In this document: piece after piece, positions 1 through 41,952 of the stretch
Numbering within the stretch: the first letter of the stretch is position 1
Layout of the letters: every line of letters begins with the position of its first letter
Origin: a virus
DNA: 41,952 nucleotides
IMG/VR virus record: IMGVR_UViG_3300050821_006440
Span: 1-41,952 of that record
Reading direction: 5' to 3' (one strand)
Program-made: the position numbers and the translations under genes
The notes under the pieces: model-generated
The model's input: only the letters and a program-made list of their open reading frames with translations
What the model was told of the DNA's origin: nothing
The model's database searches: none

Positions 1-134
1 CCCCCCCCCTTGCTTGCCCTGCCACTTCAAGGCCGCCAGTACGTCCGGGAGGGGAGGGGTCACTTTCTGCCAGGCCTTCCAGGCGTCGTCCGGTTTTTTT
101 TTCTTTGGATAGGCCTTATAAAAAAGATCAAAGG
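1..134. repeat. Terminal redundancy, left copy
   Basis: Bases 1-134 align without gaps to 41819-41952. They differ at six positions: 3, 8, 17, 52, 66 and 118 (left numbering). The left end begins with a run of nine C where the right copy is mixed, which looks like poor sequence at a contig tip. Both copies lie inside one gene on the minus strand, and joining them gives a continuous 287-residue protein, so the genome is circular or circularly permuted with a unit of about 41,818 bp. Confidence 0.9.
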
Positions 135-552
135 CTTCTTTCTGAGATAAAGAGTCCTTATCCTTATCCTTAACCCCTAGTGAGGGGCTTTGATGGTCTG
201 TGCTTGGACCTTCATAGGGGCTTGTGTCGATACCCCTGTCCTTGAGTAGCCGCAGCACCGAGGCGTGGGTACGGTTGCCGGGGTTGAGCGGTAGGCCGTA
301 TTGAAACTTGACAAACCGCGTGAGGATCCAGTAGCCTTGTCCTCCCGCGATTCGGTCGCCAAAGGCTTCAAGGGCTGCGTCTAGGTCCACCTTCTGGCCG
401 ATCAGAGCGGACGCCACGCTAGGCGCGACCTTCCAGATTCCGGCGTGGTCGCAGTTGTCGCAGATATAAAGCCATAGGAGCTTGTGAGCTGGCTCCAGGT
501 TGGCAAACCATTCGTCCTGCCACTTTTCCGTGTCCGTAAAGCGCTTGGGCAT
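1..552 (-). CDS. Replication initiator / helix-turn-helix protein, N-terminal part (crosses the circle junction)
   Basis: Reading left from ATG at 550-552 gives 184 residues that run off the window, beginning MPKRFTDTEKWQDEWFANL. The C-terminal 124 residues are at 41507-41881, and the joined protein is 287 aa. The start MxKRFTDTxKWxDxWF, a winged-helix-like first domain (about 1-100), an acidic/lysine linker (about 125-145) and a second small domain (about 147-200, DLFYKAYPKKKKPDDAWKAW) are typical of phage replisome-organiser or DnaT/DnaD-like proteins that bind the origin and recruit a helicase. It heads the minus-strand replication operon, with a nuclease, SSB and HU-like protein downstream. 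An in-frame ATG at 558 is an alternative start. The family assignment is from memory of the motif pattern and is moderately sure. Confidence 0.75.
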   Translation of the reverse strand, partial: MPKRFTDTEKWQDEWFANLEPAHKLLWLYICDNCDHAGIWKVAPSVASALIGQKVDLDAALEAFGDRIAGGQGYWILTRFVKFQYGLPLNPGNRTHASVLRLLKDRGIDTSPYEGPSTDHQSPSLGVKDKDKDSLSQKEAFDLFYKAYPKKKKPDDAWKAWQKVTPPLPDVLAALKWQGKQGGG

Positions 553-687
553 CCCCATACCTGCCTTTGTCAGTTGAGTTGCGTAGATTTCTTCTCCAAC
601 TGCATTCAATGAAGATTTTCTTCTGACCCTTAGCTATTGCTTTGCCCAAATCACCCACTCGGGAGGTAACCGCTCACCTACGACGCC

Positions 688-711
688 TAGCGCTGGGCTC
701 CAACTGCGCTA
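688..711. other. Inverted repeat in the 553-732 gap between initiator and integrase
   Basis: TAGCGC (688-693) and GCGCTA (706-711) are perfect complements around a 12-base loop. A second weaker pair, AGGT/ACCT, lies just upstream near 664-679. The hairpins sit about 20 bases ahead of the integrase start and its GGGGAGGGGAG ribosome-binding site, so they may affect its translation or be an operator. The 180-bp gap separates two divergent genes and must hold promoters for both, but I see no convincing -35/-10 pair. Confidence 0.35.
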
Positions 712-732
712 CCAGCCACAGGGGGAGGGGAG

Positions 733-1941
733 ATGACAGTCGCCATTCAAAGGAATGGACAACAATCCGCAATCTCAGTAAAATCTATGCAACTCCCGCC
801 CGGTTATGGAGGCCCCAACTCAAAGGGGTTTACCGTGGCCGTCTACAAGCGGAAAGGCACTGAAAACTACATGATGGACTTTGAAGCACCGGGCGGACGC
901 CGGGTGCGGAAGTCCACCGGCACTCCAGACCGGAAAGAAGCTTTGCGCCGTGAGGCGGTGCTTCGAATCGAGCTGGGTGCGGTCTTTGACATACCCGGCG
1001 CAAGCCAGGCGTCCGAACCCATCACCCTAGGAGAGCTTTCGGAGAGGTTCCTTGCCATCAAGGCAACGACCAATCCCGGCTCCTATAAGTCGCACTACCT
1101 GGGGAGCATTGGCCCGTTTGTGAAGTGGGCCGGGTTTGATCGAGAGATTTCCACGATCAGGCTCAAAGACCTCCAGGCGTACCAGACTTTCAAGCTCCAG
1201 GACAGAACGGCGTTAAACAGCATCAACGCGGCTAGAAAGTGCTCACCCTCGAATGTGAACCACATTTCCAGTGTCCTTAAGGTCTTCTTCCGGTTTGCGG
1301 TGGACCAAGGACACTTGAGGGAAGACCCGACGAAGGGCCTCAAGCGCTTCAAGCAGGAGAAAGGCAATTCGATCCGGTTCCTCAAGGCCGATGAGCAAAA
1401 GCGCTTGTTGGAGGCCGCGTCCAGTCAGTACCGCCGCTTGTTCCTAGTGGCGATGCGGACCGGGCTACGGCGGATCGAGTTGCTGAATCTGGCGCGGCAC
1501 AACCTGGACTTTGAGAACAATCAGATCAAGCTAGTCAGCTCAAAGACCAAGGTTGTCCGCTATCTGCCGATCCTTCCGCAGATCAAAGAAATCCTGCTAG
1601 AGCTAGTCGCCAAGGTGGCCACGGACAACGAACCGTTGTTCAAGGCCAAGAACGAGAAGCCCTTTTCTATTGACGCCGTTGTCCAGGCGTTCACTCGGGC
1701 GAGGGTGGCAGCGGGGCTAAAGGTGCGGTATCACGATCTGAGACACACCTTTGCGACCGATGCCGTTGCCGCTGGAATACCTGTCTTTGTCATCAGCAAG
1801 TGGCTTGGGCATTCCTCGGTCAAGATGACCGAGATTTACACCCACTTGGGCGATAAACAGTCCCAGGAGGCCGCAGAAGGCATGAGCAGGTACTTAGCGG
1901 CACAGAGCGGCACAGACACAGAGGAACACAGAGCAGCCTAG
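733..1941 (+). CDS. int: Tyrosine recombinase (phage integrase)
   Basis: A 402-aa integrase that would insert and excise the prophage by recombining attP with a host attB. An Arg-rich N-terminal DNA-binding region (about 30-80) is followed by a SAM-like core-binding domain (about 95-200) and the catalytic domain. The catalytic set is complete: R246 in MRTGLRR, K273 in the beta-hairpin, H334 and R337 in YHDLRHTFAT, H360 in WLGH and nucleophile Y369 in TEIYTHL. The ATG at 733 has a strong GGGGAGGGGAG site directly upstream. It is transcribed alone, divergent from the replication operon. A candidate attP follows it. Length is normal for the family. Confidence 0.97.
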   Translation: MTVAIQRNGQQSAISVKSMQLPPGYGGPNSKGFTVAVYKRKGTENYMMDFEAPGGRRVRKSTGTPDRKEALRREAVLRIELGAVFDIPGASQASEPITLGELSERFLAIKATTNPGSYKSHYLGSIGPFVKWAGFDREISTIRLKDLQAYQTFKLQDRTALNSINAARKCSPSNVNHISSVLKVFFRFAVDQGHLREDPTKGLKRFKQEKGNSIRFLKADEQKRLLEAASSQYRRLFLVAMRTGLRRIELLNLARHNLDFENNQIKLVSSKTKVVRYLPILPQIKEILLELVAKVATDNEPLFKAKNEKPFSIDAVVQAFTRARVAAGLKVRYHDLRHTFATDAVAAGIPVFVISKWLGHSSVKMTEIYTHLGDKQSQEAAEGMSRYLAAQSGTDTEEHRAA

Positions 1942-2190
1942 GTAACGGGGTTTGAGGAAGGGGCGGAAAACCCAAGGGAGCTAAGCGTTTTACCGGCTTT
2001 CTACTTAGTTCCCTTGGGAATAGCCTCAGTTTGGGCAATTTGTCGATCCGTACTGGCGGCGGATCGACAAACAGCGCTAAGAACTATGGGCCGAAATACT
2101 TAACAACAACAATGGCCTCCAAACGGGCGGGAGCCCGCACCTTCCTCAAATCCAGGGTTTTCAAAGACCGGCGGCACAGCTAAGGCACAG
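1899..2190. repeat. Two pairs of GGCACAG heptamers flanking a candidate attP
   Basis: GGCACAG occurs at 1899-1905, 1909-1915, 2173-2179 and 2184-2190. Within each pair the spacing is 10 or 11 bases, one helical turn. One pair overlaps the last codons of the integrase gene and the other lies about 260 bases away, with a perfect inverted repeat between them. This is the expected geometry of arm-type integrase binding sites around a core. The assignment is inference. Confidence 0.45.
2039..2071. other. Perfect 12-bp inverted repeat, candidate attP core
   Basis: TTTGTCGATCCG (2039-2050) and CGGATCGACAAA (2060-2071) are exact reverse complements around the 9-base spacer TACTGGCGG. Inverted 11-13-bp arms around a 6-9-bp spacer are the usual form of a tyrosine-recombinase crossover site. 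It lies 98 bases after the integrase stop, where attP often is. No U-run follows, so a terminator is less likely. Confidence 0.45.
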
Positions 2191-2225
2191 TTGGTAGAGG
2201 GAATATAGCCGCCGGTCCCTATTTT
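2166..2225. terminator. Probable (bidirectional) terminator after integrase; contents of the 1942-2276 gap
   Basis: GACCGGCGGC (2166-2175) pairs exactly with GCCGCCGGTC (2208-2217) around a 32-base loop and is followed by CCTATTTTTG on the plus strand. It lies between the end of the integrase and the end of the opposing lipoprotein gene. On the minus strand only three U follow. The long loop makes it less certain than a classic hairpin. With the candidate attP core at 2039-2071 and the heptamer repeats, this is what I see in the 335-base gap; there is no plausible gene. Confidence 0.5.
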
Positions 2226-2276
2226 TGTATACCAAGATTATCTTTGAATGCAAACGCCTTACTAATGCACGCTATT

Positions 2277-2675
2277 TCAGTTTGATACCAGCTTGACGCC
2301 GATTGCCTTCACCCGCGCCACATAGGCCCATTCCAGCCAGGTAACGTGTTCTGAGTCCACGGTAGCTGATTCATTGACTAGGGCGTCCGCCTGGATCTTG
2401 GTCTCGGCCTGCTTCTCGGCCTGGACCAGAAGCGCCTGCATCCCATCGGCGGACATGTCCTTGTAAGGGACTTCATCCGGCGCAGCCTGGACCGGGATAG
2501 AAAAGAAGCCCCAGCCCCAAAAACTCGTGCGGGCTTCGCCGGTCGTGCCGCCTATGATTTTTACTTGGTCCCCTGGATTTAATGCTTTCAATTTCGGATC
2601 TGTCCTGACTATACTGCTTTCAGCGCAGCCTATTAAAAGTAGCGGCAGCAGCATTGCGGGTATGAATATTTTCAT
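2277..2675 (-). CDS. Small lipoprotein (possible lysogenic-conversion moron)
   Basis: A 132-aa protein with a type II signal peptide: MKIF, a hydrophobic run LLPLLL, then the lipobox LIGC with the lipidated cysteine at residue 17. The mature part is about 116 aa, mostly soluble, and has no motif I recognise. It is transcribed alone, opposite to its neighbours, and is followed by a hairpin shared with the integrase. That is the usual setting of a moron expressed from the prophage. A membrane-anchored protein could act in superinfection exclusion or alter the host surface, but nothing in the sequence proves this. A possible own promoter lies at 2702-2731. Confidence 0.8.
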   Translation of the reverse strand: MKIFIPAMLLPLLLIGCAESSIVRTDPKLKALNPGDQVKIIGGTTGEARTSFWGWGFFSIPVQAAPDEVPYKDMSADGMQALLVQAEKQAETKIQADALVNESATVDSEHVTWLEWAYVARVKAIGVKLVSN

Positions 2676-2701
2676 GGAAGCACCAAAGAGAGAATTGAAT
2701 A

Positions 2702-2731
2702 ATTTTAGCTCCGGGGAGGGTGGATATACAA
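2702..2731 (-). promoter_or_regulatory. Possible promoter of the lipoprotein gene
   Basis: On the minus strand, TTGTAT (2726-2731) is followed after 18 bases by TAAAAT (2702-2707). Transcription would start near 2695, about 20 bases before the ATG at 2675. The match to sigma70 is moderate. The same 98-base gap must also hold the promoter of the plus-strand gene at 2774, which I could not resolve. Confidence 0.4.
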
Positions 2732-2773
2732 TAAAAACCGCAAGGCCAATGTAAACAATCTAACGGAGGGGAA

Positions 2774-3043
2774 ATGCCAATTCCAGATGATGGAGGCCCG
2801 GCATTTGCTAGAGCCGGGGGGAATTGGACGGAGCCTCACAAAGAGCAGCCGTCCAGTAACAGACCTTATAGTGGGATGACATTGTTAGACCATTTTGCGG
2901 AAGCGGCCATGGAAGGACTTATTTTGGCGGGTTATAGTGGCCAGGATTTAGCTAAACAGGCTTATAGCCTGGGATGCGCGATGATCGCTGAGCGTAGAAG
3001 GCTCGGGCTCTCGCGCGAAAAAGAGTACGTGAACGGAAGGTAA
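2774..3043 (+). CDS. Conserved small phage protein (GGPAF...GMTLLDHFAEAAM type)
   Basis: An 89-aa protein. The pattern DDGGPAF near the N-terminus, then GMTLLDHFAEAAMEG (about 35-49) and an alanine-rich helix AKQAYSLGCAMIAER is seen in many short phage proteins of unknown function (written there as GGPAFP...GMSLRDYFAA.AM). The start has a good GGAGGGGAA site. It leads a short plus-strand operon of small genes that ends at the terminator at 3398. No function is known to me. Confidence 0.8.
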   Translation: MPIPDDGGPAFARAGGNWTEPHKEQPSSNRPYSGMTLLDHFAEAAMEGLILAGYSGQDLAKQAYSLGCAMIAERRRLGLSREKEYVNGR

Positions 3044-3080
3044 GTTAACTGCCTTGAGGGGCATAACAGAGGGGAGAAGC

Positions 3081-3389
3081 ATGGCAAGGACTCTACCAGA
3101 CGCGCAACGAATCAAGACCAAGGGCTTTTTGGCCTGGGCGAAGACGACCCAGGGCGTTGAGGCCCTTAAGGATTTGAAGACCATCGAGGACAAGCTTGCG
3201 GCTTATGACAAGCTTGGCAACAAGAACAAGCTCTACGCCAAGCCTAAGGGCGCAACCGGTGCGGGGCGATTCACTGGCGGATTTGCCTTCCTCATGCAGT
3301 CCGTTGATAAGCAGGTTGCGGCTTACCGCAAGAAGTTGGTCAAGGATCTCCAGGAAGAACTTAAGCGCAACTTGAAGAAGCTCAGCTAA
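3081..3389 (+). CDS. Unknown protein, first of three tandem paralogues
   Basis: 102 aa, starting at the ATG at 3081 behind GAGGGGAGAAGC; an upstream in-frame TTG at 3054 has no ribosome-binding site. It begins with a GFLAWAKTTQGVEAL segment and ends in a Lys-rich amphipathic helix (AAYRKKLVKDLQEELKRNLKKL). The same head and tail patterns recur in the next two units: TYLAWAARPKSIKLL and a KIEFELSVLRQRKIEDLL tail at 3438-3651, and GFLNWAETKSGKLAL with a KIDFECNILRRKRLDEL tail at 3665-3982. The three therefore arose by tandem duplication. Function is unknown. Confidence 0.75.
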   Translation: MARTLPDAQRIKTKGFLAWAKTTQGVEALKDLKTIEDKLAAYDKLGNKNKLYAKPKGATGAGRFTGGFAFLMQSVDKQVAAYRKKLVKDLQEELKRNLKKLS

Positions 3390-3397
3390 CAAACCAC

Positions 3398-3425
3398 GCC
3401 GCCCCCATCCCGGGGGCGGCTTTTA
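3398..3425 (+). terminator. Intrinsic terminator
   Basis: GCCGCCCCC (3398-3406) pairs perfectly with GGGGGCGGC (3412-3420) around a 5-base loop, followed by TTTTA. It ends the short operon 2774-3389, nine bases after the stop codon. Confidence 0.9.
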
Positions 3426-3437
3426 CTTTGGAGGGGT

Positions 3438-3651
3438 ATGAAAGATCCATTGCAATCAAAAACCTATTTGGCTTGGGCCGCTCGGCCTAAATCAATCAAG
3501 TTGCTGGAGAACTGTAAGACCGATGACCTTCCAAGACTCATTCAAGAAAGCCCTAGAAAAGATCGAGTTTGAGCTTTCCGTGCTCAGGCAACGCAAGATA
3601 GAAGACCTGCTTAAAGACCTGCAAACAACGTTGGACAAACACACCAAATAA
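3438..3651 (+). pseudogene. Frame-broken middle copy of the paralogue family
   Basis: A start with GAGGGG at 3438 opens MKDPLQSKTYLAWAARP, which stops at 3567-3569 after 43 codons. A second reading frame, entered by the ATG at 3523, gives 42 residues ending in a KIEFELSVLRQRKIEDLLKD helix and stopping at 3649-3651. The first matches the heads and the second the tails of the flanking paralogues (3081-3389 and 3665-3982). About 35 codons of the middle are missing compared with the third copy, so a deletion probably shifted the frame. The two pieces overlap and could still be made separately, but decay is the simpler reading. Confidence 0.65.
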
Positions 3652-3664
3652 CCATGGAGGGGTG

Positions 3665-3982
3665 ATGGGCGGCAAGAGAGGTAAGGGGATTGATTCTCAG
3701 GGTTTCTTAAACTGGGCCGAAACGAAAAGCGGCAAGCTTGCCCTGGATGGCATTAAGGACGATGCCGAGGCCGTGAAGGCGTGGCAGCAATGGAAGGCGG
3801 ATAAGCGTGCCGCAAGGGACGCTCGGGGAGCTGGCGCGGTTGAATGGGAGGCGCTCCAGCTCCCTAAGATGTTTCAACAAGTCTATGAAGAAGCCGTTCA
3901 AAAGATTGATTTTGAATGCAACATACTACGCCGCAAGCGTCTGGACGAGCTGAACAACCTAATCAAAGGAATGGTCAAATAG
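3665..3982 (+). CDS. Unknown protein, third tandem paralogue
   Basis: 105 aa from ATG 3665 (a GTG at 3662 is equally in frame; GGAGGGG lies just upstream at 3656-3662). A GFLNWAETKSGKLAL head, a basic alanine-rich middle (WKADKRAARDARG) and a C-terminal helix KIDFECNILRRKRLDEL that matches the tail of the broken copy upstream. Its last eight bases overlap the end of the convergent ribbon-helix-helix gene, and its transcription probably ends at the hairpin at 4102-4130 inside that gene. Function unknown. Confidence 0.75.
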   Translation: MGGKRGKGIDSQGFLNWAETKSGKLALDGIKDDAEAVKAWQQWKADKRAARDARGAGAVEWEALQLPKMFQQVYEEAVQKIDFECNILRRKRLDELNNLIKGMVK

Positions 3983-4145
3983 CCTTAGCCAACGTTTCGC
4001 GGATCAGTTCGCTAAGCGGCTTCTGAGCGGCCTTGGCGCGCGCCTGTAACTGGGCGTGCACCTCGGGGGATAAACGCAGAACGAGTTTGTGAGTGTTGCC
4101 AAGCCGGGGGCGTCCTGCCCCCGGCTTTTTGATTGTTGGCGTCAT
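3975..4145 (-). CDS. Small ribbon-helix-helix (CopG/Arc-like) DNA-binding protein
   Basis: A 56-aa protein, too short for most gene finders. The ATG at 4143-4145 overlaps the stop of the upstream gene as ATGA and has AGGAG seven bases ahead. A basic GRPRLGNTHK start is followed by the pattern of a ribbon-helix-helix fold: a beta strand HKLVLRLSP, helix EVHAQLQARAKAAQ and helix PLSELIRETLAKAI. Such proteins are usually dimeric repressors. As the last gene of the leftward operon it could control that operon. The gene's 3' end overlaps the convergent gene at 3665-3982 by eight bases. Confidence 0.75.
   Translation of the reverse strand: MTPTIKKPGAGRPRLGNTHKLVLRLSPEVHAQLQARAKAAQKPLSELIRETLAKAI
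4102..4130 (+). terminator. Intrinsic terminator embedded in an opposing gene
   Basis: AGCCGGGGGC (4102-4111) pairs exactly with GCCCCCGGCT (4117-4126) around a 5-base loop, then TTTT. It would stop plus-strand transcripts from the 3665 gene about 120 bases after its stop. The same DNA encodes the Pro-Gly-Arg-rich start of the minus-strand gene at 3975-4145. Confidence 0.85.
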
Positions 4146-4537
4146 GATTGCTCCTGTGGCAATGAAGCGACTGTTAGAGCTTCAATTGCTTCGCTCATGC
4201 ACATTCCGTTGTCACGGTTGAGTGTTTGGATTTGGCGCATATTGGATCGTAGTTCTTCAATCACAGCATCTTCCAGGGCGTGAGGGTTCAAGGCAGTCCA
4301 TAATGCGCGCTCCTTACGGCCCTCAATGTCTTTTTGCTGGGCCGTAATCAGGCCTTGAAGCTGGCCGATTTCAACCGCAAAGACCTTGTGAGACGCGCTA
4401 AGCGCCGTGGTCAATTCGACGTTTTGGTGTATCAAATTCATGCAGGCGAGTTGGCTCCGATCTAAGGATTCCCGCAGGCAATCAATGCAATCGCCATCGT
4501 TGAGCGCGTTAGGGTGCTTGCGGCACGGGTTGCTCAT
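4142..4537 (-). CDS. Unknown Cys-rich coiled-coil protein
   Basis: 131 aa starting MSNPCRKHPNALNDGDCIDC; the ATG at 4537 overlaps the previous stop as ATGA. The spacing C-x2-H-x8-C-x2-C near the N-terminus suggests one zinc site. It is followed by a long helical region (about 35-110) with heptad-like hydrophobics. Longer upstream starts exist but would overlap the previous gene deeply. Function unknown; coupled to its neighbours on both sides. Confidence 0.7.
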   Translation of the reverse strand: MSNPCRKHPNALNDGDCIDCLRESLDRSQLACMNLIHQNVELTTALSASHKVFAVEIGQLQGLITAQQKDIEGRKERALWTALNPHALEDAVIEELRSNMRQIQTLNRDNGMCMSEAIEALTVASLPQEQS

Positions 4538-4671
4538 TTGGACTCCGATGCGTAGCCCATCCAAAGCAATGTCAGCGCAGCAGCGCAATAGCTGTGCGGC
4601 CCAGTCCCGTCCCATAGCACGCCAGCCAGGTACATTAGACCAGCGCCCAGGTAGAGCTTTGACGGCCTCAC
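4534..4671 (-). CDS. Small two-helix membrane protein
   Basis: 45 aa from GTG 4671, which overlaps the upstream stop as GTGA; a longer reading from 4740 would run through the gene upstream. Two hydrophobic segments (LYLGAGLMYLAGVLW and SYCAAALTLLWMGYA) are joined by a short polar turn with PHS. It ends with ATGA shared with the next gene. This size and form fit a phage inner-membrane protein of unknown role. Confidence 0.6.
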   Translation of the reverse strand: MRPSKLYLGAGLMYLAGVLWDGTGPHSYCAAALTLLWMGYASESK

Positions 4672-4874
4672 TGCTTCGCCGCGTAGCAAAGGCGCTCTTG
4701 CGGCACGATGGCGGACACGTCGCTCCTTTTGAAACCGCATCCGTCAGCGTAGGCCACGGCTTGCGCCGATTTGACCGCCGCGCGCGGGTTCGCGCCTAGA
4801 CGCGGTAATACTTGAGACAAGTGCCGGTGGTGGCCGCAGGAGTGTAGAGCCAGACCACGTAGACCCATACGCAT
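4668..4874 (-). CDS. Uncertain small protein, possibly the mature part of a frame-split gene
   Basis: An open frame of up to 68 aa ending AKSAQ-like AVKSAQAVAYADGCGFKRSD and PQERLCYAAKQ, with its stop overlapping the next GTG. The C-terminal half looks like real protein, but the first 20 codons (MRMGLRGLALHSCGHH) lie over a different frame that encodes a hydrophobic leader at 4796-4885 coupled by ATGA to the upstream gene. Either the true start is an internal TTG near 4820, or the leader and this part were one secreted protein now separated by a frameshift. Confidence 0.4.
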   Translation of the reverse strand: MRMGLRGLALHSCGHHRHLSQVLPRLGANPRAAVKSAQAVAYADGCGFKRSDVSAIVPQERLCYAAKQ

Positions 4875-4885
4875 ACTAGTTTCAT
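4796..4885 (-). CDS. 29-residue hydrophobic peptide (possible signal peptide of the next ORF)
   Basis: The ATG at 4883-4885 overlaps the preceding stop as ATGA, just like other junctions in this operon. It gives MKLVCVWVYVVWLYTPAATTG and then CLKYYRV before TAG at 4796. A Lys followed by a 12-residue hydrophobic core and TPAAT resembles a signal peptide. On its own it would be a tiny membrane peptide. Confidence 0.4.
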   Translation of the reverse strand: MKLVCVWVYVVWLYTPAATTGTCLKYYRV

Positions 4886-5193
4886 CGCTTCCGCCTCTTG
4901 AAGTGAGCTACCGTTGCCGCGCACAGCGCCAGCGCGCCGGTTGAACGCACGTACCAGATTGGATCACCCATGATCCGCGCACGCGCCTCATAGGCCTCGT
5001 CTTTGTACCATTGAACCTCACAGGCCAAGCCGCGCCGATTCAAGGCCGCGCTAATGACCTCAACGCTTTCCGTGTGGACCTGGAATGGAACGTCGTCGAT
5101 CACCGGACGCGCCAGGACGTTCCCGTTCTTGCGGAACTTCCAGCCAAGCGCTTCCAGTACCTCGCGGTTCGGATCTTTCGCCTTGGCGCTCAT
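4882..5193 (-). CDS. Unknown phage protein, probable phage ABA-sandwich domain
   Basis: 103 aa. The pattern NREVLEALGWKF near the start, a central two-layer region with PFQVHTESVEVISAALNRRG and a final ALALCAATVAHFKRRKR match the small phage ABA-sandwich family (LGW at the start and ALC.A.. helix at the end). A second member with the same LGW and ALALCSAALTHL ends is at 38802-39278. Function of the family is unknown. ATGA overlaps join it to both neighbours. Confidence 0.7.
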   Translation of the reverse strand: MSAKAKDPNREVLEALGWKFRKNGNVLARPVIDDVPFQVHTESVEVISAALNRRGLACEVQWYKDEAYEARARIMGDPIWYVRSTGALALCAATVAHFKRRKR

Positions 5194-5519
5194 CGCTTCC
5201 CCTTGAGCTGCTTGCGCTTCGCCTTTTCAATCGGCGCATGAAGGCGTTCCGCCGCCTCTTTTCCAAGGATAGCGGTAGACATGGCCTTGAGCGTCTTGTA
5301 TCGACGCGGTTTATGTTCTTTCTTGAGTGGCCTCAGATCCGCCTTAGCGGCCTTAAGCTCGGATTCGACGAGGCTGAGCTTGCTAAAGAGCCAGCCAAGC
5401 CCATAGCTGAGCTTCGCATAACTGCGCCGTGCGTCCTTGGTCCTGCTTTCGCGCACAACCTTGTCCATGTCGTCGAGCGCGCCCAGGGTGACCATTTCCA
5501 TCTTGGTTAGCTTCCTCAT
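5190..5519 (-). CDS. Unknown basic coiled-coil protein
   Basis: 109 aa, strongly basic, mostly helical: MRKLTKMEMVTLGALDDMDK, a central helix with SLVESELKAAKADL and a Lys/Arg tail ending KRKQLKGKR. Start and stop overlap the neighbours as ATGA. Binding to nucleic acid would fit the charge, but there is no recognised motif. Confidence 0.65.
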   Translation of the reverse strand: MRKLTKMEMVTLGALDDMDKVVRESRTKDARRSYAKLSYGLGWLFSKLSLVESELKAAKADLRPLKKEHKPRRYKTLKAMSTAILGKEAAERLHAPIEKAKRKQLKGKR

Positions 5520-5761
5520 CGCGCGTCTTCCGTGTTGAGGATGATGCAGAGCCGCTTGGCCGCGTCCAGGCTAAGGGTGCGCGGCGTAATGGCATCGCCT
5601 GTTTCCTTGATTACCACGGTCCACGCGTCCTGTTCTACGCTCTTCATGGCGTCTTCAATGCTGATCATGGGTTGGAACGTGTAATCGCTGGCCGGGCAAT
5701 TCTTCCGAATGGCCGCGATTTCCTCCAGGGTAATGGGCAGGTCTGCCGTGCTGAATTCCAT
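5516..5761 (-). CDS. Unknown small protein
   Basis: 81 aa, acidic, with no Cys cluster or membrane segment (MEFSTADLPITLEEIAAIRK...). A GGAGGGG site lies about five bases before the ATG at 5761, so this may be a re-initiation point in the operon. The stop overlaps the next start as ATGA. I do not recognise it. Confidence 0.65.
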   Translation of the reverse strand: MEFSTADLPITLEEIAAIRKNCPASDYTFQPMISIEDAMKSVEQDAWTVVIKETGDAITPRTLSLDAAKRLCIILNTEDAR

Positions 5762-5772
5762 GTGATCCCCTC

Positions 5773-6153
5773 CTAGTGCTTGGTTTCGCCCGGCATGGGC
5801 TGGGCCTTCCTCGTGACCATCTCGGCCATAGCCCGTTCCATCATGTACCGGATAAGGGGCGGCTTAAGCTCGTCCGGCATCTTGTCGAAGAGCGCTTGAA
5901 TGGTCATCCCCGTAGTATAGGGATGCCCGTGCATGATTAGGCAGCTCGGCGTCTTCTCGTCGGCTATCCCGTCTGCCGTGTCAGGCTTGGGGATGATTAG
6001 CCCCATGATTTCTAGCCCTGATTCATGGGTGATCTGAGCTATTTTCTTAGCCGCTTCCGTCAGGATCTTGTATTTCTCGGGTGAATGACCCATCGCCCCG
6101 TCCAGGTCTCGTATCTCAATCGGCGCTTTCCCCTTCCCCTGCCCCTTTTCCAT
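5773..6153 (-). CDS. Unknown protein
   Basis: 126 aa with a Lys/Gly-rich start (MEKGQGKGKAPIEIRDLDGA), a possible beta core (GLEIMGLIIPKPD ... PSCLIMHGHPY) and a Met-rich C-terminal helix (PPLIRYMMERAMAEMVTRK). No recognised domain. It lies 45 bases after the coiled-coil gene at 6199. Confidence 0.65.
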   Translation of the reverse strand: MEKGQGKGKAPIEIRDLDGAMGHSPEKYKILTEAAKKIAQITHESGLEIMGLIIPKPDTADGIADEKTPSCLIMHGHPYTTGMTIQALFDKMPDELKPPLIRYMMERAMAEMVTRKAQPMPGETKH

Positions 6154-6198
6154 GCGTGCGGGTCTCCCGTGTGTGCGCGGCCCGAAATGGAACGCGCG

Positions 6199-6537
6199 TT
6201 AAATTTCCAAGCCACAAGTGCAAGAGGCATTCTGGCCAATCCCTGCCGCGTGGCAGTGGTCCGGATGCCAAACGTTTTCCCTTAGACGCGCAAGGGCCGT
6301 TTCCAGCCGTTCGCGCTCTAAGGTTTCGTCGGACAGCTCGGCTTTAACCTCTTTCAGCTCCAGGCGCAAGGCTTCCAGCGTTTGGCCCTTGCGCGTCTCC
6401 CGATCCGCTTCCGCGCGCTCGGTTCGCTCTGTAAGCCTCTTCACGTCTTCCGTGCGCTCAAGCTCATAGCGTTGAATATACGCGACAAGCTCAGCCTTTT
6501 TCATGGTCATCAATCTATTCTCGGCCATGTAATACAC
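6199..6537 (-). CDS. Unknown coiled-coil protein with a C-terminal His/Cys cluster
   Basis: 112 aa from GTG 6537 (GGGAGGGTGAACC ahead; ATG 6528 is the alternative). A long charged coiled coil spans about residues 12-88, then a short tail WHPDHCHAAGIGQ followed by CTCG, which could bind a metal ion. It follows an intergenic region with a strong hairpin (6574-6608). Function unknown. Confidence 0.65.
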   Translation of the reverse strand: MYYMAENRLMTMKKAELVAYIQRYELERTEDVKRLTERTERAEADRETRKGQTLEALRLELKEVKAELSDETLERERLETALARLRENVWHPDHCHAAGIGQNASCTCGLEI

Positions 6538-6573
6538 GGTTCACCCTCCCTAGTGCAAATGATGGTTTAACGG

Positions 6574-6608
6574 CATTGCTAGGGGCCTTTGCAGGCCCTA
6601 GGCGATGC
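6574..6608 (-). other. Intergenic stem-loop in the leftward operon
   Basis: CTAGGGGCCT (6579-6588) pairs with AGGCCCTAG (6593-6601) with one bulged G and a four-base loop; GCAT (6574-6577) and ATGC (6605-6608) extend the stem. There is no U-tract on either strand. It lies in the 79-base gap before the 6537 start and is one of several such hairpins in this operon. Confidence 0.6.
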
Positions 6609-6616
6609 AGTTAAGC

Positions 6617-7207
6617 TCAGGCATACCAGGAACAATAATGTTTCTGGCCGTCAACGTGCAAGCTTGCGCTGTGGCCGTCACATTGGACGCCGTAAAACGT
6701 CTTGCCTTGATAGCTGGAGATTTGGATCAAACTTGTGTGTTCTGACGCGTTTTCGCGGAACTCCCCAGGGCAGGGCGTGGTATAGCCTGACATTGAAGAG
6801 CAGCCGGGGGCGGCTTCCATGTTCCGGCCAATACGGCGATATTTGATGCCCTTGGGCGTGGTGGCTGTGATTTGGTAGAAATCTATGTTTGTCTGGTCAT
6901 AGCCCCAGGACGTGTAAAGGATTTGGCCAACCTTGTAAGGGTTGATGAATTCCACGCGCGCCTTGCGTTTGTCTTCCTTTTGCTTGGCCAGCCGTTCGGC
7001 GTTCTGTGCCGCGTTATGCTCCATTTCCACTATCCAGGCCGCGCGCCGGGCTTCATCGTTGAAAAAGTAGCCTTTGACGAATTTCTCCCCGTTCTTTGAC
7101 TGGCGGAACATACGCGCCACAGGCTGATTGCGCGCATTGGTGCTCAGTTCAAAGCGAAGCCCGTTCACGTAAACGGGGTCAGGCCTTACTTGCGTCTGTG
7201 TGTCCAT
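6617..7207 (-). CDS. Unknown protein with the SWGYDQTN motif
   Basis: 196 aa. The N-terminal half holds a short beta region (PVYVNGLRFELSTNARN) and an Ala/Arg helix with Lys-rich end. The second half begins NPYKVGQILYTSWGYDQTNIDFYQI, a motif I know from hypothetical proteins of phages and plasmids, followed by a beta-rich part with several Cys and His and a C-terminal HYCSWYA. Function is not established. It has its own ribosome-binding site, GGGGAGC, inside the repeated 12-mer GAGCTGGGGAGC. Confidence 0.7.
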   Translation of the reverse strand: MDTQTQVRPDPVYVNGLRFELSTNARNQPVARMFRQSKNGEKFVKGYFFNDEARRAAWIVEMEHNAAQNAERLAKQKEDKRKARVEFINPYKVGQILYTSWGYDQTNIDFYQITATTPKGIKYRRIGRNMEAAPGCSSMSGYTTPCPGEFRENASEHTSLIQISSYQGKTFYGVQCDGHSASLHVDGQKHYCSWYA

Positions 7208-7247
7208 TGGAAAGCTCCCCAGCTCCTAGAATGGCCAATAGTGGCCG

Positions 7248-7318
7248 TGTTGGGCTTAACTGCCCAGTCCCGGGAATTGCTCCCGGGCCTTGGAAGTTAA
7301 ACGCTTAAGGGCGTTCGA
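7248..7318 (-). other. Three successive intergenic stem-loops
   Basis: TGGGC/GCCCA (7251-7255, 7262-7266), CCCGGGA/TCCCGGG (7269-7275, 7281-7287) and AACGC/GCGTT (7300-7304, 7311-7315) form three perfect hairpins in a row. The last overlaps the stop region of the gene at 7297-7956. None is followed by a U-run on the transcribed strand, so they are more likely mRNA structures than terminators. Confidence 0.6.
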
Positions 7319-7956
7319 ACCGTGTAACCGTTGCAATCCTTGATTTCGGTATATGTGCCGTTATAAAGCAATTGACTAGCGGCTTCCTCTTGGGCGTAGG
7401 TATGGCCGATATAGCCCCAGCAAGAGTCCAGCGCTTCGCCGTTTGGATCATAAACCGTGACCCCGTAAACCTCACCATCCACAACCTTGCGGAACTCATC
7501 CGAAATGGCCTTAAGATATTCCTTGGCTTGCTTGATACCCTTTGAACCCTTCCCCCATTCTGCCCAACGTGTTTCTTTGGTAATGACCAAGGTCACCCCG
7601 TCACCATTCCGGCCAAGGCTGCAATAGGCATACAGCGCGCCAACACGTTCCACCATTTCGTCAATTGATTCAATTTCATAGCCTATGCTGTCTTCCTTCT
7701 CTTGACGGCCAAGCTTGCTCTTTTCGTCGTGACTGTTCAGCCGTTCGCCTTCCCTGGAATCGTCCCAAAACAGGGAGCACGCAAAATCTTGGTCAAGGAA
7801 CTGGTTAAAGTCATAGCCTGAGTCTGCCTCAATAGTGGCCGTCCATCCGTAGTAATTGGCAACCTGTCCCCAGCCGTCCCGGTTTGATTTCAAATCCTCC
7901 CAATCCAATTCGCGCGCTAGGGCTTGGGCCGGGCTGAGCTTGTCTCTCTTTTGCAT
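7297..7956 (-). CDS. Unknown acidic protein
   Basis: 219 aa, acidic, with the pattern NYYGWTATIEADSGYDFNQF near residue 35 and a C-terminal half containing DPNGEALDSCWGYIG and a YTEIKDCNG hairpin. No nuclease, kinase or membrane motif is visible. Like the 6617 gene it has its own leader, with three perfect hairpins upstream (7995-8047) and three downstream. Function unknown; an antirestriction-like role is possible from the company such proteins keep but is not shown. Confidence 0.65.
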   Translation of the reverse strand: MQKRDKLSPAQALARELDWEDLKSNRDGWGQVANYYGWTATIEADSGYDFNQFLDQDFACSLFWDDSREGERLNSHDEKSKLGRQEKEDSIGYEIESIDEMVERVGALYAYCSLGRNGDGVTLVITKETRWAEWGKGSKGIKQAKEYLKAISDEFRKVVDGEVYGVTVYDPNGEALDSCWGYIGHTYAQEEAASQLLYNGTYTEIKDCNGYTVRTPLSV

Positions 7957-7994
7957 GGTGAATACCTCGCCGGGCTATAGTGCCGGAGGACTTT

Positions 7995-8047
7995 GGCCCT
8001 AATTGGGCCTTCCTGAGCTTGAATGCTCAGAGCTGGCCTAAGCCAGC
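7995..8047 (-). other. Three tandem perfect stem-loops in the gap 7957-8063
   Basis: GGCCC/GGGCC (7995-7999, 8005-8009), CTGAGC/GCTCAG (8013-8018, 8025-8030) and GCTGGC/GCCAGC (8032-8037, 8042-8047) follow each other with three- and one-base gaps and loops of 5, 6 and 4 bases. This fills the leader of the 7297-7956 gene. No U-tract follows. Confidence 0.65.
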
Positions 8048-8063
8048 CCTTAGAACTCAAATG

Positions 8064-8321
8064 TTAGCAGTAATAGCGTTTCTTGGGACGGCTGGACTCT
8101 TCCTGGAGATGGAAGAGGATAGCCAGGAACGCGCCGGATTCCGTTTCGTTCTCCCCGTCCAGGACTTGGAAGCCCGTGGCCGTTGTCTTGTTGACCGTAT
8201 ACGTGTTGTCGCGCAAATCGTGGAATTGGCGCGCGTCCGTTTCCACCACGTCAAAGCGCGCGCCTTGAATCAGGAACGTTGAAACAACGCGCGCGCGGGG
8301 CTTGGCCGTTTTGGTTTGCAT
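8064..8321 (-). CDS. Unknown small protein
   Basis: 85 aa with a basic start (MQTKTAKPRARVVS) and an alternating beta-rich body (TFLIQGARFDVVETD, YTVNKTTATGFQVLD). It probably forms a small beta barrel. It lies three bases after the next gene in the operon and before the triple hairpin. No function recognised. Confidence 0.65.
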   Translation of the reverse strand: MQTKTAKPRARVVSTFLIQGARFDVVETDARQFHDLRDNTYTVNKTTATGFQVLDGENETESGAFLAILFHLQEESSRPKKRYYC

Positions 8322-8324
8322 GGT

Positions 8325-8621
8325 TTAGGCCCTCCCTTCGGCCTTGGAGATGGCGGCGTCCAGCATGGCCCCGAACGTTTCCCAGGTGGACTGGCAGGTG
8401 TTCCAGATGCCCGGGCACTCCAGCAGGACGTGCTTGCAGACTTCCAGCAGCTCCGGCGCGGCGGCGATTAGGCGGGCGTTGGCTTGGCATTCTGGCGTTT
8501 CAATGTCCCGCACGGATGCGCTGGCCAGAAGTACGCCGTCCTTGTCACGAATAGCCGCTGTGTTATTCTGGCAGTAGGCCGTCCACGGTCCCGGCGTGTG
8601 CTGCGCTTGCGTCTGTCCCAT
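8325..8621 (-). CDS. Conserved phage protein of the HTPGPW...ANARLIAAAPELLE family
   Basis: 98 aa from ATG 8621 behind GGGAGGTGTGAC. It carries both hallmarks of a very common small phage protein of unknown function: HTPGPWTAYCQNN with AAIRDKDGVLLAS near the start and ECQANARLIAAAPELLEVC in the middle, then a helical end. The stop of the 44-aa gene upstream lies within its ribosome-binding region, so the two are coupled. Confidence 0.85.
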   Translation of the reverse strand: MGQTQAQHTPGPWTAYCQNNTAAIRDKDGVLLASASVRDIETPECQANARLIAAAPELLEVCKHVLLECPGIWNTCQSTWETFGAMLDAAISKAEGRA

Positions 8622-8622
8622 G

Positions 8623-8757
8623 TCACACCTCCCGCATGACGACGAAAAACCCGAATTCGTCACTGCCCACGCCCAGGCGGATGTACCCAAGCAATTGCAG
8701 GGTTTCCACCTCAACCGGCGTTCTTACGTGTACCGTTCCTTTCGGCACTTTGTTCAT
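8623..8757 (-). CDS. 44-aa protein, first gene of the leftward operon
   Basis: ATG at 8755-8757 behind GGGGAGCTTAGACC gives MNKVPKGTVHVRTPVEVETL, then a beta-like IRLGVGSDEFGFFVVMREV and TGA at 8623. It is too short for common gene-finding cut-offs, but the ribosome-binding site, the coupling to the next gene and the codon pattern support it. It sits directly after the operator region at 8813-8842. Function unknown. Confidence 0.65.
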   Translation of the reverse strand: MNKVPKGTVHVRTPVEVETLQLLGYIRLGVGSDEFGFFVVMREV

Positions 8758-8764
8758 GGTCTAA

Positions 8765-8776
8765 GCTCCCCAGCTC
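8765..8776. repeat. GCTCCCCAGCTC 12-mer (one of three)
   Basis: The same 12 bases occur at 7214-7225, 8765-8776 and 10769-10780. On the minus strand the first two read GAGCTGGGGAGC and form the ribosome-binding leaders of the genes starting at 7207 and 8757. The third is in the loop of the terminator at 10755-10797. AGCT on both sides of CCCC can form a tiny hairpin. Confidence 0.6.
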
Positions 8777-8803
8777 AGTAGGACCGGAATTGATCCTGAA
8801 TAA

Positions 8804-8842
8804 AGTATATCAAATATTAGATAATAAATGATATCTAATATT
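8804..8842. promoter_or_regulatory. Operator-like palindrome in a divergent promoter region
   Basis: AATATTAGATA (8813-8823) and TATCTAATATT (8832-8842) are exact complements around eight bases, in an AT-rich gap (8758-8929) between the leftward operon and the rightward gene at 8930. On the minus strand a TATACT -10 (8804-8809) overlaps the edge of the palindrome. A dimeric repressor bound here would block the leftward promoter, as expected for a phage switch. The repressor is not identified; the RHH, LexA-type and HTH proteins in this genome are candidates. Confidence 0.6.
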
Positions 8843-8929
8843 ATGCTTATCCGTTCAAGGATTGAGGATTGTAGAATTGGAACGAAAATAGTAGACTATG
8901 GCCCTTGACGCGTTTTCAAGGTGGCCAAA

Positions 8930-9652
8930 ATGTCTGACAACGATTCAAAGACAGCGCTAGGCGAAACGTCCGAAAAAGGCGCGTATATCTATCTAATTCG
9001 TCACGGCGAAACGGCGTTGAATAAGGAAAACAAGCTTAGGGGCTGGACCAATCCACCGTTAAACAGGGAAGGGCAGAAACAGGCCGACAAAGCCCGGGAC
9101 ATATTCAGCCCAATTGACCTAGATGCCATCCATTCAAGTGACCTGACGCGCGCCACAGAGACAGCAGAGGCCATTGCGGGCAGTCAGGACGTAACCATAA
9201 TGGATACGCCCAACCTACGGCCTATCAATTTTGGCGATTGGAACGGCAAGCCATTGTCACAGGTAGAACCAAAGATGATTGAGCTTCAAGAGGATTGGAA
9301 AAAACACCCGTCTAAGAAAGCTCCCAACGGGGAAAGCTTTACAGAATTCCAATCCCGTATGCTGCTAATAGCGAAACATATGCTAAAGGGAGCAAAGCCA
9401 GGGAAACGCGTTTTGATGGTGGCCCATCTAAGGAACTGTATTTGGATGCTGGCTTACGCGTTGAATGGCCAGAAGCCGCTTGAAGGCGATTCCCTAGACC
9501 TATTAAACCGGATTACGCAACAAGAGGGACAAGCCAGCGTGCTATTCTACGGATTGGATAAAACGCTAAAGGTGCTGGCTATGAATACGGATGACGTAAA
9601 GGACGAGGATTCAAGCCCTAAGCCAGCGCTGGAAAAGGATCCTAAGAGCTAG
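8930..9652 (+). CDS. Histidine phosphatase (phosphoglycerate-mutase-like)
   Basis: 240 aa from ATG 8930 (AAGGTGG seven bases ahead). The LIRHGET box has the phospho-accepting His at residue 25 and Arg at 24. SSDLTRATETAEAI supplies the second arginine, and VAHLRNC the second histidine. The middle motif reads LRPINFGDWNGK: where cellular enzymes have an acidic L-x-E before the FG box, this has LRP, as I recall from a phage-borne subfamily, along with the PNGESFTEF segment. It would remove phosphate from small molecules or proteins in the cytoplasm; substrate unknown. The C-terminal 25 residues are charged and probably disordered. It stands alone in a more AT-rich segment, suggesting separate acquisition. 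Confidence 0.85.
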   Translation: MSDNDSKTALGETSEKGAYIYLIRHGETALNKENKLRGWTNPPLNREGQKQADKARDIFSPIDLDAIHSSDLTRATETAEAIAGSQDVTIMDTPNLRPINFGDWNGKPLSQVEPKMIELQEDWKKHPSKKAPNGESFTEFQSRMLLIAKHMLKGAKPGKRVLMVAHLRNCIWMLAYALNGQKPLEGDSLDLLNRITQQEGQASVLFYGLDKTLKVLAMNTDDVKDEDSSPKPALEKDPKS

Positions 9653-9690
9653 ATAATGGATAGAAATGTTTATGTTATTGGCGTTTTCGG

Positions 9691-9722
9691 CCTATAACCC
9701 AAAGAATTGTAATAGTTATAGG
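9691..9722. promoter_or_regulatory. Inverted repeat upstream of the HTH gene
   Basis: CCTATAAC (9691-9698) and GTTATAGG (9715-9722) are exact complements around 16 bases. A second pair, ATTGTAAT (9707-9714) and TTACAATT (9738-9745), lies partly inside. The whole 106-base gap is AT-rich and precedes the gene at 9759. This is probably an operator or promoter region. Confidence 0.45.
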
Positions 9723-9758
9723 TTAGAGCCATAGCCGTTACAATTGTCAAGAGGCACC

Positions 9759-10388
9759 ATGGGCGAGAATTCTATTCCTGACTCAAATGGTAAGGGATTA
9801 ACATTAAAGCAGCAATATTGGCATACCATTTATACACGTTGCGTATTGAATGGTGAAACGGTTAAGGCCGTTTGTGCCAATATGGGATTAAACGTTAATT
9901 CCGTGCAAGCTTGGATCTATGACTATAGGAATCAGCAAAGGGATATTGAGGCGGGCCGTTTGGATGCTGCAAGCCAATTAGGACGCATACCAGAACGCGC
10001 TAGGCGCGCTAGGAAGGATAAAGGGAGTCCAGGCGACAAGTTACAAGGGAAAATGCAGACGGCGCAAAAGGACGCTGTGAATACGCTTGCAAACGCTGCG
10101 AAGGGTAAAGAAGTTGGAAAGCAGGCGCTAGACGCAGCCAAGCTTATCCTAAGTAAGACGGAATTGCTCAAGGTGAAACAAGAAGATTCCAATCCTCCAA
10201 TAGTGTTGTCTGACAATCAATTAGCGGAACGTACTCTAGTCTCTTGTGTTGCCCTGCTAGGGCTTGCCACTGTCCAGGCTAAGCTTGCTGAGCTGGCTTC
10301 CAGTGGCCAGCTAGTCAATCCAGGCACAGTAGACGGCACGCGCGGCACAGTCCAGCCGGAAAGCTCTTTATTACCAAGTTCTTCCTAG
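9759..10388 (+). CDS. Helix-turn-helix DNA-binding protein (possibly terminase small-subunit-like)
   Basis: 209 aa; ATG 9759 has AAGAGGC ahead, while an upstream TTG at 9744 does not. Residues about 12-60 (LTLKQQYWHTIYTRCVLNGE, VKAVCANMGLNVNSVQAWIY) form a helix-turn-helix, followed by a basic Ala/Lys region and a C-terminal half with a hydrophobic helix (LVSCVALLGLATVQAKLAEL). Small terminase subunits share the N-terminal HTH plus oligomerisation core, and no other small subunit is obvious, but the large subunit is 4 kb away. A regulator is equally possible. Confidence 0.55.
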   Translation: MGENSIPDSNGKGLTLKQQYWHTIYTRCVLNGETVKAVCANMGLNVNSVQAWIYDYRNQQRDIEAGRLDAASQLGRIPERARRARKDKGSPGDKLQGKMQTAQKDAVNTLANAAKGKEVGKQALDAAKLILSKTELLKVKQEDSNPPIVLSDNQLAERTLVSCVALLGLATVQAKLAELASSGQLVNPGTVDGTRGTVQPESSLLPSSS

Positions 10389-10397
10389 CGCGACCGC

Positions 10398-10412
10398 CCG
10401 CCAGTGTGGCGG
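10398..10412. other. Hairpin after the HTH gene; contents of the 10389-10680 gap
   Basis: CCGCCA/TGGCGG with a three-base loop follows the stop codon by nine bases but lacks a U-run. A second short stem, GGGGT/ACCCC, occurs near 10470, and a T7 tract near 10549 has no clear stem before it. An ATG at 10577 opens 43 codons without a ribosome-binding site. Otherwise I see nothing in this stretch until the promoter at 10681. Confidence 0.4.
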
Positions 10413-10680
10413 ATGGTCAAGGGTGAGTGTGCGCGCGTTCTGGATATTGGAACGGGAGGCCCCCATAGGGGTGGCACCCCCGCCCCCGCCAGCCACCTTC
10501 CGCAGCCGTGGCCGCTGCTTAAGTCTAGCGCCCGCCTAACTTTTCAAATTTTTTTCGCCCAACTCTGAGCGCCTCCATGTCCCTATCCTTCCCGCATCAT
10601 CGCCTCACCGCGCACGAGCTACGCCTACGCGCCAACGATGCCCGCCGCGTCCGTATACGCCCAAAGCCATTATGGAAACG

Positions 10681-10709
10681 TTGTCTAATCAAACTGTTTC
10701 GACTATAAT
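10681..10709 (+). promoter_or_regulatory. Near-consensus sigma70 promoter
   Basis: TTGTCT (10681-10686), a spacer of exactly 17 bases and TATAAT (10704-10709). This is the best promoter match I found in the window. Transcription should start near 10716 and runs into two hairpins and then the gene at 10812. It is probably the start of the rightward late transcript. Confidence 0.8.
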
Positions 10710-10714
10710 AGCTA

Positions 10715-10797
10715 GTCGTTTCACCGCAGGGCCCCCACTCGCGGAGCGACTATGGCCCTAGGCGTTCTGCTCCCCAGCTCACGCCTAGGGCTATTTT
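10715..10797 (+). ncRNA. Candidate small RNA or antitermination leader
   Basis: The RNA from the 10681 promoter folds at once: AGTCG (10714-10718) with CGACT (10747-10751) and CCGC (10724-10727) with GCGG (10741-10744) make the first hairpin, with CAGGGCCCCCACT-like sequence in the loop. Three bases later the terminator hairpin 10755-10791 begins. Most transcripts would therefore end after about 80 nt unless read-through is allowed. Two adjacent stem-loops straight after a phage promoter recall the put RNA of HK022, which modifies RNA polymerase against termination; the sequence itself is not the same. Confidence 0.6.
10755..10797 (+). terminator. Intrinsic terminator just before the late gene run
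   Basis: GCCCTAGGCGT (10755-10765) pairs perfectly with ACGCCTAGGGC (10781-10791) around a 15-base loop, followed by TATTTTTA. It lies about 40 bases after the predicted transcription start and 20 bases before the ATG at 10812, so everything downstream depends on read-through. Confidence 0.85.
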
Positions 10798-10811
10798 TAA
10801 TAGGAGGGTAG

Positions 10812-11045
10812 ATGCGTTTTGACACGCCATTGAAGAAGTTGCGCCGTAAACTCAAATGCTTCCTGACTGGCCACTTCTGGCTACGTACTCACTATCCAGC
10901 CGTCAAAGGGTACAAGGGGCCTCGCGGCCAACGCATGGTGGAGGGTCTATCCTGCCGGTGCGGAGCATGGGCAATTGGCCATTGGGAGCTAGAGAACCTG
11001 GACCCGGTGATTATCAAGCGGCATAACATTCGGACGCATGAATGA
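10812..11045 (+). CDS. Small basic protein with a Cys pair
   Basis: 77 aa, TAGGAGGGTAG site ahead of ATG 10812. A basic N-terminus (MRFDTPLKKLRRKLKCFLTG), then GLSCRCGAWAIGHWELE, a C-x-C pair that could be half a zinc site. It starts a chain of genes overlapping as ATGA (10812, 11042, 11278, 11562). Function unknown. Confidence 0.7.
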   Translation: MRFDTPLKKLRRKLKCFLTGHFWLRTHYPAVKGYKGPRGQRMVEGLSCRCGAWAIGHWELENLDPVIIKRHNIRTHE

Positions 11046-11281
11046 CGCGTAAGTATACGAAGAGCGGCAAGCCGCGCAAGCCATACACCCGGCGCAAGCC
11101 CTATCCCCATGGTCCGCGCAAGCCCGGCCTCGCCCGGGAGTATATGGACGCGTTCAACCTCACGCAGAGCTTTGAAGGCGCAGCGAAGTTATTCGGCGTA
11201 ACTCCGAATGCAATCAAGCTCTATTTCAAACGCAACGGTATCGAGATCATCAAGCACGCACGCAAACGGGAGCCAAAATGA
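11042..11281 (+). CDS. Small helix-turn-helix DNA-binding protein
   Basis: 79 aa with an extremely basic, proline-rich arm (residues 1-30, SGKPRKPYTRRKPYPHGPRK) followed by a helix-turn-helix: SFEGAAKLFGVTPNAIKLYFKR (about 43-64). The arrangement is like homeodomain-type resolvases and small regulators. ATGA overlaps on both sides make it part of the coupled run. It might regulate this operon or serve in DNA packaging. Confidence 0.7.
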   Translation: MTRKYTKSGKPRKPYTRRKPYPHGPRKPGLAREYMDAFNLTQSFEGAAKLFGVTPNAIKLYFKRNGIEIIKHARKREPK

Positions 11282-11565
11282 CCAAGCCAGTTAAGACAGA
11301 CGCGACGAAAGCAGCCGAGGAAGCGCTTCAAAAGGAAATTGAGGCACGCAATAAGGCGCACGCGCCGAACCGTCCACATACACAGCTATGGTGCCTTGAT
11401 TGTGAGACGGGCGGCGGCGAGACGCTTCACGCGGAAGGCTCCATGGAATGGGTCATGCTCAACGCATTCCGGAAGCTGGCCGAGTACAACTTCCTCGGCA
11501 TTAACATTCGGGTGTATATGAAGGCGCTCGGGCCTACTCCTGAGCGCAAGGCGGAAAAGCCATGA
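11278..11565 (+). CDS. Small protein with a CxxC pair
   Basis: 95 aa. A charged helical N-terminus (residues 1-35), then TQLWCLDCETGGGETLH with C-x2-C, and a C-terminal alpha/beta part (MLNAFRKLAEYNFLGINIRVY). Only one Cys pair is present, so any zinc site would need a partner. ATGA overlaps both neighbours. Not recognised. Confidence 0.65.
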   Translation: MTKPVKTDATKAAEEALQKEIEARNKAHAPNRPHTQLWCLDCETGGGETLHAEGSMEWVMLNAFRKLAEYNFLGINIRVYMKALGPTPERKAEKP

Positions 11566-11888
11566 CCCTCCAAATCCCCCGCGCCATCACGTCCATACGC
11601 CAGAACGAGCGCGCGCTTAAGCGCATGTCGCGTTGGATGACTGAGCCTGAGATTGACGCCAGCCCGCGTCGGCACCGGCAGCTCTTGCGCTTGTCCAAGG
11701 CCATTCGGCGCTTCGAGAAGCCGCGCTATGACCATCTTTTCTACACACCCACGGAATGGGAGATGATGGAGTTTCGGCTTGAGAACTTGAACATCCCTTC
11801 GACTGGCCTAGACGCCGACTCAGTTCGCGCATACTTGAATGGCGAGATCACCACGGATCAGCTCATTGCGAAGGCGAACCATGAGTGA
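11562..11888 (+). CDS. Unknown basic helical protein
   Basis: 108 aa, basic in the first 60 residues (RQNERALKRMSRWM, RRHRQLLRLSKAIRRFEK) and acidic towards the end (GLDADSVRAYLNGEITTDQL). Mostly helical with no Cys. Its start overlaps the previous stop as ATGA and its end overlaps the next gene by eight bases. Function unknown. Confidence 0.65.
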   Translation: MTLQIPRAITSIRQNERALKRMSRWMTEPEIDASPRRHRQLLRLSKAIRRFEKPRYDHLFYTPTEWEMMEFRLENLNIPSTGLDADSVRAYLNGEITTDQLIAKANHE

Positions 11889-12057
11889 CTATCCCGCCTG
11901 GGTCTGCCAGGACTGCGCCTTAGCCAACGGAGGCCGCATCATCCCCGGCCACGTCAGCACGCACCACGATGGCAAGTGTGACCTATGCGGCCAGGTCAAG
12001 TCTGTGACGGAGCCGAGGGACTATGGGCATTTGCCCAAGTTGGAGAAGAAGCAATGA
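11881..12057 (+). CDS. Small zinc-ribbon protein
   Basis: 58 aa from ATG 11881. WVCQDCALANGG and later KCDLCGQVKSVTEPRDYGH give two C-x2-C knuckles 24 residues apart, a zinc ribbon common among short phage proteins of unknown function. A longer in-frame start at 11839 would lie fully inside the previous gene and lacks a binding site. The stop overlaps the next start as ATGA. Confidence 0.75.
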   Translation: MSDYPAWVCQDCALANGGRIIPGHVSTHHDGKCDLCGQVKSVTEPRDYGHLPKLEKKQ

Positions 12058-12437
12058 GCGACCCATTACTTACCTGCCCGCTATGCGGCCATTCAGCTCA
12101 CAATCACGGCGATCATTGGTCTTGCTCCAATGACCCGATTTGCCCGCTTGGGTGCGCCGTATATACCAAGGAGGATTGGGCAGAACAGCATACTAGGTTT
12201 ACTCGGCTGATTGCAGGCCGAACCGAATCCATAGAGCTGGAGTCGCTGAGGTCCAAGATCGGTCCTTTGGACGCGGAAGCCTGCCGCTGGCACATCATAG
12301 CCGACGAGCGCGCAGCCGAGATCGTGCGCCTGAATGGCCTATTGATTGAGCATGGCCGCACCTTTTACAGGATGCGCGACAAGCTCACCGCGTTGGGGCA
12401 TTGGCCGTTAGAAGAACAGATCCCGCCTCCGGAATAA
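12054..12437 (+). CDS. Zinc-ribbon protein, restriction-alleviation (Lar)-like N-terminus
   Basis: 127 aa. The N-terminus, LLTCPLCGHSAHNHGDHWSC followed by a nearby second Cys, is the C-x2-C ... C-x5-C pattern of Lar-type proteins, which protect phage DNA from type I restriction. The rest is a helical domain (about 45-120). Zinc binding is clear; the Lar function is only suggested by similarity of pattern, and the usual Lar family is shorter. ATGA overlap with the gene before; a large terminator follows. Confidence 0.6.
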   Translation: MSDPLLTCPLCGHSAHNHGDHWSCSNDPICPLGCAVYTKEDWAEQHTRFTRLIAGRTESIELESLRSKIGPLDAEACRWHIIADERAAEIVRLNGLLIEHGRTFYRMRDKLTALGHWPLEEQIPPPE

Positions 12438-12456
12438 CGGGCCGGTGGCGGGCTAG

Positions 12457-12510
12457 ACCCCCGGGGCCGAACGAAGCTGGCACAGCGCCAGGGCCTCGGG
12501 GGTTGCTATT
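12457..12510 (+). terminator. Large nested-stem terminator
   Basis: ACCCCCGGGGCC (12457-12468) pairs with GGCCTCGGGGGT (12492-12503) with one non-Watson-Crick pair; inside, CTGGC (12477-12481) pairs with GCCAG (12487-12491). TGCTATTTTG follows. It ends the coupled run 10812-12437. Confidence 0.75.
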
Positions 12511-12532
12511 TTGAACTGAAATATTGTATAAA
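12503..12532 (+). promoter_or_regulatory. Possible promoter for the membrane peptide
   Basis: TTGCTA (12503-12508) and TATAAA (12527-12532) are 18 bases apart, directly after the terminator. Transcription would start at about 12538-12540, at the ATG of the next gene itself, so the message would be leaderless. Confidence 0.45.
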
Positions 12533-12539
12533 TGACTCG

Positions 12540-12710
12540 ATGCACATCCTCACGGTTACAATTCAAGTCTATGCCGCGCTGGCCTTCGTTTGGGGTTGCG
12601 TAGCTTGGGTATTCGAGCGCGGGCCTTGGTCTGAAGACCAAGTAGCCTTCCTATGGTGCCTATTCCATTGGTTCCTGCTTATTTTCTCGGGCATCCTGGA
12701 TCACCTTTGA
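12540..12710 (+). CDS. 56-aa two-helix membrane protein
   Basis: ATG 12540 opens MHILTVTIQVYAALAFVWGC and a second hydrophobic segment QVAFLWCLFHWFLLIFSG, with the charged turn FERGPWSED between; TGA at 12708-12710. It was found by reading the stretch between two called genes. No Shine-Dalgarno sequence precedes it, but a TATAAA box lies eight bases upstream, so it may be translated from a leaderless message. Small double-span phage proteins are often holin-like or exclusion factors; nothing here decides. Confidence 0.6.
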   Translation: MHILTVTIQVYAALAFVWGCVAWVFERGPWSEDQVAFLWCLFHWFLLIFSGILDHL

Positions 12711-12783
12711 GTTTGTAAATTTGGAACGCAGTTCTTTACAATTATCCAACTTTACCCTATCCTTCCCATAGCTCCGCACCGCG

Positions 12784-13185
12784 ATGGCTCACGCCCAACG
12801 CCTTAAACCTTTGCGTGGATTTAGGACACGTTGGACGCATACCCCGTGGTGCGGGGCGGCCAACTTATGGAGCCCGGTGGAATACAACGGCGAACGAATG
12901 AGCTTGACGCACAAGGAAGCGCTGGAGTGGGTCGCGTGGTATGCGGCCCGGACCATCGGACGCGGCGTGCCCAAGGCTCAGGTGTCCTCGGCCACGCGCT
13001 TGCTCTGTGACTTCCTCGCCAGCGGCGGCCAGTTCCTCGGGGATCTGGACCGCGTAGTCTGCCCGGCCTGTGAAGGCCGCAAGCACACCGGGATCAGCTT
13101 GACTCAGGGCGGCCCGCCTGAGCCTTGCTCGACGTGCGATGGCGACGGCTGGATTGAAGCCGAGCCTCAGGAGGTGGCGCAGTGA
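12784..13185 (+). CDS. Protein with a DnaJ-type zinc knuckle pair
   Basis: 133 aa as given; an internal ATG at 12898 (MSLTHKEALEWVAWYAARTI) would give 95 aa and may be the true start because neither has a good ribosome-binding site. A helical domain is followed by VVCPACEGRKHTG and PCSTCDGDGWIE, two C-x2-C-x-G motifs of the type found in the DnaJ zinc centre. Such knuckles bind zinc and sometimes unfolded protein. Its end carries the strong AGGAGGTGG site of the next gene. Confidence 0.6.
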   Translation: MAHAQRLKPLRGFRTRWTHTPWCGAANLWSPVEYNGERMSLTHKEALEWVAWYAARTIGRGVPKAQVSSATRLLCDFLASGGQFLGDLDRVVCPACEGRKHTGISLTQGGPPEPCSTCDGDGWIEAEPQEVAQ

Positions 13186-13598
13186 GCAACGGCATCGGCT
13201 GGGCCACTAAGGAAATTCAAAATGGCAAACGCGTTGGGCGCGTTGCTTGGGGTATAGGCATTTGGCTTGAGCTGAGCCGATTCGAACCCGGCGTCCCATC
13301 CCATATCGTACTTAGGGAAATGAATACGTCGCTTTGCTGGAATGCCAGCTCAGAAGACCTTTTGGCTTTCGATTGGGTCTACCGGGATACCAATTTGAAT
13401 GCTCTCCAACCGGATCTGGATGACCTGGCCAGGCGGATTAAATTACTTGAGCAACGGAACGCGCGCCGGGAATGGCTGGACCGATTCCATTATTACCAGA
13501 ACCCGCCAATTTGGGTTGCGCCCAGTCCTTGGGTGCATACCACCGGCTACTGTCAAACGTTTGGAGGGGCCAATGCCAAAATTGAAAGCGAAAGCTAA
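13182..13598 (+). CDS. DUF2829/Tad2-like protein (possible Thoeris anti-defence)
   Basis: 138 aa from GTG 13182, with AGGAGGTGG ahead. Residues 1-70 follow the DUF2829 pattern: GIGWATKEIQNGKRVGRVAW at the start, a short beta strand IWLELSRF, and SSEDLLAFDWVY (the .. DLLA.DW signature). Proteins of this fold include Tad2, which sequesters the cyclic ADP-ribose-type signal of Thoeris defence. The C-terminal half (about 75-138) is an extra helical and aromatic part not found in minimal Tad2. The domain call is fairly sure; the anti-defence function is inference and needs the ligand pocket to be checked. Confidence 0.7.
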   Translation: MSNGIGWATKEIQNGKRVGRVAWGIGIWLELSRFEPGVPSHIVLREMNTSLCWNASSEDLLAFDWVYRDTNLNALQPDLDDLARRIKLLEQRNARREWLDRFHYYQNPPIWVAPSPWVHTTGYCQTFGGANAKIESES

Positions 13599-13734
13599 GG
13601 AACCCAAGGACGCCAAGGACAAGAAAGCGCCCGTGGAGATCACCGCCAAGATTACCAAGATCGGCGGCAAGATGAGCCCGCAGGCGCACATGGGCGCGGC
13701 CCAGGCTGCGTTGGCGCAAATGGGTCGTGGCTAG
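13573..13734 (+). CDS. Small Lys-rich protein
   Basis: 53 aa from ATG 13573 behind TTTGGAGGGGCC. Very basic start (MPKLKAKAKEPKDAKDKKAP), a beta-like EITAKITKIGG and an Ala/Met tail. It overlaps the end of the previous gene by 26 bases in another frame and the next gene by eight. It might bind DNA or act as a small head-associated protein; not recognised. Confidence 0.6.
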   Translation: MPKLKAKAKEPKDAKDKKAPVEITAKITKIGGKMSPQAHMGAAQAALAQMGRG

Positions 13735-14242
13735 CGGATACGGAGCATCGCTAGGCGATATTAATCTAACCGGCTCAGGCAGCGGTTTAACCAGCGGATC
13801 AGGCGGAAGCGGCAGTTATAGTTATGGTCAGAATCCTTATACGAGTCAGCCTCTAATTTCCCAGTCCATGTTAGGCACGATTGGAAACGATCCCAACACT
13901 GGAATGCCCACTGACAGTTATACAGGTCCATCGGGTGCACAGGGTCTTGCCAACGGCCTTGCTCAAATGCAGCAGGGTAGCTCAACTCAACTTCCCAACC
14001 TTCAAACCAATACGAGCGTGGACCAGGGCTTGATGGCCAATATCAATCAGGCTATCCAAGGCATCGGTAGCGGCATTCCTAGCGCGCCCTACATGCCGAT
14101 CTATCCCGGTCAGAGCATGGGCATGGGAGGCAACGGCGTGGACATGGCGGAAGGCGGCGACCATGCCCAGCTTGCCTCCATGATGGCGTCCGGCGCGCTC
14201 CAGGGGATGAATCCGGGCTATCTGTCTCAGATGGCGCTATGA
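13727..14242 (+). CDS. Gly/Ser/Gln-rich low-complexity protein upstream of terminase
   Basis: 171 aa from GTG 13727. The first 45 residues are almost entirely Gly, Ser, Thr and Tyr (GSGSGLTSGSGGSGSYSYG), the middle is Gln/Asn-rich, and the end is rich in Met and Gly (PGQSMGMGGNGVDMAEGG). It is probably disordered. Its position between the small genes and the large terminase, with an ATGA overlap to the latter, suggests a head or packaging role, but no family is recognised. Confidence 0.65.
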   Translation: MASGYGASLGDINLTGSGSGLTSGSGGSGSYSYGQNPYTSQPLISQSMLGTIGNDPNTGMPTDSYTGPSGAQGLANGLAQMQQGSSTQLPNLQTNTSVDQGLMANINQAIQGIGSGIPSAPYMPIYPGQSMGMGGNGVDMAEGGDHAQLASMMASGALQGMNPGYLSQMAL

Positions 14243-15855
14243 GCGACCAGCGCACCGAGTTTTACAAACTATTCCGCGAGCTTGAGGGACGCGTTGCTAA
14301 ACAATCACCGTTCTATATGGCGAAGTACATCATGGGCCGAGGCCTTTTTGTTCACGACCGCGCGGTTGGTTGGTCGCAAGCACACCTTGAGCTTTCAGCT
14401 CTTATGTGGGGCCTCTACCGGCTGCGCCATGACCGTAAGGCTGGAACAATCCTTAAAGTGGAGTGGTGTCGCGGATCCAGGAAGTCAACTCTCGGCGGGG
14501 CTCTCATCGTGTGTGTTCTCCTTGATGACCCCAATTTTCGGTGGCTTCTGGAGTCGGACACGGAACTCAACGCCTCCAAAAAGCTCCAGCCCATCAAAGC
14601 CACCTTTGAAGACGAATATTTCAAGTGGCTCTACGGTGACCGGCGGGGCCGCGTCTGGAAGGCGGACGAACTCGAAGTCATCCGCACGGCCAAGCTCTCA
14701 GATCCCTCTGTTTACACTACCGGCATTGGAACGGAAAAAACGTCGCAACACTACGACGGGATGATGCCCGACGATTTGCAGACGGAAGGCAACGCCAACA
14801 CCCTTGAGCAGGTTGAGAAGGTGCGCTCAGGCTTCAGGCTCTATGAATCTCTCGGCGTCGGCTCCTATTTCCTCGTAAACATGGGTACTCGATGGGCGTT
14901 CTCGGATCTCGGGGCCATGATTGACGAGATGGCCGCCGACGATAGTCGCCAGGGCCGCCAGCAGCGTATATTTATCGACAAGCGCCCGGCGTACAAGCAA
15001 GGCCCCAAGGGCGAGTTTATCTATACGGAGCCCAACTTCCCGGAAACGCTGCCTTTGGAGGTGCTGCGCGTCAAGCGGCAGTCGGAAGGTGCGGAGCTTT
15101 TCAGCTACAACTACCTTTTGGAGCCGTTGAGCGACGAAACAGCCATTTTCAAGCGCCAGAACCTCCAGTACCACGAAAAAGGCGTCAAGGATCTTCCGGG
15201 AGCACATTTTTACCTCGCGGTAGATCCGGCGGGCTCGGGCGGTTTCAACGGCGCGGATTTTAACGCGTTCGTAGTGTGTGCCGTTACCGAGTACGCCGAG
15301 CTTTATGTCATGGAAGCCGTTGCCAAACATTGCACCGAGCAAGGGATCTTGGACGAGATCATTCGGATGGCCCGGCAGTACCCCTTGCGAGGGGTGATGG
15401 TGGAGAAACGGTTTAAGCAGCACCAACTGGCCGCCTGGCTGAAAAAGGAATCGTACAAGACGCCGGTTCCGATCCCCTGGAAGGAATTTAAGCAGGACGA
15501 CCGCTCTAAGCAGCAGCGTATCAAGGCGCTGCGCCCCTATTTTGAGTCCAACAAGGTCTTTTTGCGCCGGTCCATGGTGGACCTGGAAGACCAGGTGCTC
15601 AAGTTCCCGCGCCTGGAGCATGACGACCTCTTGGACGCCTGGGCCTTTATCTTAGACATGATGTTTGTCCCTCAGTCGCACGAAAAGGGCGATTGGTGGC
15701 TCAGGGACGACTGGAAGACCCAATTCGAACCGACGATCAAGCAGCCAACCTTGCCCAGCGATAACGACGTTCGGACCTGGCGCTTCAAGCGCATGGCGTC
15801 CGAGCACAAAGCGCACCGGCAAACCGTGCTGCCGCTGAGTAGGGGGATGAAGTGA
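14239..15855 (+). CDS. terL: Terminase large subunit
   Basis: 538 aa, the DNA-packaging motor. The ATPase half has a degenerate Walker A, EWCRGSRKST (about 75-84), where the usual GKS/T is RKST, and a Walker B-like YDGMMPDDL (172-180). The nuclease half has the RNase H-type acidic residues: YLAVDPAGSGG (D329) and HDDLLDAWAF near residue 465. It would cut concatemers and pump DNA into the prohead through the portal. The start overlaps the previous stop as ATGA, and its own end overlaps the portal's GTG. Packaging by headful would fit the circularly permuted look of the genome, but that is inference. Confidence 0.95.
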   Translation: MSDQRTEFYKLFRELEGRVAKQSPFYMAKYIMGRGLFVHDRAVGWSQAHLELSALMWGLYRLRHDRKAGTILKVEWCRGSRKSTLGGALIVCVLLDDPNFRWLLESDTELNASKKLQPIKATFEDEYFKWLYGDRRGRVWKADELEVIRTAKLSDPSVYTTGIGTEKTSQHYDGMMPDDLQTEGNANTLEQVEKVRSGFRLYESLGVGSYFLVNMGTRWAFSDLGAMIDEMAADDSRQGRQQRIFIDKRPAYKQGPKGEFIYTEPNFPETLPLEVLRVKRQSEGAELFSYNYLLEPLSDETAIFKRQNLQYHEKGVKDLPGAHFYLAVDPAGSGGFNGADFNAFVVCAVTEYAELYVMEAVAKHCTEQGILDEIIRMARQYPLRGVMVEKRFKQHQLAAWLKKESYKTPVPIPWKEFKQDDRSKQQRIKALRPYFESNKVFLRRSMVDLEDQVLKFPRLEHDDLLDAWAFILDMMFVPQSHEKGDWWLRDDWKTQFEPTIKQPTLPSDNDVRTWRFKRMASEHKAHRQTVLPLSRGMK

Positions 15856-17981
15856 GCACAGACCTGGCCAAACTGACCGAGGCGCAGAAAGCGACCATTG
15901 TTGCCGAGCTGGAGAAGCAGTATCGGGACGCGCGTTCAAACCAACGCGAGGCCCGGCGCAAGTGGGCTAAGGTGGAGCACTACCTTGCTGGCCGCCAATA
16001 CTGGGTCAACAACACGGCTGGCCGTCTTGGGCGTCCTGTGGGCTACGAAGTGGCAAGTGCGCCGTCAGCGACCGGGGATATCGACGACGAATTCATGATT
16101 GCCAACGATATCAAGCGCGTCTACATGACCAATATGCAGCGCTTGACCAACTATTACCTCGTGCCGGACGTGCAACCCAATACGCGCGCGGAGAAGGACA
16201 AGCAAGCCGCGCGTCTCGGCCGGATTTTCCTCAACGATCTCTTCACCCGCTACGGTCCGGAGAAGCTTAAGAAAGAGATTGCGCGAAATAAGATCATCTA
16301 CAACAAAGCGTGGCTCAAGATCGTGTGGAACCCAACTGCCGGCAAATTGGTGCCTAAGGCCACCAAGGGGATCAAGGGTTGGTTTTTCAACAAGAAGGAA
16401 ATGGTCCCTGAGGGTGATATTGAGATCACCGTGCCGAGCCCGCGCAACACGATCCTCCCGCGCTTCACGTCCAACCGTAAGCAGATGGATTGGATGATCG
16501 AGATCCACAGCGTCACCACGGAGCAGATTTACCGGCGCTATGGAACGATGGTCCAGCCCGAGGCCGTGCGTTCGGACGACCTGGGCATTTCCGGCACGGG
16601 TGCCGGTTGGGTGGACGATCCCGAGAGCGAAGGCCGCTTGCGTGGATCCTCGGAAGAGACCATGGACCGCGCCTTGCTCAAAGAGATGTGGGTGCGCCCA
16701 TGCAGCCAGTATGAGCAGGGCGCTATTTTCGCTTGGGCCAACGGCACGTTGCTTGAGAGCCGCCCGCTGACGCCGTACTACACGGACATTCCTTACTTCG
16801 ACACGGAAATTTTCTACGACGACAAGGACATATTCGGGATCTCCATCCTGTGGGATCTCTTGCCGCAGCAGGATGTGATTAACCTCGGATATTCTGCGGT
16901 GACCCGCTGGCTCAAGATGATCTCCCAGCTTCGCATGTGGGTTCCGTCCTCGTGCAACGTCAAGACCGAGGATTTGAACAACAACACCGGCACGGCCATC
17001 CTCTATGACGGCGAAGCGCGCCCGGAGTGGGATCCGGTTCCGGCGATTCCGGAAAGTGTGATGCAGTCCATCGGCCTGGCGCGCGATTTCATGTCCTCGC
17101 ACGGCTTCGCGAATGAGTTGGCGAAGCAGCATCAAACGGCCAGCGGCAACGCGTTGGGCATCATGCAGGAAATGGACGACACGATCTTTAAGCCCAGCCT
17201 GGAGAGCGACCAGCTCATGCTGAGCGAGGCCGGAACCTTCATGCTCCAGCTTGCCGCCAAGTACATCAAAATGCCTCGGCTCATTGAAATGAGCGGCAGG
17301 GATGGCTGGCAGGTCAAGGAAGGATTCATTGGAGAAATGTTAAGTGGCAACTTCCGCGCCAAGGTCAACGTGGCTGCCGGTATGCCGTCTAACAAGATCC
17401 TGAGGCTGGAATACCTCAAGGCGCTCTTTAAGGACGGCTTGATGGATAAGGACCAGCTTGTCCCCTATCTGGAGTTCCCGGACGACAATAGCGCCCTGGA
17501 GGACATTCAGAAGCAAAATGAGATCGGGGACATGCGAATTGAGCAATTAAAGAAGTTTCCCGAGAATTACACGTCAGTTCCGAGCCGAGATGGCTCAAAA
17601 GTCTACGTTTGCAACGTAAAATACCATCAATTTGATAACCATGCAGTGCTTACGGCTAAGCTTACCCTGGCCATGCAAGAGGACTTTGACCACTGGAATC
17701 CGTGGGTACAGCTTGCCTTTTTGGATAATTGGAAGTATCATTCGGCACAGTTGGCGGCATTGAGCCAGCCTCCCCCGCAGCCGGGAGGCGGAATGCCGAT
17801 GGGCGGCCCCCCAGGTGCCCCCCCGATGGGTCCGGGCGGGCCGCCCCCGATGGGCATGGGAATGCCGCCAACGCCGACACCTCCACTTGCCGAGCCACTG
17901 GCGGATTCACCCCAGGCCGCAGGGCAGCAGCCGGACCGTAGCTTGATACCCAATGCCACGGCGACCGGCTTCACGGCTTAA
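15852..17981 (+). CDS. Portal protein (P22-like)
   Basis: 709 aa from GTG 15852, close to the 725 aa of the P22 portal. An N-terminal helical region (LEKQYRDARSNQREARRKWAK) with GRQYW, central wing/stem domains with PYFDTEIFYDD, IPESVMQSIGLAR and TASGNALGIMQEMDDT (a known portal-type segment), and a C-terminal Pro/Gly/Met-rich tail (about 635-700) that is probably flexible. Twelve copies would form the DNA channel and dock the tail. Directly between terminase and scaffold, as in podoviruses. Confidence 0.92.
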   Translation: MSTDLAKLTEAQKATIVAELEKQYRDARSNQREARRKWAKVEHYLAGRQYWVNNTAGRLGRPVGYEVASAPSATGDIDDEFMIANDIKRVYMTNMQRLTNYYLVPDVQPNTRAEKDKQAARLGRIFLNDLFTRYGPEKLKKEIARNKIIYNKAWLKIVWNPTAGKLVPKATKGIKGWFFNKKEMVPEGDIEITVPSPRNTILPRFTSNRKQMDWMIEIHSVTTEQIYRRYGTMVQPEAVRSDDLGISGTGAGWVDDPESEGRLRGSSEETMDRALLKEMWVRPCSQYEQGAIFAWANGTLLESRPLTPYYTDIPYFDTEIFYDDKDIFGISILWDLLPQQDVINLGYSAVTRWLKMISQLRMWVPSSCNVKTEDLNNNTGTAILYDGEARPEWDPVPAIPESVMQSIGLARDFMSSHGFANELAKQHQTASGNALGIMQEMDDTIFKPSLESDQLMLSEAGTFMLQLAAKYIKMPRLIEMSGRDGWQVKEGFIGEMLSGNFRAKVNVAAGMPSNKILRLEYLKALFKDGLMDKDQLVPYLEFPDDNSALEDIQKQNEIGDMRIEQLKKFPENYTSVPSRDGSKVYVCNVKYHQFDNHAVLTAKLTLAMQEDFDHWNPWVQLAFLDNWKYHSAQLAALSQPPPQPGGGMPMGGPPGAPPMGPGGPPPMGMGMPPTPTPPLAEPLADSPQAAGQQPDRSLIPNATATGFTA

Positions 17982-18004
17982 CAAATTTACAACGGAGACA
18001 GGAC

Positions 18005-18397
18005 ATGCCCCCTTCAATGCCAGGTGCGTCGGGACCGGATCTCTCAGGCATCGTCCACGCCGCGTTGGGCGGGATCAATACCCAGCCCGATGATGATGAC
18101 GACGAGGACACCGAGCAAGAGGACGAGGGGCAGGTCTTCGAGGATCCGCGCACCACGAGCTTAGACAAGACCACCTTTTTTATCGACAAGGGGCTCTTGC
18201 CGAAAGGTTCCGAGATTGGCGACGAGGTTTATCTGTGCGCCAAGGTAAAAAGTCTCGGGGATAAGGTTGGAATTACGCCGGTTGACATGTACTCCGAGGA
18301 TCAGATTACGGTCAACGGCGACAAGACCAAGGACAAAGAACCGGAAGGTGAGCCCGGAGCCAGCGGAGCGCCTACGGAATACAACGACGACCATTAA
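18005..18397 (+). CDS. Acidic protein between portal and scaffold
   Basis: 130 aa with GGAGACAGGAC ahead of ATG 18005. After a short Pro/Ser start there is a run of aspartates (QPDDDDDEDTEQEDEGQ), a compact middle (about 50-95, TFFIDKGLLPKGSEIGDEVY) and an acidic tail. Acidic proteins in this position are sometimes head-assembly or minor capsid factors. Not recognised beyond that. Confidence 0.7.
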   Translation: MPPSMPGASGPDLSGIVHAALGGINTQPDDDDDEDTEQEDEGQVFEDPRTTSLDKTTFFIDKGLLPKGSEIGDEVYLCAKVKSLGDKVGITPVDMYSEDQITVNGDKTKDKEPEGEPGASGAPTEYNDDH

Positions 18398-18429
18398 GAC
18401 TCGGGTTCAGGGATACCCGCTTAAACCCT

Positions 18430-18478
18430 GTGGAGGAAAACATGCCAGGTAACACCGTGGAGGAAAACAAGCCAGTCG
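18430..18478 (+). repeat. Direct repeat around the scaffold start
   Basis: GTGGAGGAAAACATGCCAG (18430-18448) is repeated with one change as GTGGAGGAAAACAAGCCAG (18459-18477). The first copy provides the ribosome-binding site and start codon of the scaffold gene; the second is codons 7-12. It looks like a small tandem duplication of the start region in which the second ATG became AAG. Confidence 0.75.
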
Positions 18479-19443
18479 TTGAAGCCCAGCCGGGTGCCGA
18501 CATTGACTTGGACAAGATTGCGGCGGACGTGGACGCGGAACTTGCCGGAAGTAAGGCCGAGCCTGAGGAAACGAAGGCCGCGAAGCCCGAACCCAAGGAA
18601 AAGCCCGAGCCCAAGGCCAAGGCAAAGGATGACGAAGAGGACCATGACGCTTTCGCTGAGCGGATGGAGCGTGAGAAGGCATCCACTGTGCCTTACAAGC
18701 GTTTCAAAAAGATCAACGACGAGCGAAAGAAATTCATGGAAGCGCACAAGTGGCGCACGGAAACCGAACCCCGCCTCAAGCAATACGAGGTGATGGAGAA
18801 GAATTTCAAGGCCTTCTCCGAACGCGTGGCGAAGCATCCGTTCTTGGACAAGTTCCTGAATGACCATTTCACTGCCGATGGCAAGGAGCCGGATTGGAAG
18901 GCTCTGTCCGGGGAAATTGGTGGCTTGGTCCAGCTTGCGGAAAAGCAGCAGGCAGCTTTCGGGAGCGCCGATCCAGCCGTCCTCCAGGAACTCCAACGGG
19001 CTCAAAACGAACTCCAGGTGACGCAGTACCGGATGCACTTTGAACAAGGCATCTCCGCTGTGCCGAAAGCGATTAAGCAAGACGAATCGCTTAAGGGCGT
19101 CAACGTGGACAAGGAATTCATGGAAGAAGTTGTGGCGCTCATTCCCGCAGAGGTTCAACGCCTCGCGAATGAAGGGCAACACAATCCCCGCCCGGATATC
19201 GTCTCCCTCGCCAAGAGGGTGGCACTTCGACACAAGCGCATCATGGATGCGGTCATGTCGAAGCAGGCCGGGGCCATCGAGCCCAAGTCCAAGGTTGAGC
19301 CGGTTCCGGCAAAGCGGGTGGTGACCTCCACAACCTCCCAAGCATCGCCCGTACCGGACGCGTTTGCGGATCCAGAAGGCTACAGGAAATACCTTCGAGA
19401 TTCCGTGGACGACCTGGCCGCAGAAAACGGCTGGAAAAAGTAG
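18442..19443 (+). CDS. Scaffolding protein
   Basis: 333 aa from ATG 18442 (GGAGG eight bases ahead; GTG 18430 is in frame but is part of the binding site). Acidic and Lys-rich N-terminus with Pro/Glu/Lys repeats (PEPKEKPEPKAKAKDDEE), a long helical middle including a coiled coil, and a short basic helical C-terminal region. Size, composition and position just before the major capsid gene are those of podovirus scaffolds, which line the prohead and leave it before packaging. The call rests on this pattern, not on a sequence motif. Confidence 0.8.
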   Translation: MPGNTVEENKPVVEAQPGADIDLDKIAADVDAELAGSKAEPEETKAAKPEPKEKPEPKAKAKDDEEDHDAFAERMEREKASTVPYKRFKKINDERKKFMEAHKWRTETEPRLKQYEVMEKNFKAFSERVAKHPFLDKFLNDHFTADGKEPDWKALSGEIGGLVQLAEKQQAAFGSADPAVLQELQRAQNELQVTQYRMHFEQGISAVPKAIKQDESLKGVNVDKEFMEEVVALIPAEVQRLANEGQHNPRPDIVSLAKRVALRHKRIMDAVMSKQAGAIEPKSKVEPVPAKRVVTSTTSQASPVPDAFADPEGYRKYLRDSVDDLAAENGWKK

Positions 19444-19463
19444 GGGCAAGAAAGGTTTGAACC

Positions 19464-20675
19464 ATGTCTACCATTGGATTTGACACAAGCGTTCTCAACA
19501 AGTTGACCAAGCATGTGTACGACACCGGCATCACGGATCAGATGATTGCCAGTGCTCCATACGTCAAGAAACGTCGCAAGAAGCCCCTGGACCTCGGTTC
19601 TGACGCCAACTTCTCCATCGAAACCGGATGGGGGGAAGGTATCGGCGCGCGCGGTGACCGCGAACCTCTGCCGGTCCCGCAGGCTCCGACCTACCTCTTG
19701 CCGACCTTTGATGCTGTGGACGAGTACGTGGTCCTCCGCATCACCGGCAAGGAAGACGTGCGGACCAAGAACGGCACTCGCGCTACCGCCGAGTACCTGA
19801 AAGACCTCCTGGCCGGTTCGTCCAAGAACTTTTGGCGCGACCTGGAATTCCAGGCGTTCAACGACGGTTCGGGCCTCCGCGCCAGCGTCACCACGAACGC
19901 GGTCCAGGGCGCAGCCGTCACGATCACTTGCGCCAATAACATCCCGCTTCGCGGCGTGCGCCAAAACATGACCATCGAGTTTTGGAACGACGCCACCCAG
20001 CAGCTCCTTGGTGAGCAGGTGGTGACCTCGGTCAACCGCCTGAGTGGCACGTTCGTTTGCGACCTGGCGCAGGACATTCCCGCCGGATCGAACGTGTACG
20101 TGAAGGGCAACCGTCAGCGCGAAATCTACGGGCTGCAATACCTGATTACCGACGCCACCGGCCCGGCGACCGTGCTTGGAATCGCCACCTCGATCTACGA
20201 ATGGAATAGCACCCTGTACGCCAACGGCGGTAACACCCGCGACCTGACCATTCAGCTCTTGGATGCCGCGTACTTCAGCAGCATGGAGCAGAACGACCAG
20301 GCCCCCAGTGAATACTGGATGGCGTACTCGCAAATGAAGGCTTGGACCGCGCTCGTGAACCGGAACTTCCAGGTCAACGGCAGCGGCCCCGGCGTGCGCG
20401 TGGACGCGCATAACGAGATCGTCGGCTTTGGCGAAGCCAAGGTGAACGTGACGAGCCAGTGCGCCCCCGGCCAGGTGTTTGTGATGCAGGGCGATGACGT
20501 GGAGATCCGGGAACTCATGCCGTTTGGTCCGGTGACCGAGGAAGACGCCGAGAACATTTGGCACAAGATCCAGGGCTACCACGAATTCGAAGCCACCTTC
20601 TGGTGGAGCGGTAACCAGATCGTGAAACGCCGCAACCTGCACAGCCAGATCACCGACCTCACCATTCCTTCCTAA
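19464..20675 (+). CDS. Major capsid protein
   Basis: 403 aa, right size and place for an HK97-fold coat protein. No membrane or signal segment; a mix of alpha and beta with the features of the P22-type coat group (an N-terminal arm MSTIGFDTSVLNKLTKHVYD, a helical spine around RATAEYLKDLLAGSSKN, and a C-terminal EATFWWSGNQIVKRR strand). AAAGG lies ten bases before the ATG. Hundreds of copies would build the shell. The coat gene should be the most highly expressed of the operon. Confidence 0.88.
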   Translation: MSTIGFDTSVLNKLTKHVYDTGITDQMIASAPYVKKRRKKPLDLGSDANFSIETGWGEGIGARGDREPLPVPQAPTYLLPTFDAVDEYVVLRITGKEDVRTKNGTRATAEYLKDLLAGSSKNFWRDLEFQAFNDGSGLRASVTTNAVQGAAVTITCANNIPLRGVRQNMTIEFWNDATQQLLGEQVVTSVNRLSGTFVCDLAQDIPAGSNVYVKGNRQREIYGLQYLITDATGPATVLGIATSIYEWNSTLYANGGNTRDLTIQLLDAAYFSSMEQNDQAPSEYWMAYSQMKAWTALVNRNFQVNGSGPGVRVDAHNEIVGFGEAKVNVTSQCAPGQVFVMQGDDVEIRELMPFGPVTEEDAENIWHKIQGYHEFEATFWWSGNQIVKRRNLHSQITDLTIPS

Positions 20676-20698
20676 CGGAAACGAAAAGGAGACATGAC

Positions 20699-21295
20699 AT
20701 GAAAAAGATCCTTGTGCTCGTCCTCCTGGCTATGGGCTTCGCGGCCCTTAGCCATGCGTCCACCCCGACGCCCACGTATACCCCCAGCGTTACCCCGCTG
20801 CCCACGACCACCCCGGCCACCCCTCCGGGCGGCCCGCCGATGACCCTGAATGGCGGTGAATTCTTCAACAACCGCTATATCAGCCTCGGCACCCGGGGCG
20901 GCCAGCAAGGGCAGGTTGTGTTGCCCTACACGGCCTTGGTCAATATCACCAAGGGCGACTTGGTGACCCTGGCCGCGCCTGTGTCGGGCATTCCGGGCGG
21001 AGTCACCGAAACGACCACGGCGGGCGATGTGGCCTGGATCGGAGTGGCGGTGGATACCTGTCTGACCTATCAGAAGGTCCACGTCGCCATTTCGGGACGT
21101 GTCCGGGCCAAGATCGCCATGAATGTGACCGCAGGGGATACCTTGAGTCCCAGCGGTACGGCGGGGGCGCTGACGGAAACCAGCTCCTTGACCGCTGCTA
21201 CGTACACCTCGCTTTCGCGAACGCCGATTGTGGCAGTCGCGGAGGAAACGAACGTGTTTGGCGAACTTGCGCTTATTCGCCTCAACTCGCGCTAG
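20699..21295 (+). CDS. Signal peptide plus capsid-cement (DUF2190-like) domain
   Basis: 198 aa. Residues 1-20 are a clear Sec signal peptide (MKKILVLVLLAMGFAALSHA). Then comes a Thr-Pro linker (TPTPTYTPSVTPLPTTTPATPP) to about residue 45, and a beta-rich domain (about 50-198) with NITKGDLVTLAAPV, a strand KVHVAISGRVRAKI and NVTAGDTLSPSG: the pattern of the small head-decoration family found next to many coat genes. A cement protein would stay in the cytoplasm, so the signal peptide is odd. Either the domain is exported for another use, or the leader was added by fusion. AAGGAG precedes the start. Confidence 0.75.
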   Translation: MKKILVLVLLAMGFAALSHASTPTPTYTPSVTPLPTTTPATPPGGPPMTLNGGEFFNNRYISLGTRGGQQGQVVLPYTALVNITKGDLVTLAAPVSGIPGGVTETTTAGDVAWIGVAVDTCLTYQKVHVAISGRVRAKIAMNVTAGDTLSPSGTAGALTETSSLTAATYTSLSRTPIVAVAEETNVFGELALIRLNSR

Positions 21296-21304
21296 GGGCA
21301 AGCC

Positions 21305-21538
21305 ATGAGCCAGACAAGCATTGACCGCCTGACGAATTACATCGTCGCGCGCGCGACCGGGACGGGGGCCAGCATCCTTTATACCCACGGGATGCAGGCC
21401 ACCCCGTACTTCATCGAGGTACTCCCTGAGGTGAGCACGACCACCTACTCAGTGGATTCCTTCGACAACAAGACCATGCACGTAACCATTGGCAACGGCG
21501 GTGTCGCCACCATCATTGCTTGGTTCCGGGGCAACTAG
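21305..21538 (+). CDS. Unknown small beta protein
   Basis: 77 aa, mostly beta with alternating Thr/Val/Ile (TTTYSVDSFDNKTMHVTIGN), ending VATIIAWFRGN. The C-terminal IGNGGVATIIAWFRGN resembles the last strand of phage beta-sandwich appendage proteins. It is one base from overlapping the next gene's GTG. Probably a head or tail accessory protein; not recognised. Confidence 0.65.
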   Translation: MSQTSIDRLTNYIVARATGTGASILYTHGMQATPYFIEVLPEVSTTTYSVDSFDNKTMHVTIGNGGVATIIAWFRGN

Positions 21539-21816
21539 TGCAAATCGTCTGCGCTAAGACGCCGAGTGGGCTCTACCTACCCTTAGCCACTCAAGAGGGT
21601 GGAAAGCCGCTCCCTCGGCGTCTTCGTAGGCGGCAAACGGAAGAGGAAAAACGCGGAGCTTACTTGCTCCGGAATCTCGGCGCTGAAAAGGTGGCCGAGA
21701 ACTCAATACGCGCACACAAGGAACGCGTTGCGAGGGAAGAGGCAAGGATCCTTGATGATTGCAGCCGCGACCTGGACGAGCGGTTGGAGTTTGTCCACAA
21801 ACAACTGTCCAGCTAG
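21538..21816 (+). CDS. Unknown charged helical protein
   Basis: 92 aa from GTG 21538, which shares its G with the previous TAG; a TTG at 21520 would extend it by six residues. After a short beta start (TPSGLYLPLATQ) the protein is highly charged and helical (RRLRRRQTEEEKRGAYLL, ERVAREEARILDDCSRDL). Possibly an internal head protein. Function unknown. Confidence 0.6.
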   Translation: MQIVCAKTPSGLYLPLATQEGGKPLPRRLRRRQTEEEKRGAYLLRNLGAEKVAENSIRAHKERVAREEARILDDCSRDLDERLEFVHKQLSS

Positions 21817-21827
21817 GGAGTTAGCCC

Positions 21828-22217
21828 ATGCCGATGGATGCAAAGCAGGCCGAGAACAATCAGAGGATGTACGCGCGCGCCACTGGGGATCCCGTGTGGC
21901 TGATTTGCACCGGCAAGACGATCCCGATCTTGAAGAAAGATCCGGTTGAGGAAATCGAAGCCGGGCGCACCTTCAACCTCTCTTGGCAGGGTGCCAAGTA
22001 CGTTCTCAACTACGGCGTCAAGGACGGTGGAAAGGTGCCGAACGGCTGCTTGATGCCGCGCGCTGCCGCCGAATTCTTCAAGGCCCAGGCCGCGCAGAAG
22101 TGGACCCCGCGCCTGGCGTTCGAAGTCAAGGAGATCGGTCCCGCCGTGGCAGCCGATCCGGAGCCGCCCGCAGCCGATCCCGACGCTCCCAAGCGGGGCA
22201 GGCCTAAGGGGAGTTGA
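21828..22217 (+). CDS. Unknown protein with a C-terminal AT-hook-like tail
   Basis: 129 aa, GGGAG ahead of ATG 21828. A globular part (about 15-105) with DPVWLICTGKTIPILKK and NLSWQGAKYVLNYGVKDGG, then an Ala/Pro/Asp linker and PKRGRPKGS at the end. The RGRP core is the AT-hook that binds the minor groove of AT-rich DNA. In this position it might help to hold DNA in the head. The assignment is from the motif only. Confidence 0.65.
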   Translation: MPMDAKQAENNQRMYARATGDPVWLICTGKTIPILKKDPVEEIEAGRTFNLSWQGAKYVLNYGVKDGGKVPNGCLMPRAAAEFFKAQAAQKWTPRLAFEVKEIGPAVAADPEPPAADPDAPKRGRPKGS

Positions 22218-22909
22218 TGGCTCAATTCTCTGATTTCACCTTTGGCGGGTTGAAGCAGCGGGTTTTCTTTCGCCTTCTGCAAGATCCTCGCTACACGGAC
22301 CCGGGTGTTCCCACTTTGCCTGGGTCCGCCATTGGCGTGGCGGTGAATAAGGGAATCGCACAGCAGTACATTTACAACCGAGTGGCCACGAATGTCTTGA
22401 CCACGAATACCTTCCAGCTCTCAGCGCCAGATCCAAACGCCGGTCTCTACTCTCAGTTCTACCCGCTTCCGACCGGCACGCTTTGGGTTGACTACGCCTC
22501 TTACGACGACGTTCCTTTGCAGCCGATGACGGAAAAGGAATTGATTGCCACCGGCATTGAGAAGGCAACGTTCGTTGGGAACTCGCGTTGGTACAACATT
22601 CAGGACCAGCAGGACGGATCCAAGACCATGGTGCTCTTTGGCCGCCCTGACCGCACGGTCCTCCTGAAAGTCTATGGTGGCGTTTCTCCCGCCTACCTTG
22701 TGAACGACGCGGATATCCCTCAGATCAACCCTGTCTTCGCGGATCCCATCGAGCTTTACGCTTGCTGGTATTTGCTCCAGGGGCAGCCAGAAGAAAGCCA
22801 ACGCGCGCAAGAATTCTTCCAGCTTTGGCAGAAACAGCGGAATGAAGTGAAAGTCATCGCGCGCTTGGATCGAAATTGGCGCATTGATCGGTGGAGGGAT
22901 TACCCATGA
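22217..22909 (+). CDS. Head-tail adaptor / neck protein
   Basis: 230 aa from ATG 22217 (TGATG with the previous stop; a TTG at 22214 is less likely). Helical start DFTFGGLKQRVFFRLLQDP, a central beta part (FPLPTGTLWVDYASYDDV-like, with MTEKELIATG) and a helical end with QPEESQRAQEFFQLWQKQ. Proteins of about this size and form, coded after the coat region in podoviruses, join portal and tail (gp4/gp6-like). The call is by size, pattern and place; no catalytic motif. Confidence 0.65.
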   Translation: MAQFSDFTFGGLKQRVFFRLLQDPRYTDPGVPTLPGSAIGVAVNKGIAQQYIYNRVATNVLTTNTFQLSAPDPNAGLYSQFYPLPTGTLWVDYASYDDVPLQPMTEKELIATGIEKATFVGNSRWYNIQDQQDGSKTMVLFGRPDRTVLLKVYGGVSPAYLVNDADIPQINPVFADPIELYACWYLLQGQPEESQRAQEFFQLWQKQRNEVKVIARLDRNWRIDRWRDYP

Positions 22910-23373
22910 AAAAGCTTCTATTCCTACTGGGCCTTGCGCCTACGCTTCTCCTGGCCGGTCCTTCGCTTAATTCCAGCCAGGCCAACGCCTTGATTAAGCT
23001 GGACTCGGACGCCCGCGCCTTCCTGACTAGCTCCCATATCCAGTATGCGAGTCTGACCGTCACGAGTACGGCGACTGTGAACGGCCTAACCGTTGTGGCG
23101 GCTGTGGCTGGCAAGACCATCGCCGTTGTGGGTTGGTCCGTCAGCACGGATACCGCGTGCAAGATCATCCTTCACCACCAAAGCGGAACTGCTGTCCGGG
23201 ATAATACCGCCTCGAATATTTTCGGTGGCGGCGTCTTTGGAGCCAATGGCGGCGAACGCGGGAATCCTGGCTTTTGTTGGTATCCCGGCCTTGGCACCAA
23301 TCAGCCGATTTGCGCTGACGTGAGCACGAACGTCACTGCCATTGAAATTGACGTTGCCTATGTAACGTACTAA
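22906..23373 (+). CDS. Secreted small beta-sandwich protein
   Basis: 155 aa from ATG 22906, overlapping the adaptor's stop as ATGA; GGAGGG ahead. A Sec signal peptide (MKKLLFLLGLAPTLLLAGPS) precedes an all-beta region with short alternating strands (YASLTVTSTATVNGLTVVAA, GKTIAVVGWSVSTD) and ends in a beta strand IEIDVAYVTY. That last pattern is like the receptor-binding or collar beta-sandwiches of phages. Exported structural-type protein in the middle of the tail genes; see the finding on secreted proteins. Confidence 0.7.
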   Translation: MKKLLFLLGLAPTLLLAGPSLNSSQANALIKLDSDARAFLTSSHIQYASLTVTSTATVNGLTVVAAVAGKTIAVVGWSVSTDTACKIILHHQSGTAVRDNTASNIFGGGVFGANGGERGNPGFCWYPGLGTNQPICADVSTNVTAIEIDVAYVTY

Positions 23374-23377
23374 GCCG

Positions 23378-24880
23378 ATGAAGCGCCTAGGCTTAGTCCT
23401 TGGTCTATTGTTGCTGGCGTCTCGTGCCAGTGCCACGGTTATGGGCTTTTACAACTTTGCCCAAAACTTGAATGACACTGGCGGGGCCGGACGCAATGGA
23501 ACGGCGATTGGTAGCGGCCCGCTTTATGTGAGCGGTACGCCTTCCGGTGTGACGAACTCGTTTTGTGTCTCGTCTACCGCATGGTCTACCAATGGGGCCA
23601 CTCTTCCTAATACCCTTTTCCCGACCGGAACGACCGGCAGCGTTGGGCTCTATTTCTATTTGTCCCAGCTTCAACCCGTTGGGAATACGTTTGTACCGTT
23701 TGATTCCATCGGGACCAATGGACGCCTCGGCCTTGAGATCACGCCCGAAACCGCTCACATGCAAGAGAATGGCACGTTGGGCTTAAATATGCCTTTTGCT
23801 GGCGGCGGCGAACGAGACGCCGGTAAACCATTTAATTGGAATCAAGGCCGTTGGTATCGGGTTGTTTTAACCTGGAGCGGCACCACCGTTAAGCTTCTCT
23901 GCAAGGATATCAGCCAAGGCGTCTATACGACCGTCTATAGCGGGACTATGGGTGGAACGTATGCCCCGGGAACGACGAGCAATATTTATATTGGAAAATA
24001 TGAAGCTGGAAGCGGTAACGATTGGCCTGGATATCTCAGCGGCTTATTGATTACGGATCAATATTGCCCCACTGGCGATGACGCTCTATTGCCAACGGCG
24101 GCCTCGGCTCAGTGGCTTGTGAATAGTTGGGGCGCTTCGATGATGCAGGGTTTTTGCGGATCGTCGAACGAAAACGGTATTCGCACGCCCATGCAGGTGC
24201 TTGCTCAGCAGCTTGGAATCAATCTGTTTGCAGCCGGTACGAGCAGCTTCAATATTGACAGCACCATTCTTGCTCCCTACACGGATGCCGTTGCCGGTAA
24301 TAACAGCACTCAGTTTACGACCCGGTTCCATTCGGCGTCCCCGGCCTATGGCAGCTTACAGTTTCAATCCGGAACCTCACAAACCTGTTACCTCTACATG
24401 GCCGACCTTTGGCTCAACGACCACGACCAAGGTGTTGCTCTAACCGTGTCGGCTGCCGATGAATACGACTTCTTGACCACCACGGCCCAGCGGGGAAGCC
24501 GGGTTGTCTTTACCACGGCCATTCAAACTCTACGTTTCACCACTCCGGGAATTTATGAGACGCCGGAAGTAGCCGCCTATAACGGTTGCACTGGCGTTGC
24601 CGCCATCTATGGCAACGTGATTTGCTATGACGCCTGGCACGCTCAGACCACTACCTCGGATTGCGGGGATAGCACGCATCCAAGTGCCAATTCCTACGGA
24701 GCTTTAGCGGCTGCCCTGGAGCCTTTGATTGTGGCTACGAATACGCCTACGGTGACGCCGACCGCCACTCCGACTCCCACGGCTACGGTTACGCCTACGT
24801 TCACCAATTCCCCTACGCCAACGGCTACGAATACGCCGTGCCCGCTGTGCTTCCTGAATGACCGCAGGCGTAGGCGATGA
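23378..24880 (+). CDS. Secreted LamG-like plus SGNH/GDSL hydrolase with Thr-Pro tail
   Basis: 500 aa. Signal peptide (residues 1-19); a concanavalin/LamG-like beta domain (about 22-228); a SGNH hydrolase domain (about 245-450); a Thr-Pro repeat (454-487); then [13 protein letters not shown] at the C-terminus. The four SGNH blocks are visible: S254 in WGASMMQG, G287 in FAAGTSS, N347 in LWLND, and D431/H434 in [12 protein letters not shown]. Such enzymes remove acetyl or acyl groups from cell-surface sugars, and the LamG domain would bind sugar. In tails they are unsecreted; here the leader argues for export from the infected or lysogenic cell. Confidence 0.8.
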
Positions 24881-25347
24881 TTCGCGGGGCTCTAGTTGTC
24901 CTGATCCTCTTGCTGGCCGCTGCCGGTAATGCGGCCACGCCTACGCCTACCTCCACAGTAACCAATACCTTTACGATTACGCCGACCTTCACCATTACGC
25001 CGACTATCTCTCCCACGCCTACCTTTACGTTTTACCTTACGCGGCGTCCTACTAGGACCGTGACCGTTACCGTTTCGCCCACTAAGACCTTCACGGCGAC
25101 GGCCACCATTTCTCCGACTTTCACCGTTACTAAGACGTTCACTATCACCACCACCTTTACGAATACCTTCACTCAAACGACCACCTTCACCATTTCTCCG
25201 ACCTTCACTGTTACGCCGACCTTTACGGCGACTCCTACCGCTACGATCACCCCGGACTTCACGCCGACCAACACCCCTGTTTGGTGGACCCCGACTCCAT
25301 TCATTACGCCGCTGCCGTGGTACACCCCTACTCCGATTGAACGATGA
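24877..25347 (+). CDS. Secreted Thr-Pro repeat (mucin-like) protein
   Basis: 156 aa, overlapping both neighbours as ATGA. A signal peptide ([20 protein letters not shown]) is followed by about 110 residues made of T-x-T-x-T and PTFT/PTIT repeats ([20 protein letters not shown]...), and an end rich in Trp, Pro and Thr ([21 protein letters not shown]). No folded domain is seen. The repeats would make an extended, possibly O-glycosylated surface rod or a spacer. The DNA is repetitive too and may be prone to expansion. Confidence 0.75.
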
Positions 25348-28300
25348 CTCAGCGGAGCATGATTCGTCTATCGGATGGAACCGGCGGGCTCAACTTGCGG
25401 GATCCTAAGAGCGCGCTCACTCCGACACAGTTCGCGCACCTTGAGAACTACATCACCGATGATGGGGCTTATCTTAAGAAGCGCCTCGGCCAGGAGCTTT
25501 TGCAATATGCTCCGATCAATTCGCAACCATTTACCGCCACGCCAAACAGCATTGGGCTGTGGACCTTATCTGAGGATACGCTTCCTTTCGATGACACCGG
25601 AATCGGAGGCAGCGGCGTTCCGGATAACTATCTAATGGCCTCCACTGGAATGGGGCCGTTACCTAACGTTCCGTTTGTCCCGGTTCAAGGCATTTTTGGG
25701 AATGCTCAAGAACTGTTTGGATATGGATCTAATCCAAATGATCCCGGAAGTGAACAATCCTTGAAGTCCTTCTTTAATTTCACCAACTCATTGGTGGATG
25801 GACTACAGACTTGCACTTACGAATGCTGGATTAAGATCCCGCCCTACTATACCGGTAAGCCACATACCGGCTCCGCTATCACCGGAGGATTGTATATCTC
25901 TGACAGCAACTCGAATTTGCTGACCACTTCCTCACAGGATAATGTCCAAAATGTCGAAACGCAGCTTTCAACTGCCTCGAATGGCTTGATCCTTTTTAGG
26001 GATTGGGACTATACCAATGGCAAAGACGCATCCGCCCCGTACTTTGTCTTCGCCGTGAATACCAATCAAGGTCGCTTCACCGTCAAGAGCGGTGCATTGC
26101 CTATCGGGTCATGGATTCATCTACGCGGAGTGTTTAATAGCACGACCGGATTTATGAAGGTGTTTCTTTCCGGAAACTTGCTTAATCAGATTTCTATTCC
26201 ATTGGGTTCCGTTATTTATGAGAAATCTCCCAATAGCCATGATTTCATGGTTAATGTCGGCCCTGTCTTTGCCTCCTACGTAAACACTGTTACTGGGGCT
26301 TATCTCGGGACTAGTGACGCGATTATTTTAGGTGGCGGCGATATCCAAATTTGCCAGTGCCAGATTTCGAATATTGAAGTCCTGACGTTCCCTTACTATG
26401 AGCCGCGCGGGAAGCCGTTGGTCCTGACCACTTCGAACGGCACTAATCAGCTCATAGTGGCGGCGGGTCCGGCCCTTTGGTATACGGTTGGCGATGGCAA
26501 CTGGACGATGATCTCCAACACTGACGCGGCCACTGGCGCACCTCTAAATCAAGTCGCGGTTTGGGATGGAGTCCAGCTAGGGGATCGTCTCTATCTGACG
26601 AACGGAGTCAATCAGCCGATCACTTGGAATGGCGCGGTGGCCTGTCCCACGGGCAATCCTGTGGCCGCGATGACGCTTGCCGATTCTGGCGTTGGTAGCA
26701 CTCATACCAATGGTGCGTTCAACTACGTTTACACCTATGTCTACGGCAACACCGAAACGGGATTTAGCCCGGCCACTCAAATAACGATTTTTAATAGCCA
26801 TACCGTCAATATGACCGGCATTCAGGGCCGGGATATTAATTGCACGAGCATTAATATCTACCGGACCAAGGCCGGGTTGGGAACCTATTATTTGCTGCGT
26901 AATATTCCTAACCCAGGACTCGGGAATACCGCAAGCCTGACCGGCGCATGGATCAATGGGAATCAGCCGAATCTGGATACGGGCGGCGATGGCGTTCCCG
27001 ATGGCAGCACTAGCGGGGAATTGAACGACAACCCAAGTTATCCGACCGTTGATCCGAATGTCCAGACGAGCACCGTCCCCCTGGGCGCATGGTATCTGCC
27101 TGAGCATAATCGCCTTTTCATCATTGGGATTGTCAACGCTCCCTATTCGCTCTATTGGTCTGAGCTTGGAAACCCGGACGTTGTACTAGCCAATTCATTC
27201 GTGAACGTGTCGGCGGAAAAGGGTCCATTGAACGGAATGGCATCTTGGATGGGTGAAATTATCCTTTCCAAGAATGCCCAGGCAACGACCGTTTTGCGCG
27301 GGACGGATCCGTCCAACTGGGTCTTGACTGAGAACGTACACCCTGACGTTGGATGCAGGCACCACTGGGCTTTCGTTCGCCGGTATCCTATTGATAGTCA
27401 GCAGTTCTATTCCTTGATGTTTCTTGGGAACGATGGGATCTACGCCTACAACGGCCTCAGGCCGCAACGGATCAGTGACGTTATTAATCCACTATTCCAA
27501 AGCCTTGCCTCCAGCACTCAGCTTGATTGGCTTTTGACCTCCGGGCCTGATTTCACCTCACAGGCCAACGGCGGCACGATCTCGCAAAATATTTATTCTC
27601 CGACCTATACGACTGACGGCTTGCGTCAGAACCCGGGGAATATCGAGATCGTCAATCAGTTGGAGTATATCGGTCTTTGGAAGCCCTCGTCCCCGCTTGT
27701 TCCCGGGAACGTCATCGCCATTGAGAAGGGCGTTGCCGAGGGTGAATTTTGGTTTTCTACGGACCAGGACAACAACCTGAGGCATACCACGGATAATTTC
27801 GTGACCGTGAGCTTGGTCGCTGCAAATCCGATTCCTACCCAGGAAAGGATTGTGAGCATCACCAAGCAGGGTGCCGCTGACGCCTATTCCATTCTCACCG
27901 ACTCCAATGACGTTTTAGGGTTCGCCTCAGCCGTGGCTGGACCGGCCTCAAACGTTGTTGTCCCGGTTACCTACAACCCGTTGAACAACCGATTTGCGGT
28001 GACGGCCTATTTTGGCCATCCGCCCACGCCGGTTCCTTCCACCTTGATGGATATTTATGCAGCGGATGGGGTTACCTTAGTTGAAGCTAACGTGATTATT
28101 ACGGCTGTCAATATCGCCACCATCACGCTCAGCGCCATCACGACTTCTATTCCGCAGGGTGCCTATCTTTATCCATCCGGTAGTCTCCGGACTTCCAGCG
28201 GCGGCGGATATGTCTATACCTGGAATAACGCCACCACGGCTTGGATAAATACCAGGACTAACGCCACGCCAGCTCTTTACTATGACCTAGACGTGCCGTT

Positions 28301-30485
28301 CGTGGTGGCTCTGAATGATGCCGGTAATTTTGGCACTAAATTGCTCGGCAACTCCGCAAGTCCTAACGGGAACATTGGATCTCAGGGCTTTAGCGGAGTT
28401 AATAACAATACCTCCAATATAAACGTTCCCAACAATCACATGCAAAACGTCTTCCTGGACGCTGCCGTTGAAGGTTTTAGCAATGACCATAACGGTGGCA
28501 TTAGTTTCTTGGAAGGGATTGCCATTGTTGCTCCAGCCTCGTCGCCAACGCAGCATGTGACGTTAGATGGAAGCCAGACTATTGCGCTGACGGTTAATCC
28601 TAATGTCATTGCAGATGGTCCATTCTTTAATGCTCAAGGTTGGGCAAACCCTTTGACGGCTCCTTTTATGGCCGCTGGAGTTTTTCCGGAATTCCCTCTT
28701 TCTGATTCCGGGGTGCTTGGACTATATGGCCGGTTGAGCTATACCCATCGGGAATTCGCGGTTTGGCAGGGCGGAACTTTCAGGCCTCAGGCTTTTTGGG
28801 ATACCACGAACTCAAGGTTGGTCTTTCTGGCCGCGAGTGGCGATGGCGGCCCTATGGGTGTCTGGACGTGCACGACCGGCCTGGCGCTGACCAAACAGAG
28901 CACCACCCAAAATATTACCGCCATCACCACTGACGGCACTCATGGCTATATCACGGTTTCGGATGCCGGATGGAATGGCACGAGCGGGACGCGCAGCGGG
29001 ATCTGGACTTTTGACCTGGCCGCGTTCGGATTCGTGAATCAGAACGCCTATCAATACGACTTCACCTCTCAACGCCTTGCAATTACGGGTGGATATATAA
29101 CGTCCATTGGCAAAACCTACGAACGCTATTACAGCAGCTCTCAGGTGAGCAATAGCTTTGCCGTCCAGCAGCTACAGAATTATTGGGATTATTCCCTCGG
29201 CGTCGGCCTCGTCTCTCCCACGTATTCTTGGACGCTGTTTAATCCCAATTCGGTCTTCCCGGGAACTGGCGCGGGTCCGTGTGCCGGTGAGATCGGATCA
29301 TTCAATGGGAGCTATTACGTTATTCTACAGAATAGCGGCAACGTCTATTCCATGCCTAGTTCGGCGCAGGCCCTTTCGGACATTGCAAAGTTTTCCGAAT
29401 ATCTGGCTCTCTATGGCGGTTCGGCCACCGGCATAAGGAGCAACTTGCTTGCCGTGCCTCAGTCCGGGCCGACCGGTAGCAACCTATGGGCGGATCGTTT
29501 CTATTGGATGGCCTTTGATCCAACTGGCGGTAATACCACCCTCGTCCAACTGGGCGTGCCGGGAGGCTGGCGGGTCCAAGGCTCTTTCCTGACCGCACCG
29601 AAAAACCTTGGGGTCTTTGTCGCGTTTGGGAAGTTCACCACTTTCTATACGGGCAATATCCAGTTTTTCATGCGAAATGCCGCCACCGTTGGAGCGCTTC
29701 TGGCTTCTGAGCTAAGCGCGACTCCGAATGCTCAGATCCTCGGATTCCCGTCGCCGGGAATTCAGGCGGCGTGGCGCGCGCTTCTTGTTTGGGACGATAT
29801 CCAGACCCAGGTGACCCCATCAATCCAGTTTGTCGATATCGCCTATCTCCTGGGGGCAATTTCGGCTCCAGCTCCTAGCGCTGGATTTTGGGAGGGTCGC
29901 TGCTACTGGGCTCTGTCCAACCCCGGCGACACGAATAATAGCTTCATTCTTGTTCTAGATAAAAAGGGCGCGTGGACGACCTACACCGGCTGGCCAGCCA
30001 AAGGTTTGAATGTTTTCCGGGATCAGTTCGTGGATATTCAGGGCTTCGAGGCCTGCTATTTAGAAACTGGCAATACTGATAACGGGAATCCAATTGTTGC
30101 GCTGGCCAGGACGGGTGTTATTTCTGACGGACGATTAATGGGAATTGAAGACATTGAGGCGAATGTTTCGACGACCTATGACTCCAATTTCCCGGCCAAA
30201 TTGGGATATGTTTCCATTTATCCAATGCAAGGTGATAATATGGGTGTAAGCCCGTGGATTTTGCCGTTGCCCTCGGACCCAAATACTGAGCTACAGCACT
30301 CGATGGCTATCCCCACGGTCCCGATGGGCCGCGACTGGGGAAAGGCTTTTTCCATGGAAATAGGAACGCTGATTAATGGGCAGTTCGCCGGTTATTCAGC
30401 GGCGGTGAATCAGCAAGAGGTGATCCAGCAACTTGAAATTAAAGTGCTTGCCTCGGTTGTTGGCCGTAACTACGCGGGGAAGTGA
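25344..30485 (+). CDS. Giant tail hub / spike protein
   Basis: 1713 aa, the largest protein of the genome. The N-terminus, [20 protein letters not shown] with [17 protein letters not shown], is the opening of phage stabilisation or tail-hub proteins (P22 gp10-like). Residues about 70-340 resemble a LamG domain; about 350-760 look like a propeller with Fn3-like strands ([46 protein letters not shown]). The remaining 900 residues are beta-rich repeats with many aromatic turns ([25 protein letters not shown]). It probably attaches to the adaptor and carries the host-binding surface. The start overlaps the previous gene as ATGA. No signal peptide. Confidence 0.8.
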
Positions 30486-30489
30486 CGCC

Positions 30490-30792
30490 ATGGCCCAACT
30501 ACAAATTTCCCAAGCGGATATTCAGAACGCGGTAGCCGGTGAGACCACCAAGCTATTGGCGAATCTCCGTAAGGCAATCCAGGGCCATGATTTTGATCCT
30601 GGCTGGACCGCCGCGCCACCGAACCTGACTTTCAAGCATAAGCTCGGCGTGGTGCCAACAACGGTCCACGTTTACGGATCAAACAATAAAAATGGCGAGA
30701 ACTACACGGCTTTGACGGGTCACACCGTTGACGCAAACACAATTACGGTGAGCGGCGGATACGCCTATTACCGTCCGCTTGCTAATAGGTGA
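30490..30792 (+). CDS. Small tail protein with a beta-sandwich end
   Basis: 100 aa from ATG 30490. An N-terminal helix (MAQLQISQADIQNAVAGETT) is followed by a beta domain (FKHKLGVVPTTVHVYGSNN, TVDANTITVSGGYAYYRPL), the pattern of small phage fibre or collar subunits. An upstream start at 30433 lies inside the giant tail gene. It is eight bases after that gene's stop, so both are likely parts of one tail structure. Confidence 0.65.
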   Translation: MAQLQISQADIQNAVAGETTKLLANLRKAIQGHDFDPGWTAAPPNLTFKHKLGVVPTTVHVYGSNNKNGENYTALTGHTVDANTITVSGGYAYYRPLANR

Positions 30793-30796
30793 TCCC

Positions 30797-31234
30797 ATGG
30801 CCTCCCTTTATCAATCCTGGACCGCTCCACCGGCTATCGGTGCTCAGCCGTATGAGTCTCAGGTCATGCAGAACACCCAAGCCAGCTTGGCTCCGCAATA
30901 CCAGCAGGCGCAGAGGAACTTGGACCAAAACCTAAGCAACCGTGGTGTCTATAACAGCGGCGTTGCGGCGAATGAGACCGGGCAGCTCTCCAAGGAATAT
31001 CTCCAGCAGCTCGGGCAGACCGCCGGAAGCGCGGCCATGCAGAGCGCCCAGCTTGCAGAACAAAACCGGCAGCGGCAGCAGTTTATGGGAGAGCAGCAGC
31101 AGATGCTTACCCAGCAGCTTGCCCAGCAGCAGGACCAATTCAACTCCAATTACAACCTACAGAAAGATCAGGAGTGGGCAAATATGCTCCAGGGGCTCGG
31201 GAAAGCCGCTGGCGGCATGATGGGCGGTATGTAG
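30797..31234 (+). CDS. Gln-rich virion protein (ejection-type)
   Basis: 145 aa; AGGTGA is in the last codons of the previous gene. After PYESQVMQNTQASLAPQYQQ comes a long Gln/Ala coiled coil (EQNRQRQQFMGEQQQMLTQQ) and a Gly/Met end GGMMGGM. Gln-rich helical proteins at this place in podoviruses are internal virion proteins pushed into the cell ahead of the DNA. The function is by analogy. Confidence 0.65.
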   Translation: MASLYQSWTAPPAIGAQPYESQVMQNTQASLAPQYQQAQRNLDQNLSNRGVYNSGVAANETGQLSKEYLQQLGQTAGSAAMQSAQLAEQNRQRQQFMGEQQQMLTQQLAQQQDQFNSNYNLQKDQEWANMLQGLGKAAGGMMGGM

Positions 31235-31244
31235 GAGGCTAGGA

Positions 31245-32288
31245 ATGGAAGCTGGAATGGGAGTCGGAAGCTTTTTGGGCGGCTTTGGTGATGCCTATGC
31301 ACAAGCTCAGGCCACCAAGGAACGGTATCAGTATGTCCAAGCCGCTCAGCAGGCCTTGCACCAAATGGACCTGGATAAGGTTGCCGAGGAACAGGCACCC
31401 TACCAGATGCCGCGCGAGATGTGGGCGCAGCTATATCAGGATCGAAGCGGAAAAGCCTTAAGCCCCGATGTAGTGTCCCAAATGCCGCAAATGATGGATT
31501 CCAGGCAGTTGGAATATGTCGCTCGTCAACCCGCGCCACAGAAGCCCGGCGCTATGGGCCTAGACGTGATGACCAAGCGCGCAATTATGAATGCTCCAGC
31601 CTACCAAAAAATGGCCAACGATATGGTGGATGCAAAGAACGCGTGGGAGTCCATTCCCAACCCACAGCAGAAGGACGCTTTGGCCCAGCAGCTAATTGCG
31701 GAGAAGCAGCCGTTGCTGAATAGGTTCTTAGCCTATCAGCCGCAGAATCCGCAAGACCAAGCCAATCTCCAAAACATTCAGACCGAGGCACAAGCCGCGA
31801 TGCAAGGAGGCGTTTACCAGCAGTTGCGTTTCCTCCACGCTTTGGAATTCGTTAATCAGAGCACGGGCGCAACGCGTCCGCCTAGCCCTGAGATCGTCCA
31901 TGAAATCATGAGCACGTCACCAAGCTTGGATATGCCCGTGCGGCAGTTCGCTAGGCAAATGTATAACCAGAATCAGCAAATCGCTCAGAAGTTTAGCGGC
32001 GTTGCTGACCTGGCTGACTTGCAGGGCAATCAGGCCGGTGCCGCAAGCGCTCGTCAGTTCTATGGAAGTTTTAACGGCAGCTTTCATCGCGTCCATGGCG
32101 TGCCTTATGACGGCAACAACGAACCCATGACGCCAGAATTCGGTTATATCCCTGCCGGTGGCGCGGCCTTAGGTGCTGGCGGGAATAATACTGGAGCCGG
32201 AACTAATCAGGGGGGCGGTCCTCCCCCGCCTGCTTATGATCCGAATCCGCTTCTAAACAAATACCTCCCTCCGCAGCAGCAGCCGTAA
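31245..32288 (+). CDS. Internal virion / DNA-ejection-type protein
   Basis: 347 aa, TAGGAGG before ATG 31245. Glycine-rich start (GMGVGSFLGGFGDAYAQAQA), a long Gln/Ala-rich helical body and a Pro/Gly end (GGGPPPPAYDPNPLLNKY). It is followed without a gap by the 700-aa gene (TAATG overlap). The set 30797-34390 has the size order and composition of the three ejection proteins of P22-like phages, though no direct sequence match is claimed. Confidence 0.65.
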   Translation: MEAGMGVGSFLGGFGDAYAQAQATKERYQYVQAAQQALHQMDLDKVAEEQAPYQMPREMWAQLYQDRSGKALSPDVVSQMPQMMDSRQLEYVARQPAPQKPGAMGLDVMTKRAIMNAPAYQKMANDMVDAKNAWESIPNPQQKDALAQQLIAEKQPLLNRFLAYQPQNPQDQANLQNIQTEAQAAMQGGVYQQLRFLHALEFVNQSTGATRPPSPEIVHEIMSTSPSLDMPVRQFARQMYNQNQQIAQKFSGVADLADLQGNQAGAASARQFYGSFNGSFHRVHGVPYDGNNEPMTPEFGYIPAGGAALGAGGNNTGAGTNQGGGPPPPAYDPNPLLNKYLPPQQQP

Positions 32289-34390
32289 TGGCCGATACCT
32301 GGAGTCAAATCGCCGCAGACCCGGCCTATCAGGGCCTACCCCCGGATCATCAAAAGATGACCCAGGATGCGTATTTTCAACGGACGATTGGCGCCGACCC
32401 TGAGTTTACCGGCGCGCCTCCGAACGTTCAAAACCAGATTCGCTCCAGCTTCTACCAGCGGGCCTCACAGCCGATCCAGCAGCCGCCGAGCACTTTGTCA
32501 AAGGTGGCCCAAGCCGTTGGCTACCAGCCGCCCCCGGCAGGTGGTGAGCAATTACCGGATCAGATCGGACGCCAGATAGGGAATGCCACGATGGCTCCTA
32601 TCGGCCTGGCCGCTTATCTTTCTGGAGCAGGCGAGGCCGGATCCGTGGCCGGTGGCCTAGCGGGCGTTGCTAAACAGGCTGGAATTAATGCCCTGTCAAA
32701 TGCGCCGGTTGTGAAACCGGCTCTCCAGGCTGCCGCAAGGGAAGGCGGAAATATTGGGCAGCAGCTCGGTCAAATCGGGCCACTGGGACAACTGGCCTCT
32801 TTGATCCCCTCTGCCCAGGGTGCGCCCAACTTACAGCAAGGGCGAATTCCGCCCCCAAATCCGCTGACCCAATCTGTGGCCGCTCAATTCGCCAAACAGG
32901 TTCCCGCTGCCGTTGGCCAGTTGGCCGGTGAGGCGCTGCCCGGCTATCTGGCTAACCATTTGATGAATCAGGCCCTCCCCATCAAGGGGGAAGGCCCGGC
33001 ACAATCCCAAGCCGCCCAAGACCTCGTTGCAAATGGAGGCCAGGTTGCGCCAAGCCAGCAGCTCGGCGGCGTGGCGGGATCAGTGGCCGCTACGCTCGAA
33101 AAAGGTGCCAAATCGAACCCTGTGGCGATGCCTGATTTACAGGCAGCGGATGAGGCGAACCGGACGGCCATTCAAAAGATGATCTCAAATAAATTTGGCG
33201 ACGATCTTGTCAGGCGTCCGGACCTTAGCCCGAATGCGCGAACGCCATCCCAAGCCGCAGGCGATAGCCTTGGTAGCATTCTGCAAAACATGGTGGACCG
33301 CCGAAAAGCTGCATATAAGAGCGTCATTGACCAAATGCCAGCGTCTAAGCCAAGCATGGCTATCCCGGGGTTTGTGGACCAACAAGGCAACCCGTGGGAA
33401 GCCGTGACTAAGAGCATGGGGCAGCAACTCGGCAAGACGGCCCAAAGCATTGCGGCAGATCCAACTATGGCCGCAGCCGTTAAATCTCAAGCTGGCGATT
33501 TGGTTAAAAGTCTTGGCACGGTGAACGATCCGTTGACGCTCAAGACCAAGCTTTCGGACTTTAAAACGGCTGTCCAAGCCAGTCAGCCCAACGGCATCCT
33601 TTCGAGCAATATTTCCCGTGGCCTGAATGCCGTTAAGGAGGCCGTAAGCAACAAATTTTATGATTTGCTGAATGGCGTTCAACCCGCCACCCCGGCAGCC
33701 GATGGAGCACCGGCCAAACCTGGCTTGGGAGATCAATTGCAGGCAGCGGATAAAAGGTACGCACAGGATACCGGACCGATTGAGGATTTTGCGACCACGC
33801 AAAAGTCTCAGGGCGCGCCTGAAAACTTCACAGACAAGCTCATGCGTAGCGGTTCCGATGATATCAAAGGGATTATGGGCGCAATGACGCCCGAGGAAAA
33901 ATCTGAGGCCCAGTTGCAGATTTCCAGGAGCTTAATGGATCGTAGCCGATCTGGCTTCGACATTACTCCCAAGGCCATTGATAGCACATTGGCCAAGTAT
34001 CGCGACAAGCTGCCTTCCATCTTTGACGATCCCAACGGCCAAGACTTGATTGACCACATGAGCCGAGTTTCCGCAGCCGGGAAGCTGGCGAACGTCAATA
34101 GCATTACCGATATCAATCCTTCTCAGTCCGGCTTGCTCTTGGAAAATCAGGCCAAAAACCCGGCTCTTCTGGCCGGTCAAATGGTCCTTGGTGGACTCCA
34201 AGGCAAGGTGGATACAGGCGCACTGGCCAAGCTTGGCCAAATGGCCGCAGAGAAAGCTTATTCGGCTGGCGCGGGTCCAGCTCTTCAAGCCGTTAACAGG
34301 ATGCGTCAATTCAACCCGCGCTTGGCAGAACCGATCATGGCCGGGCAGGGACTCTTACAGGGCAGCATTGCCGGGAGGCGAAACCAATGA
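32288..34390 (+). CDS. Large internal virion protein (ejection-type)
   Basis: 700 aa, starting inside the previous stop (TAATG). N-terminal 60 residues contain WSQIAADPAYQGLPPDHQKM and the similar IGADPEFTGAPPNVQNQIRSS, a short internal repeat (ADPxYQGLPP / ADPEFTGAPP). Gly/Ala/Pro-rich amphipathic stretches (GLAAYLSGAGEAGSVAGGLA) could insert into membranes. The second half is helical. No lytic transglycosylase motif is visible. It probably forms part of the ejection channel. Confidence 0.65.
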   Translation: MADTWSQIAADPAYQGLPPDHQKMTQDAYFQRTIGADPEFTGAPPNVQNQIRSSFYQRASQPIQQPPSTLSKVAQAVGYQPPPAGGEQLPDQIGRQIGNATMAPIGLAAYLSGAGEAGSVAGGLAGVAKQAGINALSNAPVVKPALQAAAREGGNIGQQLGQIGPLGQLASLIPSAQGAPNLQQGRIPPPNPLTQSVAAQFAKQVPAAVGQLAGEALPGYLANHLMNQALPIKGEGPAQSQAAQDLVANGGQVAPSQQLGGVAGSVAATLEKGAKSNPVAMPDLQAADEANRTAIQKMISNKFGDDLVRRPDLSPNARTPSQAAGDSLGSILQNMVDRRKAAYKSVIDQMPASKPSMAIPGFVDQQGNPWEAVTKSMGQQLGKTAQSIAADPTMAAAVKSQAGDLVKSLGTVNDPLTLKTKLSDFKTAVQASQPNGILSSNISRGLNAVKEAVSNKFYDLLNGVQPATPAADGAPAKPGLGDQLQAADKRYAQDTGPIEDFATTQKSQGAPENFTDKLMRSGSDDIKGIMGAMTPEEKSEAQLQISRSLMDRSRSGFDITPKAIDSTLAKYRDKLPSIFDDPNGQDLIDHMSRVSAAGKLANVNSITDINPSQSGLLLENQAKNPALLAGQMVLGGLQGKVDTGALAKLGQMAAEKAYSAGAGPALQAVNRMRQFNPRLAEPIMAGQGLLQGSIAGRRNQ

Positions 34391-34602
34391 GCCAGCTATC
34401 CAAAATGGTCCGGGTTAACCCGACCACCACTATGAATAAGCTTCCGCGACTCAATACCACGTCGCTCTTGCACAACACTCTACTGGGCGCTGTGCAAGGG
34501 AAGGTCCAGCAGGCTAAAGCAACCGGCAGCCTATACAACTCTGTGACCGGGCAGAAAAACGATCTCGGGCCGAACTACCAGGCCGAGATGACCAACGACT
34601 AG
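34387..34602 (+). CDS. Unknown small protein
   Basis: 71 aa overlapping the previous gene as ATGA. MSQLSKMVRVNPTTTMNKLP, then a central helix (LLHNTLLGAVQGKVQQAKA) and an Asp end. No motif recognised. It belongs to the tail/ejection group by position. Confidence 0.6.
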   Translation: MSQLSKMVRVNPTTTMNKLPRLNTTSLLHNTLLGAVQGKVQQAKATGSLYNSVTGQKNDLGPNYQAEMTND

Positions 34603-34612
34603 GAGAGCCGCC

Positions 34613-34891
34613 ATGCCCGATCCGCAGGACTTAACTCAAACGGCCCAGGTGACCCCGCAGGCCACGCCCCAGGCTATGCCTATGAGCCCAACGGCGGGAA
34701 CGGGGCTCTATGGAACGATCACCGGAACCGCGCAGCCTACGGTCCAAGTTCCCACTGGACTTTGGGCCACGATCATGAATTTGGCTAAATTCATGCAGGC
34801 TACACCGGCCAGCGCTTCCAACGATGCGAAGTACCAAAAATACCTCACTGACGCGGGTATTGATCCCGATGACACCGGAGTCGGCAAATGA
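34613..34891 (+). CDS. Unknown small protein
   Basis: 92 aa, AGGAG eleven bases before ATG 34613. Gln/Thr/Pro-rich first half (TPQATPQAMPMSPTAGTGLY) and a helical second half with NLAKFMQATPASASNDAKYQ. The stop overlaps the next start as ATGA, which places it next to the lysis genes. Not recognised. Confidence 0.6.
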   Translation: MPDPQDLTQTAQVTPQATPQAMPMSPTAGTGLYGTITGTAQPTVQVPTGLWATIMNLAKFMQATPASASNDAKYQKYLTDAGIDPDDTGVGK

Positions 34892-35085
34892 GCACTACGA
34901 TTTTAGGAGATCACGACGAATCCTTGGGAGAGCGCATGGTGCGCGTCGAAACCAAGGTGGAGGCTCTGGAGGATGGCTTGAAAACCCTATCTAAGATGAT
35001 CCTTGGAACGCTCGTCTCATCCGTAGGCGTGCTCATCATGTTTATTCTGGATCACATGCACTTGCTCGGTGGCGCGCCCAAATGA
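34888..35085 (+). CDS. XhlA-like membrane protein (holin partner)
   Basis: 65 aa. A charged coiled coil (ERMVRVETKVEALEDGLKTL, about 15-35) is followed by one membrane helix (ILGTLVSSVGVLIMFILDHM) and a short tail. This is the layout of the XhlA haemolysin-type proteins that sit in the inner membrane and help lysis. It overlaps the endolysin gene as ATGA, which supports a lysis role. Confidence 0.75.
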   Translation: MSTTILGDHDESLGERMVRVETKVEALEDGLKTLSKMILGTLVSSVGVLIMFILDHMHLLGGAPK

Positions 35086-35619
35086 GCTTCGCTTCCGTGA
35101 TGGTGCTTGTCCTGAAAATGGAAGGCACCTACTCGAAGGTGCCCGGTGACTCAGGCGGCGAAACCGTCTTTGGAATAACCCGCGTCTATGATCCAGATTG
35201 GGCCGGGTGGCGGAGGGTGCAAAGACTTACAGGCTGAAAACGTCCCTACTGATAACTGGGCTAAAGACCCGGAATTAAATGCGGACGTGATGGATCACTA
35301 TCGGGCGCAATGGGAACTCTACCGAATGGATGAGATTCCCGACGAGGTTCAAGGCGTCCTATTTGGCGGAATCATTAATCAAGGGCCTCGCGTTGTTTCG
35401 TTCCTCCAGGCCGAACTAGCCGATCACGACAAATCCATAACTGTAGATGGCCACTTAGGCGACCTGACCTTGACTGCTATTTCCAAGGTTGACCCTGTGT
35501 GCCTTTGGAAGGGCCTGTGGAAGCGCCGGGCGGAAGCCTATCGCGACACGGCCAACAAACGCCCCGAGGATGCTCAATTTCTACTCGGTTGGCTCAACCG
35601 CCTCGGATTCGGGGCATAG
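35082..35619 (+). CDS. GH108-type endolysin, frame broken in this sequence
   Basis: The ATG at 35082 (ATGA overlap) opens MSFASVMVLVLKMEGTYSKV and GDSGGETVFGITR, the N-terminus of GH108 peptidoglycan hydrolases with the catalytic Glu in KMEG. That frame stops at about 35238 after WAGWRRVQRLTG. The second part is in the next frame, from about 35220: KDLQAEN, then FGGIINQGPRVVSFLQAEL and TVDGHLGDLTLTAI, the rest of the same domain. Joining the frames between about 35210 and 35225 gives a normal 178-aa enzyme. So there is one single-base indel near GGAGGGTGCAAAG: a sequencing error, a pseudogene or a programmed shift. Its product would cut the cell wall at lysis. Confidence 0.75.
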
Positions 35620-35627
35620 GAGGAACG

Positions 35628-36029
35628 ATGGACCCGCAAACGATGGCCGCATTCGCCGCCCTGGGCGCAGCGATGGAACCCACGATTGAAACTCAGATCG
35701 GCAGGGTGCCGCAGCAGTACCGCGCCTATGTCCCTATCGTCATCGCTGGAGTTGTGGCCGCTGGCCATGCCTACGCCAGCGGGACGCCCTGGCAGGCCGC
35801 AATTTGGAACGGCGTGGCCGCAGCCTCGGGAGCCATGATTAAGCATGACGCGGCCCCGGCTACGCCGCCCGCAGTTCCGCCGGTTGGACCGCCTGTGGAC
35901 CTTGGGCCGACTAAAGTGACCTATGCCGATGGAACCTCGGCCACCGGCACCAATCTGCCGCTGGTTTCCCCCACTGGGTCACCGGCTATATCGGCCCAGG
36001 GCGCTACCACTCCTACTCCGGGTGCCTAA
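35628..36029 (+). CDS. Small membrane protein, possible holin
   Basis: 133 aa from ATG 35628 behind TAGGAGGAACG. A short helical start, then two hydrophobic stretches (YVPIVIAGVVAAGHAYASG and WNGVAAASGAMIK), and a Pro/Thr-rich C-terminal tail (about 75-133) ending TTPTPGA. Position between the endolysin and another hydrolase fits a holin or pinholin. The stop abuts the next start. Sequence alone does not prove the role. Confidence 0.6.
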   Translation: MDPQTMAAFAALGAAMEPTIETQIGRVPQQYRAYVPIVIAGVVAAGHAYASGTPWQAAIWNGVAAASGAMIKHDAAPATPPAVPPVGPPVDLGPTKVTYADGTSATGTNLPLVSPTGSPAISAQGATTPTPGA

Positions 36030-36605
36030 ATGGCTTCCAAGCTCTCTCTGATCCAGGACGGCGATATCCTTCTTTATAAGCCTCCCGCTGGAATCAGCAT
36101 GGAGGGAGCTATCAGCGTGATGGAGAAGGACAACACGGATTCGGATAAGTGGGATATGTACGCCCATGCCGGGATCGTGACGAATGCGTTGAACAATCAG
36201 GGCTACGAACAAAATCCCCCCGCAACCCATTACACGGACTTGCGGGGGGAGCCTTGGGACCGTATCGACGTGTGGCGCTTGCTACCCGCGCCCTTGAAGA
36301 CCCTGGACGTGCCTCGCCTTCGAAGCTATGCCGCGCAGCACCTCGGCATCCCTTATCCATATGGGATGATTGCCAAGTACCTCCAGGCGGACATTGTTGG
36401 TCAGCATGGGCTGCCCGGCCTGGCTAAGTGGCTGGATAACCTCGGGCCGACCACCGACCCCAGCCATGCCGTTTGCAGCGCCACCGTGTGCTTGGCCCTA
36501 TGGTCGTCCGTGGACCTGAAATTCGATGGCCAGTTGTGGACCAAGCCTTGCGACGAGATGCGCCCTTGCGATATCCCGCTTGGGATGGTGACGCAAATCG
36601 CTTAG
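36030..36605 (+). CDS. Permuted NlpC/P60 (YiiX-like) hydrolase
   Basis: 191 aa. GDILLYKPPAG near the start and MYAHAGIVTN (His about residue 46) are followed by YAAQHLGIPYPYGM and HAVCSATVCLAL (Cys near residue 149). His before Cys is the order of the circularly permuted papain-like NlpC/P60 group, which cleaves amide or ester bonds in peptidoglycan or lipids. As the last gene of the late operon it probably assists lysis or is a virion enzyme. Its stop overlaps the stop of the convergent gene at 36602. Confidence 0.72.
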   Translation: MASKLSLIQDGDILLYKPPAGISMEGAISVMEKDNTDSDKWDMYAHAGIVTNALNNQGYEQNPPATHYTDLRGEPWDRIDVWRLLPAPLKTLDVPRLRSYAAQHLGIPYPYGMIAKYLQADIVGQHGLPGLAKWLDNLGPTTDPSHAVCSATVCLALWSSVDLKFDGQLWTKPCDEMRPCDIPLGMVTQIA

Positions 36606-36799
36606 GGCTTAACCTCCTTACATTGACCATTGGGCGCAAGGAGGTGTTCAAAGTCGTGATCGTCGCAAAGTAGGACGTTGCAAGTACCGCAATACCCGCT
36701 GGCTGGCTTGCCGCAGTCATAGCATTTGCCCACACCTTGGGCTAAGCGCGCTTCCAAGTCGCGCATTCGTTTGTCTATGAATTCGCTGAATCCGCTCAT
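36602..36799 (-). CDS. Small zinc-finger protein (B-box-like)
   Basis: 65 aa, GGAGGTAGG before ATG 36799. A helical start (FIDKRMRDLEARLAQG) is followed by KCYDCGKPASGYCGTC and LLCDDHDFEH: C-x2-C, C-x2-C, C and D/H ligands in the spacing of a small treble-clef or B-box finger. It is the last gene of the replication operon and ends in the stop of the converging late operon. Confidence 0.7.
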   Translation of the reverse strand: MSGFSEFIDKRMRDLEARLAQGVGKCYDCGKPASGYCGTCNVLLCDDHDFEHLLAPNGQCKEVKP

Positions 36800-36800
36800 C

Positions 36801-37505
36801 CTACCTCCGCGTGTACCCTACCTTCATGAGCCAATCGTCCAGGGGCGTGAACTCGGACGCTTCGTTTATGAGCCGTATGCTCCCATGGCTCCAGAAGACC
36901 ACTTGGACGTGGAGCCCGGCACCCTTGAGCCGCTGGACCGCCGGAACGTAATCCGCGTCACCACTGACAAGGATTAGGTTGTCTCTCTCCGGATCCAGCA
37001 TGGACAGGCCATCGGCTACCATGTCCGTAGCAAGGGCCACGTCTACGCCCTTCTCGTGGCCCGAGAAGCTTTTGGTCCCGGAGTACACGTTGAACCCGGC
37101 GTCAAGCATGTCTTGGTGGTGGACCTGATCCAGCACGCCATAGCTGGAGATCCGTTCCACCCTGCCGCCCAGGGCAAAGAAGCGGTGGAGGGAGATGTAG
37201 TCCAAGAAATAGTTGGTGTCAATCTTATTGGTTTGGTGCGCCTCGTGGATGTTTTGGACCATGCGCTTCTTGACGGCTGAGAGCCTACGGCCTTCCACTA
37301 GGAGGTTGGAATTGTCAATGTAGACGAACCGGCGTCCTAGGCGCTGCCGGGCGTCGAAGTTGTCGGTGTTTCGTCTGAATAAGCTGTAGATGGTGGAGTA
37401 GGTCAGGCCCTCCCGGGTACAGAAGGCCATAAGGGTGAGCTTGGAGCGCTTGAACTGCACGAACAATTCGTAAGCTTGGTCGTCCGAATACCTGGACTTT
37501 GGCAT
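36801..37505 (-). CDS. NYN-domain (PIN-like) nuclease with an N-terminal HTH
   Basis: 234 aa from ATG 37505 behind GGGGAGAGA; a longer start at 37571 lacks a binding site. Residues 1-50 look like a helix-turn-helix (LMAFCTREGLTYSTIYSLFR). Residues 58-205 are an NYN domain: FVYIDNSNLL (D64), EKGVDVALATD (D155, D161) and LILVSGDADYVPAV (D183, D185), the acidic cluster that binds metal and cuts RNA. LabA/DUF88-type relatives act in RNA decay or defence. In a phage it could shut off host messages or counter a host RNA. Domain call is strong, function inferred. Confidence 0.85.
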   Translation of the reverse strand: MPKSRYSDDQAYELFVQFKRSKLTLMAFCTREGLTYSTIYSLFRRNTDNFDARQRLGRRFVYIDNSNLLVEGRRLSAVKKRMVQNIHEAHQTNKIDTNYFLDYISLHRFFALGGRVERISSYGVLDQVHHQDMLDAGFNVYSGTKSFSGHEKGVDVALATDMVADGLSMLDPERDNLILVSGDADYVPAVQRLKGAGLHVQVVFWSHGSIRLINEASEFTPLDDWLMKVGYTRR

Positions 37506-37521
37506 TCTCTCCCCTCCGCGT

Positions 37522-37731
37522 TCACGAGTTTCCGGATACACACCCCCTCGGGCAGTGAATCTTTGTGCCATCCTGTAACTCTACCCATCCCCTTTCGTAG
37601 CACAGCAGACAATGGATCTCCCGGAGCGCGCCCAGGCAGACAGCCCCAGGCACGTTCCGAGAGGTTTTAGCGGTGCATGTTGTCAATCCGTCATCATGGT
37701 ACAGTGCCTTGCAATTGGGGCAGATTTTCAT
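37522..37731 (-). CDS. Small zinc-binding protein
   Basis: 69 aa from ATG 37731. MKICPNCKALYHDD opens with C-x2-C; IHCLLCYERGWVELQDGTKI ends in HCPRGC. Two further Cys lie between. The second knuckle resembles the phage form of the DnaJ zinc centre (C.LC.GxGW). It lies between SSB and the NYN nuclease. Role unknown. Confidence 0.65.
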   Translation of the reverse strand: MKICPNCKALYHDDGLTTCTAKTSRNVPGAVCLGALREIHCLLCYERGWVELQDGTKIHCPRGCVSGNS

Positions 37732-37761
37732 TTGCCGGTCCTATGCTTGTCAAGTTCTTTG

Positions 37762-38331
37762 TTAGAACGGGATATCCGGGTCAGGGGCAGCGCTGCCGGT
37801 GGCACCGACCTGTAAGTCCATGGCCTTAGCGTATTCCGGGCTCAGCTTGATCTTTTCCCGCAGCTTCTCGCTCAGGCTGTCAAAGGCCGTCTGGCTAAAG
37901 TTGTCCAGGTGAAACAGGGTATAGGAGCCCTCGGGCTCCAGCGCGGCCATGCCCTTGGGCAGCTTGGTAGCGGCTTTGACGTTGGTGAAGTCCCCCTCCC
38001 GCACGAGAGTCAGCAGGCAAGTCTGACCCAGGAGCTTGGACAGGTCAAAGTTCTTAAGCTGATCCTCGGTGAAGGCCACGCCGCGCCAGTTCTCCAGGAA
38101 GCCGCCCAGGGCGGCTATGGGGTTGATATTGTTGTTGAAGGTGCTATAGACCTTGAATGGCCGACCATCATCCATGCGTTGGTCAATCTCCCAGCCCAGC
38201 CGGACCTTGCGGGACTTCTTGCCCATCTTGTCAACCTGGGTTCCCAGGTCAATCAGCTCGACGAGGACCGCGTTAACGGTGCCGGGCTCGGCGTGCTTGA
38301 ACTCGCTACTACGACCACTGGAAGGGAACAT
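37762..38331 (-). CDS. ssb: Single-stranded DNA-binding protein
   Basis: 189 aa from ATG 38331 (CTAGGAGTCCC ahead). The body fits an OB-fold of the phage type (GTVNAVLVELIDLGTQVDK, KVRLGWEIDQRMDDGRPF, then IAALGGFLENWRGVAFTEDQ and LGQTCLLTLV). The last residues are AAPDPDIPF, the acidic DxDIPF tip by which SSBs recruit host replication and repair proteins. It would coat ssDNA in phage replication. It lies in the same operon as the Gp157-like protein and the initiator, eight bases after the former. Confidence 0.8.
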   Translation of the reverse strand: MFPSSGRSSEFKHAEPGTVNAVLVELIDLGTQVDKMGKKSRKVRLGWEIDQRMDDGRPFKVYSTFNNNINPIAALGGFLENWRGVAFTEDQLKNFDLSKLLGQTCLLTLVREGDFTNVKAATKLPKGMAALEPEGSYTLFHLDNFSQTAFDSLSEKLREKIKLSPEYAKAMDLQVGATGSAAPDPDIPF

Positions 38332-38338
38332 GGGACTC

Positions 38339-38848
38339 CTAGGAGATTCGGACGTGAAGGGTTTCGCCCAGGGTGACCCCCGGAAGCGTTTCACCGGCCT
38401 TGAGGTGCTTCATGGCGGCGGTCTTGTCGATCTGCCAGTCCTCGGGGATGTGGCGAATGACATCCACAGGAAGGGCCAACACGTCAGTCAGGCGGGAGGT
38501 ATCGACGAACTTGCTCTTGCTAAACTTGACCCGCACCTCTTCATCCTCGGCGGTGAAGTCCGGAGGCAGCAGCTCAAGCATTCGCTGGCGAAGCCGTTGC
38601 GCGGTGGCCGCCCGGGCAGCTCCACGGGCAAGCATGGCCTTGGCTCGTTCCTTGGTGCGCTCTTCGAACGCCTCCAGGGATAAGATGACCTTGGCATAGT
38701 TGACCGCCTTCTCAGCCGTCATGGAGTCAACGTGGGCGGTCGCTCGTTCAACTGCCTCGGCGTAGGGAACGCCCTCGGCTTCCAGGCGGTCTAACTCTTC
38801 CTCAATGAGCTTTGCGTCCTCGCTTACGAGTTGGAACAGACTTGGCAT
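38339..38848 (-). CDS. Siphovirus Gp157-like protein
   Basis: 169 aa. MPSLFQLVSEDAKLIEEELD, a long coiled coil with DSMTAEKAVNYAKVILSLEA and KAMLARGAARAATAQRLRQR, then a beta part with EEVRVKFSKS, VIRHIPEDWQIDKTA and AGETLPGVTLGETLHVRI: the ordered features of the Gp157 family (helical N-half; P.. dk..i...lk.G..vpG at the end). Family members lie in phage replication operons, often beside SSB or recombination genes, and some are linked to phage resistance. The start overlaps the previous gene by 47 bases. Confidence 0.82.
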   Translation of the reverse strand: MPSLFQLVSEDAKLIEEELDRLEAEGVPYAEAVERATAHVDSMTAEKAVNYAKVILSLEAFEERTKERAKAMLARGAARAATAQRLRQRMLELLPPDFTAEDEEVRVKFSKSKFVDTSRLTDVLALPVDVIRHIPEDWQIDKTAAMKHLKAGETLPGVTLGETLHVRIS

Positions 38849-39278
38849 TGGATGGCTCCGAGAGATGAGTTAGGGCGGCTGAGCAGAGAGCTAAGGCGGG
38901 ATGGTTACCCGTCAACGTCGCTCCAGCTCTCGGATCCGTTTCCCCAACCCACGCTTGGTAATTGCCCGGGCCAAGCTTGCCGATCCACCAATGGAGGCCC
39001 AGCGACTCCACCTCTCGACGGATTAGATTCACGTCGCCGTGGAAGTCCGGGAGATCCTTGGTGTAGCAGATGGCCCGACCTCCCTTGACCCAGGCATATA
39101 GCCACTCGTCCCATGTCCAACCGAGAGCCTTGGCTAGTTCGAGGTTGGCCGGATTATTTTTTTTTGTAGTTGGCGGAAGGTACTCGATGGGCTTGCTTAG
39201 GTGCTCACCAAAGATGGACATGATGAGACAAAAGATCCCGAGGACCACGCACACGATCACCCAAGTAGGCAACTCCAT
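38802..39278 (-). CDS. Membrane-anchored phage ABA-sandwich protein
   Basis: 158 aa, GGGGAGAG before ATG 39278. Residues 4-23 are a membrane helix (PTWVIVCVVLGIFCLIMSIF). From about 45, LAKALGWTWDEWLYAWVKGG, DLPDFHGDVNLIRREVESLG and HPALALCSAALTHLSEPSN form the LGW ... ALC ABA-sandwich pattern also present at 4882-5193. A basic tail (TRKRGRKAH) ends it. Anchoring of this domain is unusual. Function unknown. Confidence 0.65.
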   Translation of the reverse strand: MELPTWVIVCVVLGIFCLIMSIFGEHLSKPIEYLPPTTKKNNPANLELAKALGWTWDEWLYAWVKGGRAICYTKDLPDFHGDVNLIRREVESLGLHWWIGKLGPGNYQAWVGETDPRAGATLTGNHPALALCSAALTHLSEPSNAKSVPTRKRGRKAH

Positions 39279-39286
39279 CTCTCCCC

Positions 39287-39493
39287 CTATCCCCGGTAGT
39301 GAATGCAGCCGATGGCCTCAGCCTTCGCGCTCAGGAGCAGGCGTCCAAGGTGATAGGCCTCCTTGGACTCGCCCCACAACTTGACGTTCTCAAGATTGAT
39401 GGCGTCCTCAAGCGCAATGTCCGCCAGGTCACCGATGAGCGCGGTCCAACCGTCAACCTTGACGATGTGGCGCAGGTGCTCTTGTGTAGTCAT
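39287..39493 (-). CDS. Unknown small helical protein
   Basis: 68 aa, overlapping the upstream stop as ATGA. Acidic and helical (VKVDGWTALIGDLADIALED, AYHLGRLLLSAKAEAIGCIH). No zinc, membrane or DNA-binding motif. It lies in the replication operon. Confidence 0.6.
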   Translation of the reverse strand: MTTQEHLRHIVKVDGWTALIGDLADIALEDAINLENVKLWGESKEAYHLGRLLLSAKAEAIGCIHYRG

Positions 39494-39750
39494 AGCTTGG
39501 CCTCCAAGAACTCGCGGCCCGGCTCCGTGATCTGCATCGTGCGCGGCTTACCGACCACGTAATAGAGAAGGCCCTTAGTAGAGAGCGCGCGGATGCAGTC
39601 TTGAGTTGTTCCTTGAGGCAGCTCAGCGATGGTCGCTAACTCGCGCAGCGTTGGGCAGGTGCGCTTGTTGGTGACCTCCCACGCATCAAGCGCGGCCAAA
39701 ACTTTGCGGTCGCGCTCAGTGAGTCCGTTCTTCCTGAACGTCCTTGCCAT
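39490..39750 (-). CDS. Winged-helix DNA-binding protein (LexA-type N-domain)
   Basis: 86 aa, GGAGGGTAG before ATG 39750. KNGLTERDRKVLAALDAWEV, then CPTLRELATIAELPQGTTQD, IRALSTKGLLYYVVGKPRTM: a winged helix like the DNA-binding domain of LexA, without a protease part. It probably acts as a repressor or activator. The palindrome at 39773-39788, about 25 bases upstream of its start, is a natural operator for it. Confidence 0.72.
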   Translation of the reverse strand: MARTFRKNGLTERDRKVLAALDAWEVTNKRTCPTLRELATIAELPQGTTQDCIRALSTKGLLYYVVGKPRTMQITEPGREFLEAKL

Positions 39751-39772
39751 CTACCCTCCCCATTCAAGCAAA

Positions 39773-39788
39773 TGTTCCATGTGGAACA
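39773..39788. promoter_or_regulatory. Palindrome TGTTCCATGTGGAACA (operator or parS-like)
   Basis: TGTTCCA and TGGAACA are exact complements around TG. One base (T39780) separates it from the fully symmetrical TGTTCCACGTGGAACA, and it shares 13 of 16 bases with the bacterial parS consensus TGTTTCACGTGAAACA. It is upstream of the winged-helix gene at 39490-39750. Confidence 0.6.
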
Positions 39789-39821
39789 ATGACTATCCGA
39801 TTTTCCGGCACAGTGGAGCTG

Positions 39822-39898
39822 GCGGCGTGATGCCTTTCACGTTGCCCTTGGCTCACCCTCCCTCGGGTATCGGTGTTGCACGCCGCGAGTGAGCCAAG
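39822..39898. other. Two interleaved inverted repeats in the gap 39751-39910
   Basis: GCGGCGTG (39822-39829) pairs with CACGCCGC (39879-39886), and CTTGGCTCAC (39847-39856) with GTGAGCCAAG (39889-39898). All are exact. The order A-B-A'-B' means both stems can only coexist as a pseudoknot, otherwise they exclude each other. It lies in the mRNA leader between the RHH gene and the winged-helix gene on the minus strand. No U-run follows. Confidence 0.55.
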
Positions 39899-39910
39899 AC
39901 CGCCAAAGCT

Positions 39911-40093
39911 TTAGTCCTGAGGAATGATGCGGTGAAGCTTCTCCATGTCCTCCACATATTTCTGGATGGCGGTGCGCGCCACCGTCTTAACGTGGGCGTG
40001 CTCTTTCTCCGCGACGATCCCGAGGCGCACGACAAGTCCAACGGGAACGGTCATGCTCAGGTGCGTCGTGTATTCGGCTGCTTCCTTGACCAT
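39911..40093 (-). CDS. Ribbon-helix-helix-like small protein
   Basis: 60 aa, TAATG overlap with the HU-like gene. A strand THLSMTVPVGLVVRLG is followed by two helices (IVAEKEHAHVKTVART, AIQKYVEDMEKLHRI), compatible with a CopG/Arc fold. The first helix is longer than usual. It probably binds DNA as a dimer and may act on the sites at 39773-39898 or 8813-8842. Confidence 0.6.
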   Translation of the reverse strand: MVKEAAEYTTHLSMTVPVGLVVRLGIVAEKEHAHVKTVARTAIQKYVEDMEKLHRIIPQD

Positions 40094-40374
40094 TACTTAC
40101 CTCCATTGATGGCGGCGATTAGATCGACGCCGGGCTTGAACTTGGCCTTGCGCCTAGCCGGAATGGCCACGCGCGCGCCGGTCCTCATGTGACGGCCTTG
40201 CTTTGCTTGCTGCCTGACGGTGATGAAGCTGCCCAGGCCGGTGATCTTGACCTTCTCGTCTTGCATGAGCGCATCCTTGACCGTCTCATGGAGAGCACTC
40301 AATAAGCGCATGACGTAGACTTGCCGGATCTTGGTGCGCTTGCTTATCTCAACGATGATGAGCCGTTTATCCAT
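40093..40374 (-). CDS. HU/IHF-like DNA-bending protein
   Basis: 93 aa from ATG 40374. MDKRLIIVEISKRTKIRQVY, a helix, then KVKITGLGSFITVRQQAKQG, RTGARVAIPARRKAKFKPGVDL: the GLGSF and beta-arm (R.GR...TG..V.IPA....KFKPG) of the HU/IHF family at its full length. The proline at the tip of each arm (IPA) is present. It bends DNA and could help the integrase, replication or packaging. A phage-encoded copy might replace host HU. Confidence 0.88.
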   Translation of the reverse strand: MDKRLIIVEISKRTKIRQVYVMRLLSALHETVKDALMQDEKVKITGLGSFITVRQQAKQGRHMRTGARVAIPARRKAKFKPGVDLIAAINGGK

Positions 40375-40630
40375 TCGGATCCTGTCCATCCGCCGTAAGC
40401 AGCAGCTCGGATTCGTGGACGTTGAAGTATTCGGTGACCTGGCCGCCATGGACCGCGAAGGCTACCCGACCGCGCATGGGGAACTCAGGCTTGATGGGCG
40501 TATAGACCTCGCGTATGTAGCCGATCACCTTTGCCCCTTCCTTGAGCGCGTGACGCGATGGGTTCAAGATTGGTGTCTTGATGGCGTCCCCCGGGTTGAG
40601 CGCTCTCCCGTTCTTGTCTAAGGCTTCCAT
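40367..40630 (-). CDS. Unknown SH3-like beta protein
   Basis: 87 aa from ATG 40630 behind GGAGGGTGC; a reading from 40816 would pass through the previous gene. Mostly beta (GRALNPGDAIKTPI, EGAKVIGYIREVYTP, GRVAFAVHGGQVTEYFNVHE), like a small KOW/SH3 barrel. Overlaps the HU-like gene by eight bases. Role unknown. Confidence 0.65.
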   Translation of the reverse strand: MEALDKNGRALNPGDAIKTPILNPSRHALKEGAKVIGYIREVYTPIKPEFPMRGRVAFAVHGGQVTEYFNVHESELLLTADGQDPNG

Positions 40631-40899
40631 GCACCCTCCAGTAGTGGTAGTTGCTCTTGCTCCCTCGGCGTGAGCCGGTAGAAGTGAAGCGACCCTTTGT
40701 TGCGTCGGCGCTCCAGGTTGTAGAGCCGGGAGGCGGCCAGGTCGCGGAGCCTGGAGGCCGCGCTTCCGGTGTTGGGGATGTTTAGGGCCGCGCAGATTTC
40801 CGCCAGGGTGTGCCATTGGGCGTCAGCCATGAAGGCGGCCACCCGGGCGTTGTGGGGCGCGAGGCGCTTGCGGTCTTCGAGTGTGTATGCGTCAGACAC
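40618..40899 (-). CDS. Winged-helix DNA-binding protein
   Basis: 93 aa from GTG 40899, overlapping the previous stop. LAPHNARVAAFMADAQWHTL, then AEICAALNIPNTGSAASRLR, DLAASRLYNLERRRNKGSL and FYRLTPREQ give a full winged helix with the wing at RRRNKG. Possibly a regulator of early genes. The last codons overlap the next start. Confidence 0.7.
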   Translation of the reverse strand: MSDAYTLEDRKRLAPHNARVAAFMADAQWHTLAEICAALNIPNTGSAASRLRDLAASRLYNLERRRNKGSLHFYRLTPREQEQLPLLEGAWKP

Positions 40900-41152
40900 G
40901 GAACACCTTTCCTTCCCGGCAACGTCGCCAAAAGACCTCTTCCTTGTGATGGATCATCGCCTTGGTGCTCTTCATGTCGGCACACTTGGAGCAGATGTGG
41001 CTGTCCTTGAAGGCGGCAAGCTCCTTGGCTGCGTTCCGGTGGACATAGCCGGTTAGGTAGTCCACATCCACTTTTGTAAACGGGATCGTTTGGAACTTGC
41101 CGTCGATCAGGACCGGATGACCTTCGAACTCAATCACGAGTTGCTGGGCCAT
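40892..41152 (-). CDS. Unknown small protein with a CxxC pair
   Basis: 86 aa from ATG 41152 behind AAAGGAGAGGGC. Beta start (QQLVIEFEGHPVLIDGKFQT), a helix, then HICSKCADMKSTKAMIHH and RRCREGKVF: Cys-x2-Cys with His and Cys ligands nearby, so one zinc site is possible. Eighteen-base overlap with the VRR-NUC gene. Unknown role in replication or repair. Confidence 0.65.
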   Translation of the reverse strand: MAQQLVIEFEGHPVLIDGKFQTIPFTKVDVDYLTGYVHRNAAKELAAFKDSHICSKCADMKSTKAMIHHKEEVFWRRCREGKVFRV

Positions 41153-41520
41153 GCCCTCTCCTTTGGAGCTATGTACCCTTCCGCCGTCAAGGCGGCTTCC
41201 ATCTCGGCAACCGAGTGGACGCACACACAGAACGCGCCACTGATATTGGCCAGTTGGTGAAACCGGAGTTGGTGAAGGTCAAGGTGGCGACCTGGCCGTT
41301 TGATCTCGATTCCAAAGAAGCGACCCTTTGGGAGGATCCCCAGGAGATCCGGCACACCCTTGAGCGTTTGATTGTTCCGGTAGATCCCCTTCTTAGCGTC
41401 CCACGTTCCCTGAGTCTGATTGCGCCAGACGTGGAAGCCTCGGAAGGCGAGGTATTGGATCACGGCGCGTTGGATATCCTTTTCGAGCGGGATCCGGGGA
41501 TCAGTCTTAAGCGTTGGCAT
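41134..41520 (-). CDS. VRR-NUC domain nuclease
   Basis: 128 aa from ATG 41520 (ATG 41523 is next to it). IPLEKDIQRAVIQYLAFRGF holds the first Glu; then TLKGVPDLLGILPKGRFFGI and EIKRPG give the D...ExK catalytic core (D58, E72, K74), and DLHQLRFHQLANISGAFC the Gln motif. This is the VRR-NUC form of the PD-(D/E)xK fold, seen in phage Holliday-junction or flap nucleases. It overlaps the initiator's end and so is the second gene of the replication operon. It likely resolves branched DNA before packaging. Confidence 0.9.
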   Translation of the reverse strand: MPTLKTDPRIPLEKDIQRAVIQYLAFRGFHVWRNQTQGTWDAKKGIYRNNQTLKGVPDLLGILPKGRFFGIEIKRPGRHLDLHQLRFHQLANISGAFCVCVHSVAEMEAALTAEGYIAPKERAWPSNS

Positions 41521-41952
41521 CATCAATCCTTCCGTTGAGGCCGCAGAGGAAACAGGTACGGGTGCCGGTAAGCTCTTTGATGGACTCAGGCGTGATCCCC
41601 AAGGTGTGTGCCGTCTTAGGGTTGAAGCTCTGCCAGGAGTGAATGCAAGTCTTTTGCTTCCGCTCCATGTCGTCTTTGATCCGCCTTGAGGCCTCGGCCA
41701 AGGCAAGGGCCGTGTCCAGCCGTGGGGCTGCCTGCTTGACGTAAGGCGGCTCTTCCTTCCACGATCCTGCCCGTAGGTAGCTGGCCGGGTAGGGAACCCA
41801 CTTGCCTTGGTCGCTCTGCCACCCCTCTTGCTTGACCTGCCACTTCAAGGCCGCCAGTACGTCCGGGAGTGGAGGGGTCACTTGCTGCCAGGCCTTCCAG
41901 GCGTCGTCCGGTTTTTTTTTCTTTGGATAGGCCTTTTAAAAAAGATCAAAGG
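41507..41952 (-). CDS. Replication initiator, C-terminal part (crosses the circle junction)
   Basis: This continues the gene starting at 552 on the same strand. The stretch from 41881 down to the TAA at 41507-41509 gives LPDVLAALKWQ and then WVPYPASYLRAGSWKEE, the short helix-rich C-terminal motif found in many phage replication proteins (P-x-A-x-Y-L-x-x-x-x-W). A Cys-x-x-Cys pair with an upstream Cys near the end (TCIHSW...TRTCFLCG) may bind zinc. The right end of the window carries an in-frame TAA at 41936-41938 that the left copy lacks. The last bases overlap the start of the VRR-NUC gene at 41520. Confidence 0.75.
41819..41952. repeat. Terminal redundancy, right copy
   Basis: This is the second copy of the sequence at 1-134. 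At 41936 it has T where the left copy has A (118). On the minus strand this changes a TAT tyrosine codon into an in-frame TAA at 41936-41938. The left copy keeps the frame open, so the stop is more likely an assembly or sequencing error at the contig end than a real mutation. Confidence 0.9.

Follow-up and report, generated by a model that had tools for sequence, protein, structure and literature searches.

In the textbook account, the assembly of tailed phages is wholly cytoplasmic, and no route is known to us by which proteins exported by Sec could reach a tailed virion in the cytoplasm. Sec leaders on virion proteins are familiar from filamentous phages (inoviruses), whose coat proteins carry them and whose virions are extruded through the membrane. 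Another kind of exported phage protein is represented by the T5 Llp type, a single small lipoprotein at the cell surface that acts against superinfection. The locus described here lies in one IMG/VR virus record (IMGVR_UViG_3300050821_006440), analyzed over its full length of 41,952 nt (hereafter, the window). It resembles the inoviruses in encoding late proteins with predicted Sec leaders, although terminase, portal, and capsid genes mark the window as that of a tailed phage. The putative export of phage protein near the cell surface recalls Llp, but involves four late genes without a lipobox rather than one lipoprotein: no Cys of the kind that marks superinfection-exclusion lipoproteins was found at the cleavage site in any of the four leaders.

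Searching the literature for earlier accounts of virion proteins with leaders as a system yielded a passing mention only, namely one sentence stating that lyase proteins of the phages Ingeline and Nekkels carry "signaling peptides" (Bartlau et al. 2021, PMC8776804). Leader-bearing late genes have been seen before, yet the literature searched does not treat them as a system. Cultured Cellulophaga phages provide further examples, with virion evidence taken from GenBank annotation. In phi10:1, five consecutive genes (gp091-gp095) begin with leaders, and gp091-094 bear the GenBank note "structural protein, experimental MS/MS"; the leader-bearing gp085-087 of phi18:3 (Pachyviridae) are likewise annotated as structural by MS/MS. 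In view of these genes and of the Ingeline and Nekkels lyases, the original statement that no system of this kind was known is not supported.

The phi10:1 protein gp093 is a pectate lyase by RefSeq name; over residues 1-118, a stretch that takes in the leader, it shows 83% identity to phi18:3. Across a siphovirus and podoviruses, this leader and N-terminal module is 83-97% identical. The structural lyases of phi10:1 (44100-46433) and phi18:3 (34544-36901), from two families, share the leader module (83%) and differ in their C-terminal parts; as read from these sequences, this is module exchange with the leader kept. The pectate-lyase domain also occurs behind a leaderless N-terminus in structural proteins of phi17:2 (50% identity) and the crAss-like phi14:2 (44% identity). 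Leaders are not a general trait of Bacteroidota phages, being absent from the structural proteins of crAss001 and, with the exception of one small lipoprotein-like open reading frame (ORF), from those tail-region genes of Flavobacterium phage 11b that were inspected.

The window has a GC content of 56%, and its ends (1-134 and 41819-41952) form an imperfect terminal repeat in which 128 of 134 bases match. Because of this repeat, the window is probably a near-complete genome; despite the 6 differing positions, the repeat suggests a circular or terminally redundant molecule. An integrase is encoded (phrog_1, 1e-70), and profile signals of P22/T7-like type (PF16510 and PF22530) were both below cut-off. 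By its gene content, the virus is a temperate, podovirus-like tailed phage (Table 1). The late operon, with terminase, portal, capsid, and tail genes, is tight, showing a largest gap of 32 bp and several ATGA overlaps, and the GC content of the four leader genes matches that of the operon. The prediction that these genes are joined to virion genes by overlaps was borne out for SP2, SP3, and SP4, where 4-bp overlaps link the genes starting at 22214/22906, 23378/24877, and 24877/25344, but not for SP1, which abuts its neighbors at distances of 23 and 9 bp. No close relatives emerged when the capsid, terminase, and 1713-aa proteins were each used as a scan query, and relatives in phage records were 19-29% identical; judged by these scans, the lineage is without a close relative in the collections searched. 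In the search for a host, two scans of genome contigs returned no relative, and no tRNA genes were found within the window.

Table 1. Late-operon genes of the window, including the four genes with predicted Sec leaders (SP1 to SP4)
Feature	Coordinates	Strand	Description
Terminase large subunit (TerL)	14239..15855	+	phrog_38, 2e-62
Portal protein	15852..17981	+	phrog_156, 5e-18
Major capsid protein, leaderless	19464..20675	+	phrog_14242 major head protein, 1.9e-11
SP1	20699..21295	+	Predicted Sec leader 1-20, Thr-Pro linker ~21-47, 150-aa domain; directly after major capsid gene
Tail/connector protein, leaderless	22214..22909	+	phrog_10775 tail protein, 0.011; 4-bp overlap with SP2
SP2	22906..23373	+	Predicted Sec leader, 138-aa domain, 3 Cys; ATG overlaps the stop of 22214
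SP3	23378..24880	+	Predicted Sec leader, LamG/concanavalin-like lectin domain 71-225, Thr-Pro tail, 10 Cys
SP4	24877..25347	+	Predicted Sec leader; mature protein of Thr-Pro/Phe/Val repeats (rod or spacer)
1713-aa late protein, leaderless	25344..30485	+	Weak head-closure match, phrog_8040, 0.025

The four leaders proposed originally were recovered on ORFs at these positions, each with the n-, h-, and c-regions of a Sec/SPI signal peptide. The leader of SP1 reads MKKILVLVLLAMGFAALSHA with STPTP after the predicted cleavage site, and that of SP2 reads MKKLLFLLGLAPTLLLA followed by GPS. A rule-based Sec/SPI scorer (control scores: OmpA 6.75, PelB 5.91, PhoA 4.72) gave values of 6.05-6.25 for SP2, SP3, and SP4. 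For SP1, the automatic ORF choice fell on an overlapping antisense ORF, so the leader was judged by inspection with the rules of the scorer, to which it conforms (MKKILVLVLLAMGFAALSHA, then STP). The background of the scorer was low, with 1 of 696 ORFs flagged in ordinary podophage TerL loci and 5 of 1581 shuffled N-termini. Under a binomial model, leaders on four of nine consecutive genes have a p value of roughly 1e-8 or lower; SP2, SP3, and SP4 are consecutive, and SP1 follows the capsid gene. A clear Shine-Dalgarno sequence precedes SP1 and SP2 (GGAGG in the latter), and the translation start of SP3 and SP4 is coupled to the preceding gene. Dual starts that would give leaderless copies were rejected, and leaderless versions of the four proteins are unlikely, because the internal in-frame starts are without a Shine-Dalgarno sequence. 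Outside the leaders, hydrophobicity stays below transmembrane level, with one borderline exception in SP2 (residue windows starting at 58 and 61, mean 1.6-1.7). These results support the view that the four leaders are real Sec signals on late genes.

What lies behind the leaders agrees only in part with the original prediction. Thr-Pro repeats are present in three proteins as described, after the leader in SP1, at the C-terminus of SP3, and throughout mature SP4. The LamG domain of SP3 matched PF13385 (Laminin_G_3; 2e-6, 28.5 bits against a curated cut-off of 27.6) and is the only profile-supported domain among the four. The SGNH hydrolase proposed for SP3 found no such backing, since PF13472 matched nothing in the window even at E values up to 10; SGNH-like motifs in the C-terminal half were seen by eye only. 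Phage_cement_2 and HDPD profiles (PF09956, PF02924) did not match SP1, for which a cement-like domain had been proposed, and the beta-sandwich of SP2 was a reading by eye without profile support. No family could be assigned to the 150-aa domain of SP1, nor a known family to the 138-aa domain of SP2, and single-sequence AlphaFold models reached pLDDT values of 35 (SP1) and 31 (SP3), too low for the models to be of use. An internal LamG stretch (PF13385, 2.3e-4) at 26022-26201 lies in the leaderless 1713-aa protein; LamG is present both with and without a leader in one operon. Thr-Pro repeats were rejected as a mark of export, as long Thr-Pro stretches also occur in viral-contig proteins without a detected leader; three IMG/VR contigs (L195, L197, and L198) encode very long Thr-Pro regions in proteins of up to 1769 aa with no leader detected.

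Leader clusters on late genes are, by these comparisons, not unique to the window virus. The uncultured MW202554 (Podoviridae sp. ctLwi270), reached via its terminase, carries leaders on five late genes surrounding portal and capsid, and the products include a LamG protein (8e-14) and a pectate-lyase/GH28-like protein. The uncultured MW202637 (Siphoviridae sp. ctUh1700) has three, of which one immediately follows the capsid gene. These unrelated phages share with the window a podophage-like late operon and several leaders; MW202554 further resembles it in its leader-bearing LamG protein and MW202637 in the leader gene immediately 3' of the capsid gene. Unlike the window, both carry other proteins behind the leaders, and no Thr-Pro rods were seen. 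A visual likeness between SP2 and a domain of MW202554 was ruled out by BLASTP.

A scan of IMG/VR with a domain common to MW202554 and MW202637 showed leaders in about 20 of the best 80 relatives, the rest being leaderless. Leader-bearing loci spanned 37-71% GC; several lay directly 3' of the tape-measure gene, several comprised runs of two to four leader genes, and one leader-bearing protein contained a GDSL hydrolase domain (2e-16). Homologous domains in the cultured ordinary phages S-SRP01 and DB2 are leaderless. Many leaders of low-GC contigs and flavophages end in "...AQ", the usual ending in Bacteroidota.

The flavophages phi10:1, phi18:3, phi19:3, phi46:3, Nekkels, and Ingeline resemble the window in having a run of Sec-leader late genes in the tail/appendage part, and their leader genes include those of pectate-lyase proteins, with several products annotated as virion proteins by MS/MS. 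They differ from it in their Bacteroidota hosts, "...AQ" leaders, mostly low Cys content, and lack of Thr-Pro rods, and in the phi10:1 record no leader gene was seen beside the capsid gene. No sequence homology was detectable between window proteins and the leader-bearing proteins of the other phages compared, and phmmer against the ORFs of the compared loci, including phi10:1 and phi18:3, returned nothing significant. On this analysis, the link between window and flavophages is one of architecture and position, not of sequence homology. The window virus is probably not a phage of Bacteroidota, given its 56% GC and leaders without the "...AQ" ending; hence, it probably adds a non-Bacteroidota member with Thr-Pro rods and a leader gene beside the capsid gene.

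Cysteine content was tested at the level of single residues in the window, MW202554, and MW202637 combined. Mature leader-bearing proteins contained 49 Cys in 3205 residues (1.53%) and leaderless late proteins 64 in 13548 (0.47%), an enrichment in the pooled data (odds 3.3, p 4e-9) that fits folding outside the cytoplasm in an oxidizing compartment. The enrichment was not significant in MW202554 alone (p 0.10), and the leader-bearing proteins of flavophages are mostly not Cys-rich, so the sign is not general.

We see about an even chance that the four genes encode virion appendage or decoration proteins that are exported by Sec and become part of the particles at lysis or later. The proteins would be made late in infection and exported through Sec in the window's host, where signal peptidase would cleave the leaders; the mature proteins would then fold outside the cytoplasm and meet and join the particles at or after lysis, probably as receptor-binding or glycan-modifying parts, with the Thr-Pro stretches as extended spacers. 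Such a role is supported by leaders far above the scorer background, by the position within a tight head-tail operon, and by the same arrangement in the unrelated MW202554 and MW202637, as well as by the mixture of leader-bearing and leaderless proteins among the best 80 IMG/VR relatives and the leaderless domains of S-SRP01 and DB2. The structural annotation of leader proteins in phi10:1 and phi18:3, the lyase domain that is structural with or without a leader, and the pooled Cys enrichment point the same way. Counting against it, in addition to there being no route known to us, sequence comparison detected no homology between the window proteins and those flavophage proteins that have MS support, some of what MS/MS detects may be secreted protein sticking to particles, and the Cys sign is mostly missing from the flavophage proteins. 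A leader module common to a siphovirus and podoviruses would also be odd for a tail-specific docking domain.

That movement of leader modules among phages with different tails is what would be expected if no tail docking occurred, and together with the leaders, the Cys enrichment, and the LamG and lyase/esterase domains beside leaders in several phages it favors a secreted, non-virion role. Lectins, esterases, and rods would then cover receptors on infected cells and debris, or remove them, which would let progeny escape and prevent superinfection. We treat this as a serious rival, albeit on balance a rather unlikely one, that is close to the cell-surface shield first proposed for these genes. 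The shield fared poorly against the equivalent runs in phi10:1 and phi18:3, which are annotated as virion structural by MS/MS; moreover, the genes sit among head-tail genes and not with morons, and the lyase domain also belongs to structural proteins that have no leader. Detection in virions by MS would fit equally well with proteins that stay in the cytoplasm, their N-terminal hydrophobic segments, near transmembrane strength, remaining uncleaved and acting in assembly as membrane tethers or packing helices. This seems improbable to us given the n-, h-, and c-regions and small-residue cleavage site of every leader, the "...AQ" endings in low-GC contigs and flavophages, the lack of leaders on homologous domains in ordinary phages, and the Cys enrichment. 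Secreted bacterial proteins commonly have Thr-Pro repeats and LamG domains, and the leaders could conceivably be passengers on host genes for secreted proteins that entered the late operon by recent recombination and serve no selected function in the phage. The retention of leaders across phages of 37-71% GC, their occurrence in runs of several consecutive genes, and the matching GC of gene and operon make this very improbable.

A wider and more doubtful possibility is that several tailed-phage lineages complete their virions outside the cytoplasm, where part of the layer for adsorption and decoration would be exported by Sec, oxidatively folded in the envelope, and docked at lysis. Recurrent Sec leaders on annotated virion proteins either contradict cytoplasmic-only assembly or demand a second assembly step, and in some tailed phages the last steps of particle assembly may take place outside the cytoplasm. 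The annotation and expression of tail fibers and depolymerases would be affected, in that the leader ought to be taken off and disulfide bonds may prove necessary.

Other features were noted in these genomes. Near the integrase, a small gene of the window (2277-2675, minus strand) has a lipoprotein-type leader (MKIFIPAMLLPLLLIGC), and its product is possibly a lysogenic-conversion lipoprotein. The early region encodes a histidine phosphatase family protein (8921-9652, plus strand; PF00300, 1.5e-40). In MW202554, two ORFs (9804-12341) together encode the terminase large subunit, and the first of them contains an apparent intein-like insert (CRDAKLVKITLASGR ... VVSGYLSRNC).
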